From Nitratireductor sp. XY-223 (GTDB taxonomy: Bacteria > Pseudomonadota > Alphaproteobacteria > Rhizobiales > Rhizobiaceae), in contig NZ_SPNT01000002.1 of NCBI RefSeq assembly GCF_004959855.1, positions 248,001 through 312,000 of the forward strand: a stretch of DNA of 64,000 nt, written 5' to 3'. The notes beneath the pieces are model-generated. The model made no database searches and was not told the DNA's origin. It was given only the letters and a program-made list of their open reading frames with translations. Of the stretch, positions 1-64,000 are shown piece by piece. The number at the start of each line of letters is the position of its first letter. Positions within the stretch are counted from its first letter, which is position 1. The position numbers were made by a program, and so were the translations under genes.

Positions 1-719
1 TCAAACTGGATGTAATGGCATGCCCCGTCGACCGCGAGGAAGTCCGCCGTTTCGTAGCGCTCGGCCATCAATCGCGCGGTGCTCGTCGCCACGGCCTTGT
101 CCTCGGTTCCTGAAATGAAGAGCAGGGGGCAGGAAACCTTGTTGTGGTCAACAAGCGTGGTTTGGTGAACGTCATACATCCAGAAGACAAACTCGAAAAG
201 CACCCGACCGGATTCGGTGCCGAGACGCGCATGGATGTCACGTTGCATATCGGTCGGCAGCGTGTTCAGCCCATACTTCGTCAGAAGTTCGAGATCTTGC
301 CCCAGCGCCTGCTCCCAGAAAGCGCCTGCCGAAATGAACAGCTTTCCCAGTTCACGCTCCCCGTCCGTCGTCGGCAAAATGCCGTTCACAATGCTGCTGT
401 TGAGGAGGACGCCCGCTCTCAAGGCTCCCTCGGCCGCCAGGAGCTGCGCGACAACCCCACCAAGAGAATGGCCTGCAACAACCGGACTCTCGCCAATCTC
501 TCCAATCGCTTGCCGGGCATCGTCCATGAAATCCGCGATGCTTAGCCCGACGAGCTTGGCGTCGCGTTCCGGTCCGGGCGGCAGGTCATGATGCCGGTAG
601 GTGAGGCTGTGGCAGACATAACCGGAAGCCTCGAAGGACATACGGACATTATCCATCGTCCAAGCCGCAGCGTTGGTGCCGGTCAAAAGCAAGACTGGAG
701 GTAAAGAGCCATTTGGCAT
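1..719 (-). CDS. alpha/beta hydrolase, partial (C-terminus beyond left edge)
   Basis: Translating leftwards from the ATG at 717-719 gives an open frame that reaches base 1 without a stop. It carries an HG-less alpha/beta-hydrolase layout: an N-terminal LLLTGTNAAAW strand and turn, the nucleophile elbow GHSLGG at about residues 95-100, a late FISGTEDKAVA strand typical of the acid residue, and ACHYIQFD near the edge as the likely catalytic His. About 240 residues are visible, so only a few dozen or fewer should be missing. The family hydrolyses esters, amides or haloalkanes, and the substrate cannot be told. No operon partner is visible; the next gene, bfr, lies 200 bp away on the same strand. 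Confidence 0.8.
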   Translation of the reverse strand, partial: MPNGSLPPVLLLTGTNAAAWTMDNVRMSFEASGYVCHSLTYRHHDLPPGPERDAKLVGLSIADFMDDARQAIGEIGESPVVAGHSLGGVVAQLLAAEGALRAGVLLNSSIVNGILPTTDGERELGKLFISAGAFWEQALGQDLELLTKYGLNTLPTDMQRDIHARLGTESGRVLFEFVFWMYDVHQTTLVDHNKVSCPLLFISGTEDKAVATSTARLMAERYETADFLAVDGACHYIQF

Positions 720-922
720 CTGAAACTCCCAATGAAACAGGGCTGCCGGATAGTGAACACACCACCGTGGCTTCGTCACGCCAGATTTAACGGACCTTGG
801 GTGTTGCGCAAGTCGTCAAAGGTCCGCTTTGTCCATATTGCCGACGTGCACAGTCGATTGATCAATCGCGGTACATTGTCCGAAAGCCGTCACAAAGGTT
901 CGACCGTTTATGATTACATGCC

Positions 923-1408
923 CTAGTCGCCGTCATTCGCCGGCGAGGCGTTGAGCAGGCCGTACTGCTTGTCGCCGATCGTGTCGTAGAGATCGATCTG
1001 GGTCTCGAGGAAGTCGATATGGCCTTCCTCGTCGGACATCAGCTCCTCGAAAAGGCCCATGGTGACATAGTCGCCCTCGTCCCGGCACGCTTCGCGCGCC
1101 TCCTTGTAGAGGCCGCGCGCCTCGTATTCGGCCCGAAGATCCGCATCGAGCACCTCGCGGACGGTCTCGCCGATGACCAGCGGATTGAGCGTCTGCAGGT
1201 TGGGATGGCCCTCCAGGAAGATGATGCGCACGATGAGCTTGTCCGCGTGCTCCATTTCCTCGATCGCCTCCTCGCGCCACTTGGAGGCCAGCTTTCCGAA
1301 ACCCCAGTCGTCCATCAGGCGGTAATGCAGCCAAAACTGGCTGGATGCGGTCAGTTCGTGCTTGAGGGCCTTGTTGAGGTAATCAAGAACCTTCTTATTG
1401 CCTTTCAT
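923..1408 (-). CDS. bfr: bacterioferritin
   Basis: 161-residue haem-containing iron-storage ferritin that oxidises Fe(II) and stores it as a mineral core in a cytoplasmic 24-mer. All key residues are visible: E18 (in KHELTAS), E51 and H54 of the ferroxidase site, M52 as the inter-subunit haem ligand (EEMEH), and a second ExxH pair in [11 protein letters not shown]. Length matches the family. The ATG at 1406-1408 is chosen because AAGGAG lies just upstream and the mature N-terminus [15 protein letters not shown] is canonical; a longer frame upstream belongs to other DNA. Its start overlaps the stop of the upstream bfd gene as ATGA, so translation is probably coupled. Confidence 0.95.
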
Positions 1409-1647
1409 TTCAATCTCCTTGGTATGTCCTGACCGCGCAAGATGTCTTCCCGCACGATGATGTCGGCCGAAATCATGCTGATCCGCCGCGTCAGCAGCGG
1501 CGAACAATCCATGCAGTCCGGCTTGCGGCCGAGATGCCGGTAAACGCGGTTGAGCGTCACCGGCGCCTTCGGATTTTCAGTGATAAGGGCCCGCACGGCC
1601 GCGCGCAACTCATCCTGGCGAATAACGCAGCAGGAGCACAGGATCAT
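1405..1647 (-). CDS. bfd: bacterioferritin-associated ferredoxin-like [2Fe-2S] protein
   Basis: 80-residue Bfd-family protein. Bfd binds bacterioferritin and passes electrons to its haem to release stored iron. The N-terminus MILCSCCVI supplies the first Cys pair (C4, C6) and C45-x2-C48 (CMDC) the second, matching the C-x-C...C-x2-C cluster motif, although the spacing between pairs is slightly longer than usual. It ends inside the bfr start codon (ATGA overlap), which supports functional pairing. The ATG at 1645-1647 lies 49 bp after the preceding VOC gene, so the three could be one transcript. No Fur/Irr/RirA-type box was obvious to me. Confidence 0.85.
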
Positions 1648-1696
1648 GCGGCGCCTCCAGCGATGTTCCGGTCCGGAAAGACCACCTGCATGCGGC

Positions 1697-2113
1697 TCAG
1701 CCCTGTGGCGGCTCGTCGCAACCGATCATCCATTTGACGCCGAAACGGTCGGTCAGCGTTCCGAACCCGGCGGCCCAGAAGGTGGGGGCCCATGCCATCT
1801 GGATTTCGCCGCCTTCCGCCAGCCTGTCGAAGACCGTCTTGCCTTCGTCCGCTGTGGGAAAACTCAGCATCACGGAGGAGCCCTCCATCCCGGCGCTCTC
1901 GCCCATGATGTTGTCGGAGGCCATCAGGTCGCCATCGCCGATGCGCACGCGCGAATGCATGATCCATCCCTGGCGCTCCTCGGGAACCTGGAATTCGGCC
2001 GGCATGCCGGATGCCGGCATCTGTTCCATGATCTCGCCGCCGAAAATCTCCGCATAGGCGGCAATCGCCTCGGCGCACTGGCCGTTGAAAAACAGATAGG
2101 GTGTCGGTGTCAT
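1697..2113 (-). CDS. VOC/PhnB-like family protein (glyoxalase fold)
   Basis: 138-residue PhnB-like protein of the vicinal oxygen chelate fold (often labelled 3-demethylubiquinone methyltransferase-like by similarity only). The opening MTPTPYLFFNGQCAEAIAAYAEIFGG and the later MLSFPTADEGKTVFDRLAEGG and FGVKWMIGCDEP are typical of the small single-domain PhnB subgroup. The ATG at 2111-2113 gives the canonical start. The actual substrate of this subgroup is generally unknown. It precedes bfd-bfr on the same strand by 49 bp, but a link to iron is not evident from its sequence. Confidence 0.85.
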   Translation of the reverse strand: MTPTPYLFFNGQCAEAIAAYAEIFGGEIMEQMPASGMPAEFQVPEERQGWIMHSRVRIGDGDLMASDNIMGESAGMEGSSVMLSFPTADEGKTVFDRLAEGGEIQMAWAPTFWAAGFGTLTDRFGVKWMIGCDEPPQG

Positions 2114-2221
2114 GGTCGGTCTCCCTGTGTTTTTTCCAACCATACCATATCCCGCAACACGGGGATGGCACTTGTGGCAAAGGCGGCATGCCGGCACAGG
2201 GAGCGGCGGGCTTGTCAGCGC

Positions 2222-2917
2222 CTAGGGAGCGGAAATCCGCGCAATCTCGTCGGCGTAGTCGCCCATCGCGCGGCAGCCGTTGGGACTGAGCGCGTAGATG
2301 CCGGTGTCGACCCGGTCGAACCAGCCGTAATGATTGTCGGCCATCAGCCGCCGGGCCTTTTCCACCCCGGCGCCTGCGGCCACCCGGGCCGCCTTGGTCG
2401 GACCGTTGCGCTCAAGGAAGGAAAGGCACCGCAGCGCGTCCTGACGGTAGGCGGTGATGATCCCCCTCCTTGTCGACCCGCCTGTATTCGGATCGCCGTC
2501 AAGCCGTGCGAATTCGCGCAGCAGCCGCGCCTTGCGCCGGGGCGCCTTGCGCGGCCTGTAGGGCGCCGGATCGAGCACTACCTCCGCTGTTGCATCCTTC
2601 AGCCGCACAATGATCATGCCGAGCCCCAGGCAGCGGCACAGTTTCAGGTTCTTGCGAAGCGACACCGCGAACGCCCTGCCCGTGCCCCGCGGAACGGCCA
2701 CGTAGACCGCGTCGGTCACGCGCTGGCGATCGATCGCCTGGTGCATGAGCGAAAGGGAAAATCCCGTCTTCAATTCAACGATGACGGGGTCTTCATCGCC
2801 GCGCAAGGCGACGATGTCGGCTGCGCCGACCTCGCCCTTGACCACGTAGCCCTGGGCTTCGAGCAGGCACTTGACCGGATCGTAAAGATCGGTTTCACGC
2901 GTTTTCGAGTTAGACAT
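2222..2917 (-). CDS. DUF2161 protein, PD-(D/E)XK nuclease-like fold
   Basis: 231-residue DUF2161-type protein. The N-terminal half has the layout of a PD-(D/E)XK phosphodiesterase core: a GAADIVAL strand with the first Asp, then VIVELKTG with the E-x-K pair, then a basic region. The middle is very basic (PYRPRKAPRRKARLL), and the C-terminal third, residues about 165-230, looks like a winged-helix DNA-binding unit (RRGIITAYRQDALRCLSFLERNGPTKAARVAAGAG). It is probably DNA-acting, but no substrate is known. The ATG at 2915-2917 gives MSNSKTRETDLYDPVK, the usual N-terminus; an upstream start in the same frame is less likely. Divergent from the XRE-2TM gene. Confidence 0.8.
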   Translation of the reverse strand: MSNSKTRETDLYDPVKCLLEAQGYVVKGEVGAADIVALRGDEDPVIVELKTGFSLSLMHQAIDRQRVTDAVYVAVPRGTGRAFAVSLRKNLKLCRCLGLGMIIVRLKDATAEVVLDPAPYRPRKAPRRKARLLREFARLDGDPNTGGSTRRGIITAYRQDALRCLSFLERNGPTKAARVAAGAGVEKARRLMADNHYGWFDRVDTGIYALSPNGCRAMGDYADEIARISAP

Positions 2918-3063
2918 AGCGCGAGGATAGGCCGGTTTTATAAACAAATCGGAAGCAAACGAGGCGCCGTGTCGCGTTGGTGTCGGGGCGCTGGCATGGC
3001 GTCTGTGTATAATTTTCGTTGAATGGTGGAGCGCCCGACCGGGCGTAACTCGGGAGAATAGCG

Positions 3064-3534
3064 ATGTTCATTCGAAAATTGCGGATCGAAAGAGGCTGGC
3101 CGCAGGAAACGCTGGCGGAACTGAGCGGATTGAGCGTGCGCACCATCCAGCGCATCGAACGCGGCAAACCGGCCAGCCTTGAATCGCTTGGCGCCTTGGC
3201 CGCGGCCTTCGATACGGACATTGCCACACTGTCCAAGGAGATGGAGATGTACAAGACAGCGGAAATGACGGAAACGGAGCGCGAAGCCATCGAATATGTG
3301 CGTGATATCAAGGGGTTTTACAGTCACCTGGCCATCTATGTGATCGCGGTGATCGCAATGGCCGTGGCCAATCTCTTCGTCGGAACACACTATCCCTGGT
3401 TTCTCTGGCCGACACTCGGCTGGGGTCTCGGGGTGCTTTCACACGGGTTTTCGGTATTCGAGGTGTTGTCCCTGTTCGGGGTCGATTGGGAAAAGCGCCA
3501 GGTCGAAAAGCGGCTGCAACGCAATCGGACCTGA
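3064..3534 (+). CDS. XRE-type HTH protein with C-terminal 2TM domain
   Basis: 156 residues. Residues 1-60 are a Cro/C1-type helix-turn-helix (RKLRIERGWPQETLAELSG, SVRTIQRIERGKPAS). A short linker leads to a two-helix membrane domain of the 2TM type (YSHLAIYVIAVIAMAVANLFVG, then WFLWPTLGWGLGVLSHGFSVF) and a charged tail KRQVEKRLQR. This arrangement suggests a membrane-anchored DNA-binding protein whose activity could sense the membrane; that is inference. GGGAGAATAGCG precedes the ATG. A 146-bp intergenic region separates it from the divergent DUF2161 gene, its possible target. Confidence 0.85.
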   Translation: MFIRKLRIERGWPQETLAELSGLSVRTIQRIERGKPASLESLGALAAAFDTDIATLSKEMEMYKTAEMTETEREAIEYVRDIKGFYSHLAIYVIAVIAMAVANLFVGTHYPWFLWPTLGWGLGVLSHGFSVFEVLSLFGVDWEKRQVEKRLQRNRT

Positions 3535-3609
3535 CGCACGAGAAATTTCGCCGGATGTCTGCGCATCAAACCATTAGACAAGCGATAACGGTGGCAATAG
3601 TGTCCGCGC

Positions 3610-4821
3610 ATGACCAATCCCACAGAGCTCGACAGTGCCTATTCCTGGAGACGGCTGGCCGTCACGCTGGCGATTGCGGCGACGGCCAATGTCGGCATGT
3701 GGGCGATCGTCGTGATCATGCCGGCGGTGCAGCAGACCTTCGGCATCGACCGGGCCGATACGTCCCTGCCCTATTCGGTGACCATGGTCGGCTTCGCGTT
3801 CGGCAGCGTCTTCATCGGCCGCATGGTGGACCGCATCGGCGTCTTCGGCTCGCTCAACGGTGCGGCGCTCTGCATGACGGCCGGCTACCTGCTGGCGGCA
3901 CAGAGCGGCTCCATCTACAGCCTGTCGGCCTATCAATTGCTCATCGGCTTCGGCGCCGCTGTCGGGTTCGGACCGCTGATCGCCGACATCTCGCACTGGT
4001 TCCTGCGCCGCCGCGGCATCGCGGTCGCCATCGTGGCCAGCGGCAACTACCTGTCCGGGGCCATCTGGCCGACCCTCCTCAGTCCGGTCCTGAGCGGATC
4101 GGGCTGGCAGGCCGTCTACGTGATCCTCGCGGTCTGCATGGTCGCCATTATCGTGCCCCTGTCGTTCCTGCTGCGCCGCCGCATTCCTTTCGAAGCGACG
4201 CAGAGGGCCGACAACCTCGCCGCGGCCAATGCCCGGTCCGTGCAGTTCTCGGCGCGCAGCCTGCAATTGCTGCTGGTCGTCGCCGGCCTCGGCTGCTGCG
4301 TCGCCATGGCGATGCCGCAGGTGCATCTCGTGTCGCTGTGCGTCGATCTCGGCTACGGCCCGGTCGCCGGCGCCGAGATGCTGTCGCTCATGCTTCTGGG
4401 CGGTGTCGTCTCCCGCATCGCCTTCGGCCTAATCGCCGACCGCCTTGGCGGCGTTCTGACCCTGTTGATCGGCTCGACGCTGCAATGCATCGCCTTGTTC
4501 TTCTACCTGCCCTTCGACGGGCTTGCCTCGCTCTACGCGGTCAGCCTGGTGTTCGGCCTCTCGCAGGGCGGGATCGTTCCGAGCTACGCGCTGATCGTGC
4601 GGGAATACCTGCCCGCCCGGGAAGCGGGAACCCGGGTCGGCACCGTCCTGATGGCAACCATATTCGGCATGGCGATCGGCGGCTGGATGTCCGGCTGGAT
4701 CTACGACCAGACCGGGTCTTACCAGATGGCCTTCATCAACGGCATCTTGTGGAACGTGTTGAACATCGCCATCATGGCGATGATATTCCTCAAATCGCAC
4801 AGCCGCACACGGACCGCATGA
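3610..4821 (+). CDS. MFS transporter
   Basis: 403-residue major facilitator superfamily carrier with about twelve hydrophobic segments. The loop 2-3 signature is recognisable as GRMVDRIGVFGS and its repeat in the second half as GLIADRLGGVLT. The general look (VMPAVQQTFGIDRADTSLPYSVTMVGFAFGS; GFGPLIADISHWFLRRRGIAVAI) is that of the monocarboxylate/oxalate-formate-type antiporters. Substrate not determinable. It stands between the XRE-2TM gene and the cyclase on the same strand, with 75 bp and 44 bp gaps, so co-transcription is possible but not shown. Confidence 0.85.
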   Translation: MTNPTELDSAYSWRRLAVTLAIAATANVGMWAIVVIMPAVQQTFGIDRADTSLPYSVTMVGFAFGSVFIGRMVDRIGVFGSLNGAALCMTAGYLLAAQSGSIYSLSAYQLLIGFGAAVGFGPLIADISHWFLRRRGIAVAIVASGNYLSGAIWPTLLSPVLSGSGWQAVYVILAVCMVAIIVPLSFLLRRRIPFEATQRADNLAAANARSVQFSARSLQLLLVVAGLGCCVAMAMPQVHLVSLCVDLGYGPVAGAEMLSLMLLGGVVSRIAFGLIADRLGGVLTLLIGSTLQCIALFFYLPFDGLASLYAVSLVFGLSQGGIVPSYALIVREYLPAREAGTRVGTVLMATIFGMAIGGWMSGWIYDQTGSYQMAFINGILWNVLNIAIMAMIFLKSHSRTRTA

Positions 4822-4865
4822 CGTCCGGCCTTTGAATGCAGCCGGCCGCTGACTATGTATAGCCG

Positions 4866-6179
4866 ATGAATACGATCGCCCACGCCGACGTGGAACAGGA
4901 TCTCGCCGCAGCCGAACAGGCGGGCCTCAAGCTGATGCTCAAGGCGCGCACGGTCGTGCTGGCGCTGATGATGGCAATCACAATATCCGCCGCCAACTAT
5001 CCCACCAACCTGATCGGCGCGGGCGTCATGGCGCTTTTCCTTATCAGCGGCCTCGTCCAGCATCGAATGGTCGGGACCAAAGCCGAACGCTGGTGGCACC
5101 GCTACGCCTTTTTCTCTGTTGATATTCTGGCGATCGCGGCACTGCTCACTTTCATGCCCCTCAGCCTTGGAAGCAGTGAAATTCCGCAGATATTCGTTTT
5201 CCGGACCTTCGGCGTGGAATACACGTTCGCCCTGGTGGCCCTTGCCGCCCTTTCGTTGACGCCGGGGCTGGTGCTGTGGGTCGGTGCGCTGATCACCGCC
5301 TCCTTGTGGGCGACCTACTTTTGGATTGTCAGCGGTATGGAGCGCACACTTTCGTGGGACGATCTGCCGGTCGGACCGAGCCGCGAGGAATTCATCAACC
5401 TGTTCCTCAATCCCGATTTCGTCGGCAGCCAGACCCGGTTCGTCGAAAGCTTCTTCATCCTGTCCTGCACGGCCGTGATCGCCCTCGTTGTGCATCGGGC
5501 CCGCGGCGTCGTTCGGGCCCGTGCGACGGCCGACCGGCAGCGCGCCCGTGCCCTTGAGGTCTTCGGGCAGTACGTACCGCCGCAGATCGCGCAGCGACTT
5601 CTGGAATCCGAGACCTCGCTGCTTCCCGAAAGCCGGACGGCGAGTGTGCTGTTCGCCGACATCGAGGGCTTCACGCGATTGTCGGAAAACAAGTCGCCGG
5701 AAAGCGTAATCGCGCTGCTCAACACCTATTTCGACGCCGTCACCGATATCGTGTCCGACCAGGGCGGCGTGGTGATCAGCTTCGTCGGCGACGCGGTGGT
5801 CGCCGCCTTCAACGCGCCGCTGCCTGTCGAGGAACACGCCCGGCAGGCGGTCAGGACGGCACGCGCGCTGCTCGATACATGCGCGACGCGCGAATTCGAG
5901 GGCGAGACCATCCGCATCCGCATCGGGATCGCGACCGGGCCGGTTGCGGCCGGATGCGTCGGCGGCGGGCGGCGACAGGCCTATACGGTCTACGGCGACA
6001 CGGTGAACCTTGCCCAGCGCCTCGAAGCGCTCAACAAGGAACACGGGACGAGGGCCATGTTCCTGCAGGCAACGGCCGATGCGGCCGGAAGCGAGTTCGC
6101 GTTCCGCGAAGTCGCGGCGACGCCGGTGCGCGGGCGCAGCAACCCCGTCAATGTCTTTACCTTCGACGAAGCGGCCTGA
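4866..6179 (+). CDS. membrane-bound class III adenylate/guanylate cyclase
   Basis: 437 residues. Residues about 28-210 contain about six hydrophobic segments; a charged linker (RARATADRQRARALEVFGQYVPPQIAQRLL) leads to a class III cyclase catalytic domain at 255-430. Metal-binding Asps are D265 (LFADIEGFT) and D309 (SFVGDAVVAAF), and the transition-state region appears as YTVYGDTVNLAQRLE. The enzyme should make cyclic AMP (or cGMP) in the cytoplasm in response to a membrane signal. The ligand of the membrane part is unknown. Convergent with the DUF302 gene only 4 bp away. Confidence 0.9.
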   Translation: MNTIAHADVEQDLAAAEQAGLKLMLKARTVVLALMMAITISAANYPTNLIGAGVMALFLISGLVQHRMVGTKAERWWHRYAFFSVDILAIAALLTFMPLSLGSSEIPQIFVFRTFGVEYTFALVALAALSLTPGLVLWVGALITASLWATYFWIVSGMERTLSWDDLPVGPSREEFINLFLNPDFVGSQTRFVESFFILSCTAVIALVVHRARGVVRARATADRQRARALEVFGQYVPPQIAQRLLESETSLLPESRTASVLFADIEGFTRLSENKSPESVIALLNTYFDAVTDIVSDQGGVVISFVGDAVVAAFNAPLPVEEHARQAVRTARALLDTCATREFEGETIRIRIGIATGPVAAGCVGGGRRQAYTVYGDTVNLAQRLEALNKEHGTRAMFLQATADAAGSEFAFREVAATPVRGRSNPVNVFTFDEAA

Positions 6180-6183
6180 CCGG

Positions 6184-6648
6184 CTACTGCTCGGCCGCCT
6201 TCGCCGTCAGGTTCTTCAGCGCCCCGGTCATCAGCGCAATGCTCGGATGGTCCGGGGCAAGCCCGTGCTTTTCGCCGATCGCCGCCGGCGCCCGGTAGAT
6301 CAGGACCGTTCCGTCCGGCGTCTCGACGGCGATCACGCGGATCGGCAGGTCCAGCCCGGCGGCCTGCGCATCGCGGATCACCGGCGTGCCGAGGCGCGGG
6401 TTGCCGAAGATCAGCAATTCGTTGTCGGGAATATCCATACCAACGGTGCGGCCGCCCTTTTGATGATCGATCCGCGCGAAAACCGTGGCGCCGGCGGCCT
6501 CGACCGCCTGTTCCAGACGGTCCATCGTCTGCGAAACGGAATGCGGGCTCGGCACCTCGACAAGGGTGTCGTCTGCCGCCGCAGGGCCGGCGAATAAACC
6601 GGCCACGGCGATGGAGGCTATGCTGAGGAAGTAGGATCTCGTGCGCAT
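6184..6648 (-). CDS. DUF302 family exported protein
   Basis: 154-residue protein with a Sec signal peptide (MRTRSYFLSIASIAVAGLFAGPAAADD, cleavage after AAA or ADD region) followed by a DUF302 domain: SVSQTMDRLEQAVEAAGATVFARIDHQKGG, then ELLIFGNPRLGTPVIRDAQAAGLDLPIRVIAVE. The DUF302 fold binds small ligands in some members, but the function is not established. The ATG at 6646-6648 is preceded by CAGGAG at good spacing. It lies between a cyclase, with which it converges, and a divergent DUF123 gene. Confidence 0.85.
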   Translation of the reverse strand: MRTRSYFLSIASIAVAGLFAGPAAADDTLVEVPSPHSVSQTMDRLEQAVEAAGATVFARIDHQKGGRTVGMDIPDNELLIFGNPRLGTPVIRDAQAAGLDLPIRVIAVETPDGTVLIYRAPAAIGEKHGLAPDHPSIALMTGALKNLTAKAAEQ

Positions 6649-6771
6649 TTCGGTCTCCTGCAATGTGCGTTCGCAGCGGTGAGGCCATTCCGGCAATCGA
6701 TTGTGGCCGAACTCTGGTGGCCGCGGTAACATTTCGCGGAACTGCGAAGAAAACCAGCGGACCATCGATCG

Positions 6772-7233
6772 ATGTACGGCACTGACGCAATACCGGTTCC
6801 GGGCCGGCTCGCCGACGACCTTCTGGCCCTGCGCGGCCGATGGATGACCGGCGAAAACCCGCCAGACGCGGCCCCGCTCAAAGGCGCATATGTCCTGGCG
6901 TTGTGTCTTGAAGACCCTCTAGCGGTGGAAATCCGGGGCGCCGACTACCGGTTCCGCCCGGGCTGGTACCTTTATGCCGGATGCGCACGGGGCGGCGGCG
7001 GTATCGGCGCGCGAGTGGCGCGCCACTTGCGCAGGGAAAAGGCAATCCACTGGCACATCGACCGGCTGACCCCGCGCGCCGCCAGGGTGGCGGCGCTCGC
7101 GGTGCCGCACGGCGTTGAATGCGACCTGGTCGGCCGCCTCATCGCGACGGGCCGCTACACGGTCCCCGTGAAAGGCTTCGGCAGCAGCGACTGCCGCAAC
7201 TGTCAGGCGCACCTCCTGGCGGCCCGGTACTGA
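6772..7233 (+). CDS. DUF123 / GIY-YIG-related protein
   Basis: 153-residue protein carrying a DUF123 domain, a relative of GIY-YIG nucleases often fused to endonuclease III in archaea. Visible are the GAYVLAL strand, the YRFRPGWYLYAGCARGGGGIGARVARHL core in place of GIY...YIG, HWHIDRLTP, and a C-terminal GFGSSDCRNCQAHLL segment with a conserved Cys/His cluster. An N-terminal extension of about 45 residues (MYGTDAIPVPGRLADDLLALRG) precedes the domain. A DNA-repair role is plausible but unproven. Divergent from the DUF302 gene; convergent with pheA. Confidence 0.8.
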   Translation: MYGTDAIPVPGRLADDLLALRGRWMTGENPPDAAPLKGAYVLALCLEDPLAVEIRGADYRFRPGWYLYAGCARGGGGIGARVARHLRREKAIHWHIDRLTPRAARVAALAVPHGVECDLVGRLIATGRYTVPVKGFGSSDCRNCQAHLLAARY

Positions 7234-7257
7234 CGCTCCCACCATGCGGCCGGCGGC

Positions 7258-8124
7258 TTACTCTCCGCGCGCCTGCGCGGTGCGGAAGGGATGGGCCTTG
7301 TAGGCGCCGAGAATACGCACCTTGGTGGAGAAGAAGCGCAATTCCTCGAGCGCCAGCGCAACGCCCTTGTCCTCCGGATGTCCCTCGATGTCGGCGTAGA
7401 ACTGGGTCGCCGTGAACTTGCCCTCAAGCTGGTAGCTCTCCAGTTTCGTCATGTTGACGCCGTTGGTGGCAAAGCCGCCCATCGCCTTGTAAAGCGCCGC
7501 CGGCATGTTGCGCACATTGAAAACGAAGGTCGTGACGATGAGATCGTCGGGGCGTTCGCGGCGGGCCCACTGGTCGTCGCGCGAAAGCACGACGAAGCGC
7601 GTCACATTGGTGTCGGTGTCCTCGACATCCTCCTGCAGGATCTCAAGGTCATAAAGCTCGGCCGCCAGACGCGGGGCGAATGCCGCCATCGACGGATCGC
7701 CGGTCTCGGCAATCAGCCGCGCGGCGCCGGCCGTGTCGCCCGCGACCACCGGCTGCCAGCCGTTCCGGCGCACGATGTTGCGGCACTGGCCGAGCGCATG
7801 GATATGGCTGTGCACGGTGCTGATCCCCTCCATCGACGCGCCGGGAACGACCATGAGCTGGAAATGGATCGGCATGAAATACTCGCCGACAATGTGGAGG
7901 TTGGATTCGGGAAGCAGGTAATGAATGTCGGCAACCCGGCCGGCGATCGTGTTCTCGATCGGGATCATCGCCAGTTCCGCCTCGCCGCTCGTCACCGCAT
8001 TGAAGGCATCCTCGAAGGTGCGGCAGGGGATCGGCTCCATGTCCGGAAACATGTCGCGGCAGGCCATGTCGGAATTGGCGCCGATTTCGCCCTGGAAGGC
8101 GATCTTCTTCTTCATTTCAGCCAT
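7258..8124 (-). CDS. pheA: prephenate dehydratase
   Basis: 288-residue monofunctional prephenate dehydratase, which converts prephenate to phenylpyruvate for phenylalanine synthesis. The catalytic domain opens with KIAFQGEIGANSDMA and has the signature motif region TNVTRFVVLSRD at about residues 177-188. A C-terminal ACT domain follows (TTFVFNVRNMPAALYKAMGGFATNGVNMTKLESYQLEGKFTATQFYADIEG), giving phenylalanine feedback control. No chorismate mutase domain is fused. It follows kdsB on the same strand by 35 bp, a neighbourhood I recall as common in Rhizobiales. Confidence 0.95.
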   Translation of the reverse strand: MAEMKKKIAFQGEIGANSDMACRDMFPDMEPIPCRTFEDAFNAVTSGEAELAMIPIENTIAGRVADIHYLLPESNLHIVGEYFMPIHFQLMVVPGASMEGISTVHSHIHALGQCRNIVRRNGWQPVVAGDTAGAARLIAETGDPSMAAFAPRLAAELYDLEILQEDVEDTDTNVTRFVVLSRDDQWARRERPDDLIVTTFVFNVRNMPAALYKAMGGFATNGVNMTKLESYQLEGKFTATQFYADIEGHPEDKGVALALEELRFFSTKVRILGAYKAHPFRTAQARGE

Positions 8125-8159
8125 TTGCGGATCCGTTGATGATTGAGATGGGAATGCTG

Positions 8160-8897
8160 TCAGCGGCTCATTAAATGCCTTGCCCGCTCCAGATCGGCGG
8201 GAGTATCGACACCGAGCGGAACCGAGTCAACGATTGCGACATCGATGCGCATGCCGGCTTCGAGGGCGCGCAACTGCTCCAGCTTCTCGCGCTTTTCCAG
8301 CGCCGAGGGCGGCAGCGCCACAAAGCGAGACAAAGCGTCGCGGCGATAGGCGTAAAGGCCGATGTGATGATAGAGCGGACCTTCGCCGAAGGGCGCCGTC
8401 GCGCGGGTGAAGTAAAGTGCCCGCATAAGGTTGTCGGAAATCGGCGAGCCGACGGCCTTGGTCACGTTGGGGTTGGTTTTTTCTTCCTCGTCGGTGATCA
8501 CCACCGCAAGCGTGCCGATGTCGGTCTGCGGGTTCTCCAGCGGCGTCAACGCCGCCCGGATCACATGCGGCTCGATCGTCGGCAGATCGCCCTGGATATT
8601 GATGACAACGTCAAATTTCTTTTCAGTATCAACGGTTTGAAGCGCCTCATGGATCCGGTCCGAGCCCGAGGCGTGGTCCGACCGGGTCATTACCGCGTCA
8701 AACCCGGCAGCCGTGACCGCCGCCTCGACCTCAGGGCTGTCGGTGGCGACGATCACCGGCCCGATACCGGCCTCGCGCGCCCGCTTCGCGACATGCACGA
8801 TCATCGGCTCGCCGGCGATATCAGCGAGTACTTTTCCGGGCAGTCGGCTGGAGCCCAGGCGGGCCGGAATAAGGACGAGATTCGATTGGGACGCCAT
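8160..8897 (-). CDS. kdsB: 3-deoxy-manno-octulosonate cytidylyltransferase (CMP-Kdo synthetase)
   Basis: 245 residues. The enzyme activates Kdo with CTP for lipopolysaccharide inner-core synthesis in the cytoplasm. The nucleotide-binding start [23 protein letters not shown], the [16 protein letters not shown] segment and [14 protein letters not shown] are diagnostic. The ATG at 8895-8897 is preferred over an in-frame TTG four codons upstream. It runs ahead of pheA. Presence of kdsB implies a Gram-negative outer membrane. It is divergent from the CycM-like cytochrome gene across about 150 bp. Confidence 0.95.
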
Positions 8898-9049
8898 CGG
8901 TGATTCCAAAAGTGAGCCCCTGAGATCAATGACTTATTGGACTCGTTATAAACAGTGTTGCAACCGCCAAGCAAAAGACATAGGTTCCGCGCGAAATCAA
9001 GACTGTGCCGGTTTCGGGGATGAACCGGTTTGACAAGGAGCCCGTGCGA

Positions 9050-9814
9050 ATGAACTCCTCATTTCTCAACGCCGCGGCCGGTGCCTTTCTCGCCGTCGCT
9101 TTCGTTGTAATGACCGTTTCCATCGCATCCGACGCGATCTTCCATTCCAGCGAACCGGAAGCGGAAGGTTTTGCGCTCGAGGCCAGCGAAGGTGCCACGG
9201 CCACCGCTTCGGCGGGTGAGGAAGATACGCTTGAGCCGATTTCCCCGCTGCTCGCCAGCGCCAGCATCGAAGGCGGTCAAAGGGCCTTCCGCAAATGCGC
9301 CGCCTGCCACACGGTCGATGAAGGCGGCGCCAACCGTGTCGGACCCAACCTTTGGGACGTTGTCGACCGTCCCGTGGCTGCCGCCGCGGGCTTCGGCTAT
9401 TCGACGGCGATGCAGGACTATTCCGAGGGCGGCGAGAAGAAGTGGCACTATGAGAACCTCAACGCCTTTCTCGAGGCGCCGCGCCGCTACATGCGCGGCA
9501 CGGCCATGGGATTTGCCGGCGTGAAAAAAGCCGACGAGCGCGCCGACCTCATCGCCTATATGCGCTCGCTGAGCGATTCACCGGCGCCGCTGCCGAGCGA
9601 AGAGGACATGGCGCCGGCTTCCGAGGAGACTGAACCGGCCGCCGAAGAGGCCGCGGTTTCGGATACGGCTCCGGCCGACGACGCCGCCGCGAGCGATGCC
9701 GACAAGCCCGAGATGACGGAAGGTTCTGCAGCCGAGGACGGCGAGAAGCCGGCCATGACGGAAGAATCCTCGGCGACCGAAGAGGAAAAGCCGGAACCGT
9801 CGGCGACCGAATAG
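9050..9814 (+). CDS. cycM: membrane-anchored cytochrome c (CycM-like) with long acidic tail
   Basis: 254 residues. An uncleaved-looking N-terminal anchor (residues 8-28) tethers a class I cytochrome c domain to the periplasmic face of the inner membrane. The haem site is C83-A-A-C86-H87, and M153 in TAMGFAG is the probable sixth ligand. CycM-type c552 carries electrons from the bc1 complex to terminal oxidase. Residues about 178-254 form an unusual Pro/Ala/Glu-rich tail with loose repeats (KPEMTE, KPAMTEE). AAGGAG at 9035-9040 supports the ATG at 9050 over a start 45 bp upstream. Followed by a strong terminator. Confidence 0.85.
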   Translation: MNSSFLNAAAGAFLAVAFVVMTVSIASDAIFHSSEPEAEGFALEASEGATATASAGEEDTLEPISPLLASASIEGGQRAFRKCAACHTVDEGGANRVGPNLWDVVDRPVAAAAGFGYSTAMQDYSEGGEKKWHYENLNAFLEAPRRYMRGTAMGFAGVKKADERADLIAYMRSLSDSPAPLPSEEDMAPASEETEPAAEEAAVSDTAPADDAAASDADKPEMTEGSAAEDGEKPAMTEESSATEEEKPEPSATE

Positions 9815-9839
9815 TTTCACACAATTGTGTAGCGGAAAG

Positions 9840-9862
9840 GCCGGGCCCAGCCCGGCTTTTTT
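9840..9862 (+). terminator. Rho-independent terminator after the cytochrome gene
   Basis: A 7-bp stem GCCGGGC / GCCCGGC (9840-9846 with 9850-9856) with a CCA loop is followed by six T residues at 9857-9862. It lies 25 bp after the cytochrome stop codon. Confidence 0.9.
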
Positions 9863-10001
9863 GTTGCTATCGGCAGCGCGCCGTCATTCATGCCTGTTCT
9901 TTGTCACAATTTGCCCTATTGTCAGACGCGGGCGACGCATTGAACATGGTCCGCCCTTCCGGCAATATCGCAGGATGTGGTCGGACAATCAGGAGACTGT
10001 T

Positions 10002-11867
10002 TTGACGGTTTATTTGCTGTTCAAACGCAAAGCGCCCGCAGCGGCGATCGCCGCATTACTTTTGACCGGACTTTTCACGACAATCGATCCCTGCGCGACG
10101 CTCGCCGACGACCGGGTCTGGCGTCACGGCGCTTCGCTGATCAGCGAACCGAAATATCCGCCGGACTTCAAACGGTTCGACTATGTCAATCCGGATGCGC
10201 CGAAGGGCGGCCGGGTCAATGTGTCGGCCGGCGGGACTTTCGACACGCTGAACCCGATCCTGGCAAAAGGGGAATTGGCGCAGGGCATGGGCCTCGTCTA
10301 CGAGACCCTGATGGCGCCGGCCATGGATGAAATCTCGACCGAGTACGGCCTGATCGCCGAGGCCGTCAGCTATCCGGACGATTATTCCTCCGTAAGCTAC
10401 CGGCTGCGGCCGGAGGCGCGCTGGCACGATGGCGAGCCGGTAACCGTCGAGGATGTCATCTGGAGCTTCGAGAAAGCCGTCGAACTCGATCCGCAGCGCC
10501 AGTTCTACTACCAGCACGTGACCGGCGCCGAGAAAACCGGCGAGAACGAGGTGACCTTCACCTTCGACGAGAAGAACAACCGCGAGCTGCCGCAGATCAT
10601 CGGCCAGCTGCTCGTCCTGCCGAAACACTGGTGGGAAGGAACGGACGCGGCGGGCAGGCAACGCTCGATCGAGGCGACGACGCTGGAGCCGCCGGTCGGG
10701 TCCGGCCCCTACCGGATTGCCCGGCTGTCGCCGGGCTCGACCGTGCTCTTCGAACAGGTCGACGACTACTGGGGCAAGGACCTGCCGGTCAATGTCGGCG
10801 GCAACAATTACGGCGAGATCAACTATACCTATTTCGCCGACCGCAATGTCGAATTCGAGGCATTCAAGGCCGGCACGATCGATTTCTGGGTCGAGAACGC
10901 CGCCAAGCGCTGGGCCAACGAGTACAACTTCCCGGCCGCACGGGACGGGCGCATCGTGCGCGAGGAGCTGGAAAATCCCTACCGGTCCTCGGGCGTCATG
11001 GTCGGCTTCATTCCCAACCTGCGGCGCGACAAGTTCAAGGACCCGCTGGTCCGCAAGGCGCTGAACCACGCATTCGACTTCGAAGACCTCAACCGCACGA
11101 TCTTTTTCGACCAGTATCAGCGCATCGACAGCTTCTTCTACGGAACGGAGCTCTCCGGCAGCGGAAAACCGGAGGGCCGGGTGCTGGAGATCCTGGAGTC
11201 CGTACGCGACAAGGTGCCGGCGGAGGTCTTTTCAACGGCCTATGAGAACCCGGTCGGCGGCGACCCGCAAAAACAGCGCAACAACTTGCGTGAGGCGGTG
11301 CGACTGTTCCGTGAGGCCGGCTACGAGATCCGCGGCGGCAAGATGGTCAATGCCGAGACGGGCGAGCCCTTCACCTTTGAAATCATGCTCAACGGCCCGA
11401 TCATCGAGCGCGTGGCGCTTCCCTATGTGGAGAACCTGAAAAAGATTGGCGTCGACGCCACGGTCCGCTCGGTCGATGCGGCGCAATATGCAAACCGCGA
11501 GCGCAGCCGCGACTTCGACATCATCTACAATGCCTGGGGGCAGTCGCTGTCGCCGGGCAACGAACAGTTCGAATACTGGGGTTCGGCGGCGGCGGACCGG
11601 CAGGGTTCCGCGAACTATGCCGGCATTGCCGACGAAGGCGTCGACGAACTTATCAAGATGGTGGTCTTCGCCGCCGACCGGGAGGAGCTGATCGCGGCGA
11701 CGCAGGCCCTCGACCGGGTGCTGCTGGCGCATCAGTATATCATTCCGAGCTACACCAGCCGGGTGGCGCGCATCGCCTATTCGGACCGGCTGGCGCATCC
11801 CGATCCGCTGCCCACCTATTCGGTCGGATTTCCGACGATCTGGTGGTCGAAGGACGCGGCGCAATAA
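10002..11867 (+). CDS. peptide ABC transporter substrate-binding protein (YejA-type), Sec-exported
   Basis: About 621 residues, family 5 extracellular solute-binding protein of the YejA/oligopeptide class. Chosen start is the TTG at 10002, because AGGAG (9991-9995) sits 6 nt upstream and gives a clean signal peptide (FKRKAPAAAIAALLLTGLFTTIDPCATLADD); an ATG at 9975 is the alternative but lacks a ribosome site. Body motifs include YPPDFKRFDYVNPDAPKGGRVNVSAGGTFDTLNP, RPEARWHDGEPVTVEDVIWSFE and a C-terminal PTYSVGFPTIWWSKD. First gene of a five-gene transporter operon; a second, similar binding protein follows 3 bp later. Confidence 0.9.
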   Translation: MTVYLLFKRKAPAAAIAALLLTGLFTTIDPCATLADDRVWRHGASLISEPKYPPDFKRFDYVNPDAPKGGRVNVSAGGTFDTLNPILAKGELAQGMGLVYETLMAPAMDEISTEYGLIAEAVSYPDDYSSVSYRLRPEARWHDGEPVTVEDVIWSFEKAVELDPQRQFYYQHVTGAEKTGENEVTFTFDEKNNRELPQIIGQLLVLPKHWWEGTDAAGRQRSIEATTLEPPVGSGPYRIARLSPGSTVLFEQVDDYWGKDLPVNVGGNNYGEINYTYFADRNVEFEAFKAGTIDFWVENAAKRWANEYNFPAARDGRIVREELENPYRSSGVMVGFIPNLRRDKFKDPLVRKALNHAFDFEDLNRTIFFDQYQRIDSFFYGTELSGSGKPEGRVLEILESVRDKVPAEVFSTAYENPVGGDPQKQRNNLREAVRLFREAGYEIRGGKMVNAETGEPFTFEIMLNGPIIERVALPYVENLKKIGVDATVRSVDAAQYANRERSRDFDIIYNAWGQSLSPGNEQFEYWGSAAADRQGSANYAGIADEGVDELIKMVVFAADREELIAATQALDRVLLAHQYIIPSYTSRVARIAYSDRLAHPDPLPTYSVGFPTIWWSKDAAQ

Positions 11868-11870
11868 ACC

Positions 11871-13763
11871 ATGACCTACCCGGCCGACCGACTGAAAAGA
11901 CCCCTCACCCGTCGCGGGTTCCTTGCCGCCTCGGGCGCCGCGGCCGCCAGCCTGGCGATCCCGGCGCGCCTCGCCTTCGCGAAGAACCCGGCGGGTGAGA
12001 AACTGCACGGCATTTCCGCCTTCGGCGAACTCGGCTACCAACCGGATTTCAAACATTTCAACTTTGTAAACCCGGACGCGCCGAAAGGCGGAACCTTTTC
12101 GTTCCTGCCGCCCAACTGGTACTACAACCAGAACTACCAGACCTTCAACACGCTCAACACTTTCATTCTGCGCGGCGATGCGCCGCCGCGCATGGAGCTG
12201 TGCTTTGACGAACTGATGGTGCGGGCCATCGACGAGCCGGACGCGCTCTACTGCCACCTGGCCGAATGGGTTGAGAGCTCGGAAGACCGCAATACCTGGC
12301 GTTTCGGCATCCGCCCGCAAGCGCGGTTCCACGACGGCACGCCGGTAACGTCCAGGGATGCCGTCTTCAGCTTCCTGACGCTGAAGGAAGACGGACATCC
12401 GACCATCTCGACAACGCTGCGCGACCTGACCGACGCGGTGGCTCTCGACGAGAGAACCGTCGAAATCCGGTTCTCCGGCGATCAATCGGCGCAATCGATC
12501 CTGTCGGCGGCGAATATCCGGGTGCTGTCGGCCGTCTATTACGACACCCACGACTTCACCAGCGGCTCGCTCGACGTGCCGCTGTCGTCTGGCCCCTACA
12601 GGCCCGGCCGGTTCGAGCCGGGCAAGTTCATCGATTTCGAACGGGTGGAAGACTATTGGGCGCGCGATCTTCCGACCGCGCGCGGTCTCGACAATTTCGA
12701 CGCGCTGCGGCTTGAATTCTTCGCCGAGCGGCAGGCCGGTTTCGAAGCCTTCAAGAAGGGCGACATCGTCTACCGCGAGGAATTCACCTCCAAGACCTGG
12801 GCGCTTGAGTACAATTTTCCCGCCATTACAGACGGCCGGGTGGTCAAGACGACATTCCCGTCCGAAAAACGTCCGATCATGCAGGCCTGGGCGGTCAACC
12901 AGCGGCGCCCCAAATTCGCGGACATCCGCGTGCGCGAGGCAATCAATCTGTGTTTCGACTACGAATGGACCAACGACAAGATCTTCTACGGCGCCTATAC
13001 GCGGTCGCAGTCGCTGTTCCAGCGTTCGGAATTCGTCGCCTCCGGCCTGCCCGACGAGGCGGAACTCGCACTGCTCGAGCCGATCCGCGGCCGGGTGCCG
13101 CCCGCGACCTTCGGCGAGGCGGTGCTGCAGCCGGTTTCCGACGGCTCGGGACGCGACCGCCAATTGCTCCGCCGGGCCGTGAAACTGCTCAACGATGCCG
13201 GTTGGAGCCGCCAGGGCACGGTGCTTCAGAAGGATGGCGCACCGTTGACCGTCGAGGTGATGATCCGGTCACCGGTCTTCGAGCGGCTGCTTTCCGGATT
13301 TGTCGAGAACATGCGCCGCATCGGCATCGACGCGTCGATCCGGCTGGTCGATCCGGCGCAGTTCCAGCTGCGCCTCGACGAGTTCGATTTCGACATGGTC
13401 GGATATTCCGTGTCGTTCGAGGCCACACCGACCGCCGAATCCTTACGGACAATGTTCGCGCCGCAGACCGCCAACCGGCCCGGCTCCATGAACCTTCCGG
13501 GCGTCGATGACCCGGTCTACGAACAATTGCTGGACTACGTCGAGGCCGCGGAGAACAGGGCGGAGCTGATTACGGCGATGCGGGTCATCGACCGGGTCAA
13601 CCGGGCGCGCCAGGACTGGATACCCAACTGGTATTCGGCCAACCACAGGGTTGCCTATTGGGACATGTTCGGCTTCAAGGATCCCAAGCCCGACTACGAA
13701 TGGCCGGTGGAACGGCTCTGGTGGCTCGATCAGGAAAAGGCAATTAAGATTGGCAAGGCCTGA
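11871..13763 (+). CDS. peptide ABC transporter substrate-binding protein (YejA-type), Tat-exported
   Basis: 630 residues, paralogous to the preceding binding protein (shared PDFKHFNFVNPDAPKGGTFSF and RPQARFHDGTPVTSRDAVFSF), but with a twin-arginine signal LTRRGFLAASGAAAASLAIPARLAFA instead of a Sec signal. Begins 3 bp after its paralogue. Periplasmic capture of peptides for the YejBEF-like permease downstream is the expected role. The different export route and divergent sequence suggest that the two proteins widen substrate range rather than being a fresh duplication. Confidence 0.9.
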   Translation: MTYPADRLKRPLTRRGFLAASGAAAASLAIPARLAFAKNPAGEKLHGISAFGELGYQPDFKHFNFVNPDAPKGGTFSFLPPNWYYNQNYQTFNTLNTFILRGDAPPRMELCFDELMVRAIDEPDALYCHLAEWVESSEDRNTWRFGIRPQARFHDGTPVTSRDAVFSFLTLKEDGHPTISTTLRDLTDAVALDERTVEIRFSGDQSAQSILSAANIRVLSAVYYDTHDFTSGSLDVPLSSGPYRPGRFEPGKFIDFERVEDYWARDLPTARGLDNFDALRLEFFAERQAGFEAFKKGDIVYREEFTSKTWALEYNFPAITDGRVVKTTFPSEKRPIMQAWAVNQRRPKFADIRVREAINLCFDYEWTNDKIFYGAYTRSQSLFQRSEFVASGLPDEAELALLEPIRGRVPPATFGEAVLQPVSDGSGRDRQLLRRAVKLLNDAGWSRQGTVLQKDGAPLTVEVMIRSPVFERLLSGFVENMRRIGIDASIRLVDPAQFQLRLDEFDFDMVGYSVSFEATPTAESLRTMFAPQTANRPGSMNLPGVDDPVYEQLLDYVEAAENRAELITAMRVIDRVNRARQDWIPNWYSANHRVAYWDMFGFKDPKPDYEWPVERLWWLDQEKAIKIGKA

Positions 13764-13802
13764 TACAAACAACAATAAGAACAAGCAGGGGAATAAAGAC
13801 TA

Positions 13803-14900
13803 ATGGGCGCCTATATCATCAGGCGGCTGCTTTTGATGATCCCGACCATCATCGGGATCATGGGCATTACCTTCCTTGTGATCCAGTTCGCACCCGGCGG
13901 CCCGGTCGAACAGGTGATCGCCGAGCTGACCGGCCAGGGCAATTCGGCGCTCGACCGCATTTCCGGCAGCGGCGACTTCCAGACCCAGCCGACGGCCAGC
14001 GGCGACGACTTCTCCTCCAAATACCGCGGTGCCCAGGGCCTCGATCCAGAATTCATCGCCAAGCTCGAGAAGCAGTTCGGTTTCGACAAGCCGCCGCTCG
14101 AGCGGTTCCTGACCATGATGTGGAACTATATCCGCTTCGATTTCGGCGAGAGTTACTTCCGCGACGTGACGGTGATCGACCTGATCATCGAGAAAATGCC
14201 CGTCTCGATCTCGCTGGGCGTGTGGATCCTGCTGATATCCTACATCATTTCCATTCCGCTCGGCGTGCGCAAGGCGGTGGCGGACGGCTCGCGCTTCGAC
14301 ATCTGGACCTCCGGCGTGATCATTGTCGCCTACGCGGTTCCCGGCTTCCTGTTTGGCATCCTGCTGATCATCCTGTTCGCCGGCGGATCGTTCTTCGACT
14401 GGTTCCCGCTGCGCGGCCTCGTCTCCGACAATTTCGCCGAGCTTTCCTGGTGGGAAAAGATCATCGACTATTTCTGGCACCTGACACTGCCGCTGATTTC
14501 GCTTTCGCTCGCCGCCTTCGCCACGACGACGCTGCTGACCAAGAATTCCTTCATCGACGAGATCCGCAAGCAGTACGTCACGACGGCGCGCGCCAAGGGC
14601 CTGACGGAGCGGCAGGTGCTTTACGGCCATGTCTTCCGCAACGCCATGCTGATCATCATCGCCGGCTTCCCCGCGGCCTTCATCACCGCGTTCTTTACCG
14701 GATCGCTGCTGATCGAGACCATTTTCTCGCTCGACGGCCTCGGCCGCCTCGGTTACCAGTCGGTGCTGAACCGCGACTATCCGGTGGTCTTCGGCACGCT
14801 CTTCATCTTCTCGCTGATGGGCCTCGTCGTCGGTCTCATATCCGACCTCATCTACACCTGGGTCGATCCGCGCATCGACTTCGAACGGCGAGACGTCTGA
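13803..14900 (+). CDS. yejB: peptide ABC transporter permease, YejB-type
   Basis: 365 residues, inner-membrane permease of the DppB/YejB group. N-terminal MGAYIIRRLLLMIPTIIGIMGITFLVIQFAPGGPVEQ is characteristic, followed by a periplasmic insertion of about 85 residues, then about five more membrane helices. The cytoplasmic EAA loop that contacts the ATPase appears as YVTTARAKGLTERQVLYGHVFRNA. GGGGAATAAAG precedes the ATG. It pairs with the adjacent YejE-like permease, whose start is 1 bp after this stop. Confidence 0.92.
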   Translation: MGAYIIRRLLLMIPTIIGIMGITFLVIQFAPGGPVEQVIAELTGQGNSALDRISGSGDFQTQPTASGDDFSSKYRGAQGLDPEFIAKLEKQFGFDKPPLERFLTMMWNYIRFDFGESYFRDVTVIDLIIEKMPVSISLGVWILLISYIISIPLGVRKAVADGSRFDIWTSGVIIVAYAVPGFLFGILLIILFAGGSFFDWFPLRGLVSDNFAELSWWEKIIDYFWHLTLPLISLSLAAFATTTLLTKNSFIDEIRKQYVTTARAKGLTERQVLYGHVFRNAMLIIIAGFPAAFITAFFTGSLLIETIFSLDGLGRLGYQSVLNRDYPVVFGTLFIFSLMGLVVGLISDLIYTWVDPRIDFERRDV

Positions 14901-14901
14901 C

Positions 14902-16047
14902 ATGGACCAGAGCGTCAGACAGACCGTGGAAGTGCCGACCGGGCCGCCGTCCGGCTTTTTCTCGCCGACGGCGAAACGGCGCTGGCGCAACTTCAAGGCC
15001 AACCGCCGCGGCTACTGGTCGTTCTGGATATTCCTCGTCATTTTCGTACTCAGCCTCGGCGCCGAGCTGATCGCCAACGACAGGCCGATCCTCGCTTCCT
15101 ACAAGGGCGAGCTGCTGGTGCCGGTGCTTGTCGACTACCCGGAGGAGAAGTTCGGCGGATTCCTGGCGCGAACCGATTATCGCGACCCGTTCATCCGCGA
15201 CGAGATCGAGGCCAACGGATGGATGCTGTGGCCGCCGGTCCGCTATTCATACCGGACAGCCAATTCCTATATCCCCAGCTCGGCGCCGACGCGGCCCTTC
15301 TGGCTGATGAGCAAGGAGGAGCGGTGCTCTGCCTATCCGCTGGGGGTCGATGACCCGGACTGCATCATCGGCAACATGAACTGGCTCGGCACCGACGACC
15401 AGGCCCGTGACGTGTTTGCGCGCATGATCTACGGCTTCCGTATCTCGGTGCTGTTCGGACTGGCGCTGACGAGCCTTTCGGCGATTATCGGCGTGTCGGC
15501 AGGAGCGGTGCAGGGCTATTTCGGCGGCTGGACGGATCTGTTGTTGCAGCGCTTCATCGAGATCTGGTCGTCGATGCCGGTGCTCTACATCCTGCTCATC
15601 ATGGCGGCCATCCTGCCGCCCGGATTCTGGATCCTGCTCGGCATCATGCTGCTGTTTTCCTGGGTGGCCTTTGTCGGCGTGGTGCGGGCCGAGTTCCTGC
15701 GCGCCCGCAATTTCGAATATGTCAACGCGGCGCGGGCGCTCGGCGTCGGCAACACGACGATCATCTTCCGGCACCTTCTGCCCAATGCCATGGTGGCGAC
15801 GCTCACCTTCCTGCCGTTCATCCTGTCCGGGTCGATCACGACGCTGACCTCGCTCGACTTCCTCGGCTTCGGCATGCCGCCGGGTTCGCCGTCGCTCGGC
15901 GAGCTGATCGCCCAGGGCAAGAACAACCTGCAGGCGCCGTGGCTCGGGCTGACGGCCTTCTTCGTCATCTCCATCATGCTGTCGCTGCTGATCTTCGTCG
16001 GCGAGGCAACGCGCGACGCCTTCGATCCGAGAAAGACATTCCAATGA
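14902..16047 (+). CDS. yejE: peptide ABC transporter permease, YejE-type
   Basis: 381 residues, second permease subunit. N-terminal SPTAKRRWRNFKANRRGYWSFWIFL is the usual DppC/YejE opening; a long periplasmic region (residues about 60-165) contains Cys residues (ERCSAYPLGVDDPDCIIG) that could form a disulphide. The EAA loop reads EYVNAARALGVGNTTIIFRHLLPNA. The stop overlaps the following ATPase start as ATGA (16044-16047), indicating coupled translation. Confidence 0.92.
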   Translation: MDQSVRQTVEVPTGPPSGFFSPTAKRRWRNFKANRRGYWSFWIFLVIFVLSLGAELIANDRPILASYKGELLVPVLVDYPEEKFGGFLARTDYRDPFIRDEIEANGWMLWPPVRYSYRTANSYIPSSAPTRPFWLMSKEERCSAYPLGVDDPDCIIGNMNWLGTDDQARDVFARMIYGFRISVLFGLALTSLSAIIGVSAGAVQGYFGGWTDLLLQRFIEIWSSMPVLYILLIMAAILPPGFWILLGIMLLFSWVAFVGVVRAEFLRARNFEYVNAARALGVGNTTIIFRHLLPNAMVATLTFLPFILSGSITTLTSLDFLGFGMPPGSPSLGELIAQGKNNLQAPWLGLTAFFVISIMLSLLIFVGEATRDAFDPRKTFQ

Positions 16048-17672
16048 CCGGACCGCTTGTTTCCATACGCGATCTTTCGGTCGAGTTCCGCCAGGGCGAG
16101 GACCGGACCCTCGCCGTCGACCGGGTGTCCTTCGACATCGGCCGGGGCGAGACCGTGGCACTGGTGGGCGAATCGGGTTCCGGCAAGTCCGTCACGGCGC
16201 TCTCGGTCCTGAAGCTCCTGCCCTATCCGGCGGCCAGCCACCCGTCCGGTTCGGTCCTGTTCAAGGGCGATGACCTGCTTAAGGCGGACGACACCAAGCT
16301 GCGCGACGTGCGCGGCAACGACGTGACGATGATCTTCCAGGAGCCGATGACCTCGCTCAACCCGCTGCACACGATCGAGCGGCAGATCGGCGAGATCCTC
16401 GGACTGCACCAGGGGCTCTACGACGAGGCGGCCCGAACGCGCACGCTGGAGCTTCTCAACCAGGTCGGTATCCGCGACCCGGAAAAGCGTCTCGGATCCT
16501 ATCCGCACGAGCTTTCCGGCGGGCAGCGGCAGCGGGTCATGATCGCCATGTCGCTGGCCAACCGCCCGGAGCTGCTGATCGCCGACGAGCCGACCACGGC
16601 GCTGGATGTTACGGTGCAGGCGCAGATCCTCGAACTGCTCAACCGGCTCAAGACCGACCACAAGATGTCGATGCTGTTCATCACCCACGATCTCGGCATC
16701 GTGCGCAAGATCTCCGACCGCGTGTGCGTCATGACGCAGGGAAAGATCGTCGAGGCCGGCCCGACACGGGAAATCTTCGAGAACCCGCAGCACGACTATA
16801 CCAAGCACCTGCTGGCGGCCGAGCCGCGGGGCGAGCCGCCGAAATCCGACGACAGCGCGCCGATCGTCATCGAAGGAAAGCAGGTCAAGGTCTGGTTCCC
16901 GATCAAGAAGGGGTTTCTCAGGCGCACGGCCGACTATATCAAGGCGGTCGATGGCATCGACCTGACGCTCAGGGCCGGCCAGACGCTCGGCATCGTCGGC
17001 GAATCCGGCTCGGGCAAGACGACGCTTGGCCTGGCGCTGACACGGCTGATCTCGTCGAAGGGCCAGATCGCCTTCGTCGGCAAGAATATCGAGAGTTACT
17101 CCTTTTCGGCGATGAAACCGCTGCGCAGCCAGATGCAGGTGGTGTTCCAGGATCCCTACGGATCGCTGTCGCCGCGCATGTCGATTGCCGAGATCGTCTC
17201 CGAGGGCCTGCGCATCCACGAACCGGGCCTCAGCCGCGACGAGCGTGACCGGCGCGTCGCGGCGGCGCTCGAGGAGGTCGGGCTCGATCCGTCGACCCGG
17301 TGGCGCTATCCGCATGAATTCTCCGGCGGGCAGCGCCAGCGCATCGCCATCGCGCGGGCCATGGTGCTCAATCCGCGCTTCGTCATGCTGGACGAGCCGA
17401 CCTCGGCGCTCGACATGAGCGTGCAGGCGCAGGTCGTCGACCTGCTGCGCAAGCTGCAGCGCGACCACAACCTCGCCTATCTCTTCATCAGCCACGACCT
17501 GAAGGTGGTGCGGGCGCTTGCCAACAACGTCATCGTCATGCGGTTCGGCAAGGTGGTCGAGCAGGGTCCGGCCCACCAGATCTTCGACGAACCGCAGACC
17601 GACTACACCAAGGCGCTGATGGCGGCGGCATTCGAGCTGGTGGCCACGACGTCGGGTGTGGTGAGCGACTAG
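16044..17672 (+). CDS. yejF: peptide ABC transporter ATP-binding protein, YejF-type (two ATPase domains)
   Basis: 542 residues with two complete ABC ATPase domains in one chain, as in YejF. First half: Walker A GESGSGKSVT, signature LSGGQRQRVMIAMSLA, Walker B LLIADEPTTALD. Second half: GESGSGKTTLG, FSGGQRQRIAIARAM, VMLDEPTSALD. The ATG at 16044 overlaps the yejE stop; an in-frame upstream extension is inside yejE and rejected. It energises uptake through YejBE. The operon appears to end here; no clear terminator hairpin is visible in the following 30 bp. Confidence 0.93.
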   Translation: MTGPLVSIRDLSVEFRQGEDRTLAVDRVSFDIGRGETVALVGESGSGKSVTALSVLKLLPYPAASHPSGSVLFKGDDLLKADDTKLRDVRGNDVTMIFQEPMTSLNPLHTIERQIGEILGLHQGLYDEAARTRTLELLNQVGIRDPEKRLGSYPHELSGGQRQRVMIAMSLANRPELLIADEPTTALDVTVQAQILELLNRLKTDHKMSMLFITHDLGIVRKISDRVCVMTQGKIVEAGPTREIFENPQHDYTKHLLAAEPRGEPPKSDDSAPIVIEGKQVKVWFPIKKGFLRRTADYIKAVDGIDLTLRAGQTLGIVGESGSGKTTLGLALTRLISSKGQIAFVGKNIESYSFSAMKPLRSQMQVVFQDPYGSLSPRMSIAEIVSEGLRIHEPGLSRDERDRRVAAALEEVGLDPSTRWRYPHEFSGGQRQRIAIARAMVLNPRFVMLDEPTSALDMSVQAQVVDLLRKLQRDHNLAYLFISHDLKVVRALANNVIVMRFGKVVEQGPAHQIFDEPQTDYTKALMAAAFELVATTSGVVSD

Positions 17673-17702
17673 CACATCTGCCCTTCATGGCCCGCCTTTT
17701 TA

Positions 17703-17729
17703 ACATATTGACAAACAGTGTCAATATGT
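17703..17729. promoter_or_regulatory. perfect palindrome, candidate repressor operator over the SDR promoter
   Basis: Arms ACATATTGACA (17703-17713) and TGTCAATATGT (17719-17729) are an exact 11-bp inverted repeat with a 5-bp spacer AACAG. The left arm contains a perfect TTGACA -35 hexamer (17708-17713), with a weak CATATG 17 bp further on. It lies 50 bp before the SDR gene. The size and symmetry suit a TetR- or MarR-type dimer; no such regulator gene is adjacent. Confidence 0.65.
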
Positions 17730-17779
17730 CCATATGAAGTCCAGTCGTTTTCCGACATCGTGCCGCGGGGACAGAACCG

Positions 17780-18724
17780 ATGAACCTCGATTTGAGCGAA
17801 ATCCCGAATCAGACCGGTCGTCTAGCCGTCGTCACCGGTGCGAATGCGGGCCTCGGAAAGGAAACCGCGATCGGGCTCGCCCGGACCGGGATGAAGGTTG
17901 TCATGGCCTGCCGCAGCCCGCAACGCGCCGAGGCGGCGCGGCAGGACATCCTGCGCGTCGCGCCGGGCGGCGATATCGAGGTCATGGCAATCGATCTCTC
18001 CAGCCTGGCATCGGTCCGGGAATTCGCCGACCGATTTCGCGAGACCCATTCCAGTCTCGACCTGCTGATCAACAATGCCGGCGTCATGATCCCGCCGCAC
18101 GCGGTCAGCGAGGACGGGTTCGAAATCCAGATGGCGGCCAACTATTTCGGACATTTCGTGCTGACGGCGCGGCTGATCGACCTGATGCCCGACACGGCGG
18201 AAAGCCGGGTCGTCTCGCTTGCCAGCATCGCCCACAAGAACGCACAGATCGATTTCGAAGGTCTCCGATCGGGGTCCGGCCCGACCGGAGCGCGGGCCTA
18301 CGGCCAGAGCAAGCTGGCGTGCCTCATGTTCGCGCTTGAGCTTGACCGCCGGCTCCGGCGCGCCGGAAGGAAGACACTGTCGGTCGCCGCCCATCCCGGC
18401 GTCTCGGGCACGGAACTCCCGCGGCACATGAACCCCGTCCTCTACGCCCTGCTGCGTGTCACGCTCATGCCGTTCTTCACCCACCCGCCGGCGCAAGGCG
18501 CACAGCCGACACTCGTTGCCGCGCTCGGCGCGGACGTCGAGGGCGGGCAGTACTTCGGCCCGAAAGGCATCATGGAAATGCGCGGTCCGCCCGGTCTCGC
18601 CCGCATGCGCTCCCAGGCGCGCAGCGAAAATGACGCGAAAAGGCTGTGGGCGCTCACCGAGGAACTGACCGGCGAGCGTTTTGCGGTTGCAATTGACGGT
18701 CGCGAACCACAGATTCAGGACTGA
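17780..18724 (+). CDS. short-chain dehydrogenase/reductase (retinol-dehydrogenase-like)
   Basis: 314 residues, extended relative to classical SDRs and similar to the RDH/WW-oxidoreductase-like group. The cofactor site is TGANAGLGKETA (TGxxxGxG) with R45 in ACRSPQR suggesting NADP(H). LLINNAGVM and the catalytic Y-G-Q-S-K (YxxxK) follow, then HPGVSGTEL. Substrate unknown. It is preceded by a strong palindrome at 17703-17729, and the next gene, a cyclase, starts 77 bp downstream. ACAGAACCG before the ATG is a poor ribosome site. Confidence 0.88.
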   Translation: MNLDLSEIPNQTGRLAVVTGANAGLGKETAIGLARTGMKVVMACRSPQRAEAARQDILRVAPGGDIEVMAIDLSSLASVREFADRFRETHSSLDLLINNAGVMIPPHAVSEDGFEIQMAANYFGHFVLTARLIDLMPDTAESRVVSLASIAHKNAQIDFEGLRSGSGPTGARAYGQSKLACLMFALELDRRLRRAGRKTLSVAAHPGVSGTELPRHMNPVLYALLRVTLMPFFTHPPAQGAQPTLVAALGADVEGGQYFGPKGIMEMRGPPGLARMRSQARSENDAKRLWALTEELTGERFAVAIDGREPQIQD

Positions 18725-18801
18725 CGGACCCCAACGGGATGGCGCAGAACCGGTCGTGGCCCCTTCGCACGACCCGGCGCAGACGAGGATAGGTGGAATC
18801 C

Positions 18802-20499
18802 ATGTCCAAGGAGCAGTCTCGCAAGCTCGCGGCGATCATGGCCGCAGACATTGTCGACTATTCGCGGCTCATGGCCGAAGACGAGCAAGCCACACTGGCC
18901 AGTCTGCGGGCCTTTCGCGGCGAACTGCTCGAGCCGTCGGTGTCCGAGCATGCCGGCTCCATCATCAAGAACATGGGCGACGGCTGGCTGGCGGAGTTCG
19001 ACTCTATCGTCGGTGCGGTGAATTGCGCGACGGCGATCCAGGAACGCCTGAGCCAGGACGGCGCCGTCGAGATCCGCATCGGCATCCATGTCGGCGACAT
19101 CATCCATGAAAACGAGGACATATTCGGCGACGGCGTCAATATCGCCGCCCGGCTACAGCAAATCGCCGCACCCGGCGCCGTCATCGTGTCGGGCGACGTC
19201 TACAAGCTGATCGACCGGAAAACCGGCACCGAGTTCGAGGAACTGGGCATCCAGCGGCTGAAGAACATCACGGTGGATACGGCCGTCTACGGATGGGCGC
19301 CCGAAACGGCCAAGGGCGAGTCGCTTCTGTCCGAGTCTTCCGAGGAAGCAGCCGCGAACCACGTTCCGGTCGTGCTGATCGAGGAGTTGCATGTATCCGG
19401 TTCCGAGGAGGAAGCGGCGGACATGGCTGAGGAAATCCGCTACGAGCTCCTGCTGCTCATGTCGCGCCGCACCGGCATCAAGGTCGTCTCGGAACGCAAT
19501 GACCAGATCGAGCCCAAATATGTCGTCGGTGGCCGCTGCCGCGTCTCCGGCTCGAAGGTGCGCTTCGACATGACGCTTTCCGGCGGCAAGGGCGGCGAAA
19601 CCATCCGGACGGAGCGTTTCCAAAGCGATGCGGACGACCGGGACGAATTCATCGAACGGGTCGCGCGGCGCATTTCCGTGATGGTGCGCAGCTTCACCAC
19701 GACACAGGACGGCGCGGAACACGCAGAACGGCCGAACGCGGAATTGTCGGTTCAGGAACTGCTTTCGAAGGCGGCCTTCCTCAATGCCCGCTGGAGCCGC
19801 GAAGGCGCCGAGGGTGCGCAGGCGGCGCTCGAAAAGGCGCTTTCCAAGTCGCCGGACAACCCGATGGCACTGGCCATGCTTGCGATGTCGCTGCTGAGCC
19901 CGCTCTTTGCCGGATACGGCCGCCGCTCTGAGGTCGATCCGCCGCGGGTCATGGATCTTGCCAACAGGGCCGTCAGCCTGGGCCCCCAGTCGGACGTCGT
20001 CTTCATGGCCAGGGCTTTCGGCCGCCTGTGGCTGCACGGCGACTATGACGGCGCAAGGTCGGATATCGACCGGGCGCTGCAGATCAATCCCGGCTATCAG
20101 GAACTTCAGGCGGCCCAGGGACTGGTGGAGGTTTTCGAGGGCAACGCGCAAAAGGGCGCCAAATACCTGATCGACAATCTCGATATGATGTCGGAGAGCA
20201 TGGTGTTCCCCGTGCTGCTGTTTTCCATCGGGCTTGCCTATGTGCTGGCAGGCGAGAGCGAAACGGCCTTCCAGTATGCCCGCGAGGGCCACGAGCGCGC
20301 GCCGTTCATCTCCAATTGCGGCATGGTCTACGCCGCGTCTGCGGCGGACAAGCCTGAAATCACGGACACACGCGAATTCAAGGAGATGGTCGAGCGTCTC
20401 GGCATCGACCTTACGATCGTCGACAATTATCCCTTCCGGAGGGACGAGGATCGCGCGCTGTTGCGGTCGAGGCTCGAGGCAGCCGGCGTTCCTGCGTGA
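18802..20499 (+). CDS. soluble class III adenylate/guanylate cyclase with TPR-like C-terminus
   Basis: 565 residues, no membrane segments. N-terminal cyclase domain (1-170): metal Asps D16 (AADIVDYSRLM) and D60 (NMGDGWLAEF), with DIFGDGVNIAARLQ in the nucleotide region. A middle region (about 185-310) resembles the adenylate-cyclase-associated segment (VLIEELHVSGSEEEAADMAEEIRYELLLLMSRR), and the C-terminal half has TPR-like helices (NPMALAMLAMSLLSPL; DYDGARSDIDRALQINPGYQELQAAQGLVEVFEG). The ATG at 18802 is preferred over GTG at 18793 because AGGTGG lies 5 nt upstream. The TPR part probably binds a regulator; the partner is unknown. Confidence 0.88.
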   Translation: MSKEQSRKLAAIMAADIVDYSRLMAEDEQATLASLRAFRGELLEPSVSEHAGSIIKNMGDGWLAEFDSIVGAVNCATAIQERLSQDGAVEIRIGIHVGDIIHENEDIFGDGVNIAARLQQIAAPGAVIVSGDVYKLIDRKTGTEFEELGIQRLKNITVDTAVYGWAPETAKGESLLSESSEEAAANHVPVVLIEELHVSGSEEEAADMAEEIRYELLLLMSRRTGIKVVSERNDQIEPKYVVGGRCRVSGSKVRFDMTLSGGKGGETIRTERFQSDADDRDEFIERVARRISVMVRSFTTTQDGAEHAERPNAELSVQELLSKAAFLNARWSREGAEGAQAALEKALSKSPDNPMALAMLAMSLLSPLFAGYGRRSEVDPPRVMDLANRAVSLGPQSDVVFMARAFGRLWLHGDYDGARSDIDRALQINPGYQELQAAQGLVEVFEGNAQKGAKYLIDNLDMMSESMVFPVLLFSIGLAYVLAGESETAFQYAREGHERAPFISNCGMVYAASAADKPEITDTREFKEMVERLGIDLTIVDNYPFRRDEDRALLRSRLEAAGVPA

Positions 20500-20567
20500 T
20501 TTACCGGCGCCTGCGCGTGCGGCAAGGCCGTTGACAGCGAATATAAAAGCACGGCTAAACTCGCCGC

Positions 20568-22976
20568 ATGGTTCGCCGTGCGAGAAAAAACCGGCTTCGT
20601 GCCTGGCCGCTCAGGACATTGCTGTCCGTCGTCGCGCTCTCGGCACTGGCGGCATGCGGCAATGACGAGCCTGCGGCAGATACAAGCGAATATCCCCCGA
20701 TTCCGGTTCTCGACACGGCGCAGCGCATGGCTTCGGACCGGAAATGGTCGGGCGTTTTCGATGTCGTCGAAAAGCGCTGCGTCGTGTGCCACGGCTGCTA
20801 CGATGCGCCCTGCCAACTGAAGCTTTCCTCCGCCGACGGGCTGCTGCGCGGTGCCAGCAAGGAACGGGTGTACGATCCGTCTCGCCTGAACGACGCGCCG
20901 CTGACACGGCTCGGCATCGATGCCACGACACAGGCCGGCTGGCAAAAGCTGGGATTCTATCCGGTGATGAAGAACGCCGCGGCGCCGGAGGCCTATCCGT
21001 CGATCATCTCCGGTCTCCTCGATCTCGGACGGGCCAACCCGCCACCGGCGAACGAGGCGCTTCCGGACGATGTCAGCCTCGACCTTCACCGCAAGCTGAG
21101 CTGCCCGGCACCCGATGAACTGGACGGTTATGCCGCGGGCCATCCGCATGGCGGCATGCCCTACGGCACGGCGCCCCTGAGCGACAGCGAGTACCGCCTT
21201 TTGTCGGATTGGGCGACATCAGGCGCGCCGCTGCCGAGCGCAAAAACCGATGTGCCGGAGGAGGTCAGCCTTCGCGTCGACGCGGTCGAGACATTCCTGA
21301 ACGGCGAGGACAACCGCAGCAGGCTGGTGGCGCGCTACATCTACGAGCACCTGTTCCTTGCCCATCTGCATATCGAAAACGATACCCCGGACCGGTTCTT
21401 CCGGCTGATCCGGTCGCGCACGCCGCCGGGGACCGCGGCGGACGAAATCGCCACGAGACGGCCGTTCGACGATCCGGGCGAAAAACCGTTCTACTACCGG
21501 ATCGTTCCGATCGACGGAACGATCCTGCACAAGGAACACGTGGTCTACGAGATCGGACCCGAACGGATCGGGCGCTACCGGTCGCTGTTTCTGTCCGGCG
21601 ACTGGGACGTCGAGGCCCTGCCGCCCTATTCGGCGGCGGCCGGCGGCGATCCGTTTTCGACCTTCTCCGCGATGCCGGCGGAGGGACGCTACCGGTTCCT
21701 GCTCGACGATGCGCTCTTCTTCGTGCGCAGCTTCATCCGCGGCCCAGTCTGCTACGGCCAGGTGGCTGTGGATGTGATCGAGGACCGGTTCTGGGTGTCC
21801 TTCCTCGATCCTTCGGCCGACCTGTCGGTGACCGAGCCCTCCTATCTGCGTGAGGCCGCGCCGCTTCTGGAACTGCCGGTCGCGCATGCGGAGGGCGGCC
21901 TCGAGGACCGGCTGGCCGGTTTTCTTGCCTCGGGGCCGGTGGAATATCTGCGGTTCAGGGACCGGCGCTACCGGGCGGCGCCTTCCTATGCCGAGGGACC
22001 GGCCTATTCCGACATCTGGGACGGCGACGGCAGCAATCCCGACGCACACCTGACCGTATTCAGGAACTTCGACAACGCCTCTGTCGTTACCGGTTTCGTT
22101 GGAGCGGTCCCGGAGACCGCCTGGGTGATCGACTATCCGCTGTTCGAGCGCATCTATTACGACCTCGTCGCCGGTTTCGACGTGTTCGGCAGTATCGAGC
22201 ACCAGCTGACCACCCGGTTCTACATGGACAATCTGCGCCGCGAGGGCGAAACGATCTTCCTTTCCTTCCTGCCGCCGGAGGTGCGCGCGCCGCTGCACGA
22301 CAGCTGGTATCGCGGCCCGCTCGCCGAGCTGGTCGACCGCTGGAAGGAACAGCCTGTCGATACCAGTACGCCGACGGCCATCGACTTTAAGACGGACGAT
22401 CCGAAGACGGAGTTTCTCCTGTCGCTGTTGACCAGGGGGCCGCGGCTGTGGCCGACGGCCGATCCCATCAACCGCTGCTCCGGCGCGCAATGCGCCGATC
22501 CGGACACGCCGCCGGGCCGGCTGCGGGCGATTGCCAGCCGAAAGGGCGCATGGGTCAAATATCTGCCGGACATTGCGGTGCTTGTGGTCGAGACGCCGGA
22601 CACACCGTTGATCTTCACGCTGGCGCACGACAAGGCGCACAGCAATGTCGCGTTCCTGTTCCGCGAAGCCTATCGCCGCGAACCGCAGGACGACCGGCTG
22701 ACCATCGTGCCGGGACAGTTTGCGAGCTATCCGAATTTTTACTTCAGGATCACCGAGACGGAGCTGCCCGCCTTCCTGGCCGACCTGGTTTCGGTTGCCG
22801 ACCAGGACGGTTACATGCGCTTTGTCGGGCAATACGGCGTGCGCCGCGCGAGCCCCGGATTCTGGGCCAGCGTGGACCGGGTGCAGGCGGCGATGAATTC
22901 CGAAAACCCGCTGCAGGCAGGGCTGCTGGACCTCAACCGCTACAAGGATCCGCGGTCCGATGACCGGATCGAATAG
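20568..22976 (+). CDS. cti: fatty acid cis/trans isomerase, predicted haem-c lipoprotein
   Basis: 802 residues of the Cti family, which converts cis- to trans-unsaturated fatty acids in membrane phospholipids as a rapid response to solvents and heat. A basic N-terminus and lipobox LAAC (C30) predict a lipoprotein facing the periplasm. C71-V-V-C74-H75 is the covalent haem site, immediately followed by GCYDAPCQLKL, typical of the family. Length is close to the Pseudomonas enzyme. It follows the cyclase-TPR gene by 68 bp and converges with the NlpC/P60 gene (1 bp between stops). The ribosome site before the ATG is weak. Confidence 0.92.
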   Translation: MVRRARKNRLRAWPLRTLLSVVALSALAACGNDEPAADTSEYPPIPVLDTAQRMASDRKWSGVFDVVEKRCVVCHGCYDAPCQLKLSSADGLLRGASKERVYDPSRLNDAPLTRLGIDATTQAGWQKLGFYPVMKNAAAPEAYPSIISGLLDLGRANPPPANEALPDDVSLDLHRKLSCPAPDELDGYAAGHPHGGMPYGTAPLSDSEYRLLSDWATSGAPLPSAKTDVPEEVSLRVDAVETFLNGEDNRSRLVARYIYEHLFLAHLHIENDTPDRFFRLIRSRTPPGTAADEIATRRPFDDPGEKPFYYRIVPIDGTILHKEHVVYEIGPERIGRYRSLFLSGDWDVEALPPYSAAAGGDPFSTFSAMPAEGRYRFLLDDALFFVRSFIRGPVCYGQVAVDVIEDRFWVSFLDPSADLSVTEPSYLREAAPLLELPVAHAEGGLEDRLAGFLASGPVEYLRFRDRRYRAAPSYAEGPAYSDIWDGDGSNPDAHLTVFRNFDNASVVTGFVGAVPETAWVIDYPLFERIYYDLVAGFDVFGSIEHQLTTRFYMDNLRREGETIFLSFLPPEVRAPLHDSWYRGPLAELVDRWKEQPVDTSTPTAIDFKTDDPKTEFLLSLLTRGPRLWPTADPINRCSGAQCADPDTPPGRLRAIASRKGAWVKYLPDIAVLVVETPDTPLIFTLAHDKAHSNVAFLFREAYRREPQDDRLTIVPGQFASYPNFYFRITETELPAFLADLVSVADQDGYMRFVGQYGVRRASPGFWASVDRVQAAMNSENPLQAGLLDLNRYKDPRSDDRIE

Positions 22977-22977
22977 A

Positions 22978-23841
22978 TCAGGGCCGGCGCGTCGTCGTCG
23001 GCGGCCCGAACAGCCGGCCGATCCGGTCGATGGCCTGCGTCAGCGGCTCGCGTACCACCTGCATGGCGTGGCCGCTGGCATGAAGCACGGTCCCCCCGCC
23101 CTCGACGACCGCCACGTGCCCCTTCCAGAAGACGAGATCGCCGCGCCTGAGGCCCGCATAGTCCGTACCGGCATCGACGGGTTCGCCCAGACCCGCTTCC
23201 TGCATGTCGGTATCGCGCGGCGCCGACGTGCCGCACATCGCCATCGCGAGCTGCACCAGACCGGAGCAGTCGACCCCGAAACCCGAACGTCCGCCCCAGA
23301 GATACGGGGTGTTCAGAAACATCGCGGCAATGCCGACATAGTCATCGGCCCGATAGGGCAACGGTGCGACATGCGCGGCGATCACGGCACCGCCGCCGTC
23401 AAGCAGCAGGTATTCAGTGCCGCGCGTCGTTTCGCTGCCTGTTACCGCGAGCCGGTTGCCGATGGAGCATACGGTCCGAACCGGACTGCGCAGATCGGCG
23501 GCCCGGTAGAGAAAGGTCCTCGGAACCGTGACAATGTGGGTCGGCTCGGCGCCGGGCGGGCCAAGCCCTCCGGTATCGACGTAGCCGACATAGCCATCGG
23601 TCTCCAACTGCACCCAGCCCCGGCCGTCGCGCTCCTCGAAGAGGGTGACGGCTTCGCCCATCAGCGCCTGCGTGCCAATGCTTGATCCGTCGTCCGGAAG
23701 GTCGCGCATATTAAGGACGGGCTTGGTGACGATCCGTCGTTCCCCGGCTACATAATTCGTGGCGCTGACCCGGTCCTTCAGCGCGATGTCTGCGAGATCG
23801 GAGCGATAGGCATTGAGCCGACTGTCGAGACCGCCGCTCAA
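22978..23841 (-). CDS. NlpC/P60 (C40) peptidase with N-terminal SH3-like region
   Basis: 287 residues. Residues about 35-155 are bacterial SH3-like repeats (VLNMRDLPDDGSSIGTQALMGEAVTLFEERDGRGWVQLETDGYVGYV), and 160-280 the NlpC/P60 domain with catalytic Cys in GVDCSGLVQ, His in GHVAVVEG and the third residue in VLHASG. It should cleave peptidoglycan stem peptides, though no signal peptide is visible. Start is a TTG that overlaps the MarR stop (TTGA, 23838-23841), with GGGAG 8 nt upstream; the N-terminus LDSRLNAYRSDLAD fits the rhizobial family. Confidence 0.88.
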   Translation of the reverse strand: MSGGLDSRLNAYRSDLADIALKDRVSATNYVAGERRIVTKPVLNMRDLPDDGSSIGTQALMGEAVTLFEERDGRGWVQLETDGYVGYVDTGGLGPPGAEPTHIVTVPRTFLYRAADLRSPVRTVCSIGNRLAVTGSETTRGTEYLLLDGGGAVIAAHVAPLPYRADDYVGIAAMFLNTPYLWGGRSGFGVDCSGLVQLAMAMCGTSAPRDTDMQEAGLGEPVDAGTDYAGLRRGDLVFWKGHVAVVEGGGTVLHASGHAMQVVREPLTQAIDRIGRLFGPPTTTRRP

Positions 23842-24188
23842 GGGGTCAACTCCCGTCCCTCGTCAATGATGATGTCGCCGAGCCTCTCAAGATAGAGCGC
23901 GCCGTCGACCGTGCGCTGGATGATGACGTTGCGCTTGTCCTTCTCGTCGCGCGTGCGACGCACCAGGCCCAGCGCTCCCATGGAATCCAGCGCCCGGGTA
24001 ATGACCGGTTTGGTCACGCCGAGCGTTGCCGCAAGGCCGCGCACCGTGTGCGGCGGCGGCACGAGGTAGATGTGGAGCAATATGCTGAGCTGGCGCAGCG
24101 TCAGGTCATGCGCATCCGACTGCACCAGCCTGAGCGACGCGCTGTGCCAGAGATGCAGCGCCTGCGATGGGCTGAGTGCCAGGCTCAT
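23838..24188 (-). CDS. MarR-family transcriptional regulator
   Basis: 116-residue winged-helix regulator, shorter than most MarR proteins. The DNA-binding part is LTLRQLSILLHIYLVPPPHTVRGLAATLGVTKPVITRALDSMGALGLVRRTRDEKDKRNVIIQRT, with the basic wing at DEKDKRN. It lies between the M17 peptidase gene (90 bp upstream) and the NlpC/P60 gene, overlapping the latter by 4 bp, a gene order I recall in other Rhizobiales. Probably co-transcribed with both and perhaps controlling them. Confidence 0.88.
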   Translation of the reverse strand: MSLALSPSQALHLWHSASLRLVQSDAHDLTLRQLSILLHIYLVPPPHTVRGLAATLGVTKPVITRALDSMGALGLVRRTRDEKDKRNVIIQRTVDGALYLERLGDIIIDEGRELTP

Positions 24189-24278
24189 TTTGCTGTCCGA
24201 CCCCTGAAACCGGTGATTGTTTCGCTACCGTATCATTCTCGGCCGTTGCCGTCAAAACCAGGCGGGCAGCGTACCCGT

Positions 24279-25652
24279 TCATGCCGGATGACGGGTGCAC
24301 AGAAGATGGAACAGGGCGCGTATGGCCTGGGCCTCCCCGCCGACGGGCGCGTGCGGTTTCTGCTTCGGGTTCCATGCATAGATGTCGAAATGCGCCCATT
24401 CCTGCGCCTTTTCGACGAACCGGGCGAGAAACAGCGCGGCGATGATCGATCCGGCCATGCCGCCGGGCGGCGCATTGTTGAGATCGGCGATCGGCGAGGA
24501 CAGGTTGCGGTCGTAGGGATCGAACAGCGGCATGCGCCAGACCGGATCGCGGACCTCCACGGCAGCGGCATCGAGTGCCGCCGCGAAAGCATCGCCCCGG
24601 CAATAGTAGGGCGGCAGATCCGGCCCCAACGCCACCCGCGCCGCACCGGTGAGCGTTGCCATGTCGATCATCAGCTGCGGCGCCTCCTCGTCGGCGAGCG
24701 ACAGCGCATCGGCAAGCACCAGCCGCCCCTCGGCGTCGGTGTTGCCGATCTCCACGGTCAGGCCCTTCCGGCTGGTCAGTATGTCACCGGGCCGGAAAGC
24801 ATTGCCGGCAATGGCGTTCTCGACCGCCGGTATCAAGACGCGCAGGCGCACGGGAAGACCGGCATCCATGATCATCGATGCGAGGCCCAGCACATTCGCG
24901 GCGCCGCCCATGTCCTTCTTCATTAAAAGCATGCCCGCGGCGGGCTTGATATCAAGGCCGCCGGTATCGAAGCAAACGCCCTTGCCGACGAGCGTGACCT
25001 TGGGCGCGTCCTCGCGTCCCCAGGTCAGATCGAGCAGACGCGGCGCCGATCTGCTCGCCCGGCCCACCGCGTGGATCATCGGAAAATTCTCGTCCAGCAG
25101 CGCGTCGCCGGCGGTGCTCGCCACCTTTGCCGAATGCTGCGATGCCAGGTCGCGCAGGCTCTTTTCAAGTTCGTCCGGCCCCATGTCGTTCACGGGCGTG
25201 TTGACGAGATCGCGGGCGAGGCAGCAGCCGCGCAATATTCGCTCCAGAGACACCCGTTCCTCGCGGCTTGCGCAAACAAGCCTGACGGCTTTTGTATCGC
25301 GCTTCCTGTAACGGTCGAAACGGTAGCTTCCGAGGCCGAAACCCAGCGCCATCAGCGAGGCGGCGCCGCCGGCATTCTCCAGCCGCCAGTTGCCCGCCGG
25401 CAGCTTCCGGGCCAGCGCGCCGGCGGCGAATGGCCTGTCGTCAACGCCGCCGCCGATTCCGAACAGGGCCCCCGATACGGTGCGGTCCTCGCCGGGCAGC
25501 AGCTGGAACTCACCTTCCGATGCTCCGAAACCCGTCTGGTCGATCCACGACTGCACGGCCGGATCCGGTCTTTTCTGCTCGATGTCTTCCTTGCTGATCA
25601 GGAACACCGGAAGGCTGGCTTCATCGGCATCGACAAAACAATCGGTCGTCAT
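24279..25652 (-). CDS. leucyl aminopeptidase family (M17) metallopeptidase
   Basis: 457 residues, cytosolic M17 aminopeptidase. The catalytic C-terminal domain shows VTLVGKGVCFDTGGLDIKPAAGMLLMKKDMGGAA with a metal-binding Lys/Asp pair, and NTDAEGRLVLADAL, the family signature with metal ligands and catalytic Arg. The N-terminal part (1-150) is less conserved, as usual. It removes N-terminal residues from peptides; peptide turnover fits the neighbouring NlpC/P60 hydrolase, which releases cell-wall peptides. First gene of the leftward M17-MarR-NlpC series. Confidence 0.93.
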   Translation of the reverse strand: MTTDCFVDADEASLPVFLISKEDIEQKRPDPAVQSWIDQTGFGASEGEFQLLPGEDRTVSGALFGIGGGVDDRPFAAGALARKLPAGNWRLENAGGAASLMALGFGLGSYRFDRYRKRDTKAVRLVCASREERVSLERILRGCCLARDLVNTPVNDMGPDELEKSLRDLASQHSAKVASTAGDALLDENFPMIHAVGRASRSAPRLLDLTWGREDAPKVTLVGKGVCFDTGGLDIKPAAGMLLMKKDMGGAANVLGLASMIMDAGLPVRLRVLIPAVENAIAGNAFRPGDILTSRKGLTVEIGNTDAEGRLVLADALSLADEEAPQLMIDMATLTGAARVALGPDLPPYYCRGDAFAAALDAAAVEVRDPVWRMPLFDPYDRNLSSPIADLNNAPPGGMAGSIIAALFLARFVEKAQEWAHFDIYAWNPKQKPHAPVGGEAQAIRALFHLLCTRHPA

Positions 25653-25835
25653 GGGTTACCTCGGCTGGCGTTGTTAACCATCCATTAGGGTTAACAGAAT
25701 ATTTATTGAACGGAGGGCAGATCATCCGAAGCTAAAGCATTCCGCGGCAAAGTGGAATCACCGGGCCGCAAGATTGTTCGCAGTCGCTGAACTGCCCCGG
25801 CAACCGTGCAAAACAGACGGAAACGGGGTCGTCGA

Positions 25836-26633
25836 ATGGGGAATTCCAGAACAATACGCCGGTCACAACTCGCAAGAACGGTATGCGCCATCGCCCTGAC
25901 AGCCGCCCTCGCCGGCTGTGCCAATGTCAGCAAGATGAAAACCGGCTCGATCTCGGCCGGCAGCAAGCCGATTTCGCAGATGAACAGTTCGGAGCTTTCG
26001 CGGGTCGAGGGGAAATACGCATCGGCCTACAAGGCCAATCCGAAGGACAAGGCCGTCGGGATCAACTATGCCACGCTGCTGCGCATGACTGGGCGGGACG
26101 ACCAGGCGCTAGCCGTCATGCAGCAGGTCGCCATACACCATCCTGCCGACCGCGACGTGCTGGCGAGCTACGGAAAGGCCCAGGCCTCGGCCGGACAGCT
26201 TGAGGCGGCGCTCGACACGATCAAGCGCGCGCAGACGCCGGACCAGCCGGACTGGAGACTGTTTTCCGCTGAAGGCGCGATACTCGATCAGCTCGGAAAG
26301 TCCAACGAGGCGCGGCGGCTCTACCGCAAGGCGCTCGACATCATGCCGGACGAACCTTCGGTTCTGTCCAATCTCGGCATGTCCTATCTGCTCTCCGGCG
26401 ATCTGCCGACTTCCGAGACCTATCTGAAAAAGGCAGTTGCAAAACCCGGTGCCGACAGCCGCGTGCGCCAGAACCTGGCGCTCGTCGTCGGCCTGCAGGG
26501 CCGCTTCCAGGAAGCGGAGCAAATCGCCAAGGCGGAACTCTCCCGCGAGCAGGCACAGGCCAATGTCGCCTACCTGCGCTCGATGATGGCCCAGCAGAAC
26601 GCCTGGGCAAAACTGAAAGACAAGAAAAGCTAA
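25836..26633 (+). CDS. tadD: TadD-like TPR lipoprotein
   Basis: 265 residues. Lipoprotein signal with lipobox LAGC (ALTAALAGCANVSK), then at least three TPR units (GINYATLLRMTGRDDQALAVMQQVAIHHP; GAILDQLGKSNEARRLYRKALDIMPDEPSVLSNLGMSYLLSGDLPTSETYLKKAV). TadD is an outer-membrane-associated pilotin-like part of the Tad pilus machine. The ATG at 25836 is preferred to an in-frame GTG 30 bp upstream. It faces the end of the tadZABC operon and shares the bidirectional terminator at 26660-26689. Confidence 0.85.
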   Translation: MGNSRTIRRSQLARTVCAIALTAALAGCANVSKMKTGSISAGSKPISQMNSSELSRVEGKYASAYKANPKDKAVGINYATLLRMTGRDDQALAVMQQVAIHHPADRDVLASYGKAQASAGQLEAALDTIKRAQTPDQPDWRLFSAEGAILDQLGKSNEARRLYRKALDIMPDEPSVLSNLGMSYLLSGDLPTSETYLKKAVAKPGADSRVRQNLALVVGLQGRFQEAEQIAKAELSREQAQANVAYLRSMMAQQNAWAKLKDKKS

Positions 26634-26659
26634 CGCGCCCCGGCGCCAAGCAGGCAAAC

Positions 26660-26689
26660 AAAAACCCGGCCGTTACGGCCGGGTTTTTT
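26660..26689. terminator. bidirectional Rho-independent terminator between tadD and tadC
   Basis: A perfect 13-bp stem (AAAAACCCGGCCG at 26660-26672 with its complement at 26676-26688) and a TTA loop. A-run on one side and T-run on the other let it stop both tadD (rightward) and tadC (leftward) transcripts. Confidence 0.92.
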
Positions 26690-26712
26690 ATTGGGCAGTG
26701 GGTGCCGCTCTA

Positions 26713-27690
26713 TCAGAATCCGACCGTGTCGAAGACGCTCATCAGCGCCGGCCCGAGGATCACGCCGAAGATAACCGGCAGGAAGAACAGGATCATCGGC
26801 ACCGTCAGCTTCGGCGGCAGGGCGGCCGCTTTCTTCTCAGCCTCGGTCATGCGCATGTCGCGGCTTTCCTGGGCCAGGACACGCAGTGCCTGTGCAACCG
26901 GCGTTCCGTACCGTTCCGCCTGAATCAGCGCCTGGCAGACCGATTTCACCGGCTCGAGCCCGGTGCGGTCGCCGAGGTTTTCGAAACCCTTGCGGCGTTC
27001 GTCGAGATAGGAGAGCTCGGCGGTGGTCAGCACGAGTTCCTCGGCGAGCGGCGCCGACTGGTTGGCGACCTCGTCGGCAACACGCCGGAACGCGGACTCG
27101 ATCGATACGCCCGATTCGACACAGATCAGCATCAGGTCGAGCGCATCGGGCCAGGCGATGCGGATCGATTTCTGCCGTTTCGCGGTCTTGTTGGAAACGT
27201 AGATGTTGGGGGCGTAGAACCCCAGATACGCCGCACCAATGCAGATTAGAACCCGTATGGCGGTCGGCTGATCCGCAAAACCGTCCAGCCAGAAAACGTA
27301 GAACACCGCGGCCACCAGGAAGACGAACGGAAGCGTAAACCGCGCGAACAGGAATATGTTCAGGGCGTTCTGCGTCCGAAAACCGGCAATCCGCATTTTC
27401 TTGACGGTGGTGCTGTCGACCAGCGCCTCCCGAAGGTTCAGCTTTTCAACAAACTGGCGGATGGAGGTGTTGTTGTCATGCCGAAGCGAGCCGCGTGAAT
27501 TGGCCTCGGCATTCAGACGCACCCGCTCGCGTGCCCTGATCTCGTCACGCTCGAGGGCAACCGATTTCATGCGCGCCTTCAGGTCGCCGCGCTCGAAGAA
27601 CGGCATGATGACCGTAACCATCGTGGCGAAAATAGCGATTCCGACAAGAACTGCCGCAACGAATGTTGGATCTGTGAGCGTCTTGATCAT
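26713..27690 (-). CDS. tadC: Tad pilus inner-membrane protein TadC
   Basis: 325 residues with a T2SSF (GspF-like) domain and membrane helices at the N-terminus, around residues 125-175, and at the C-terminus (PPKLTVPMILFFLPVIFGVILGPALMSVFD). Typical TadC stretches are ALDLMLICVESGVSIESAFRRVADE and ERYGTPVAQALRVLAQESRDMRMTEAEKKAAALPPKL. With TadB it forms the inner-membrane platform that TadA drives. Last gene of the leftward operon. Confidence 0.93.
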   Translation of the reverse strand: MIKTLTDPTFVAAVLVGIAIFATMVTVIMPFFERGDLKARMKSVALERDEIRARERVRLNAEANSRGSLRHDNNTSIRQFVEKLNLREALVDSTTVKKMRIAGFRTQNALNIFLFARFTLPFVFLVAAVFYVFWLDGFADQPTAIRVLICIGAAYLGFYAPNIYVSNKTAKRQKSIRIAWPDALDLMLICVESGVSIESAFRRVADEVANQSAPLAEELVLTTAELSYLDERRKGFENLGDRTGLEPVKSVCQALIQAERYGTPVAQALRVLAQESRDMRMTEAEKKAAALPPKLTVPMILFFLPVIFGVILGPALMSVFDTVGF

Positions 27691-27730
27691 GACAGGGTTA
27701 CTCTTTGAATCACCGGCTTCGGCTCAAGCC

Positions 27731-28741
27731 TCATATGTCGAAATTGATCATGTTGCGCATTACCAGCACACCCATCACCATCCAGATGGCGGACGCACCC
27801 AGGATCAGGTGTCCGCGCGGGTCGGTGAAAAGCGGCATGATGTAGCCCGGCGACGTCATGTAGACCGAGGCCATGATGAAGAACGGCAGTGAACCGATAA
27901 TGACGGCGGAAGCCTTGGCTTCCATCGACAGCGCGTTGACCTTTGCCTTCATCTTCTTGCGGTCGCGAATGACGCGCGACAGGTTTGCAAGCGCTTCCGA
28001 TAGGTTGCCGCCCGCCTGCGCCTGGATCGTGATGACGATCGAGAAGAAACTGGTTTCCGGCATCGGGATGTTTTCGTGCAGCCGTTCGCAGGCCTGCGGC
28101 ACGGTCATGCCCAGCTGCTGGGCCTCGACGATGCGCTTGAACTCGGTGCGCAGCGGCTCCTGCGCCTCGGTGGCGATCATCCGGAGCGCGTCATTGATCG
28201 GCAGGCCCGAGCGGATCGAGCGCACGATGACGTCGAGGGCGTTCGGGAATTCGTCGAGAAATGCCTTGAAGCGACGCGCCCGCTTGAACGAAACGATCCA
28301 GCGCGGCACGCCCAGGCCACCGACAACAGCCATCCCGGCCACGACGAACAGCGGTGTTCCGATGATCAATGCGGCGGCAGCCAATGCAAGGCCGCAAAGC
28401 AGGCTGGCGATGTAGAACTGGGCGACATTGATGCCCCAGCCTGTCTGGTAGAGCGCGATCTTCAGTGGCGGCGACGAGTAGTTGACCTTCTTTTTCTGCT
28501 TTTCCTCAAGGTCCTTGAGCGATTCCTGTACGGACCTGCGCCGCTTGGCCTCCTTGTTGATGTTCTCGCGCGCCATCTTTATGGCCTTGATGTCCGTTTC
28601 CGCGCGCTTGACCTGCTTGTAGCGTTGGTCCGACTTGTTCTGGGTCTCGATCGACGGAAACAGGACCGTAAACGCAAGGCCGCCGGCGGCGATCGCCACC
28701 AGCAGGATAATCAACAGGACCGGCATCTCAATTCCGAACAT
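27731..28741 (-). CDS. tadB: Tad pilus inner-membrane protein TadB
   Basis: 336 residues, T2SSF-domain platform protein. An N-terminal helix is followed by a charged segment (KQVKRAETDIKAIKMARENINKEAKRRRSVQESLKDLEEKQKKK), two helices, the FPNALDVIVRSIRSGLPINDALRMIATEAQEPL core and C-terminal helices. It sits between tadA and tadC, and is distinguished from TadC by order and by this long basic segment. Confidence 0.93.
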   Translation of the reverse strand: MFGIEMPVLLIILLVAIAAGGLAFTVLFPSIETQNKSDQRYKQVKRAETDIKAIKMARENINKEAKRRRSVQESLKDLEEKQKKKVNYSSPPLKIALYQTGWGINVAQFYIASLLCGLALAAAALIIGTPLFVVAGMAVVGGLGVPRWIVSFKRARRFKAFLDEFPNALDVIVRSIRSGLPINDALRMIATEAQEPLRTEFKRIVEAQQLGMTVPQACERLHENIPMPETSFFSIVITIQAQAGGNLSEALANLSRVIRDRKKMKAKVNALSMEAKASAVIIGSLPFFIMASVYMTSPGYIMPLFTDPRGHLILGASAIWMVMGVLVMRNMINFDI

Positions 28742-28785
28742 ATCGACTGCCCTTTCCCACTTTTACGTCCCGGTCTGCCGGGTGC

Positions 28786-30270
28786 CTACTCATTGGCCTG
28801 TTCCAGGCTGTCGATTGCCTCGGCGAGACGGCGTTCCTCGCCGAAATAGCGGGCCCGTTCCCAGAAATGCGGCCGGCCGATGCCGGTCGACATGTGACGG
28901 CCGACAATGTTGCCGTTGGCATCCTCGCCATCGATATCGAAGGTCATCAGATCCTGCGTGATGATGACGTCACCCTCCATCCCGGTGACCTCGGTAATGT
29001 GGGTAATGCGCCGCGAACCGTCGCGCAGGCGGGCGGCCTGTATGATGACGTCGACCGAGCCGGCGATGATCTCGCGCACGGTCTTCGCCGGCAGCGAGTA
29101 GCCGCCCATGGCGATCATCGACTCGATACGGCTCAGACATTCACGCGGCGAGTTGGAGTGGATCGTTCCCATCGAGCCGTCGTGACCGGTATTCATCGCC
29201 TGCAGAAGGTCGAACACCTCAGGCCCGCGGACCTCGCCGACGATGATGCGTTCCGGACGCATGCGCAGGCAGTTCTTGACCAGGTCGCGCATGGTGACCT
29301 CGCCTTCGCCCTCGATATTGGGCGGCCGTGTCTCAAGGCGCACGACATGCGGCTGCTGAAGCTGAAGCTCCGCCGAGTCCTCGCAGGTGATGACACGTTC
29401 GGTTTCGTCGATGTAGCGGGTCAGACAGTTCAGCAAGGTCGTCTTGCCGGAGCCCGTTCCGCCGGAGATGACGACGTTGCAGCGGACACGGCCGATGATC
29501 TGGAGAATTGTCGAGCCGGCCGGGGTGATCGAGCCGAAATTGACGAGCTGATCGAGGGTGAGCTTGTCCTTCTTGAACTTACGAATCGTCAATGCCGTGC
29601 CATCGATGGCCAGCGGCGGCGCAATGACGTTGACACGCGAGCCGTCGGGCAAGCGGGCGTCGCATATCGGGCTCGATTCATCGACGCGCCGGCCGACCTG
29701 GCTGACGATGCGCTGACAGATCGAAAGCAGCTGGCTCTCGTCGCGGAAACGCACATCGGTTTCCTCGACCTTGCCGTTGACCTCGATATAGCTGATGCCC
29801 GAGCCGTTGATCATGATGTCGGCGATCTCGTCGCGGGCGAGCAGCGGCTCGAGCGGACCGTAGCCGAGAACGTCGTTGCAGATATCCTCGAGCAGCTCCT
29901 CCTGCTCGGAGATCGACATCGCGAAGTTCTTGATGGTGATGATATCGTTGACGATATCCCGGATTTCCTCGCGCGCGCTCTCGTTGTCCAGCTTGGACAG
30001 CTGGGACAGGTCGATCGTGTCGATCAGCGCCGAGAAGACCTGGGATTTGGTCGTGTAGTAGTTTTCCGACTTCTTGGACGTGCGCTTCTTCTTCTCAGGA
30101 CGGCTGCCGCCGGGCGCGATCGGGGTGTTGCTTGACATGGGCGCCGATTCGGCGGGCGGAGGAGCCTCTTCAGGCTCCTTTTCCATCTCCAGCTCCGGCG
30201 CGAGGGGAGGCGTGGCGACAACTGTCTCCTCGACCTTTCCAAATCCGTCTTTTCCGCGTTTGCCAAACAT
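28786..30270 (-). CDS. tadA: Tad pilus assembly ATPase TadA/CpaF
   Basis: 494 residues, secretion-superfamily ATPase powering Flp pilus assembly. An acidic, proline-rich N-terminal stretch (residues 10-45) and basic [10 protein letters not shown] precede the conserved core. Walker A is [32 protein letters not shown] is the Asp box and [15 protein letters not shown] the Walker B region. Cytoplasmic hexamer acting on TadB/TadC. Positioned between tadZ and tadB. Confidence 0.95.
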
Positions 30271-30304
30271 GTATTACCCCTGAAACTTGGAACCCTCGGT
30301 CGGA

Positions 30305-31585
30305 TTATCTGCGTGCCAGCAGGGACCGCAGGCCCGTCAGCCCGGATTTTTTCTGGGCTTTGACCTCCGCACGGCCCGTCAGCACGTGGGCGAGTTGCGA
30401 GAAGGTCTCGGCGGTCGGCGCCTTGGCATCGGTTTCGGCTATCATCTGACCGCTGTTGGATGCCGTTCCGAACAGCTGGGCGTCGAACGGTATGATCGCC
30501 GTGGCGTCGATTTCGAGCGGCTCGCAGAAATCGGCGACCGAAATCTCCGGCCGCTTGGGAACGCCGACCTGATTGAGAACCAGGCGCGGCGCACGGTCAT
30601 TCGGCCGCAGCTTGCTCAAGGTGTCGATGAGGTTCTTCGTGTTGCGCAGGTTCGGCAGGTCCGGCGTTGCGACGACGACGACGTCGTCCACCTCGCCAAG
30701 CACGGCCTTGGTCCAGTTGGTCCACATATGCGGCACGTCGAGGACCGCGACCGGCGCGGTACGCTGGACGATCTCGAGCACCGGCTCGAAGGTCGAGCCG
30801 CCGAAATCGTAGGTCCGGTCAAGCATCGACGGCGCCGCCAGCATCGACAGATGCGAAGCGCATTTCGACAGCAGCCGCTCGAGGAAGACGTCGTCGAGCC
30901 GTTCGGGCGCGAACACCGCTTCAGCGATGCCCTGGGGCGGATCCTGGTCAAAATTGATGTTTGCCGTTCCGAACGCCAGGTCGAGATCCGCCAGGATGAC
31001 TTCCGTCTCGAACAGGCTGGAGATACCCCAGGCGCAATTGTGGGCCACCGTCGAGGATCCGACGCCGCCCTTGGCGCCGATAAAGGCCATGGTCCGACCA
31101 AGCGGCTCGGCATCGGGATCGACGAAGATTGTCGACACGACATGGATGACATCGGCGATGGAGACCGGCCCGACCAGATATTCCGAGATCCCCCTGCGGA
31201 TCAGCTCGCGATAGAGGAACACGTCATTGTCGTAGCCGATGACGATGACCTTGGTCGTCGGGTCGCACACGTCGGCAAGTTCGGCCAACTGGTTCAGCAG
31301 TTCGTCGCCGCTCAGCGAATTCTCCAGAATGATCAGGTTCGGAGTCGGCGAAGAGGCGTACATCGTGCAGGCCTTTTCCAGGCCGCCGCTGATCGTGCGC
31401 ATATGCACCCGCGCCAGCCGCCGGTCCTCGGCCAGGGCACTGATGGTCTGCATCAGGCTGTCCGATTCGCAAAAGGCCTGTATCGATATACGCGGCAAGG
31501 GACGAAGATTGTCCATCGCGCTGTTATCCTCGCCCACATCGATCAGGCTTTGATCTACACCGGGATTTTCAGCAACCTCACTCAT
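30305..31585 (-). CDS. cpaE: Tad pilus localisation protein TadZ/CpaE
   Basis: 426 residues. The first 140 or so form a degenerate receiver-like domain, followed by a MinD/ParA-type ATPase with deviant Walker A (FIGAKGGVGSST) and later DLDLAFGTANINFDQDPPQG. TadZ/CpaE places the pilus machine at the cell pole. The ATG at 31583-31585 (AGGA 7 nt upstream) is preferred over an in-frame TTG 27 bp earlier. The C-terminal sequence QKKSGLTGLRSLLARR is basic. Confidence 0.92.
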   Translation of the reverse strand: MSEVAENPGVDQSLIDVGEDNSAMDNLRPLPRISIQAFCESDSLMQTISALAEDRRLARVHMRTISGGLEKACTMYASSPTPNLIILENSLSGDELLNQLAELADVCDPTTKVIVIGYDNDVFLYRELIRRGISEYLVGPVSIADVIHVVSTIFVDPDAEPLGRTMAFIGAKGGVGSSTVAHNCAWGISSLFETEVILADLDLAFGTANINFDQDPPQGIAEAVFAPERLDDVFLERLLSKCASHLSMLAAPSMLDRTYDFGGSTFEPVLEIVQRTAPVAVLDVPHMWTNWTKAVLGEVDDVVVVATPDLPNLRNTKNLIDTLSKLRPNDRAPRLVLNQVGVPKRPEISVADFCEPLEIDATAIIPFDAQLFGTASNSGQMIAETDAKAPTAETFSQLAHVLTGRAEVKAQKKSGLTGLRSLLARR

Positions 31586-31630
31586 TTGGTCATCCTGCCT
31601 TGCGTTCTCCAAATGCCCTCAAGACCTCAG

Positions 31631-32347
31631 CTATTCACTGGGCGTGGCGTAGGAACCGTTTTTCCGATAGTTCTCAATGACGACGTCGCGACGCTGTGCA
31701 TCGATCGGAGTCATGCCGCGCGGTGCGATCAGATCCGACGGATTGGCGATCTGGGCCGCCAGGTTGTTTTGCGTCGCGCATCCGAAATTGTCGTAGTGCT
31801 TGTTCTCCATCGTGTTGGTAACCAGATCCTCCGGCCACTTGCCACACTGGTTGGTGTGGGCGCTGATGGCGACAAAGCTCAGGCGGATCGGCGCGGCATC
31901 GTTCTGCGCCGCCGCCTGGTAGGATGTATAGGCAATGCGGCGGGCCGGTATGCCCTCCTCCACCAGGATCCCGCGAACCTGCTTGGCGATGCGCGAGGCG
32001 GCGCCGGCATTGGGCGATCCGACCGGCGTCATGATCTGCACGGATCCGGACGCCATTTCGCGGTATTCGGAGGCGAAGCCGCGAACGGAGGCGACCCTGC
32101 CGTAATTGAGCTTGCGTTCGCCGCGGGCGATGGGAACGTCGATCGTGTGCGCCTTTTCGGCGATCATGATCGGATGATTGGTGCGGTAATCGTCCGGCAC
32201 CGCACCGACCTCAATGTCGTGAACATTGGCACAGCCGGCCAGAAGCGCAGCCGCCATGACCATCGCCGCCTTGACCGAAATCAGTGATCCATGACCCCGG
32301 GGGTGGTGCGCTAGCCGTTTCATCGAGACAGTGTCCATATGCGTCAT
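31631..32347 (-). CDS. cpaD: pilus assembly lipoprotein CpaD
   Basis: 238 residues of the CpaD family. Signal region MVMAAALLAGCANVHDIE has a lipobox LAGC. The body includes VPDDYRTNHPIMIAEKAHTIDVPI and QCGKWPEDLVTNTMENKHYDNFGCATQNNLAAQIANPSDLIAPRGMTPIDAQRRDVV, diagnostic of CpaD. It is thought to help place the CpaC secretin in the outer membrane. The ATG at 32345-32347 is used; an in-frame GTG at 32371 overlaps cpaC and is less likely. Confidence 0.92.
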   Translation of the reverse strand: MTHMDTVSMKRLAHHPRGHGSLISVKAAMVMAAALLAGCANVHDIEVGAVPDDYRTNHPIMIAEKAHTIDVPIARGERKLNYGRVASVRGFASEYREMASGSVQIMTPVGSPNAGAASRIAKQVRGILVEEGIPARRIAYTSYQAAAQNDAAPIRLSFVAISAHTNQCGKWPEDLVTNTMENKHYDNFGCATQNNLAAQIANPSDLIAPRGMTPIDAQRRDVVIENYRKNGSYATPSE

Positions 32348-32364
32348 GATGTGACTCCAACCCC

Positions 32365-33906
32365 TCAACACTTGTAAATAAATCCGACCACGCCGTGGTA
32401 GCGGCCCGGAGGCAGATCGGTTTCCATCTGCCCGTAGACCCGGTTCACACGGCCGAGGAAGTTCGCGGCTCCATCGCTGGTCGCGTTGAGATTGTCATCC
32501 GGCCGGGCAAGCTTGTTGCGGGCAACCGGGCGGACGAGATAGGGCGTGGCGATAATGACCAGCTCGGTCTCGTTGCGTACGAAATCGCGGCTGCGGAAGA
32601 GCGTTCCCAGCACCGGCACCTTGGAAAGGCCCGGGAAACCGCCCATGACCTGGCGCAGATCGTCGCGAACCAGGCCGGCGATCACGATGGAACCGCCGGA
32701 GGGAAGTTCAACGGCCGTGTCGGCCTCGCGGCGGCGAACGCCGTTGACGGTGACACCGCCGAGGCCGTTGGCGCCACTCAACGACACGCTGCCCTCGAAG
32801 GTCGGCTCGGAAACCGTGGTCAGGACCCGCAGGCTTATCCGGCCGGCCGACAGGACGACCGGCGTGAATGCAAGACTGATGCCCCATTCCTTCGCTTCGT
32901 AGCTGTAGGTGATGGTCCCGGTGTTGGAATCGACCGACTGGCCGGTGACCAGCTGGAACTCACCGCCGACAAAGAAGGTCGCCCGCTCGCCGGAGATGGC
33001 CGTCAATGTCGGCTCGGCAAGCGTCTTCATCACGCCGGCCTGTTCCATGGCCCGGACATAGGCCTGGATCGAATAATCACCGAGATTGAATTGCGACAGG
33101 CCGGAGGTGTTGCTCAACGCCTTGCCGAGCCCGACAGGGTTGATCGACGAGAAGGCCGTTCCGCCGCTCGAGCCGGTGAAATAGGTGTTGAAGCCGAGCT
33201 GCTTGAGGATCTGCCTGCTGACCTCGGCAACCGTGACCTTGAGCGTGACCTGGTCCTCGCCCTCGATGTCGATCAGGTTGATGATCTGGGAAACCTGGCG
33301 TTGTTCCGCGAAGATCGCCGCATCGCCGCCATCGCCGACCGCGGTGATGTTGCGGGTCGTCGCCTCACCGCCTTTCAGGAAGATCTCGGCCAGCTGGCTG
33401 GCGCGCGATGCGTCCTGCGGCGTGCGCACCGTTCCTGTCAGGACGATGTTGTCGCTGATGATTTCGACATGGATATCGGAATCCGGGATGAAGCGCGCGA
33501 GCTGCCGCTGCAGGCCGGTTATGTCGCGTTCGACCGCGAGATCGAGGCTGACGATCTGCTTGCCGTTCTGACCGAACACGAAAATGTTGGTCTGGCCGAC
33601 CGCCTTGCCGAAGATGTAGATGCGCCGCGACGTGCGGGTGACCGCGTCGGCGACCGTCGGATCGGCCACCAGGATGTCCTGGGCATCGGCCGGCAGGTCG
33701 ACGACGACCGCCTTGTTCAGTCCCAGCTTGACTTCCTTGACGTTTCCGGCGCCGGACTTGCGGACCTTGATGGACGCCTCGTTGGCCTGGGCGGCGGCGA
33801 CGAACGGCTCGCCGGTCATGACCGCGGTTAGGGCGACAGCCGCACCGACATACAGAGTCTGGCGACCAAAGGTTGATGCAAGAGCTGAAATTTTTGATCT
33901 ACGCAC
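32365..33906 (-). CDS. cpaC: Tad pilus secretin CpaC/RcpA
   Basis: 513 residues, outer-membrane secretin pore for the Flp pilus. Signal peptide, then a pilus-type N domain (KVRKSGAGNVKEVKLGLNKAVVVDLPADAQDILVADPTVADAV), a BON-like segment (IVLTGTVRTPQDASRASQLAEIF) and the secretin barrel region (ALSEPTLTAISGERATFFVGGEF-like; VPVLGTLFRSRDFVRNETELVIIATPYLV). Start codon is GTG at 33904-33906, with GGGGA upstream. Gap to cpaB is 15 bp, and to cpaD 17 bp. Confidence 0.94.
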   Translation of the reverse strand: MRRSKISALASTFGRQTLYVGAAVALTAVMTGEPFVAAAQANEASIKVRKSGAGNVKEVKLGLNKAVVVDLPADAQDILVADPTVADAVTRTSRRIYIFGKAVGQTNIFVFGQNGKQIVSLDLAVERDITGLQRQLARFIPDSDIHVEIISDNIVLTGTVRTPQDASRASQLAEIFLKGGEATTRNITAVGDGGDAAIFAEQRQVSQIINLIDIEGEDQVTLKVTVAEVSRQILKQLGFNTYFTGSSGGTAFSSINPVGLGKALSNTSGLSQFNLGDYSIQAYVRAMEQAGVMKTLAEPTLTAISGERATFFVGGEFQLVTGQSVDSNTGTITYSYEAKEWGISLAFTPVVLSAGRISLRVLTTVSEPTFEGSVSLSGANGLGGVTVNGVRRREADTAVELPSGGSIVIAGLVRDDLRQVMGGFPGLSKVPVLGTLFRSRDFVRNETELVIIATPYLVRPVARNKLARPDDNLNATSDGAANFLGRVNRVYGQMETDLPPGRYHGVVGFIYKC

Positions 33907-33921
33907 TGTTTTGTCCCCGGT

Positions 33922-34716
33922 CTAATTTGCTGCGCCGACATTGGTTATCGTGCCCGACTTGATCACCTGGATGGTGCCGCCCTCTTCTCCGCTCAGGAGG
34001 TACTCGGCACCGCCGGTGTCCGGATCCTGAACATCCGCGACACTGCGCAGAGCCAGCGTCAGGCGCGCGGCCATCTGCTGCGCTACGGCAATGATCTTCG
34101 CCTGCTCGGGCGTAAGTTCCAGCGTGGCGGTGGATCCAACGGCCGTCTTCTTGCCGTCCTCGTCTTCCTGGATGCGCTGGTCGATCGCCAGAACCCGGAT
34201 GTTCTCCAGGATCGTCTCGGTGAGGAAACCGGCCTCATCCGAATTGCGGACCATGATCACGTCCACCCGGTCGTTCGGCAGGATGAATCCGCCGGCACTC
34301 GTTACAACCGAGATGCCGGTTGAAACCGCGCGCTTGCCGGAGGGCAGGATGGACGACATGATGCTGGTGCCCGCATCGACAACCTTCTCCGTGCGGAGCG
34401 GCTCGCCCTCGAACACCGGCAGCCTGACAATCGAGCCGGTCAGCTCGGTGACGGCATCCGGACGCGTCGAGCGGGTGATGAAGCCGTCCTTGACCGCATC
34501 CTCCGGCCAGTCCTGCCAGTCCAGGTTCTTCTTGCTGAGGCGAGAACCGATCGGCAGGCTGCTCGATGCGACAAGGACCTCGTCGGTCTGCACCTTCTTG
34601 ACGACCTGGCGGACCGGCTGGTCATCGCGATTGCCGGTAATGTTCAAAATCAGATATCCGGCTGCGACAGCGGCAACCAGAGCGACGGCCAAGACTATTA
34701 AACGTGCGGGCTTCAT
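33922..34716 (-). CDS. cpaB: Flp pilus assembly protein CpaB/RcpC
   Basis: 264 residues with one N-terminal membrane segment (LIVLAVALVAAVAAGYLIL) and an SAF/RcpC domain (VLVASSSLPIGSRLSKKNLDWQDWP; SGKRAVSTGISVVTSAGGFILPNDRVDVIMVR). CpaB is a periplasmic part of the Tad channel that associates with CpaC. The ATG at 34714-34716 with GGGGAAA 7 nt upstream is chosen. First gene of the cpaB-C-D-E/tadA-B-C series; a consensus CtrA site lies about 90 bp upstream. Confidence 0.92.
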   Translation of the reverse strand: MKPARLIVLAVALVAAVAAGYLILNITGNRDDQPVRQVVKKVQTDEVLVASSSLPIGSRLSKKNLDWQDWPEDAVKDGFITRSTRPDAVTELTGSIVRLPVFEGEPLRTEKVVDAGTSIMSSILPSGKRAVSTGISVVTSAGGFILPNDRVDVIMVRNSDEAGFLTETILENIRVLAIDQRIQEDEDGKKTAVGSTATLELTPEQAKIIAVAQQMAARLTLALRSVADVQDPDTGGAEYLLSGEEGGTIQVIKSGTITNVGAAN

Positions 34717-34806
34717 ACCGTTTCCCCGAGACACAGTTCCAATCGTTGGCGGAACAATGCGGGATGAATCGTGTACTTATGGTTAATGCGGCGCTACCAA
34801 TCTTAC

Positions 34807-34821
34807 TTAACGGCAAATTAA
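34807..34821. promoter_or_regulatory. candidate CtrA-binding site upstream of cpaB
   Basis: TTAA at 34807-34810 and TTAA at 34818-34821 are separated by exactly 7 bases (CGGCAAA), matching the TTAA-N7-TTAA consensus of the alphaproteobacterial response regulator CtrA. It lies in the 230-bp gap between cpaA and cpaB, upstream of the leftward cpaB operon. Confidence 0.6.
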
Positions 34822-34946
34822 TGCGCCGTACCGGGCAGGAGGGTCCTGGGGGCTGCAATTTCCAGTCTTTTGTTGTTGCTTCTGCAACCGGAAATTACAA
34901 AAGGAATCAGCAGCGGATTCAGCGGGCAGCCTCGGCGGATTGCCGG

Positions 34947-35456
34947 TCAGCCTCCGCCCGCCAGTGCGTACCGGGCCAGTTCCGTGGACGGGTAGCACAT
35001 CAGTGCCGCCGCGCCGATGGCGACACCGTACGGAATGCCGACATTCGAATTCAGCAGATGATCCACCGGACCAAAGCGGAAGGCAACAAACCGGTCGGAT
35101 CGCGCCACCACCAGGGCAACGGTCAGCAGTCCGCCGAACAGGGCCACATAGATCAGATACTGCAGAAGCAGCATGTTCAACCCGAACCACACCGCCGTTG
35201 CGGTCAGGAGCTTGGCGTCGCCGCCGCCCATGGCACCGAATCCGAAAAGCACGAAACAGACTGCGAAGACGATGAGCCCGGCGGCAAAATGCTCCCCGTA
35301 TGTCGCCCAGTCCATGCCGGTCATGGGCGCCAGAACAGCAAACGATGCGAGGAGAATCAGCGACACCCGGTTCGGTATCGTCATCGTCAGCATGTCCATC
35401 AACGCCGCAAAGGCGAGACACAACGGGAATATCACCATTATTGCCGCATTGATCAT
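34947..35456 (-). CDS. cpaA: prepilin peptidase CpaA (A24 family)
   Basis: 169-residue membrane aspartic protease that cleaves the Flp prepilin and pseudopilin leader. About five or six hydrophobic segments. The two catalytic Asps are recognisable: one in AALMDMLTMTIPN and one in GAMGGGDAKLLTA (the GxGD-type motif). No N-terminal methylase domain, as usual for CpaA/TadV. Located between flp and cpaB; the 230-bp downstream gap with a CtrA site suggests that cpaB has its own promoter. Confidence 0.92.
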   Translation of the reverse strand: MINAAIMVIFPLCLAFAALMDMLTMTIPNRVSLILLASFAVLAPMTGMDWATYGEHFAAGLIVFAVCFVLFGFGAMGGGDAKLLTATAVWFGLNMLLLQYLIYVALFGGLLTVALVVARSDRFVAFRFGPVDHLLNSNVGIPYGVAIGAAALMCYPSTELARYALAGGG

Positions 35457-35534
35457 CTCATTCTCCTAAACGGGGACCCGTCCCGGGCTGGCCCGGTATA
35501 TCGCGGTCGTGAGAATATGAGCGTACATGCCTTA

Positions 35535-35572
35535 AGAAAAATTGACCGCCGGGATCGAAAAACCCCGGCGGT
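35535..35572 (-). terminator. Rho-independent terminator after flp
   Basis: A 9-bp stem ACCGCCGGG / CCCGGCGGT (35545-35553 with 35564-35572), read leftward, is followed by a T-rich run (complement of 35535-35543). It lies about 50 bp after the flp stop and separates the abundant pilin message from cpaA. Confidence 0.8.
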
Positions 35573-35625
35573 GCAAATTTTTACTGGTGATCGCCGATGA
35601 GGACGATTGTCACCATCAGTCAGAC

Positions 35626-35793
35626 TTAGCTGTTGAGCTCGGTCTGAACTTCGTCAAACGTGTTCTTAAGACCGTTACCGACCAGACCCATGGCGGTGAT
35701 GGCAGCAACAGCGATCAGGGCAGCGATAAGGCCATATTCGATGGCGGTCGCGCCGGACTCGTCTTTCATGAAACGTGCAAAAACCTTAGTCAT
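35626..35793 (-). CDS. flp: Flp-type pilin
   Basis: 55-residue type IVb pilin, the main Tad pilus subunit. Short basic leader MTKVFARFMKDESG, cleavage predicted after G14, then the hydrophobic Flp motif ATAIEYGLIAALIAVAAITAMG with the invariant E-Y pair (E19, Y20), and a short polar tail. The ATG at 35791-35793 is preceded by AAGGAG at 8-nt spacing, a strong ribosome site as expected for an abundant protein. Followed by its own terminator. Confidence 0.95.
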   Translation of the reverse strand: MTKVFARFMKDESGATAIEYGLIAALIAVAAITAMGLVGNGLKNTFDEVQTELNS

Positions 35794-36215
35794 TTGGAAT
35801 ACTCCTTGCTCCACTTGTTCAGCACTTCCGTCAACTTATTTCCGCTGATCGGATGCGAGCAAACTAGCGAACAGGATTTGAAAACCTCTTAAAAAACGTG
35901 GTTACCGAATCGTTCACCGCAACGGAGCGGCGGTGTGGTGAATGCATGATTAATGCGACTGCGACCGAACGGACCGGGCAAAATCCCTGCCCCCGGAATT
36001 GTGAAGAATCAGCCGCCTCTCGCGATATATAATATAATGAGTGGCACACGAGACAGCCGCCGTCAGCCGCGACACGGCCGGCCGCCGCGGCCCTGCCCTT
36101 TTGATGCCCGGTTCACATTTTTGTTCCGCACGGGACCCGCGTTAAGCGTTCATTCACCATTCCGGGCGACATTTTGGGGCAGTTTCATCATTAGGCGCTG
36201 CTCGAGGAGCATTTC
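35794..36215. other. 422-bp divergent intergenic region between flp and the orphan secretin-N gene
   Basis: No gene seen. Two overlapping TATAAT matches on the + strand (36028-36033 and 36033-36038) sit in an AT-rich island, but without a good -35 partner. TTAA half-sites occur singly, for example near 35889 and 36143, with none at the CtrA spacing. Otherwise GC-rich sequence with nothing recognisable. Confidence 0.5.
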
Positions 36216-36620
36216 ATGTTCAAACTGTTAGATATCCGTTCGAAGGGAAGACAGACCCTCGCGCTGACGCTGTGCGCAGCGGCCCTGGCACTTGCCGTCG
36301 TTCCGTCGAAGGCGGAAAACACGATCCGGGTCGAACTCGACTATGCGCGGGTGATCAAGCTCGACCGTCCCGTCAGCCGGGTGATCGTCGGCAATGCGGA
36401 TATCGCGGATGCCACGGTCAGCGATTCGCAGACCATTATCCTGACGGGAAAGAGCTTCGGCACGACCAACCTGGTCATTCTGGACGATGACGGCAATGCG
36501 ATCGTCGACGAGCGCGTCCTCGTCTCGCTCGAAGCGCACAACACGATGCAGGTCTATCGCGAGACGGAGCGGAAGGTTCTGTCCTGCACGCCTTCTTGCG
36601 AGGAGCTGGACCTGGAATAG
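36216..36620 (+). CDS. orphan pilus/secretin N-domain protein (CpaC N-terminal-like)
   Basis: 134 residues. Signal peptide (LALTLCAAALALAVVPSKA) then a single pilus-formation N-terminal domain like the first domain of CpaC: IRVELDYARVIKLDRPVSRVIVGNADIADATVSDSQTIILTGKSFGTTNLVILDDDGNAIVDE. The secretin barrel is absent by nature, not by truncation, because a normal stop follows a polar tail with two Cys (SCTPSCEELDLE) that could form a disulphide or bind a partner. GAGGAG precedes the ATG. It heads the rightward group with the two TadE-like genes and probably assists the Tad secretin. Confidence 0.82.
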   Translation: MFKLLDIRSKGRQTLALTLCAAALALAVVPSKAENTIRVELDYARVIKLDRPVSRVIVGNADIADATVSDSQTIILTGKSFGTTNLVILDDDGNAIVDERVLVSLEAHNTMQVYRETERKVLSCTPSCEELDLE

Positions 36621-36753
36621 GTCATTCCATTTCGAAGTCCGGATGCGGTTAACAACCGGCAAAGATACTTTGTCGAATGCGACCGAATTCGGATACGGAT
36701 TGTAAACTCCTTTGCCTTAGGATTTGCCGGCAGGTCCATGTAGCGGAGTTGTC

Positions 36754-37371
36754 ATGCGGGTCCTATTTAGCAGAGCGCACAGCGGATCTGTGCGCAAGAA
36801 GCGGCTGAAACATTCCTGGTTCCGGCTGAAGCGAGACGAAAACGGCGGTGCGGCGATTGAATTCGCGCTGCTGGCGATCCCGTTTTTCCTGCTCATCTTC
36901 GCCATTATCGAGACCTGCATTGCCTTTGCCGCGGAGCAGACGCTCAACTACGCCGTTGACAAGCTGGGCCGCGAGATGCGGACCGGGCAGATGACATTCG
37001 CCACCGGCGAGTCGACGGACGTCACCGAAGACGAGTTCCGCGCCAGGCTGTGCAGCGAAGTGTCGATCATGTTCACCTGCGGCACCGATGTCGATGACAG
37101 GCTCTATGTCGACCTGCAGAACTACGGGGACTTCGCCTCGATTCCGACGGATGTTCCGATTTCCGGCGGCCAGCTCGACGACAGCGCATTCGCTTTCGAT
37201 CCGGGCGGCGCATCGACGATCAACGTCCTGCGCGCCTACTACACCTGGAGGGTCACCGTCGACCTGTTCCGCCCCTATATCGCAAACATCACTGCGGACG
37301 GGGAATCCCAGGCGAATTACTACCTGATCGTGGCCACCACGGCCTATCGCAACGAAGCCTATGACGAATGA
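36754..37371 (+). CDS. tadE: TadE-like pseudopilin
   Basis: 205 residues. Basic N-terminus then the TadE leader and hydrophobic segment NGGAAIEFALLAIPFFLLIFAIIETCIAFAAEQTL, with Glu at the fifth position after the likely CpaA cleavage (after G in ENGG). The rest is a periplasmic domain with conserved Cys residues (RLCSEVSIMFTCG). The ATG at 36754 is preferred to a TTG 30 bp upstream. TadE/TadF minor pseudopilins are needed for Flp pilus assembly. Followed 34 bp later by a second member. Confidence 0.88.
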   Translation: MRVLFSRAHSGSVRKKRLKHSWFRLKRDENGGAAIEFALLAIPFFLLIFAIIETCIAFAAEQTLNYAVDKLGREMRTGQMTFATGESTDVTEDEFRARLCSEVSIMFTCGTDVDDRLYVDLQNYGDFASIPTDVPISGGQLDDSAFAFDPGGASTINVLRAYYTWRVTVDLFRPYIANITADGESQANYYLIVATTAYRNEAYDE

Positions 37372-37405
37372 CGGCGGCCGACGAACCGATTGCGGAGACG
37401 CTCAA

Positions 37406-38011
37406 ATGATCCCGAATGCCAACCAGGACCGCACATCAATGACGCGCCTGCTCGATTGCGCCCGTTCCCTGATTCGCGACAAGAAAGGCGTCGGCGCGGT
37501 CGAGTTCGCCTTTGTCGCACCGATCCTGGTTGTCCTTTACATCGGCGCCGTCGAGATGACCGTCGCGCTGTCCGTTGATACCAAGGTCTCCCGGGCCGGC
37601 AATATCACCCTCGACCTGATCACCCAGGGAACGACGACGTCCAAGGACGAACTCGAGGACATGGAAGACGTGGCCGGCAGCATTCTCGCGCCCTATGCCA
37701 GTGACGATGTCGATCTCGTCTATACGGCGGTGACCATAAACGGCGCCGGCGACGAGGCGACGGTCTCCTGGTCCTGGGGCAGCACCGGCACCACGCCGCC
37801 GTCGGTTGGCGACGACATAACGGCTGAAATTCCGACGAGCCTGATGATCGCGGATGCCTTCTATATCCGCGGCGAGATCACCAATGTTCATGACTTCATC
37901 ACCTCGATACCGTTCACCGGGTCGGCGATGAGCTCGCTCAATCTCAACGAGACCTATTTCATGCGGCCGCGCCTTGGCACATCGATCACCTGCAGCGACT
38001 GCAATACCTGA
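37406..38011 (+). CDS. second TadE/TadF-like pseudopilin
   Basis: 201 residues. Leader and hydrophobic segment KKGVGAVEFAFVAPILVVLYIGAVEMTVALSV with the conserved Glu, then a Thr/Ser-rich periplasmic domain ending in TCSDCNT with two Cys. It could be TadF or a TadG-like shortened form; no von Willebrand domain is present, so a full TadG is not in this window. The ATG at 37406 has GGAG 8 nt upstream; an earlier ATG at 37361 overlaps the previous gene and is less likely. Confidence 0.85.
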   Translation: MIPNANQDRTSMTRLLDCARSLIRDKKGVGAVEFAFVAPILVVLYIGAVEMTVALSVDTKVSRAGNITLDLITQGTTTSKDELEDMEDVAGSILAPYASDDVDLVYTAVTINGAGDEATVSWSWGSTGTTPPSVGDDITAEIPTSLMIADAFYIRGEITNVHDFITSIPFTGSAMSSLNLNETYFMRPRLGTSITCSDCNT

Positions 38012-38033
38012 TCCCGGTTCGCCCGTGTGAGAA

Positions 38034-38055
38034 GAACGGCGCGCCCGCGCCGTTC
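38034..38055 (+). terminator. GC-rich hairpin after the TadE pair, weak terminator candidate
   Basis: GAACGGCGCG (38034-38043) pairs with CGCGCCGTTC (38046-38055), directly after the second pseudopilin stop. There is no T run after it, so termination would need another factor. Confidence 0.35.
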
Positions 38056-38123
38056 AACAGGCCCGCCGCAATTCCATTCAAGAAAAATCGCTATTGTCGA
38101 CCGCCGTGTCGCGTAATAGTTTG

Positions 38124-38161
38124 AGGCGCGCCGCGTCATCGAACCGTTGCGCGGCGCGCCT
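38124..38161. repeat. 12-bp perfect inverted repeat upstream of deoB
   Basis: AGGCGCGCCGCG (38124-38135) and its exact complement (38150-38161) flank a 14-base loop. The stem would be very stable. No T run follows. It lies between the pilus group and deoB, 92 bp before the deoB start; function is unknown. Confidence 0.6.
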
Positions 38162-38253
38162 AGCCGAATGGACCGATTTTCCGCCATCAAATGTATCAAG
38201 CTAATCACAAATCGCTCTAGGCGCATTGAATAATAATAACCAAAAGGACATCC

Positions 38254-39474
38254 ATGGCCCGCGCGATCATCCTTGTTCTCGATTCCTTCGGCATTGGCGG
38301 AGCGCCGGATGCCGACCGGTTCGGCGATGCGGGGTCGGACACCCTCGGACATATCGCGGAGCAGTGCGCCATCGGTCTCGGCGACCGGCAGGGACTGAGA
38401 CAGGGACCGCTCCTGCTGCCGAACCTGACATCGCTCGGCCTCGTTCAGGCGGCCGTGCTGTCGACCGGCCGCGTCCCGGCGGAAATGGACGATTCCGTCC
38501 GGCCGATCGGGCGCTACGCTTGCGCCAACGAAGTCTCGCTGGGCAAGGACACGCCGTCCGGCCACTGGGAGATCGCCGGCGTGCCGGTTCGGTTCGAGTG
38601 GGGCTACTTCCCCGAGGGCGATGAGACATTCCCGGCCGAACTGCTGGAACGGATCTACGAAGAATGCGAGCTTTCCGGCAGTCTCGCGAACTGCCATGCC
38701 TCCGGAACCGAAGTTATCAACGCCCATGGCGCGGAACACATCCGCTCGGGCCAGCCGATCTTCTACACATCCGCCGACAGCGTCTTCCAGATCGCCGCCC
38801 ATGAAACCCATTTCGGCCTCGATCGCCTCTATCGCCTGTGCGAAACGGTCCGCAGGCTGGTCGATCCGCTCAATATCGGGCGGGTGATAGCGCGGCCTTT
38901 TGTCGGCGAAACGCCGGCGGATTTCCACCGAACCGGAAACCGACGCGACTATTCCGTTCCCCCGCCGGAACCGACGCTGCTCGATCGCGCCCGCGATGCC
39001 GGCCGCCTTGTCATCGCCGTCGGGAAAATCAGCGATATCTTCGCCCACCAGGGCATCAGCGAGATGCGCAAGGCCGACGGCAACGACGCGCTGTTCAACA
39101 CCACGTTGGCGGCGATGGACGACGCCGACGACGGCGATATCGTTTTCACGAATTTCGTCGATTTCGACATGCTTTACGGTCACCGCCGGGACGTCCCCGG
39201 TTACGCGGCTGCCCTCGAACGGTTCGATGCGCGCCTGCCGGAGATCGCGCGCAAGCTGAGACGCAACGACCTCGTCGTGATCACGGCGGACCACGGCTGC
39301 GATCCGACCTGGCGGGGCAATGACCACACCCGCGAGCGCGTGCCGATCCTGTGCTTCGGATCCGCCGTCACCGCCGGCTCGGCCGGGATCAGGGAAACCT
39401 TTGCCGATATCGGCGAAAGCGTCGCCGCTCATCTGAGCCTCGCGCCCGGGCGACATGGAAGGAGCTTCATTTGA
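38254..39474 (+). CDS. deoB: phosphopentomutase
   Basis: 406 residues, interconverts (deoxy)ribose 1- and 5-phosphate in nucleoside catabolism. Alkaline-phosphatase-superfamily Mn site: Asp in [15 protein letters not shown], later [14 protein letters not shown] and [18 protein letters not shown] with the metal-binding Asp/His set. [13 protein letters not shown] is the family's cap motif. AAAAGGA precedes the ATG. First of the rightward deoB-add-upp set; its stop overlaps the add start (TTGA). It handles the sugar phosphates made by DeoA and PunA encoded on the other strand. Confidence 0.96.
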
Positions 39475-40439
39475 CCCGTCATATTCCCAAGGCCGAGCTT
39501 CACTGCCACATCGAGGGTGCGGCATCGACGGACCTGGTGCGCCGGCAGGCGCAGAAATACGGCGTCGACATGGAGCACCTGATCGACGGTCAACGCTTCG
39601 TCTGGAACGACTTCACCAGTTTCCTCACCGCCTATGACGCGGCGGCGGCGCTGTTCAGGACCGAGGAGGACTACGCGCTGCTGGCGCAGAGCTACCTGGT
39701 ATCCATCGCGGAGGAAGGCGCTATCTACAGCGAGGTGTTCATCTCGCCGGATCACGCGACCCGCGCCGGCCTCAGCCCACAGGCCTATGTCGACGGGCTT
39801 GGCGAGGGCATCCGCCGGGCGCGCGAGTCGCACGGCATCGAAGGTCGCCTGATCATCACCTGCGTGCGCCATTTCGATGCCGGGGCGGCCATCGATGTGG
39901 CACGGTTCGCGGCCTCGCAGCCGCACGCGTTTGTGACCGGCTTCGGCATGGGCGGCGACGAACGCATCGGCTCGCACGCCGACTTTGCCCGCGCCTTCGA
40001 CATCGCCCGCGACGCGGGCCTCGGCATCACCACCCATGCGGGGGAAATTGCCGGTCCGGACAGTATCCGCGACGCGCTGGACCATGTGCGACCGACGCGC
40101 CTCGGACACGGCGTGCGGGCGATCGAGGATCCGGCGCTCGTCGAACAGCTCGCAAGGGAGGAGATCGTGCTCGAGGTCTGCCCCGGGTCGAACGTCTCGC
40201 TTTCGGTCTTTTCCGGCTTCGACGACCACCCGTTTCGGGCGCTCAGGGACGCCGGCGTGCGCGTGACGCTCAACGCCGACGATCCGCCCTATTTCGCCAC
40301 CAGCCTCGGTGCGGAATACGCCATCGCGCAAACCGAATTCGGCCTTTCCGACGACGATCTCCTGGCCACGACAAGGACGGCGCTCGAGGCCGCATTCGTC
40401 GACGAGGAGACGCGCGCGGCGCTTCTCGCAAAACTGTGA
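39471..40439 (+). CDS. add: adenosine deaminase
   Basis: 322 residues, deaminates (deoxy)adenosine to (deoxy)inosine. Zn ligands H11 and H13 in ELHCHIEG, then THAGE with a Zn His and catalytic Glu, LGHGVRA, and NADDPPYF with the final Asp. The start is a TTG at 39471 giving [13 protein letters not shown], supported by GGAAGGAG 6 nt upstream and by the family N-terminus; the frame upstream lies inside deoB. The 4-bp overlap suggests coupled translation. Its inosine product feeds PunA. Confidence 0.94.
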
Positions 40440-40537
40440 CAAACCATCGGCCGCAAGGCATTTGGGCGTTGCCACACCTTGCCGCACGGCTGCCGGGGAT
40501 GCACAATGCCGGGCACGCAAAAGAAGGATAACAAAAC

Positions 40538-41167
40538 ATGGGCGGCGTCACTGTCATCGACCATCCCCTGGTTCAGCACAAGCTTACGATCATGCGCAAG
40601 AAGGACACGTCGACCGCCGGGTTCAGGCGGCTTCTGCGCGAGATATCGACCCTGCTTTGCTATGAGGTCACGCGCGAACTGGACCTGACGCACGAGGCGA
40701 TCGAAACGCCGCTCACCGCCATGGACGCGCCGGTGCTTGCCGGAAAGAAACTCGTTTTCGCTTCAATCCTGAGGGCCGGAAACGGCCTGCTTGAAGGCAT
40801 GCTCGACCTGGTGCCGTCGGCACGCGTCGCCCATATCGGCCTTTACCGCGACCACGAGACCCTGCAGGCGGTCGAATATTACTTCAAGGCGCCGGAGGAC
40901 ATCAGCGACCGCCTGGTCATCGTCGTCGACCCGATGCTCGCGACCGCCAATTCGTCGATCGCCGCCGTCGAGAAGCTCAAGGAACGCGGCGCGCACAATC
41001 TGCGTTTCCTGTGCCTGCTTGCCGCGCCGGAGGGTGTCGAGGCCTTCGGCAAGGCGCATCCGGACGTGCCGATCTTCACTGCGTCCATCGACAGTCACCT
41101 GAACGACAAGGGCTACATCGTTCCCGGTCTCGGCGATGCCGGCGACAGGATGTACGGAACGAAGTAA
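40538..41167 (+). CDS. upp: uracil phosphoribosyltransferase
   Basis: 209 residues, makes UMP from uracil and PRPP. Family segments [57 protein letters not shown] and the PRPP loop [12 protein letters not shown] are present; the C-terminus [17 protein letters not shown] matches the uracil-binding end. It captures uracil released from uridine or deoxyuridine by nucleoside phosphorolysis. AAGGATAAC precedes the ATG. Confidence 0.95.
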
Positions 41168-41216
41168 GCCCGACGTCAGCCTCGCTCCGCGAATCAGTGT
41201 AAACTGCCTCCATAAG

Positions 41217-41232
41217 TTAACGCTTCCCTAAC
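41217..41232. promoter_or_regulatory. near-consensus CtrA site upstream of the aspartic protease gene
   Basis: TTAA (41217-41220), seven bases, then CTAAC (41228-41232): one mismatch from TTAA-N7-TTAAC. It lies about 100 bp before the protease start. Also in this gap are two small inverted repeats (GCACAC/GTGTGC and GGACC/GGTCC) with no T run. Confidence 0.3.
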
Positions 41233-41328
41233 CAGTGCCGCACACACTGTCGGTGTGCAGGACCGGGATTACGGTCCGTTAGGAATCTCCTGCTGTACTG
41301 CGTGCAAACAAGCACAAGGGCGTTAATC

Positions 41329-41853
41329 ATGATGCGGATTGTCCTCCTCGCGGGCATGGTCTCCGGGATCGCGATCGCGGTTCCCAAGATCGTCGACGGC
41401 CAATTGACGCTTGAAAAGCCCGAGAAACAGGAAACCGTCAAAGTCATCGCGCCGGAGCCTGTCGCCACTTCCTATGTCGGGGGCCGGGACGTGGTGCTGA
41501 CCGCCGATCCGAGGGGTCATTTCCGCGGCGATTTCCGGATCAACGGCCGGACGGTGACCGGGCTGGTCGATACCGGGGCGACCGCCGTCGCGATCAACCG
41601 CTCGACGGCCCGGCAGGTCGGTGTGTTCCTCAGTCCGGCAATGTTCACATACCGCGTGACGACGGCCAACGGGACCGTCAAGGCCGCCCGTGTCGAACTG
41701 GATTCCGTGGCGCTCAAGTCCATCCGCATCCGCAATGTCGAGGCTTTCGTGCTCGACGACGATTCGCTGGCCGGTACGTTGATCGGCATGAGTTTCCTGA
41801 ACCGTCTTTCGTCCTACCAGGCCCGCGACGGAAAACTGGTGCTTACCCGCTAG
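41329..41853 (+). CDS. TIGR02281-type single-domain aspartic protease (clan AA)
   Basis: 174 residues. N-terminal membrane or signal segment ([21 protein letters not shown]), a linker, then a retropepsin-like half-domain: [37 protein letters not shown], with the catalytic D-T-G-A, followed by [22 protein letters not shown] with the usual LGMSFL-like turn. It should dimerise at the periplasmic side. ATG at 41329 (AAGGG upstream) or 41332; an in-frame GTG 27 bp upstream is less likely. Its last 11 bp overlap the end of the convergent deoA gene. Confidence 0.87.
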
Positions 41854-43171
41854 CGCCCTCGATCCGCGTCAGGATGACCTCCGCGGCAGCCGGTCTGCTG
41901 TCGGACAATCGGTAGCTTTGCACGACATTTCTCGCCGCGGCGTCGGCGGCGGCCTCGCTGGCCGCGTGCACGCGCGCAACGCAGTCGCCGGGCTGCAGCC
42001 TGGTGCCGTGCGCGACCAGGTCGGTGAGGCCCACGGACGGGTCGACATCGTCCTGGGGCCGGGTGCGGCCGCCGCCGAGCGCGACAACTGCAAGTCCGAT
42101 GCCGCGGGCGTCGATGGCGCTCACATAGCCCGTCCCGTCGATCGTCACGTCGCGGACGATCGGAGCCTTCGGCAGATGGGTCTCATAGGCGTCGACGAAA
42201 TCGGCCGGCCCGCCAAGGGCGCTGACCATGGCGGCAAATTTCTCCGCGGCCCGGCCAGAATCGAGCGCGTCGCGCGCCGCCTGGGCCGCCGCCTCGAGAC
42301 TGTCGGACAGACCGCTGTCGAACAGCATTTGCCTGGCGATTTCGATGGTCACCGCCTCGAGCCTCGCGTCCCGGTGATGCCCGGTGAGGAATTCCACGGC
42401 GTTGCGCACCTCCACGGCATTGCCCGCGGCGCTGGCCAGCGGCTCGTTCATGTCGGTGATGATCGCCGAGGTGGCCAGCCCGGCGCCGGTGGCCACGGAA
42501 ACGAGGCTTCTTGCCAGCTCGATGGCCGCCTCGGGATCGGCCATGAAGGCGCCATTGCCCGTCTTGACGTCGAGCACCAGCGCCTGCAGCCCGGCGGCCA
42601 GCTTCTTGGACAGGATGGACGCGGTGATCAGCGGCACCGATTCAACCGTCGCGGTGACGTCGCGGATGCCGTAGAACCGCTTGTCGGCCGGCGCGAGTGA
42701 GCCGGTCTGCCCGATGATGGCGCAGCCGACATCCGCGACCGTCTTGCGGAACAACGCGTTCGACGGCACGACCTGGTAGCCCGGTATCGATTCCATCTTG
42801 TCGAGCGTGCCGCCGGTGTGACCGAGGCCGCGCCCCGATATCATTGGAACGGCAGCGCCGCAGGCCGCTACGATCGGCGCCAGCATCAGCGAGACATTGT
42901 CGCCGACACCGCCGGTGGAATGCTTGTCGGCGACCGGCCGGTCTATTTCCGGCCACGCCAGCACGTCCCCGGAATCGCGCATCGCCGTTGTCAGCGCGAC
43001 CGCCTCGTCTCTCGTCATTCCATTGAAATACACCGCCATGGCCAGGGCCGCGATCTGGCCCTCGGAGACCGAGTGATCGGTGATCCCGCGGACAAAATCG
43101 GCGATCTCACCCGTTTCGAGCTCTTTGCCGTCGCGTTTCCTGCGGATGACTTCCTGCGGTAGAAAGCTCAT
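41843..43171 (-). CDS. deoA: thymidine phosphorylase
   Basis: 442 residues, cleaves thymidine and deoxyuridine to base plus deoxyribose 1-phosphate. Diagnostic segments: [51 protein letters not shown] (phosphate and substrate site) and [15 protein letters not shown]-terminus [27 protein letters not shown] is canonical. Last gene of the leftward nucleoside operon, 28 bp after punA. The product goes to DeoB. Confidence 0.95.
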
Positions 43172-43199
43172 GTTCCCGTCTCCGTTGTCCGGGCGGCGA

Positions 43200-43991
43200 T
43201 CAGCGCGTCAGCATCGCCTTCAGGATCGTTGCCAGCCGCTGGCCGCCCAGCGGTGCCATCTCTTTCGTCTCGTCATGGGAAATCTCGGTGCCGCTCATTC
43301 CCGCGGCGAGATTGGTGACCACCGATGCCGCAGCAACGCGCAGGCCGAGGAAGCGCGCCAGTATGACTTCCGGCACGGTCGACATGCCGACGGCGTCGGC
43401 GCCGAAAGTCCGCGCCATCCTGATTTCGGCCGGGGTTTCGAAACTGGGCCCCGAGAACCACATGTAGACGCCCTGGTGAAGGTCCGTGCCGGTGGCCTTC
43501 GCCGCATCGCGCATTTCCTGCGCCATGTCCGCGTCATAGGCATTGGTCAGGCCGACAAAACGCCGGTCGCTCGGCTCGCCGATCAGCGGGTTGGAACCGG
43601 AGAAATTGATGTGGTCGGTGATCTGCATGACCGATCCCGGCGGCATGTCCTCGCGCAGCGAGCCGGCCGCATTGGTCAGGATCAGCCGCTTGACGCCGAG
43701 ACCGTGCAGGGTCTCGAGCGGCGCGCGCATGACCGACGCATCGCCCTTCTCGTAGTAGTGCGCACGGCCCGACAGCATGATCACCGGCGTTTCGCCCAGA
43801 TGGCCGGCGACCACCTCCGCCGCGTGGCCGGACACGCCGCTGTGCGGAAAGCCCTCAAGGTCCTCGTAAGGCACGCGGACAGGATCGCGCACCTCGCCGG
43901 CGAGCGACCCGAGACCGGAGCCGAGCACGATCGCGGTTTCGGGCATAAGCCCGTTCAGTTTTTTGACAAGCACAGACAGGGCGATGTTCAT
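43200..43991 (-). CDS. punA: purine nucleoside phosphorylase (trimeric type)
   Basis: 263 residues of the low-molecular-mass trimeric PNP type, phosphorolysing inosine and guanosine. Motifs: [16 protein letters not shown] (phosphate loop), [27 protein letters not shown], and [35 protein letters not shown]. The ATG at 43989-43991 overlaps the cdd stop (ATGA); a longer in-frame extension lies within cdd and is rejected. It receives inosine from Add on the opposite strand. Confidence 0.94.
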
Positions 43992-44380
43992 TTCAGGGCA
44001 TCCGCGTCGAAGGCATAGGGAAGCAGTTCGCCAAGCGTGACCGTCTTGACGATCCCGTTGGCGTCGCACAGGTGGATTTTCGTATCCGGGCCGGCAAACT
44101 CCGCCAGACGCTGGCGGCAGCCGCCGCAGGGCGTGCAAGCGTCCATTTTCTCGGCGATAACAGCCACCTCGGTGATCTCGAGGCCACCGGCCATGATCAT
44201 GTGGCCGATCGCCGTCGTTTCCGCGCACCAGCCTTCCGGATAGGAGGCCACCTCGACATTGGCGCCGGTGTAGATATTCCCGTCATCGGCCCGCAGCGCG
44301 GCGCCGACCGGAAATTCGGAATAGGGTGCGTGGCAGCGGCTCATCGCATCGCGGGCCGCAACAAACAGGTCGTCAGACAT
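43988..44380 (-). CDS. cdd: cytidine deaminase
   Basis: 130-residue homotetrameric-type cytidine deaminase. Zn motif W-C-A-E (SYPEGWCAETTAIGHM) and P-C-G-G-C-R-Q (ACTPCGGCRQRLAEF) supply three Cys ligands and the catalytic Glu. HAPYSEFPVGAALRADDGNIYTGANVEVASY is the substrate region. ATG at 44378-44380, with GGAG 6 nt upstream, is preferred over an in-frame TTG. Converts imported cytidine to uridine. Confidence 0.95.
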   Translation of the reverse strand: MSDDLFVAARDAMSRCHAPYSEFPVGAALRADDGNIYTGANVEVASYPEGWCAETTAIGHMIMAGGLEITEVAVIAEKMDACTPCGGCRQRLAEFAGPDTKIHLCDANGIVKTVTLGELLPYAFDADALK

Positions 44381-44399
44381 CGAACGCTCCAATACGCTA

Positions 44400-45371
<972 letters not shown>

Positions 45372-45375
45372 CGCC

Positions 45376-46512
45376 CTACTCCCCGGCCGCCGTCGCTTCG
45401 GACCGTCTTCCGGCGCCGCTGAGCGTTGCAAAGAATGTCGTGATCGCCGGTCTGAACATGTTCTCGAGCGCACCGGCGAAGAGGATCACAAGACCCTGGA
45501 TGATGGTGATCATGTCGCGCGAGATCTCCGGCATCTCGAAGGCGATCTCCGCGCCGCCCTGGTAGAGCATGCCGAACAGGATCGCCGCCGGGATGATGCC
45601 GACGGGATGGGAGCGGCCCATGAGGGCGACGGCGATGCCGACGAATCCGGCGCCGGCGACGAAGTCGAGCTGCAGCCGGTCCTGGTCGCCCATGATCGGG
45701 TTCAGCGCCATCATTCCGGCAAGCCCGCCCGATATCAGCATGGTTATGATGATGATGCGGACTTCCTTGATGCCGGCATAGCGCGCCGCCGTGGGGCTGG
45801 CGCCCATGGTTCGGATCTCGAAGCCGAGGCGGGTGCGCCAGATCAGCAACCAGACGAGGAACGCCGCGACCAGGGCGATCACAAAGGTCAGGTTGAATGG
45901 AGCGCCGCCGATATCGAGGCCGAAAATGCCGAGCAGCCAGTCAAGCGTCGGTATGTGGGCGCCAGGCAGGAACGTCTCGGTCTGCGGCGCCATCGATCCG
46001 ATGGGCTTGAGCACCTCGACGAGCATGTAAACCATCACACTGGAGGCGATGAAGTTGAACATGATGGTGGTGATGACCACGTGACTGCCGCGTTTTGCCT
46101 GGAGATAGCCCGGTATGAAGGCCCATGCGGCGCCAAAGAGCGCGCCGGCCAGGATCGCGAAGGGCAGCGTCAGGAACCAGGGGAATATCCCGTCAAGCGC
46201 CAGCGCGACGATGGCAACCCCGAGGCCGCCGATATAGGCCTGACCCTCGCCGCCGATGTTGAACAGGCCGCAATGGAAGGCCACCGCGACGGCAAGGCCG
46301 GTGAAGATGAAGTTGGTTGCGTAATAGAGCGTGAAGCCAAGGCCCTCGCCATAGCCGAAGGCGCCCTGGACCAGCAACGTCGCGGCGCGAATCGGGCTTT
46401 CGCCGACCAGCAGCACGACAAGGCCGGCCACCAGGAACGCGACGACGAGATTGATCAGCGGGATCAGGCCGTATTCGACCCAAAGCGGCAATTTTGCGTA
46501 TGGAACACTCAT
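45376..46512 (-). CDS. nucleoside-type ABC transporter permease (first subunit)
   Basis: 378 residues, BPD_transp_2 permease of the NupP/YufP type. GEGLGFTLYYATNFIFTGLAVAVAFHCGLFNIGGEGQAYIGG and GFEIRTMGASPTAARYAGIKEVRIIIITMLISGGLAGMMALNPIMGDQDRL are typical. It pairs with the downstream permease. Start overlaps the ATPase stop (ATGA, 46509-46512). Confidence 0.9.
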   Translation of the reverse strand: MSVPYAKLPLWVEYGLIPLINLVVAFLVAGLVVLLVGESPIRAATLLVQGAFGYGEGLGFTLYYATNFIFTGLAVAVAFHCGLFNIGGEGQAYIGGLGVAIVALALDGIFPWFLTLPFAILAGALFGAAWAFIPGYLQAKRGSHVVITTIMFNFIASSVMVYMLVEVLKPIGSMAPQTETFLPGAHIPTLDWLLGIFGLDIGGAPFNLTFVIALVAAFLVWLLIWRTRLGFEIRTMGASPTAARYAGIKEVRIIIITMLISGGLAGMMALNPIMGDQDRLQLDFVAGAGFVGIAVALMGRSHPVGIIPAAILFGMLYQGGAEIAFEMPEISRDMITIIQGLVILFAGALENMFRPAITTFFATLSGAGRRSEATAAGE

Positions 46513-48044
46513 TGGGCCGCCTCCTGCTCTTCTTCGACACCGGCCATCAGCAGTCCCAATTCCCCTTCCGTTGCTTCCGGCGTCCGCTCGCCGACGACGC
46601 GGCCCGCAAACATGACCAGGATCCGGTCGGACAACGAACGGATCTCGTCGAGTTCGACCGAGACGAGGAGCACGGCCTTGCCGGCGTCGCGCATCTCGAT
46701 GATGCGCTTGTGGATGAATTCAATGGCGCCGACATCGACGCCGCGTGTGGGCTGGCCGATGACCAGCACCGCCGGATCGCGCTCCATTTCACGCGCCAGG
46801 ACAATCTTCTGCTGGTTGCCGCCGGAAAAGTTCGACGTTTTCAGGCGCACATCGGGCGGCCTGATATCGTATTTCTCGGCGCTGGAGGCGGCGTGGCTGC
46901 GGATCGCATCGAGTTTGAGCATCGGGCCGTTCAGATATTCGTCATCGTAATGGTAGCCCAGAATTGCGTTCTCGTTTTCCTCGAAGGTGAGGACGAGGCC
47001 CATATGGTGCCGGTCCTCCGGCACATGGGCGAGCCCGCGCTTGCGCAAGTCCTGCGGATCGGCGTCGCCGGTGACATCTATCGGCTTGTCACTGAGCAGC
47101 ACGGTCCCGCTCTCGGCGCGGCGTATGCCGGTGATCGCCTGCAGCAGTTCCGACTGGCCGTTGCCGGCGACGCCGGCAATGCCCACGATTTCGCCGGCCC
47201 GTACCTCGAAGGAGACATTGTCGACCATGACAACACCGCGATTGTCGCGCACCGTCAGCCCGTCAACCGAAAGCTTGACGTCCTTGACATCCGCGGGCCC
47301 CTTCTCGACGCGCAGGAGCACGCGGCGGCCGACCATCAGTTCGGCCAGCTCCTCGACATTGGTTTCCGACGTCTTGCGGGTGGCCACCATCTCGCCGCGG
47401 CGCATCACCGAGACCTCGTCGGTGATGGCCATGATCTCGCGCAGCTTGTGGGTGATGAGGATGATGGTCTTACCCTGGTCGCGCAGCTGTTCCAGAATGC
47501 GGAAAAGGTGATCGGCCTCGGCCGGCGTCAGCACGCCGGTGGGCTCGTCCAGGATCAGGATATCCGCGCCGCGATAGAGCGCCTTGAGAATCTCGACCCG
47601 CTGCTGCAGTCCGACCGGAAGTTCCTCGATGACCGCATCGGGATCGACTTCCAGCGCGTATTCGTCCTCCAGGTGCTTCAGCTCTGCCCGCGCATTGACA
47701 ATGCCGCGGTTGAGGATGGCGTTTTCCTCGGCGCCGAGCATGACATTCTCCAGGACTGTGAAATTGTCGACCAGCATGAAATGCTGGTGAACCATGCCGA
47801 TGCCGGCGGCGATGGCGACATTCGGGTCACGGATGGTGATCTCGTCGCCATTGACGAAGATCTTGCCCGCATCGGCCTGGTAGAAGCCGTAGAGGATCGA
47901 CATCAGTGTGGATTTGCCGGCGCCGTTTTCGCCGATGATCCCGTGTATCGTTCCCTTGTGGACGCTCAGATTGATGTTCTTGTTGGCATGAACCGGACCG
48001 AAACTCTTGTCGATGCCCCTCAATTCGATAGCAAGATCGCTCAT
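46509..48044 (-). CDS. nucleoside-type ABC transporter ATP-binding protein (two ATPase domains)
   Basis: 511 residues with two ABC domains, as in NupO/sugar-type importers. First: GENGAGKSTLMSILYG, LPVGLQQRVEILKALYRG, ILILDEPTGVLTP. Second: GVAGNGQSELLQAITG (degenerate Walker A, lacking the usual Lys-Ser/Thr), FSGGNQQKIVLAREM, VLVIGQPTRGVD (degenerate Walker B), a normal feature of this class. First gene of the leftward operon ATPase-permease-permease-cdd-punA-deoA. No substrate-binding (BMP) gene lies upstream. Confidence 0.92.
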   Translation of the reverse strand: MSDLAIELRGIDKSFGPVHANKNINLSVHKGTIHGIIGENGAGKSTLMSILYGFYQADAGKIFVNGDEITIRDPNVAIAAGIGMVHQHFMLVDNFTVLENVMLGAEENAILNRGIVNARAELKHLEDEYALEVDPDAVIEELPVGLQQRVEILKALYRGADILILDEPTGVLTPAEADHLFRILEQLRDQGKTIILITHKLREIMAITDEVSVMRRGEMVATRKTSETNVEELAELMVGRRVLLRVEKGPADVKDVKLSVDGLTVRDNRGVVMVDNVSFEVRAGEIVGIAGVAGNGQSELLQAITGIRRAESGTVLLSDKPIDVTGDADPQDLRKRGLAHVPEDRHHMGLVLTFEENENAILGYHYDDEYLNGPMLKLDAIRSHAASSAEKYDIRPPDVRLKTSNFSGGNQQKIVLAREMERDPAVLVIGQPTRGVDVGAIEFIHKRIIEMRDAGKAVLLVSVELDEIRSLSDRILVMFAGRVVGERTPEATEGELGLLMAGVEEEQEAAQ

Positions 48045-48062
48045 GCGCCTTCCGTTTTTTTA

Positions 48063-48082
48063 TCAATTGGTATAATTGACCA
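48063..48082. promoter_or_regulatory. candidate operator in the divergent region before the nucleoside operon
   Basis: TCAATT (48063-48068) and AATTGA (48074-48079) form a 6-bp inverted repeat with spacer GGTAT, and overlapping it TGGT-N7-ACCA (48068-48071 with 48079-48082) resembles a GntR-family half-site pair. It lies about 20 bp upstream of the ATPase start, between that gene and the divergent alcohol dehydrogenase gene. The regulator is not in the window. Confidence 0.35.
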
Positions 48083-48218
48083 CCATATTCACCTGCCCTA
48101 GGCGATGCCAGCCCGAAACCCGGCTTTTTTTCCCAGTTCCGACCTAAACAGTTGCACGATTTCCTTTAAAGCGGAAGCGGCCTAATGTGTGAACTGGATT
48201 TGATTGAGTGGAGGAACC

Positions 48219-49391
48219 ATGTCGGCATTCGCGTTTCATACGACCGCGCAGATCATCGTGCGCCCGGGCGCGTCCGGCGGCATTGCCGAGATCGCCGGCA
48301 AAAAGCTCGGGCGATCGGTCCTGTTCGTGACCGACAGTGGCATCCGCAATGTCGGCCTCGACCAATCCGCCATTCGCTCACTGGAAGATGCCGGGCATTC
48401 GGTGACCGTCTTCGACGCCGTCGAGGCCGATCCGAGCCTCGATACGCTGATGAATTCCGTGGAGGCGGCGCGGGGTTGCGGTGCCACCGGGGTGGTGGCG
48501 CTGGGTGGCGGTTCGTCGCTCGACGTGGCGAAGCTGACGGCCCTGCTGGCCGGCTCGGGAGAGGACATCGACGCGGCCTGGGGCGTCGGCAACGCGAAAG
48601 GCCCGCGCCTGCCGCTGGTGCTGATCCCGACCACCGCGGGCACCGGCTCGGAGGTCACGCCCGTTTCGATCATCACCGTCGGCGGCGAGGAAAAGCGCGG
48701 CGTATCCTCGCCGGTCATCCTGCCGGACACTGCGATTCTCGACGCCGAACTCACCGTCAGCCTGCCGGCGCCGGCGACGGCTGCAACGGGCATCGACGCC
48801 ATGGTGCACGCGATCGAGGCCTACGCATCGAAGAACGCCAACAACAACCCGGTTTCGCGTATGCTTGCCACCGAGGCGCTGAAACTTCTCGGCACCCATA
48901 TCGAGGCGGCGGTTTTCACGCCGGACAACCTGGAGGCGCGCGGCGCCATGCTGCTCGGCTCGACGCTCGCCGGCATGGCCTTCGCCAACTCGCCGGTCGC
49001 GGCCGTGCATGCGCTGGCCTACCCGATCGGCGGCACGTTCCATATCCCGCACGGGCTCTCCAACGCACTGGTGCTGCCGCAGGTGCTGCGCTTCAACGCG
49101 GCCGAGGCCGAGAACGGCTCGTACCGGCTCTACGCGGAACTCGGCCCCCATGCCTTCGCCGATTTCGAAGCCGGCGGCGGGGCGCAGGAGGACTGCGCGG
49201 CCTTCATCGAACGGCTCGCGGCGCTTTCGGCCAATATCGGCCTGCCGCAGCGGCTGCGCGATGTCGGCATCGGCGAGGAGGCGCTGCCGAAAATGGCCAG
49301 CGACGCCATGAAGCAGACCCGGCTGCTCGTCAACAATCCGCGCCACGTCGATGAGGCCGACGCGCTCGCCATCTACCGCGCCGCGTGGTGA
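48219..49391 (+). CDS. iron-containing (group III) alcohol dehydrogenase
   Basis: 390 residues. NAD-binding GATGVVALGGGSSLDVAKLTALL and PTTAGTGSEVTPVSIIT, then metal-binding GIDAMVHAIEAY and AVHALAYPIGGTFHIPHGLSNALVLP with the His ligands of the Fe-ADH family. Probably oxidises a hydroxy-acid or polyol or reduces an aldehyde; substrate not evident. ATG at 48219 is preceded by GGAGG; an in-frame TTG 15 bp earlier is less likely. A thioesterase gene starts 4 bp after its stop. Confidence 0.9.
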   Translation: MSAFAFHTTAQIIVRPGASGGIAEIAGKKLGRSVLFVTDSGIRNVGLDQSAIRSLEDAGHSVTVFDAVEADPSLDTLMNSVEAARGCGATGVVALGGGSSLDVAKLTALLAGSGEDIDAAWGVGNAKGPRLPLVLIPTTAGTGSEVTPVSIITVGGEEKRGVSSPVILPDTAILDAELTVSLPAPATAATGIDAMVHAIEAYASKNANNNPVSRMLATEALKLLGTHIEAAVFTPDNLEARGAMLLGSTLAGMAFANSPVAAVHALAYPIGGTFHIPHGLSNALVLPQVLRFNAAEAENGSYRLYAELGPHAFADFEAGGGAQEDCAAFIERLAALSANIGLPQRLRDVGIGEEALPKMASDAMKQTRLLVNNPRHVDEADALAIYRAAW

Positions 49392-49395
49392 CGCC

Positions 49396-49830
49396 ATGAA
49401 CCGCCCTGCCCCGCTCGGGCGCGAGAGTTTCCGCGTCTTCCGCCAGTTGCAGTCCCGCTGGGCCGACAACGACATCTACGGCCACATGAACAATGTCGTG
49501 CACTACGCGCTGTTCGACACGGCGATCAACGGATGGCTGGTCGAGAAGGAATTGCTCGACCTCAAGAGAGGCGAAACCATCGGCCTCGTCGTCGAGACCG
49601 GGTGCCATTACTTCGCCGAGCTCGCCTTTCCGGACCGCATCGACGCCGGCATCGGCGTCGAGCGCATCGGCTCGTCCTCGGTGATCTACCGGATCGCGCT
49701 GTTCCGCGACGAGGACGCGACGGCGGCCGCCCAGGGCCGCTTCGTCCATGTCTATGTCGACCGCGGGACGCGCCGGCCGAAGCCGCTCGACGCGCACTGG
49801 CGCGAAACGCTGGAGGGCGCGCTTCTATGA
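49396..49830 (+). CDS. acyl-CoA thioesterase, 4HBT/YbgC-like hot-dog fold
   Basis: 144 residues. SRWADNDIYGHMNNVVHYALFDTAINGWLVEK contains the 4HBT active-site Asp region (D-N-D-x-x-G-H-M-N-N), followed by ETGCHYFAELAFPDRIDAGIGVERIGSSSV. Hydrolyses an acyl-CoA thioester; the chain is not predictable. It overlaps the slyX start (ATGA) and follows the alcohol dehydrogenase closely, so one transcript is likely. Confidence 0.88.
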   Translation: MNRPAPLGRESFRVFRQLQSRWADNDIYGHMNNVVHYALFDTAINGWLVEKELLDLKRGETIGLVVETGCHYFAELAFPDRIDAGIGVERIGSSSVIYRIALFRDEDATAAAQGRFVHVYVDRGTRRPKPLDAHWRETLEGALL

Positions 49831-50042
49831 CCGGGGAAACGCAGGCCCGGCAGATCGCCAGGCTCGAGGAACATATCGCCCATCAGGCCCATACGATCGA
49901 CGAGCTTTCGGAGCAGGTCGAGAAGCAATGGAAGCTGATCGACCTCCTCAAGGCGCAACAGCAAAAGCTGGTCGACCGGCTGCTGGCCCTCGAGGAGACG
50001 TCCGGAGAGGCGCCGCCGGACACCAAGCCACCGCATTATTGA
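49827..50042 (+). CDS. slyX: SlyX family protein
   Basis: 71-residue predicted coiled coil: RQIARLEEHIAHQAHTIDELSEQVEKQWKLIDLLKAQQQKLVDRLLALEE, ending in the family's hallmark PPDTKPPHY. Function of SlyX is unknown. The ATG at 49827 overlaps the thioesterase stop. Followed 26 bp later by the aminotransferase gene. Confidence 0.92.
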   Translation: MTGETQARQIARLEEHIAHQAHTIDELSEQVEKQWKLIDLLKAQQQKLVDRLLALEETSGEAPPDTKPPHY

Positions 50043-50068
50043 AGCGAACAACCGGATAACCGCCACCG

Positions 50069-51181
50069 ATGACCGAATTCTCCCGTTTCACCCCGCTCGT
50101 CCAGTCGCTGCCGGCCACGGTTCCGTTTGTCGGACCGGAAACCCAGGAACGCGCCGCCGGAAAGCCGTTCCGCGCCCGCATCGGCGCCAATGAGAGCGGC
50201 TTCGGCCCGGCGCCGTCGGTCAGGGAAGCCATGCGCGCCGGCGCAGATGAGGTCTGGAAATACGGCGATCCGGAAAACCACGACCTGCGCACTGCGCTGG
50301 CGGCGCATCTCGGCATCGCGGCGGACCGGATTGTCATCGGCGAGGGCATTGACGGGCTGCTCGGGCTCGTGGTGCGCCAGATCGTCGGCCATGATACGCC
50401 GGTCGTCACCTCGCTCGGCGCCTATCCGACCTTCAACTACCATGTCGCCGGGTTCGGCGGGCGGCTTGTCACCGTCCCCTACCGCGACGACCATGAGGAT
50501 TTGGACGGCCTGCTTGACGCGGTGAGGCGCGAGGGCGCGCCGCTCGTCTTTCTCGCCAATCCGGACAATCCGATGGGCACCTGGCATGCCGGCGATGCCG
50601 TCGCGGCCTTTGCCGAGGCGCTGCCCGAACAGACGATGCTCATCCTCGACGAGGCCTACGGGGAAATGGCGCCGCCAGACGCCCTGCCGCCGGTCGCGGC
50701 GCTCATCGACCGGCCGAACGTCATACGCATGCGGACCTTTTCCAAGGGCTACGGGCTCGCGGGCCTGCGCTGCGGCTACGCCTTCGGCACGGCCGGAACC
50801 ATCGCCTCCTTCAACAAGGTGCGCAACCATTTCGGGGTCAACAAGATGGCGCAGATCGCGGCGCTCGCCGCTCTGAAGGACCAGAATTATCTTGAAAGCG
50901 CCTGCGGGCGGATCGATGCGGCGCGGCAGCGGATCGATGAGATTGCCCGTGCCAACGGGCTGGAGACGCTTCAATCGGCAACGAATTTCGTTGCCATCGA
51001 CTGCGGCCGGGATGCCGAATTCGCGACGGCGCTGCTCAACGCCCTGGTCGCGCGCGGCGTCTTCGTGCGCATGCCGGGCGTCGCCCCTCTCAACCGCTGC
51101 ATCAGGATCAGTGTCGGGCCCGACGAGGCACTTGACATATTCGAAGCGGAACTGCCGCCCGCACTGGCGGCAGTGTCCTGA
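50069..51181 (+). CDS. PLP-dependent aminotransferase, HisC-like
   Basis: 370 residues, fold-type I class I/II aminotransferase resembling histidinol-phosphate aminotransferase. ANESGFGPAPSVREAM, VWKYGDPENHDLRTALAAHLG, FLANPDNPMGTW (Asn of the cofactor site), ILDEAYGEM, and the Schiff-base Lys in RTFSKGYGLAGLRCGY. It might be a true HisC or one of the paralogues acting on other amino donors; no his genes are adjacent, so I leave the symbol blank. It lies at the end of a rightward ADH-thioesterase-slyX-aminotransferase run. Confidence 0.87.
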   Translation: MTEFSRFTPLVQSLPATVPFVGPETQERAAGKPFRARIGANESGFGPAPSVREAMRAGADEVWKYGDPENHDLRTALAAHLGIAADRIVIGEGIDGLLGLVVRQIVGHDTPVVTSLGAYPTFNYHVAGFGGRLVTVPYRDDHEDLDGLLDAVRREGAPLVFLANPDNPMGTWHAGDAVAAFAEALPEQTMLILDEAYGEMAPPDALPPVAALIDRPNVIRMRTFSKGYGLAGLRCGYAFGTAGTIASFNKVRNHFGVNKMAQIAALAALKDQNYLESACGRIDAARQRIDEIARANGLETLQSATNFVAIDCGRDAEFATALLNALVARGVFVRMPGVAPLNRCIRISVGPDEALDIFEAELPPALAAVS

Positions 51182-51190
51182 TCGCGGGCC

Positions 51191-51517
51191 TTAGGCCTGC
51201 GGACCTTCCGCCATTTCGACGGCCTCTTCCCAGGAATGGCCGGCGGCCATGATGCAGGTCATGCCCGTCGTCGTCGTCATGAGGATCGTCCAAGTGCCGG
51301 TTTTCGACGTGTAGACCTCGAATACGGCCTTGCCGGACGAGGCAAGCCCGAGCGCGCGCGGCGCTTCCTTGTACTTGTCAGCAAGGGCTTTCAACAGAGA
51401 AGTCCGGTCGCCACAAGCCAATCCGGCGGCCGGCGCCTGTGTCGACAAGCATACAACCGCCGATGCCAATGTAATACCCAGTAACTTTCCTGGATTCTTA
51501 AGTCTTAATTTCCGCAT
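51191..51517 (-). CDS. small exported protein of unknown function, two conserved-looking Cys
   Basis: About 108 residues. Basic start MRKLRLKNPGKLLG, hydrophobic segment ITLASAVVCLSTQAPAAG as a signal peptide, then a compact domain: ACGDRTSLLKALADKYKEAPRALGLASSGKAVFEVYTSKTGTWTILMTTTTGMTCIMAAGHSWEE, with Cys in ACGDR and TCIM that could form a disulphide. I do not recognise a named family, but the pattern is familiar from conserved hypotheticals of Rhizobiales. Start at 51517 (AAAGG 7 nt upstream) or the ATG at 51523. Convergent with the aminotransferase gene. Confidence 0.75.
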   Translation of the reverse strand: MRKLRLKNPGKLLGITLASAVVCLSTQAPAAGLACGDRTSLLKALADKYKEAPRALGLASSGKAVFEVYTSKTGTWTILMTTTTGMTCIMAAGHSWEEAVEMAEGPQA

Positions 51518-51546
51518 CTTCATACCTTTCGCAGCCAATAAAGCTT

Positions 51547-51583
51547 GTCTGACGAGAGGTATATTCATTTACATGCGTCAGAC
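51547..51583. repeat. 8-bp inverted repeat in the promoter region of the small exported protein
   Basis: GTCTGACG (51547-51554) and CGTCAGAC (51576-51583) are exact complements 21 bp apart, 30-66 bp upstream of the start at 51517. It could be a paired regulator site; no further support. Confidence 0.3.
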
Positions 51584-51665
51584 GCACTTGGTAGCTGAAC
51601 CAGTACATTCATGGTTCATGCAGTAACTCCGGAACAACTTAATCTGTCCAGTTTGCGCCCCAATG

Positions 51666-51682
51666 GTTAACAAGGTGTTAAC
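51666..51682. promoter_or_regulatory. perfect-consensus candidate CtrA site upstream of the RidA gene
   Basis: GTTAAC (51666-51671) is repeated at 51677-51682, giving TTAA-N7-TTAAC exactly. It lies 81 bp before the ridA-like start and about 150 bp upstream of the divergent small exported protein, so it could serve either. Match to the CtrA consensus is complete; binding is inferred. Confidence 0.6.
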
Positions 51683-51762
51683 GATTTCGGCCGCCGACGA
51701 CATTGTGAAGTCGTGCCGGCTTGACTAGGAATGCGCCATCAAATCCAGGGCGAGGAACTCCC

Positions 51763-52161
51763 ATGACCAAAAGGGCCATCGTGCCGCCGGCGCTCCGGGA
51801 GGCGGCGGAGCAATTGAAAATGTCGCCGGCGGTGCTTTCCGGCAATCATCTCTTCCTGACCGGCTCGACCGGCGGCGATGCGGACGGGGTCATGCCGGAT
51901 GACCCGGAGGCGCAGATGCGCAACGCCTTCGACAAGATCGGGTTCATCCTGCGGGAGGCCGGGCTCGGTTTCGAGGCGATCGTCGAGATGACGACCTACC
52001 ATGTGGGCCTGCGCGAGCATTTCGACCTGTTCGATTCCGTGCGCCTCGATTATGTGGATGCGCCCTATCCCGCCTGGACCGCGGTCGAGGTGGCGGGCCT
52101 GCGCCGGGAGGGCGCGGTGGTCGAGATCCGGGTGATCGCCAGCACCGAACCGTCCGATTGA
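51763..52161 (+). CDS. RidA/YjgF/YER057c family protein
   Basis: 132 residues. RidA-type enamine/imine deaminase fold: SGNHLFLTGSTGGD, DPEAQMRNAFDKIGFILREAGLGFEAIVEMTTYHVG, and the terminal VVEIRVIAS with the catalytic Arg position. Members remove reactive enamine intermediates made by PLP enzymes or act on other imines. The ATG at 51763 has GAGGAACTCCC upstream. Convergent with katG across a terminator. Confidence 0.88.
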   Translation: MTKRAIVPPALREAAEQLKMSPAVLSGNHLFLTGSTGGDADGVMPDDPEAQMRNAFDKIGFILREAGLGFEAIVEMTTYHVGLREHFDLFDSVRLDYVDAPYPAWTAVEVAGLRREGAVVEIRVIASTEPSD

Positions 52162-52177
52162 TAAAGCACAAAAAGAA

Positions 52178-52206
52178 AGGGCGCGGCCGGGTTGCGGCCG
52201 CGCCCT
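52178..52206 (-). terminator. Rho-independent terminator after katG
   Basis: A 12-bp perfect stem (AGGGCGCGGCCG at 52178-52189 with its complement at 52195-52206) and a 5-base loop. Read leftwards it is followed by a T-rich run (complement of 52168-52177). It begins 20 bp after the katG stop. Confidence 0.85.
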
Positions 52207-52226
52207 GATCGTTCAGCGGGACGGGA

Positions 52227-54765
<2,539 letters not shown>

Positions 54766-55686
54766 ATGAATAATCTGACCTTCAAACAGCTCCGCTATTT
54801 CGACGCGCTGGCCCGGCATGGTCATTTCGGGCGGGCCGCGGATTCATGCGCGATTTCCCAGCCGGCCCTTTCCATGCAGATCAAGGAACTGGAGGAAACG
54901 CTGGGCACCGAGCTCTTCGAGCGGGGCGCGCGCCAGGTGCGCCTCACCCATTTCGGCGAGGAGTTCGCGGCCCGCGCCCGCGACATCCTGCGCTCGGTCA
55001 ACGAGCTGACGGACCTTGCGCGCGCCGCGCGCGACCGGCTGGTCGGCCGGCTGCGGATCGGGGTGATCCCGACAATCGCGCCCTACCTTCTGCCGACGAT
55101 CATCGGCGATCTTTCGGACCTGCACGACGGGCTGGACATTCATGTGCGCGAAACCGTGACCCCGAAGCTTATCCAGGAACTGGCCGAAGGCCGGCTGGAC
55201 ACCGCCATCCTGGCCCTGCCGGTCTCCGAACCGTCGCTGACGGAGGTCGCGCTCTTTAGCGAGAATTTCGTCCTGGTGCGTCCGGGCGAGGATGCCGGCA
55301 AGCCGGTGCCGAGCCGCGAAATGCTGCGCGAGATGCGGCTGCTTTTATTGGAGGAGGGACACTGTTTCCGCGACCAGGCGCTGTCCTTCTGCGACATGCA
55401 TGCGACGCGGCCGCGGGAACTCCTCGACGGAAGCTCCCTGTCGACGCTGGTGCAGATGGTCAGCGCCGGGATCGGCGTCACCCTCATTCCCGAGATGGCG
55501 GTGGCGGTGGAAACGCGCTCGGCATCGGTTTCCGTCGCCGCGTTCCGGAACCCGCAGCCGTCGCGGACCATCGGCATGGTGTGGCGCAAGACCAGCCCGC
55601 TGGCCGGCCAGTTGCGGCAGATCGCCGAGGTTGTCCGCCGATCGGCCGAGACAATGCGGGCGCGGCGGGATACGGTGCCGGTTTGA
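54766..55686 (+). CDS. oxyR: hydrogen-peroxide-sensing LysR-type regulator OxyR
   Basis: 306 residues. LysR winged helix at residues 1-60 (TFKQLRYFDALARHGHFGRAADSCAISQPALSMQIKELEETLG), then an effector domain with the redox pair C200 (EEGHCFRDQALSF) and C209, spaced nine residues as in E. coli C199/C208. It activates katG on oxidation. Followed by a 137-bp region carrying the SDR remnant and then the convergent LysR gene. Confidence 0.93.
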   Translation: MNNLTFKQLRYFDALARHGHFGRAADSCAISQPALSMQIKELEETLGTELFERGARQVRLTHFGEEFAARARDILRSVNELTDLARAARDRLVGRLRIGVIPTIAPYLLPTIIGDLSDLHDGLDIHVRETVTPKLIQELAEGRLDTAILALPVSEPSLTEVALFSENFVLVRPGEDAGKPVPSREMLREMRLLLLEEGHCFRDQALSFCDMHATRPRELLDGSSLSTLVQMVSAGIGVTLIPEMAVAVETRSASVSVAAFRNPQPSRTIGMVWRKTSPLAGQLRQIAEVVRRSAETMRARRDTVPV

Positions 55687-55699
55687 TAGCGGGACGGAG

Positions 55700-55772
55700 T
55701 GTCACCCGTCCTTGATGACGCGCCCTATCATTGCCGCGACGCCGCCCTTCGAGGCGGCATAGGCCGTGCGGC
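55700..55772 (-). pseudogene. mosaic remnant of the SDR gene at 60869-61636
   Basis: 55700-55721 is identical over 22 bp to 60867-60888 (the last codons and stop of the SDR gene), then a 6-base join, then 55728-55772 matches 61141-61185 at 43 of 45 positions (the SDR active-site YAASK region). The intervening 252 bp of the SDR gene are missing; the join keeps frame and reads RTAYAASKGGVAAM-IG-RVIKDG-stop. Too short to function. It marks the left edge of a probable inserted block. Confidence 0.8.
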
Positions 55773-55823
55773 GATGATCCTGACCGGGAAGGTTATTCTT
55801 CCTTTTCCCGCATACCGCTTCTT

Positions 55824-56702
55824 TCAGATCCCAGCGCTGCTCAGGACATCTTTGACCAACAGTTCAACTGCACGACGTTGCGCCTGCGATTGGCGCACTG
55901 CGAGATGGAATTCCGATTTCCACGAAAGTTCCGGATGGTCGAGCGTTCTGAGATCTCCGGAGGCCACCCATCCTTGCGCATAGTGATCGGGCAACGCGCC
56001 GAGGTAGCGTCCGCTGAGGATCAACATGGCCATCGCCTCCATATTGGCGACGACGGCCTTCGGAAAGGCCGAACCGAAAGCCGGCCCCGCCGCCGTGTCG
56101 TAGGAGCGTTGGCAGACTGGAAACCGGTTCAGGATTTCCGGGGTGATCGCGTCTGCCGAGGCGTCGAACAACGGATGCTGGCGGCCGCAATAAAGGCTGT
56201 GTCCCTCGGTACAGACTTCGGTGTAGCTGAGCTCGGCCACCTTGTTTTTGAACGGCGCAATGGCAACATGCACGCTCCCGGTGATTAGACCCTGGGTAAG
56301 ATCGGTTGGCGAAGCCACGACGATCTCGAGCCGAACGTCGTTTTTGCGACCGAGAAAACGCTGAAGCGCAGCGACCAGCGGAAACCCCGGAAGGCTAGTC
56401 ACCGCGTCGACGACGCCAATGCGCAATTCACCGGTGATCGTGTCCCGCAACTCTGTCAACTCGGCATCGAAATCACGCACGCGGCGAAGCATGGCGCATG
56501 CCTTTTCATAGGCGATCTGGCCGCGCTCCGTGAGGCAGAAGCCGCTCCGCCCGCGTTGACAGACCCGGTAGCCAAGCGCCAGCTCAAGGTCGCGTATCCT
56601 GCAGCTTATCGCCGATTGCGTGATGCCCAGTGCGTATTGTGCGTCCGAAAATCCGCCGCATTCGACCACGGTGACGAATGTTTCCAGCAGGTTGTTTTGC
56701 AT
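55824..56702 (-). CDS. LysR-family regulator of the TRAP/ureohydrolase unit
   Basis: 292 residues. N-terminal winged helix (NNLLETFVTVVECGGFSDAQYALGITQSAISCRIRDLELALGYRVCQRG) and a LysR substrate domain (GELRIGVVDAVTSLPGFPLVAALQRFL). ATG at 56702 is reported; an in-frame TTG at 56711 has closer GAAGG and is an alternative. Divergent from dctP across 157 bp containing an array of TTACAT half-sites, so it probably controls itself and the transporter in response to the imported substrate. Confidence 0.88.
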   Translation of the reverse strand: MQNNLLETFVTVVECGGFSDAQYALGITQSAISCRIRDLELALGYRVCQRGRSGFCLTERGQIAYEKACAMLRRVRDFDAELTELRDTITGELRIGVVDAVTSLPGFPLVAALQRFLGRKNDVRLEIVVASPTDLTQGLITGSVHVAIAPFKNKVAELSYTEVCTEGHSLYCGRQHPLFDASADAITPEILNRFPVCQRSYDTAAGPAFGSAFPKAVVANMEAMAMLILSGRYLGALPDHYAQGWVASGDLRTLDHPELSWKSEFHLAVRQSQAQRRAVELLVKDVLSSAGI

Positions 56703-56743
56703 CAGTTTCAATCGCCTTCTCCCGAACCGGTGCCGCTACGCGA

Positions 56744-56800
56744 TATTACATGAATTCTGAGAATGTAAGTATATAATATTCGATATTGTTTCATGTAATA
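56744..56800. promoter_or_regulatory. LysR-type operator array between the regulator and dctP
   Basis: TTACAT (56746-56751) and ATGTAA (56763-56768) are separated by 11 bp, the T-N11-A design. A 10-bp exact inverted repeat also pairs TATTACATGA (56744-56753) with TCATGTAATA (56791-56800), giving a third half-site near dctP. A TATAAT at 56772-56777 lies between the sites. Confidence 0.65.
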
Positions 56801-56859
56801 GGATATGGTCTTTCTTCCCGGATCAGCGACGGACTGAAACCTCTGGGAGGACAGACAAG

Positions 56860-57879
56860 ATGAGCTTTTCATTCGCGAAACTGAAAACAATCGCCATCGC
56901 GATTGTGCTCGCCGCGACACCGGTCGGTGCCATGGCGGAGGACTGGAAATTCGCCATTGAGGAGATCCCCGGATCCATCATGGATGCCTATGCGCAGGAA
57001 TTCAAATCCCGCATAGAGGCCGCGACCAATGGCGACGTGACGGTGACCGTCTATCCGATGGGCACGCTTGGCACCCCGACCGAAACTGTTGAACAGGCTT
57101 CCGACGGAATCATCCAGTTCACCAATGTTTCCATCGGCAATCTCGGTACGATCGTACCGGAAAGCCAGGTTTTTCTGTTGCCCTATCTCCTGCCCTCCGA
57201 TCCGACCGAAATCTCCGGCATCCTGAGCGGTTCGAAAACAATTTACAGCGACCTGAATGAGGATTTCCGGAAGCGCGGCCTCGAAGTTCTGACCATGTAC
57301 TCGGAAGGCCCTCAGGTCTGGACCACAAACCGGGAAATCCGCACGCCGGAAGATTTTTCGAATTTCAAGATGCGGGTGATGGTGTCGCCGATCCTGCTGG
57401 AAACATATAAAAATATTGGCGCAAGTCCGACACCGCTGCCTTTCGGCGAAGTGTTCGGAGCGCTGCAACTCGGGGCCGTCGACGGACAGGTGAACCCTAT
57501 CCCGACCATTGAGGAAATGAAATTCTATGAAGTGACCAGTCACCTCATATGGGCCGGTGAGCAGGAGCTTGTCACCACGGTTGTCGCCGGTTCCGACTGG
57601 TTCGAAACCCTGTCGCCCGAGCGGCAACAGCTGGTGCGCGAAACCATGGCAGGCATGACCGGTTTCATTGACGGTGTCGTAACCGACTTCAACAAGAAAC
57701 GCCTGGATATCATCACCGCAGCCAAGCCCGAGATCAAACTCGTCGTGCTGAATGAGGAAGAGCGCGACGTATTCCGCGCGCGCAGCGGTGACACCGCCAG
57801 GGCCTATGTTGACGCTGCGGGCGATCGCGGCCAAGCGCTGCTCGATGCCCTACAGGCGGAAATCGCCGCCTCCAACTAA
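56860..57879 (+). CDS. dctP: TRAP transporter substrate-binding protein (DctP family)
   Basis: 339 residues with a Sec signal (LKTIAIAIVLAATPVGAMAED). DctP fold segments: LGTPTETVEQASDGIIQFTNVSIG, the carboxylate-binding Arg R172 in FKMRVM, and PFGEVFGALQLGAVDGQVNPIPTIEEMKFYEV. It captures an organic acid in the periplasm; R172 implies a carboxylate on the substrate. GGGAGG precedes the ATG. First gene of dctP-Q-M-ureohydrolase. Confidence 0.93.
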   Translation: MSFSFAKLKTIAIAIVLAATPVGAMAEDWKFAIEEIPGSIMDAYAQEFKSRIEAATNGDVTVTVYPMGTLGTPTETVEQASDGIIQFTNVSIGNLGTIVPESQVFLLPYLLPSDPTEISGILSGSKTIYSDLNEDFRKRGLEVLTMYSEGPQVWTTNREIRTPEDFSNFKMRVMVSPILLETYKNIGASPTPLPFGEVFGALQLGAVDGQVNPIPTIEEMKFYEVTSHLIWAGEQELVTTVVAGSDWFETLSPERQQLVRETMAGMTGFIDGVVTDFNKKRLDIITAAKPEIKLVVLNEEERDVFRARSGDTARAYVDAAGDRGQALLDALQAEIAASN

Positions 57880-57937
57880 CAGCACCGGCCTGGCCCCCGC
57901 GCCGGATCGCGCAGGGGCCATCGCCCGGGAGGAGAAA

Positions 57938-58546
57938 ATGCAGGACGGCAAGCCGGCTCCCCTCAGGTTCCTCGGCAATTTGGATGCGGCGGTCTGCAGG
58001 GTCGAGATGCTCATCCTGAGCTGGGGTATTATCCTGATGGCGACGAACACCATCGCCAACGTTCTGGGTCGCTACGTATTCCTTCAGTCAATTTACTTCT
58101 CCGAGGAACTGAACGAGTTCCTGATGGTCATGATTACGTTCATGGGACTTGGATACGCCACGCGAAAGGGAATCCATATCCGCATGTCGGCGGTCTACGA
58201 CGCCTTGCCACAACGGCTGCGCAAGGCGCTGATGATCGTGATCGCGCTCACCACGGCGGTCATGATGGCGGTTCTGACCTGGTATGCGATCGAATATGTG
58301 CAGAAGGTCGCGAACCGCGGGCGCATAACGCCCGCACTGCAGGTTCCACTCTATCTCACATATATCTGGGTGGTCGCCGGGCTGGCCCTGACCGCCGTGC
58401 AATATCTGCTGACCGCGATCCGCAATCTCAACTTTTCAGAAAACGAGATCTACGTGTCCTACGTCGAGGTCGACAGTTACGAAGACCCCGAAACCGTCGC
58501 CGCGCTCAGCCGCCACGATGCAGACGAGCAGGAGGTCTCCAAATGA
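57938..58546 (+). CDS. dctQ: TRAP transporter small permease (DctQ family)
   Basis: 202 residues with four membrane helices typical of DctQ: MLILSWGIILMATNTIANVLGRYVF, EELNEFLMVMITFMGLGYATRKGIHIRM, ALMIVIALTTAVMMAVLTWYAIEYV and YIWVVAGLALTAVQYLLTAI. The acidic cytoplasmic tail (VEVDSYEDPETVAALSRHDADEQE) is longer than usual. ATG at 57938 with GGGAGGAG upstream. Overlaps dctM (ATGA). Confidence 0.92.
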   Translation: MQDGKPAPLRFLGNLDAAVCRVEMLILSWGIILMATNTIANVLGRYVFLQSIYFSEELNEFLMVMITFMGLGYATRKGIHIRMSAVYDALPQRLRKALMIVIALTTAVMMAVLTWYAIEYVQKVANRGRITPALQVPLYLTYIWVVAGLALTAVQYLLTAIRNLNFSENEIYVSYVEVDSYEDPETVAALSRHDADEQEVSK

Positions 58547-59823
58547 CCGAATTGATGCTGGCGGTGATGATCGTCCTCCTGCTTGCCGGGTTCCCGATGA
58601 AAATGCCGCTGATTTCTGCGGCGGTCCTCGGTTTTCTTGTCTACTTCCCGAATATGAGCCTGCAAATCCTGATTCAGCAGATGATCGGAGGCGTGAAACC
58701 GGCGGCGCTGGTGGCGGTACCGATGTTCATTCTCGCCGCAGACATCATCACGCGCGGTCATTCAGCCAATCGCCTGATCGACGTTGTGATGAGCTTCATG
58801 GGTCACATAAAGGGCGGACTGGCGATTTCTGTGACCAGTGCCTGCGCTCTGTTCGGCGCCGTATGCGGGTCGACCCAGGCGACCGTTGTCGCGGTCGGCG
58901 GCGCAATGCGTCCCAGAATGCTGAAATCAGGATACAATGACAGTTTCGCCATCGGACTGATCGTCAACGCTGCCGATCTTGCCTATCTGATCCCGCCGTC
59001 GATCGGCATGATCATCTATGGCGTTGTTTCGGGAACCTCGATTTCCAAGCTCTTCATTGCTGGAATCCTGCCCGGTCTGCTGATTGTCGCTCTCTTTTCT
59101 GCCTACTGCATGTGGTACGCCTATCGACACGACATTCCCGTACTGCCGCGGGCCAACTGGAAGTCACGGCTGCTGGCGACGCGACGCGCCGTCTGGCCGA
59201 TGGGTTTCCCGCTCATCATCGTTGGCGGCATCTATGGGGGTGTCTTCTCGCCAACCGAAGCAGCAGCGATCTGCGTGCTCTACGCGGTCATTCTCGAAGC
59301 GCTGGTTTTCCGTTCGATCCGGATGCGCGACCTTCCGGGCATAGCCCTGTCAACCGGGGCCATTACTTCCGTCGTGTTCATCCTGATTGCGGCGGGCGCG
59401 GCCTTTTCGTGGACGCTATCGTTCGCACAGGTACCGCAGACGATTATTCAGGCGCTGGGACTGAACGATGCCGGGCCGCTGATGGTCCTTCTGGCCATCA
59501 ACCTGGCCTTTTTTATCGGCTGCATGTTTGTCGATTCGATTGTCGTAATCCTGATCCTCGTTCCGATCTTCGCACCGATGATCAAGACAACGGGGCTCGA
59601 TCCCGTTCTGGTCGGCGTCTTGATCACCCTGCAGGTAGCAATCGGCGCGGCAACACCGCCTTTCGGCTGCAACCTGTTTACGGCGATAGCCGTTTTCCGG
59701 CGGCCCTTTGTTGACGTGGTGCGCGGCGTGCCACCTTTCCTGGTGATTCTGCTCTTGGTCACCGGGTTGTTGATTGCCTTCCCTCCGATCGCCCTGTTCC
59801 TGCCGGAACTGGCCTATCGTTAA
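58543..59823 (+). CDS. dctM: TRAP transporter large permease (DctM family)
   Basis: 426 residues, about twelve membrane helices, sodium-driven transport subunit. VPMFILAADIITRGHSANRLIDVVMSFMGHIKGGLAISVTSACALFGAVCGSTQAT and IPPSIGMIIYGVVSGTSISKLFIAGILPGLL are DctM signatures. Starts inside the dctQ stop. The ureohydrolase gene begins 15 bp after its stop, so substrate uptake and hydrolysis are probably co-expressed. Confidence 0.94.
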   Translation: MTELMLAVMIVLLLAGFPMKMPLISAAVLGFLVYFPNMSLQILIQQMIGGVKPAALVAVPMFILAADIITRGHSANRLIDVVMSFMGHIKGGLAISVTSACALFGAVCGSTQATVVAVGGAMRPRMLKSGYNDSFAIGLIVNAADLAYLIPPSIGMIIYGVVSGTSISKLFIAGILPGLLIVALFSAYCMWYAYRHDIPVLPRANWKSRLLATRRAVWPMGFPLIIVGGIYGGVFSPTEAAAICVLYAVILEALVFRSIRMRDLPGIALSTGAITSVVFILIAAGAAFSWTLSFAQVPQTIIQALGLNDAGPLMVLLAINLAFFIGCMFVDSIVVILILVPIFAPMIKTTGLDPVLVGVLITLQVAIGAATPPFGCNLFTAIAVFRRPFVDVVRGVPPFLVILLLVTGLLIAFPPIALFLPELAYR

Positions 59824-59838
59824 CCCGGAGATATGATT

Positions 59839-60804
59839 ATGCCAGGCCATGGATACGAAGCCGGTCGTTTGAACCTGCCCTTTGTCGGCATCTCGACCTT
59901 CGGAAAATCTGAATATGTCCGGGATTGGGACCGGATCGATGCCGATGTCGCCATCCTCGGCGCGCCGTTCGATTTCGGGACCCAGTGGCGTTCCGGAGCC
60001 CGGTTTGGGCCGCGAGCAGTACGCGATGCTTCCACCTTATTCAGCTTTGGGCACGCGGGCGCCTATGATCACGAAGACGATGTTACCTACCTTGGCGGCA
60101 ATGTGCGCATGGTCGATATCGGCGACGCTGATATCATCCACACCAGGACCCGGGAAAGTCACGCCAATATCGAATATGGCGTGCGGAAAATTCTCCAGGC
60201 CGGCGCGCTGCCAGTTGTGATCGGTGGGGATCATTCCGTGAATATCCCCTGCGTTGATGCCTTTTCCGACAGCTGCGCCCAGCACGGGCCGATCCACATT
60301 GTGCAGATCGACGCCCATCTGGATTTCGTCGACGAGCGCCACGGCGTTACCTTCGGTCACGGAAACCCGATGCGCCGCGCTATCGAAAAAGACTACGTCT
60401 GCGGCATGACACAACTGGGCATCCGCAACGTGTCGTCAACCGCCAGGGAGGGCTATGACGAGGCCCGCGCGCGCGGCTCCGACATATTGTCGGTCCGTCA
60501 GGTCCGCGCTTTGGGGGCCGAAGGGATCCTGGCCCGCATTCCAAGCGGTGCGCGTTACTACGTGACTATCGACATCGACGCGTTCTGCCCTTCGATCGCA
60601 CCGGGGACAGGCACGCCCAGCCATGGCGGCTTCAACTATTATGACGTACTGGAAATCGTGCAGGGGCTGAGCAGACGCGGCAATGTGGTCGGCTTGGACC
60701 TTGTGGAAGTCGCACCCGCCTATGACCCGACGGAAAGCACACAGATCCTTGCGGCGCAACTTCTGCTCAACTTCATCGGTTTCATCTTCCACAACAGGAA
60801 ATAG
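59839..60804 (+). CDS. ureohydrolase (agmatinase/guanidino-acid amidinohydrolase family)
   Basis: 321 residues. Mn-cluster ligands are present: H132 (GGDHS), D158, H160 and D162 (IDAHLDF), D245 and D247 (TIDIDAF). The last Asp of the D-x-D-x-x-D-P signature is C250 (DIDAFCPSIAPGTGTP), which is unusual. The family cleaves urea from guanidino compounds such as agmatine, guanidinobutyrate or guanidinopropionate. Coupling to a carboxylate-type TRAP importer favours a guanidino-acid over agmatine; that is inference. ATG at 59839 has CGGAG 8 nt upstream; an ATG at 59833 is too close to it. Confidence 0.85.
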   Translation: MPGHGYEAGRLNLPFVGISTFGKSEYVRDWDRIDADVAILGAPFDFGTQWRSGARFGPRAVRDASTLFSFGHAGAYDHEDDVTYLGGNVRMVDIGDADIIHTRTRESHANIEYGVRKILQAGALPVVIGGDHSVNIPCVDAFSDSCAQHGPIHIVQIDAHLDFVDERHGVTFGHGNPMRRAIEKDYVCGMTQLGIRNVSSTAREGYDEARARGSDILSVRQVRALGAEGILARIPSGARYYVTIDIDAFCPSIAPGTGTPSHGGFNYYDVLEIVQGLSRRGNVVGLDLVEVAPAYDPTESTQILAAQLLLNFIGFIFHNRK

Positions 60805-60866
60805 GCTGCCACGCGGCAGGCGACCAGGCAGCGGCCATCCGAATTGCAAAGCTGGTTGGCGATGAA

Positions 60867-60888
60867 TGTCACCCGTCCTTGATGACGC
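60867..60888. repeat. right copy of the 22-bp direct repeat bounding the inserted block
   Basis: Identical to 55700-55721 in the same orientation; begins TGTCACCCGTCC. It includes the stop codon and last codons of the SDR gene, so the intact SDR sets the right boundary of the LysR-TRAP-ureohydrolase block. Confidence 0.85.
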
Positions 60889-61636
60889 CGCTGGCGTCGA
60901 AGCCGCCGTCGACCGGCAATGTGACGCCGGTGATATAGCCCGATTGCGGCAGGGCGAGATAGACGGCGGCGGCGGCGACCTCCTCAGGCGTGCCGTAGCG
61001 GTCCATCGGGATGCCGGCGAGATAGGCGCGGCGGGTTTCCGCGTCGTGCATCTTCTTGACCAGCGCGGTTTCGATGGCGCCCGGCGCCAGGGCATTGACG
61101 GTCACGCCGCTTTTCGCCCATTCCACCGACATCACCCGCATCATCGCCGCGACGCCGCCCTTCGAGGCGGCATAGGCGGTGCGGCCCGTGCCGCCGCGGA
61201 TGCCGGCCATGGATGACATGGCGACAATGCGGCCGTAACCATTTTCGACCATCACGCGGCCCGCCGCCTGCATCATCAGGAAGCTGCCGGTGAGATTGAC
61301 GCCGGTGATCCGGTCCCAGTTCTCGCGCGTCGTGTCCAGCGCGCCTTGCTCCATGCCGATCCCGGCGAAATGCATAAGGATCTCGAGCGATCCGAATTTC
61401 TCCAGCGTGGCGGCGACCAGCGCGTTCACGTCGTCGGCATCGGCCACATCCGCGCGCACAAAGATTGCTTTGCGCCCATCGGCCGTCAGTTCGGCAACGG
61501 CGCCGTGCCCGGCCTCTTCGTTCAGATCGGCAATAACGACGCTGGCATCCAGAGCCGCCAGCATCCGGGCTGTCGCGAGACCGATGCCGCTGGCGCCGCC
61601 CGTGACGATTGCCGTATGGCCCTTGAGCGCGAACAT
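60869..61636 (-). CDS. SDR family oxidoreductase
   Basis: 255 residues, classical SDR: TGGASGIGLATARML (cofactor loop), ADLNEE after the second strand (acidic, favouring NAD(H)), HFAGIG in place of NNAG, SSMAG (Ser), Y-A-A-S-K catalytic pair, and the C-terminal ITGVTLPVDGGFDASGVIKDG. FabG-like; substrate unknown. GGAGGT lies just upstream of the ATG at 61634-61636. It starts 11 bp after the flavoprotein stop, so the two probably act in one pathway. Its 3' end is duplicated at 55700. Confidence 0.9.
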   Translation of the reverse strand: MFALKGHTAIVTGGASGIGLATARMLAALDASVVIADLNEEAGHGAVAELTADGRKAIFVRADVADADDVNALVAATLEKFGSLEILMHFAGIGMEQGALDTTRENWDRITGVNLTGSFLMMQAAGRVMVENGYGRIVAMSSMAGIRGGTGRTAYAASKGGVAAMMRVMSVEWAKSGVTVNALAPGAIETALVKKMHDAETRRAYLAGIPMDRYGTPEEVAAAAVYLALPQSGYITGVTLPVDGGFDASGVIKDG

Positions 61637-61647
61637 CCGACCTCCAA

Positions 61648-64000
61648 TCACCCCCGCATCCTAGTCCCTTCGGGATCGTAGAGCGGTTTCGCCGTAACCC
61701 TTGCCGGGTAACGGTTTCCGAGAATTTCCACTTCCAACGCGGTTCCGTCCGCCGCGAGTTCCGGCGGCACGTAGCCGAAGGCCATGGATTTGCCGACATG
61801 GTGGGCATAGCCGCCGGAGCTGACATAGCCGACGCAGGCGCCGTCCTTCATGATCGCCTCGTCATTGCTGACGTCGATATCGCCGGTCTCGACGGTCATG
61901 ACGACAAGCCTGCGGTCGGGGCCGGTCTTGCGTTCGGCGAGCGCTGCCTCCTTGCCGATGAAATCCTTGTCCCAGTCGATGAAGGCGTCAAGGCCGGACT
62001 GGGCGGGGGTGAAATCGGGCCGGAAATCGAGCGTCCAGGCGCCCCAGTTCTTTTCCAGCCGCAGCGACATGAGCGCCCGGTTTCCATAGGGTTTCAAACC
62101 GAGATCGGCGCCCTCCTCTTCCAGGCGCTCATGAAGCTTGATGAGATATTGCGGCGCGCAATAGATCTCGTAGCCGAGCTCGCCGGAGAAGGAGACCCGC
62201 GCCAGCAGCACCGGGACCCCCGCCACGTAGGTGCGGCGGATATCGCGGAATTTCAGGCTTTCGCCCGACACGTCGTCGCGGCACAGGCGCTGCAGCAACT
62301 CGCGCGAATTCGGACCGGAAATGGCGATGCCGTGCCAGTCATCCGAGGCGTTGCGGTAGGAAACGCCCTCATCGGGCAGGTATTTCTCGAACCAGCGGCG
62401 GTGCATCTCCTGCGCCGGGCCGGAACCGAACAGGATGAAGCGCTCCTCGTCGAGACAGGCGACCGTGAGATCGCCGTAGAGCCGGCCGGCCTCGGTAAGA
62501 AGCGGCGTCAGCGACAGGCGACCCGGCTTCGGCACCCGCCCGGCGCAGAGCCGGCCGAGGAAGGCCCGCGCGCCCGGACCGGACACCGCGTGCTTGGCGA
62601 AATTGGCGATCTCGATCATGCCGACGGTCTCGCGCACTGCCTTGACCTCGTCGGCCACGTAGTCGTGGGCGCGCGAGCGCTTGAAGGTCGGCTCCTCGTG
62701 GGCGTCGTCGGCACCGTTCGCGAACCACAGCACGTGTTCGAGGCCGAAGCTCGCATCCATCACCGCGCCCCTGGCGATCAGCCGGTCGTAGAGTGCCGTC
62801 GTCTTCTGGCGGCGGCCCTTCGGCAGCGTCTCGTTCGGGAAGGTCATGACGAAACGGCGCTCGTAATTCTCCGACGACTTGATGGTGCCGTATTCGGGCG
62901 TCGCGAACTCGCCGAAGCGGGCGACGTCCATCGCCCACACGTCGATGGACGGCTCGCCGTCGATCATCCATTCGGCCATGCACAGGCCGACCCCGCCGCC
63001 CTGGCAGAAACCCGCCATGACGCCGACGGCGACCCAGTAGTTCCGCATGCCGGGCACCGGCCCGATCATCGGATTGCCGTCGGGACCGAAGGTGAAGGGG
63101 CCGTTGATCATGTCCTTGATGCCGGCGCGGCCAAGCGCCGGAATGCGCTCGAAGCCGAGTTCCAGCCGGTCGGCGATGCGGTCGAGATCCGGCGCCAGCA
63201 ATTCGTGGCCGAAATCCTGCGGCGTGCCCCCGACCTTCCAGGGTGTCGAGCGCGGCTCGTAGGTGCCCAGCAGCATACCCTGGCGCTCCTGGCGGAAATA
63301 GATGTTGCCCTCGTAGTCGATGCCGGCGGGCAGCCGGTCCTCCGGATCGCGCTCGACGATCTCTGGGATCGCCTCGGTGATGAGATAGTGGTGCTCCATC
63401 GGCTGTACGGGCAGATCGACGCCCGACAGATGACCGACCTCGCGCGCCCACAGGCCGCCGGCATTGACGATGTATTCGGCATTGATCGTTCCGTTCGGGG
63501 TCACCACGTCCCAGGAGCCGTCCGGCTTCTGGCTGGTTTCGATCACCGGCGTGTGGGTGTGGTAGGTGCCGCCATAATGGCGCGCCGCCTTGGCGTAGGC
63601 GTAGGTAACGCCGGACGGGTCGATATCGCCGTCGAGCGGATCCCAGAGCGCGGCGACATAGCGGCTCGGATCGATGAGCGGGTGGCGGCGCGCCGCCTCC
63701 TCGACGGAGATGAATTCCTGGTCGAGGCCCATGTAGCGCGCCTTGGAGCGCTCGCGCTTGAGATAGTCGTACCAGTCCTGGTTGGAGGCAAGATAGAATC
63801 CGCCGGTCGAATGCATGCCGCAGGACTGGCCGGAGAGCTCCTCGATCTCACGATAGAGGTTGATCGTGTAGCCCTGCAGGCGCGAGATGTTCGGATCGGA
63901 ACTGATGGTGTGGATCTGGCCGGCGGCGTGCCAGCTTGAGCCGGACGTCAGTTCGTTGCGCTCCAGGAGCACGACGTCGCGCCAGCCGAACTTGGCAAGG
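61648..64000 (-). CDS. GcvT-type FAD-dependent dehydrogenase (dimethylglycine/sarcosine dehydrogenase family), partial
   Basis: 784 residues visible; the frame continues to the right edge (LAKFGWRDVVLLERNELTSGSSWHAAGQIHTIS), so about 30 N-terminal residues with the dinucleotide-binding GxGxxG are missing. FAD-dependent DAO domain to about residue 380 of the visible part, an FAO_M-type middle, then GcvT folate-binding domains (FGSGPAQEMHRRW; GYEIYCAPQYLIKLHERLEEEGADLGLKPYGNRALMSLRLEKNWGAWTLDF). SSWHAAGQ has the His where FAD is covalently attached in this family. It oxidatively demethylates an N-methyl amino acid and passes the methyl group to tetrahydrofolate. Confidence 0.92.
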   Translation of the reverse strand, partial: LAKFGWRDVVLLERNELTSGSSWHAAGQIHTISSDPNISRLQGYTINLYREIEELSGQSCGMHSTGGFYLASNQDWYDYLKRERSKARYMGLDQEFISVEEAARRHPLIDPSRYVAALWDPLDGDIDPSGVTYAYAKAARHYGGTYHTHTPVIETSQKPDGSWDVVTPNGTINAEYIVNAGGLWAREVGHLSGVDLPVQPMEHHYLITEAIPEIVERDPEDRLPAGIDYEGNIYFRQERQGMLLGTYEPRSTPWKVGGTPQDFGHELLAPDLDRIADRLELGFERIPALGRAGIKDMINGPFTFGPDGNPMIGPVPGMRNYWVAVGVMAGFCQGGGVGLCMAEWMIDGEPSIDVWAMDVARFGEFATPEYGTIKSSENYERRFVMTFPNETLPKGRRQKTTALYDRLIARGAVMDASFGLEHVLWFANGADDAHEEPTFKRSRAHDYVADEVKAVRETVGMIEIANFAKHAVSGPGARAFLGRLCAGRVPKPGRLSLTPLLTEAGRLYGDLTVACLDEERFILFGSGPAQEMHRRWFEKYLPDEGVSYRNASDDWHGIAISGPNSRELLQRLCRDDVSGESLKFRDIRRTYVAGVPVLLARVSFSGELGYEIYCAPQYLIKLHERLEEEGADLGLKPYGNRALMSLRLEKNWGAWTLDFRPDFTPAQSGLDAFIDWDKDFIGKEAALAERKTGPDRRLVVMTVETGDIDVSNDEAIMKDGACVGYVSSGGYAHHVGKSMAFGYVPPELAADGTALEVEILGNRYPARVTAKPLYDPEGTRMRG

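Follow-up and report, generated by a model that had tools for sequence, protein, structure and literature searches.

Here we describe a five-gene cassette, encoding a LysR-family regulator, the three subunits of a TRAP transporter and an agmatinase-family ureohydrolase, which was probably acquired horizontally (we put the probability at roughly 75%), is of a kind borne by some marine-type Roseobacteraceae, and appears to have been inserted between an oxyR-like gene and an SDR gene, beside a duplicated end of the host's own SDR gene. The window analysed is a 64,000-nucleotide stretch of the genome of Nitratireductor sp. XY-223. The block is absent from the nearest relative (hereafter G007), the cassette occurs elsewhere, and the SDR remnant beside oxyR is closest to the SDR of the host; therefore a foreign cassette most probably entered the oxyR/SDR gap.

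Results

The cassette occupies the short gap between convergent oxyR and SDR genes. To its left lie katG, encoding a catalase/peroxidase (52227-54431, minus strand; TIGR00198 above cut-off), and, divergent from it, the oxyR-like LysR regulator gene (54766-55686, plus strand), whose name is based on a PRK11151 match of 248 bits, below the cut-off of 329, together with the divergent katG; katG was matched in the fetched stretch of 79 of the best 80 related oxyR loci. The cassette begins with its own LysR-family regulator gene (55824-56711, minus strand; PF00126, PF03466), followed on the plus strand by adjacent genes for the P, Q and M subunits of the TRAP transporter, namely the solute-binding protein gene dctP (56860-57879; PF03480, NF037995), the small permease gene dctQ (57935-58546; PF04290) and the large permease gene dctM (58543-59823; TIGR00786, PF06808), and by the ureohydrolase gene (59833-60804; PF00491). 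Beyond these are an intact SDR oxidoreductase gene (60869-61651, minus strand; PF13561, PF00106) and a gene for a FAD/GcvT-type flavoprotein (61648-63999, minus strand; PF01266, PF01571, PF08669) that continues past the end of the window. The family searches agree with the gene calls of the initial annotation.

The ureohydrolase scores 183.2 bits against the agmatinase model TIGR01230, above the cut-off of 174.3, and 198.7 against a second agmatinase model, PRK02190, short of its cut-off of 302. Its best PDB matches are one agmatinase and one guanidinobutyrase, and aligned with 1wog and 3nio it presents GGDHS, DAHLD and DID; we take GGDHS, DAHxD and DxD to be the metal-binding motifs of agmatinase. 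Judging from these families, uptake of a guanidino compound by the TRAP transporter, followed by its cleavage into urea and an amine, is the probable role of the cassette, with the LysR protein as regulator. With its TRAP uptake system, agmatinase-family enzyme and LysR regulator it offers a testable candidate for guanidino-compound use.

Two pieces of SDR sequence lie between oxyR and the cassette. The first (55697-55721), 15 bp from the oxyR stop codon, repeats the 3' end of the intact SDR gene, stop codon included, at 24 of 25 positions (60864-60888), and contains the exact 22-bp direct repeat (55700-55721 and 60867-60888) that the initial annotation had reported and that our recomputation reproduced. 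The second (55727-55772) matches the active-site (YAASK) region of the SDR at 44 of 46 positions (61140-61185); the 43 of 45 matches and the separations of 6 and 252 bp given previously follow from taking the piece one base shorter. Both pieces keep the order of the gene, with 5 bp (GCCCT) between them against 251 bp in the gene, and their right-hand counterparts belong to a complete 260-amino-acid SDR gene with its flavoprotein neighbour; with both copies located, the earlier description of a shrunken remnant on the oxyR side and an intact SDR on the other holds.

Chance was ruled out as the origin of the repeat by dinucleotide shuffling together with a whole-genome search: the 137-bp oxyR-LysR spacer shares an exact match of up to 32 bp with the remaining window, whereas no match in 200 shuffles of the same spacer exceeded 18 bp. 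The genome search, with a 401-bp query over the spacer (E<=1e-3), returned besides itself only the two SDR places among the 40 of 74 first-look candidates that were scored, and may have missed weaker places. On these comparisons the best fit to the remnant is the host's own adjacent SDR (44/46, against 39/44 for genome G003 and 37/44 for G213). Recombination between SDR paralogues, which had been suggested, is not supported, given that the remnant is nearest to the host's own SDR and that no third genomic place appeared among the candidates scored; nor did the remnant prove to be a piece of another conserved gene.

Measured across both, the copied pieces occupy a 322-bp interval of the gene (60864-61185), of which 71 bp are now matched, and the middle of this stretch would once have been copied too. 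Homology of the left copy to the SDR gene ends at 61185, with none found beyond, and a short target duplication is therefore indistinguishable from duplication of the whole gene. Three of the 71 matched sites distinguish the two copies; fourfold-site identity between this genome and G007 is 0.59 for oxyR, 0.74 for the flavoprotein and 0.76 for katG. We infer that the duplicated SDR end derives from the host and arose recently compared with the split from G007. The age of the repeat is read from three differences in the surviving 71 bp, a number that gene conversion may have held down.

A nested hairpin (55727-55778, plus strand) with outer arms ATCATTGCCGC and GCGGCGATGAT stands at the left junction. 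Its last six bases, GATGAT, extend past the SDR homology and are the exact complement of ATCATC in the gene. At that place the left copy reads ATCATT, the SDRs of this genome, G007 and G213 read ATCATC, and that of G003 reads ATCATG; on this comparison the T of the left copy is probably derived. The 11-mer GCGGCGATGAT is found once elsewhere in the window, at 24436. Folding of the spacer was equalled by 1 of 200 shuffles on the plus strand and 6 of 200 on the minus strand, a terminator scan listed no site in the oxyR-LysR spacer, and the structure could simply be what is left of a coding palindrome after decay, or else mark the end of a transcript. The sequences at 55773-55823 and 60805-60863 gave no convincing match either to the SDR regions of this genome, G003, G213 and G007 or to the Leisingera locus described below. 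For 60805-60863 the comparison with G007 gives a weak hint, its score being attained in 2 of 200 shuffles; the score of 118 that this piece has against the SDR region of its own genome is a self-match only, because the target contained the query.

In base composition the block (55773-60863) has a GC content of 58.1%, against 64.1% and 65.7% in its flanks and 62.7% in the window, and GC3 lies between 0.70 and 0.78 in the five block genes compared with 0.83-0.87 in katG, oxyR and the SDR gene (0.859 in the flavoprotein gene), so the compositional check suggested in the initial annotation does set the block apart. Two observations count against a foreign origin: the GC content of the block is closer to the window mean than to its flanks, and codon usage is just as atypical in several other window ORFs, as judged from a table that holds a longer overlapping ORF in place of dctQ and from reference ORFs chosen by length alone, some of which may be wrong frames.

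All five genes, identically ordered and oriented, recur on the 355-kb plasmid pBMJM1_1 of Leisingera thetidis (NZ_CP109788.1, 104206-109198), with identities of 90% for DctM, 83% for the ureohydrolase, 82% for DctP, 78% for DctQ and 66% for LysR. That cassette has a GC content of 64% and is plasmid-borne, whereas the one described here is chromosomal; it is flanked by a TonB receptor gene on one side and TetR-mttB-FAD genes on the other, and the 31-kb stretch around it holds no match to this SDR. Order and orientation are likewise kept in 5 of 325 genomes of a Roseobacteraceae-type family (61-91% amino acid identity), and across the six carriers, L. thetidis included, identity is 61-72% for LysR and 88-91% for DctM. 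In the fetched stretches this SDR does not accompany the cassette in any of the six, one having an SDR of 34% identity about 2 kb away; no donor with the homology needed for a crossover was therefore seen. Phylogenetically, the window falls in a seven-member clade whose base is unresolved, and it is not nested within the carriers. Searches closer to the host found DctP (E<=1e-100) in 2 of 297 genomes of the order and DctM (E<=1e-180) in 2 of 385 genomes of the class, the host's own included in both counts and the others having 53% and 67% identity, respectively.

Two further candidates were rejected. A functional link between the cassette and a flavoprotein-mttB pair found little counterpart, the Leisingera mttB-FAD pair matching only at 36% and 47% and being absent near the cassette in the five other carriers (fetched stretches, E<=1e-15). 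A phage origin was considered through the cassette LysR, the one protein searched against phage records, which gave only two matches at 28%.

At the corresponding locus of G007 (L039; OxyR 93% identical) the order is katG-oxyR-fic-SDR relic-flavoprotein, the LysR-TRAP-ureohydrolase block is missing, and the ureohydrolase has no match anywhere in the genome at E<=1e-60. From this order it follows that oxyR and the SDR-flavoprotein pair were neighbours, as had been proposed. The expectation of a relative lacking the block, with oxyR followed directly by an intact SDR gene and a single repeat, was borne out in part: the block is indeed lacking, but the gap in G007 is itself disturbed by the fic gene, its SDR is decayed with deletions, and the relatives' loci examined included no clean empty site with one intact repeat. 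G007 is the only relative found to share this neighbourhood, oxyR and the flavoprotein lying at separate loci in G001, G003 and G004. The order oxyR-LysR-TRAP-ureohydrolase-SDR, looked for as a sign of ancestral synteny, was absent from seven relatives' oxyR loci read over a wide stretch (drawn from 42 other genomes with an OxyR match) and from the best 80 named oxyR loci, where matches of at least 45% identity were listed and some loci were cut by contig ends.

The five genes fill the insert, the largest gap being 148 bp (56712-56859), and there is therefore no room beside them for an integrase or transposase gene; family searches of these annotated genes, with overlapping ORFs in other frames listed only, found neither, in keeping with the earlier remark that no such gene is visible. 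No tRNA or tmRNA was found in 48000-64000, and the repeats are SDR coding sequence rather than an att repeat at a tRNA or tmRNA end. None of the 12 inverted pairs listed (minimum 18 nt) joins both ends as terminal inverted repeats, and the span of the copied pieces differs from the short fixed-length target duplication of a transposon. The block does have the features of an acquired region, being absent from a sister species, atypical in composition and closely matched in another lineage.

Discussion

We propose that the cassette would have inserted between the convergent oxyR and SDR genes, most likely after the split from G007, that the host SDR end would have been duplicated with the insertion or shortly before it, and that the left copy would then have lost its middle and decayed. 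The route may have been a single crossover, within the SDR gene, that integrated a circle or joined fragment bearing a piece of SDR, or insertion into a fresh tandem duplication, and the two fit about equally. Prior tandem duplication of the SDR gene, with the cassette arriving later between the copies and the oxyR-side copy decaying, is a tentative account: it yields the same anatomy once the left copy loses its 5' part and agrees with a remnant that ends inside the gene, but it would require that two events fell within the brief interval implied by 68/71 identity, and no relative with two SDR copies at this site was seen, G007 alone sharing the neighbourhood. We hold just as tentatively that a circularised foreign molecule carrying a piece of SDR integrated in Campbell-type fashion, the term for single-crossover integration, and left direct repeats. 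The left copy retains its native 3' side and the right copy its native 5' side, and each is truncated on the side facing the cassette; against this stand the carriers, which have no such SDR beside their cassettes in the fetched stretches, and the rest of the circle, which was not seen. Ligation of linear DNA followed by integration through single crossing-over is described for E. coli in PMC3240628.

Template switching during replication or repair, joining the cassette with its left junction on the hairpin, is unlikely. The second hairpin arm running six bases past the SDR homology as an exact complement of ATCATC, and the probably derived T of ATCATT, would speak for it, but a six-base match has a chance of 1 in 4096 per place tried, the 11-mer recurs in the window, 55773-55823 holds no further SDR-derived piece among the SDR regions and Leisingera locus compared, and the hairpin is open to the more ordinary readings given above. 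Slightly more doubtful still is an integrase-free, replication-based entry that copied at least 322 bp of SDR and left a fold-back scar, with GATGAT templated by ATCATC; were it true, the oxyR/SDR gap may be a site that foreign genes enter repeatedly, the sister species having a fic gene at the same place. That the block was present in the common ancestor and lost by G007, with fic filling the gap, is very improbable: the G007 site is itself disturbed, but the scarcity of related DctP and DctM proteins in the order and class, the lower GC content of the block and the separate oxyR and flavoprotein loci of G001, G003 and G004 all argue against it.

Horizontal acquisition of the cassette beside a duplicated host SDR end would make the locus a rather well resolved case of the transfer of an accessory metabolic cassette from one alphaproteobacterial lineage to another; the cassette stands in the chromosome without visible mobile-element genes, and the scar of host sequence beside it gives a relative date. 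A literature search combining terms for the insertion mechanism returned no matching paper, a result of that search from which no absence from print is claimed. As in a Campbell-type integration product, direct repeats of a piece of a host gene flank the insert, each cut off toward it, one short and one whole; the locus differs in that no donor homology and no rest of a circle were seen and in that the left copy is mostly decayed. With homology-facilitated illegitimate recombination, as presented in PMC3240628, it shares the capture of foreign DNA without an integrase, but host DNA is duplicated here, whereas that process generally comes with the loss of a comparable length of host sequence. 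The event is thus of a known kind, an instance of horizontal gene transfer that is clear but rather ordinary.

Results

The repeat pair reported in the initial annotation is real, and its left copy consists of two SDR-derived pieces lying in the spacer between oxyR and the five-gene block (LysR regulator, dctP, dctQ, dctM and agmatinase-family ureohydrolase). The first piece (55697-55721) agrees at 24 of 25 positions with 60864-60888, the 3' end, including the stop codon, of the intact minus-strand SDR gene (60869-61651; 260 aa), with 22 identical bases at 55700-55721 and 60867-60888, while the second (55727-55772) agrees at 44 of 46 positions with 61140-61185, the region of the YAASK motif, which we take to be the active site. 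Five bp in the left copy stand for the 251 bp separating both pieces in the intact gene. The 137-bp oxyR-LysR spacer shares an exact stretch of up to 32 bp with other parts of the window, whereas 200 dinucleotide shuffles gave no more than 18 bp. Across all 59 contigs of the genome (6.19 Mb), a 401-bp query spanning the spacer returned at E ≤ 1e-3 only itself and the two SDR places (40 of 74 first-look candidates scored).

The block (55773-60863) has a GC content of 58.1%, against 62.7% for the whole window and 64.1% (50000-55696) and 65.7% (60864-64000) for its flanks; GC3 ranges from 0.70 to 0.78 across its five genes and from 0.83 to 0.87 in katG, oxyR and the SDR gene. The four block genes tabulated for codon usage were less typical than most window ORFs, and several ORFs outside the block were equally atypical.

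SDR and OxyR were each searched against sixty relatives, among which the nearest by OxyR (93%) is a sister species of the same genus (G007). Its locus (L039) reads katG-oxyR-fic-SDR relic-flavoprotein-mttB-like gene, the last so labelled because it is 36% identical to an annotated trimethylamine methyltransferase gene. The block is absent from this locus, and a search of that genome for the block's ureohydrolase found nothing at E ≤ 1e-60. The SDR relic (L039 7190-7440) is frame-shifted and lacks two internal stretches, both deletions ending at short direct repeats. The Fic-family gene in the oxyR/SDR gap (PF02661; L039 6322-6912) has no relative in the window's own genome at E ≤ 1e-5, so foreign genes may have entered this gap on two occasions; fic either inserted separately or is an old gene that the window's genome has lost.

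In three other relatives (G001, G003 and G004) oxyR and the flavoprotein occupy separate loci, this SDR does not appear in the fetched stretches of five flavoprotein loci from other genomes (L155-L159), and it was found at E ≤ 1e-85 in 3 of 394 family genomes, its own included. The oxyR-SDR-flavoprotein neighbourhood therefore looks like a derived state common to the window's genome and its sister species, with the block newer still. In G003 the SDR adjoins apparent ABC-transporter and aldolase genes, judged by eye from translated ORFs. Among the best 80 of at least 585 named oxyR loci, only that of Hoeflea halophila (L110) has matches of at least 45% identity to the block, SDR or flavoprotein; there DctM (65%) and DctQ (49%), along with a weaker DctP match (36%), sit roughly 8 kb off, beyond katG. 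Genome-wide, the flavoprotein matches 23 stretches, itself included and some covering one domain only; FAD/GcvT-type proteins are greatly expanded in this genome.

Pfam and NCBIfam models identify in the block a LysR regulator, a complete DctPQM TRAP transporter and an agmatinase-family enzyme that scores over the TIGR01230 cut-off and under that of PRK02190. Among proteins of solved structure, agmatinase 1wog and guanidinobutyrase 3nio match its sequence best, and its GGDHS, DAHLD and DID motifs align with theirs. Judged from these sequence similarities, the cassette most likely serves to import a guanidino compound and hydrolyse it.

A search of 72,556 plasmid records gave 71 with a DctM match at E ≤ 1e-60, of which 18 fell at 60-80% identity and one, from Leisingera thetidis (NZ_CP109788.1), exceeded 80% (90%). 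Of the plasmid records, this one alone covers 80% or more of the block's DNA (92% covered, 76% identity), and it holds the five genes in the order and orientation of the window, as do 5 of the 325 genomes searched in the family of L135 (titled Primorskyibacter flagellatus; Roseobacteraceae in NCBI taxonomy). Closer to the window, DctP was found at E ≤ 1e-100 in 1 of 296 other genomes of its order (53%) and DctM at E ≤ 1e-180 in 1 of 384 other genomes of its class (67%); both fetched stretches contain DctPQM, and neither has a LysR or ureohydrolase match. A tree of joined DctPQM proteins, in which one of the outgroup rows (L110) is truncated and long-branched, places the window and the six carriers in one fully supported clade whose base lacks resolution; identities are 83-86% between window and carriers and 85-94% among carriers. 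On the right, DNA similarity to the carriers ceases no more than 8 bp from the ureohydrolase stop codon, and on the left it ceases within the LysR gene; the flanks are thus not common to both.

After the cassette in L. thetidis come TetR, mttB and FAD/GcvT-type genes (L166 18115-22087); the window's wider neighbourhood also has a flavoprotein and mttB, which these counterparts match at just 36% and 47%. Another Leisingera plasmid (L167 11811-13817) carries LysR and speB together without TRAP genes, and eight further Leisingera plasmid records list LysR and speB under the matched stretch, which makes the TRAP transporter look like a detachable part of the cassette. At three loci (L048, L053 and L054) ureohydrolase relatives (75-78%) have one or two SDR genes, distantly related, no more than about 1 kb away, a hint of a pathway in common.

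At the left join, GATGAT directly continues the SDR piece, and GCGGC plus GATGAT is the exact complement of ATCATCGCCGC at 61140 of the SDR gene, forming a nested hairpin (55727-55778). The six hairpin bases outside the SDR homology would match by chance at 1 place in 4096, and the join 11-mer is present once more in the window (24436), so the scar may have been templated, though this is unproved. Folding of the spacer gave z = -2.67 on the plus strand (1 of 200 shuffles as stable) and z = -2.09 on the minus strand (6 of 200). Lying between two convergent genes and forming a strong nested hairpin, what is left of the SDR copy could act as a transcript end.

Discussion

Absence of the block from the sister species, its lower GC and the same cassette in six carriers uphold the proposal of an inserted unit, and the sister locus confirms katG/oxyR and the SDR-flavoprotein pair as former neighbours. 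The initial annotation was also right that no integrase is visible. Its suggested recombination between SDR paralogues finds no support, the remnant fitting its own adjoining SDR best.

By sequence, the duplicated stretch is most likely that of the host, because the left 46-bp piece is nearest the adjoining SDR (44/46), followed by those of G003 (39/44) and G213 (37/44), and no close SDR was found in the fetched stretches of the six carriers, one of which (L187) has a 34% SDR about 2 kb from the cassette. The left SDR stop, 15 bp from that of oxyR, fits an old convergent oxyR/SDR junction, and the right copy retains the 5' side together with the flavoprotein. Between the two copies 3 of 71 sites differ, compared with fourfold-site identities between the window's genome and G007 of 59% (oxyR), 74% (flavoprotein) and 76% (katG), and so the duplication, like the cassette, is probably later than their split; the chance of at most three differences is 0.0006 at an assumed 0.18 per site and 0.07 at 0.10. 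One insertion-with-duplication event would be the simplest reading of the locus; as to how it arose, a single crossover and a tandem SDR duplication shortly before the insertion are about equally likely. A pure empty site and the donor were not among the loci found; otherwise the example is a clean one of a kind of event that is already known.
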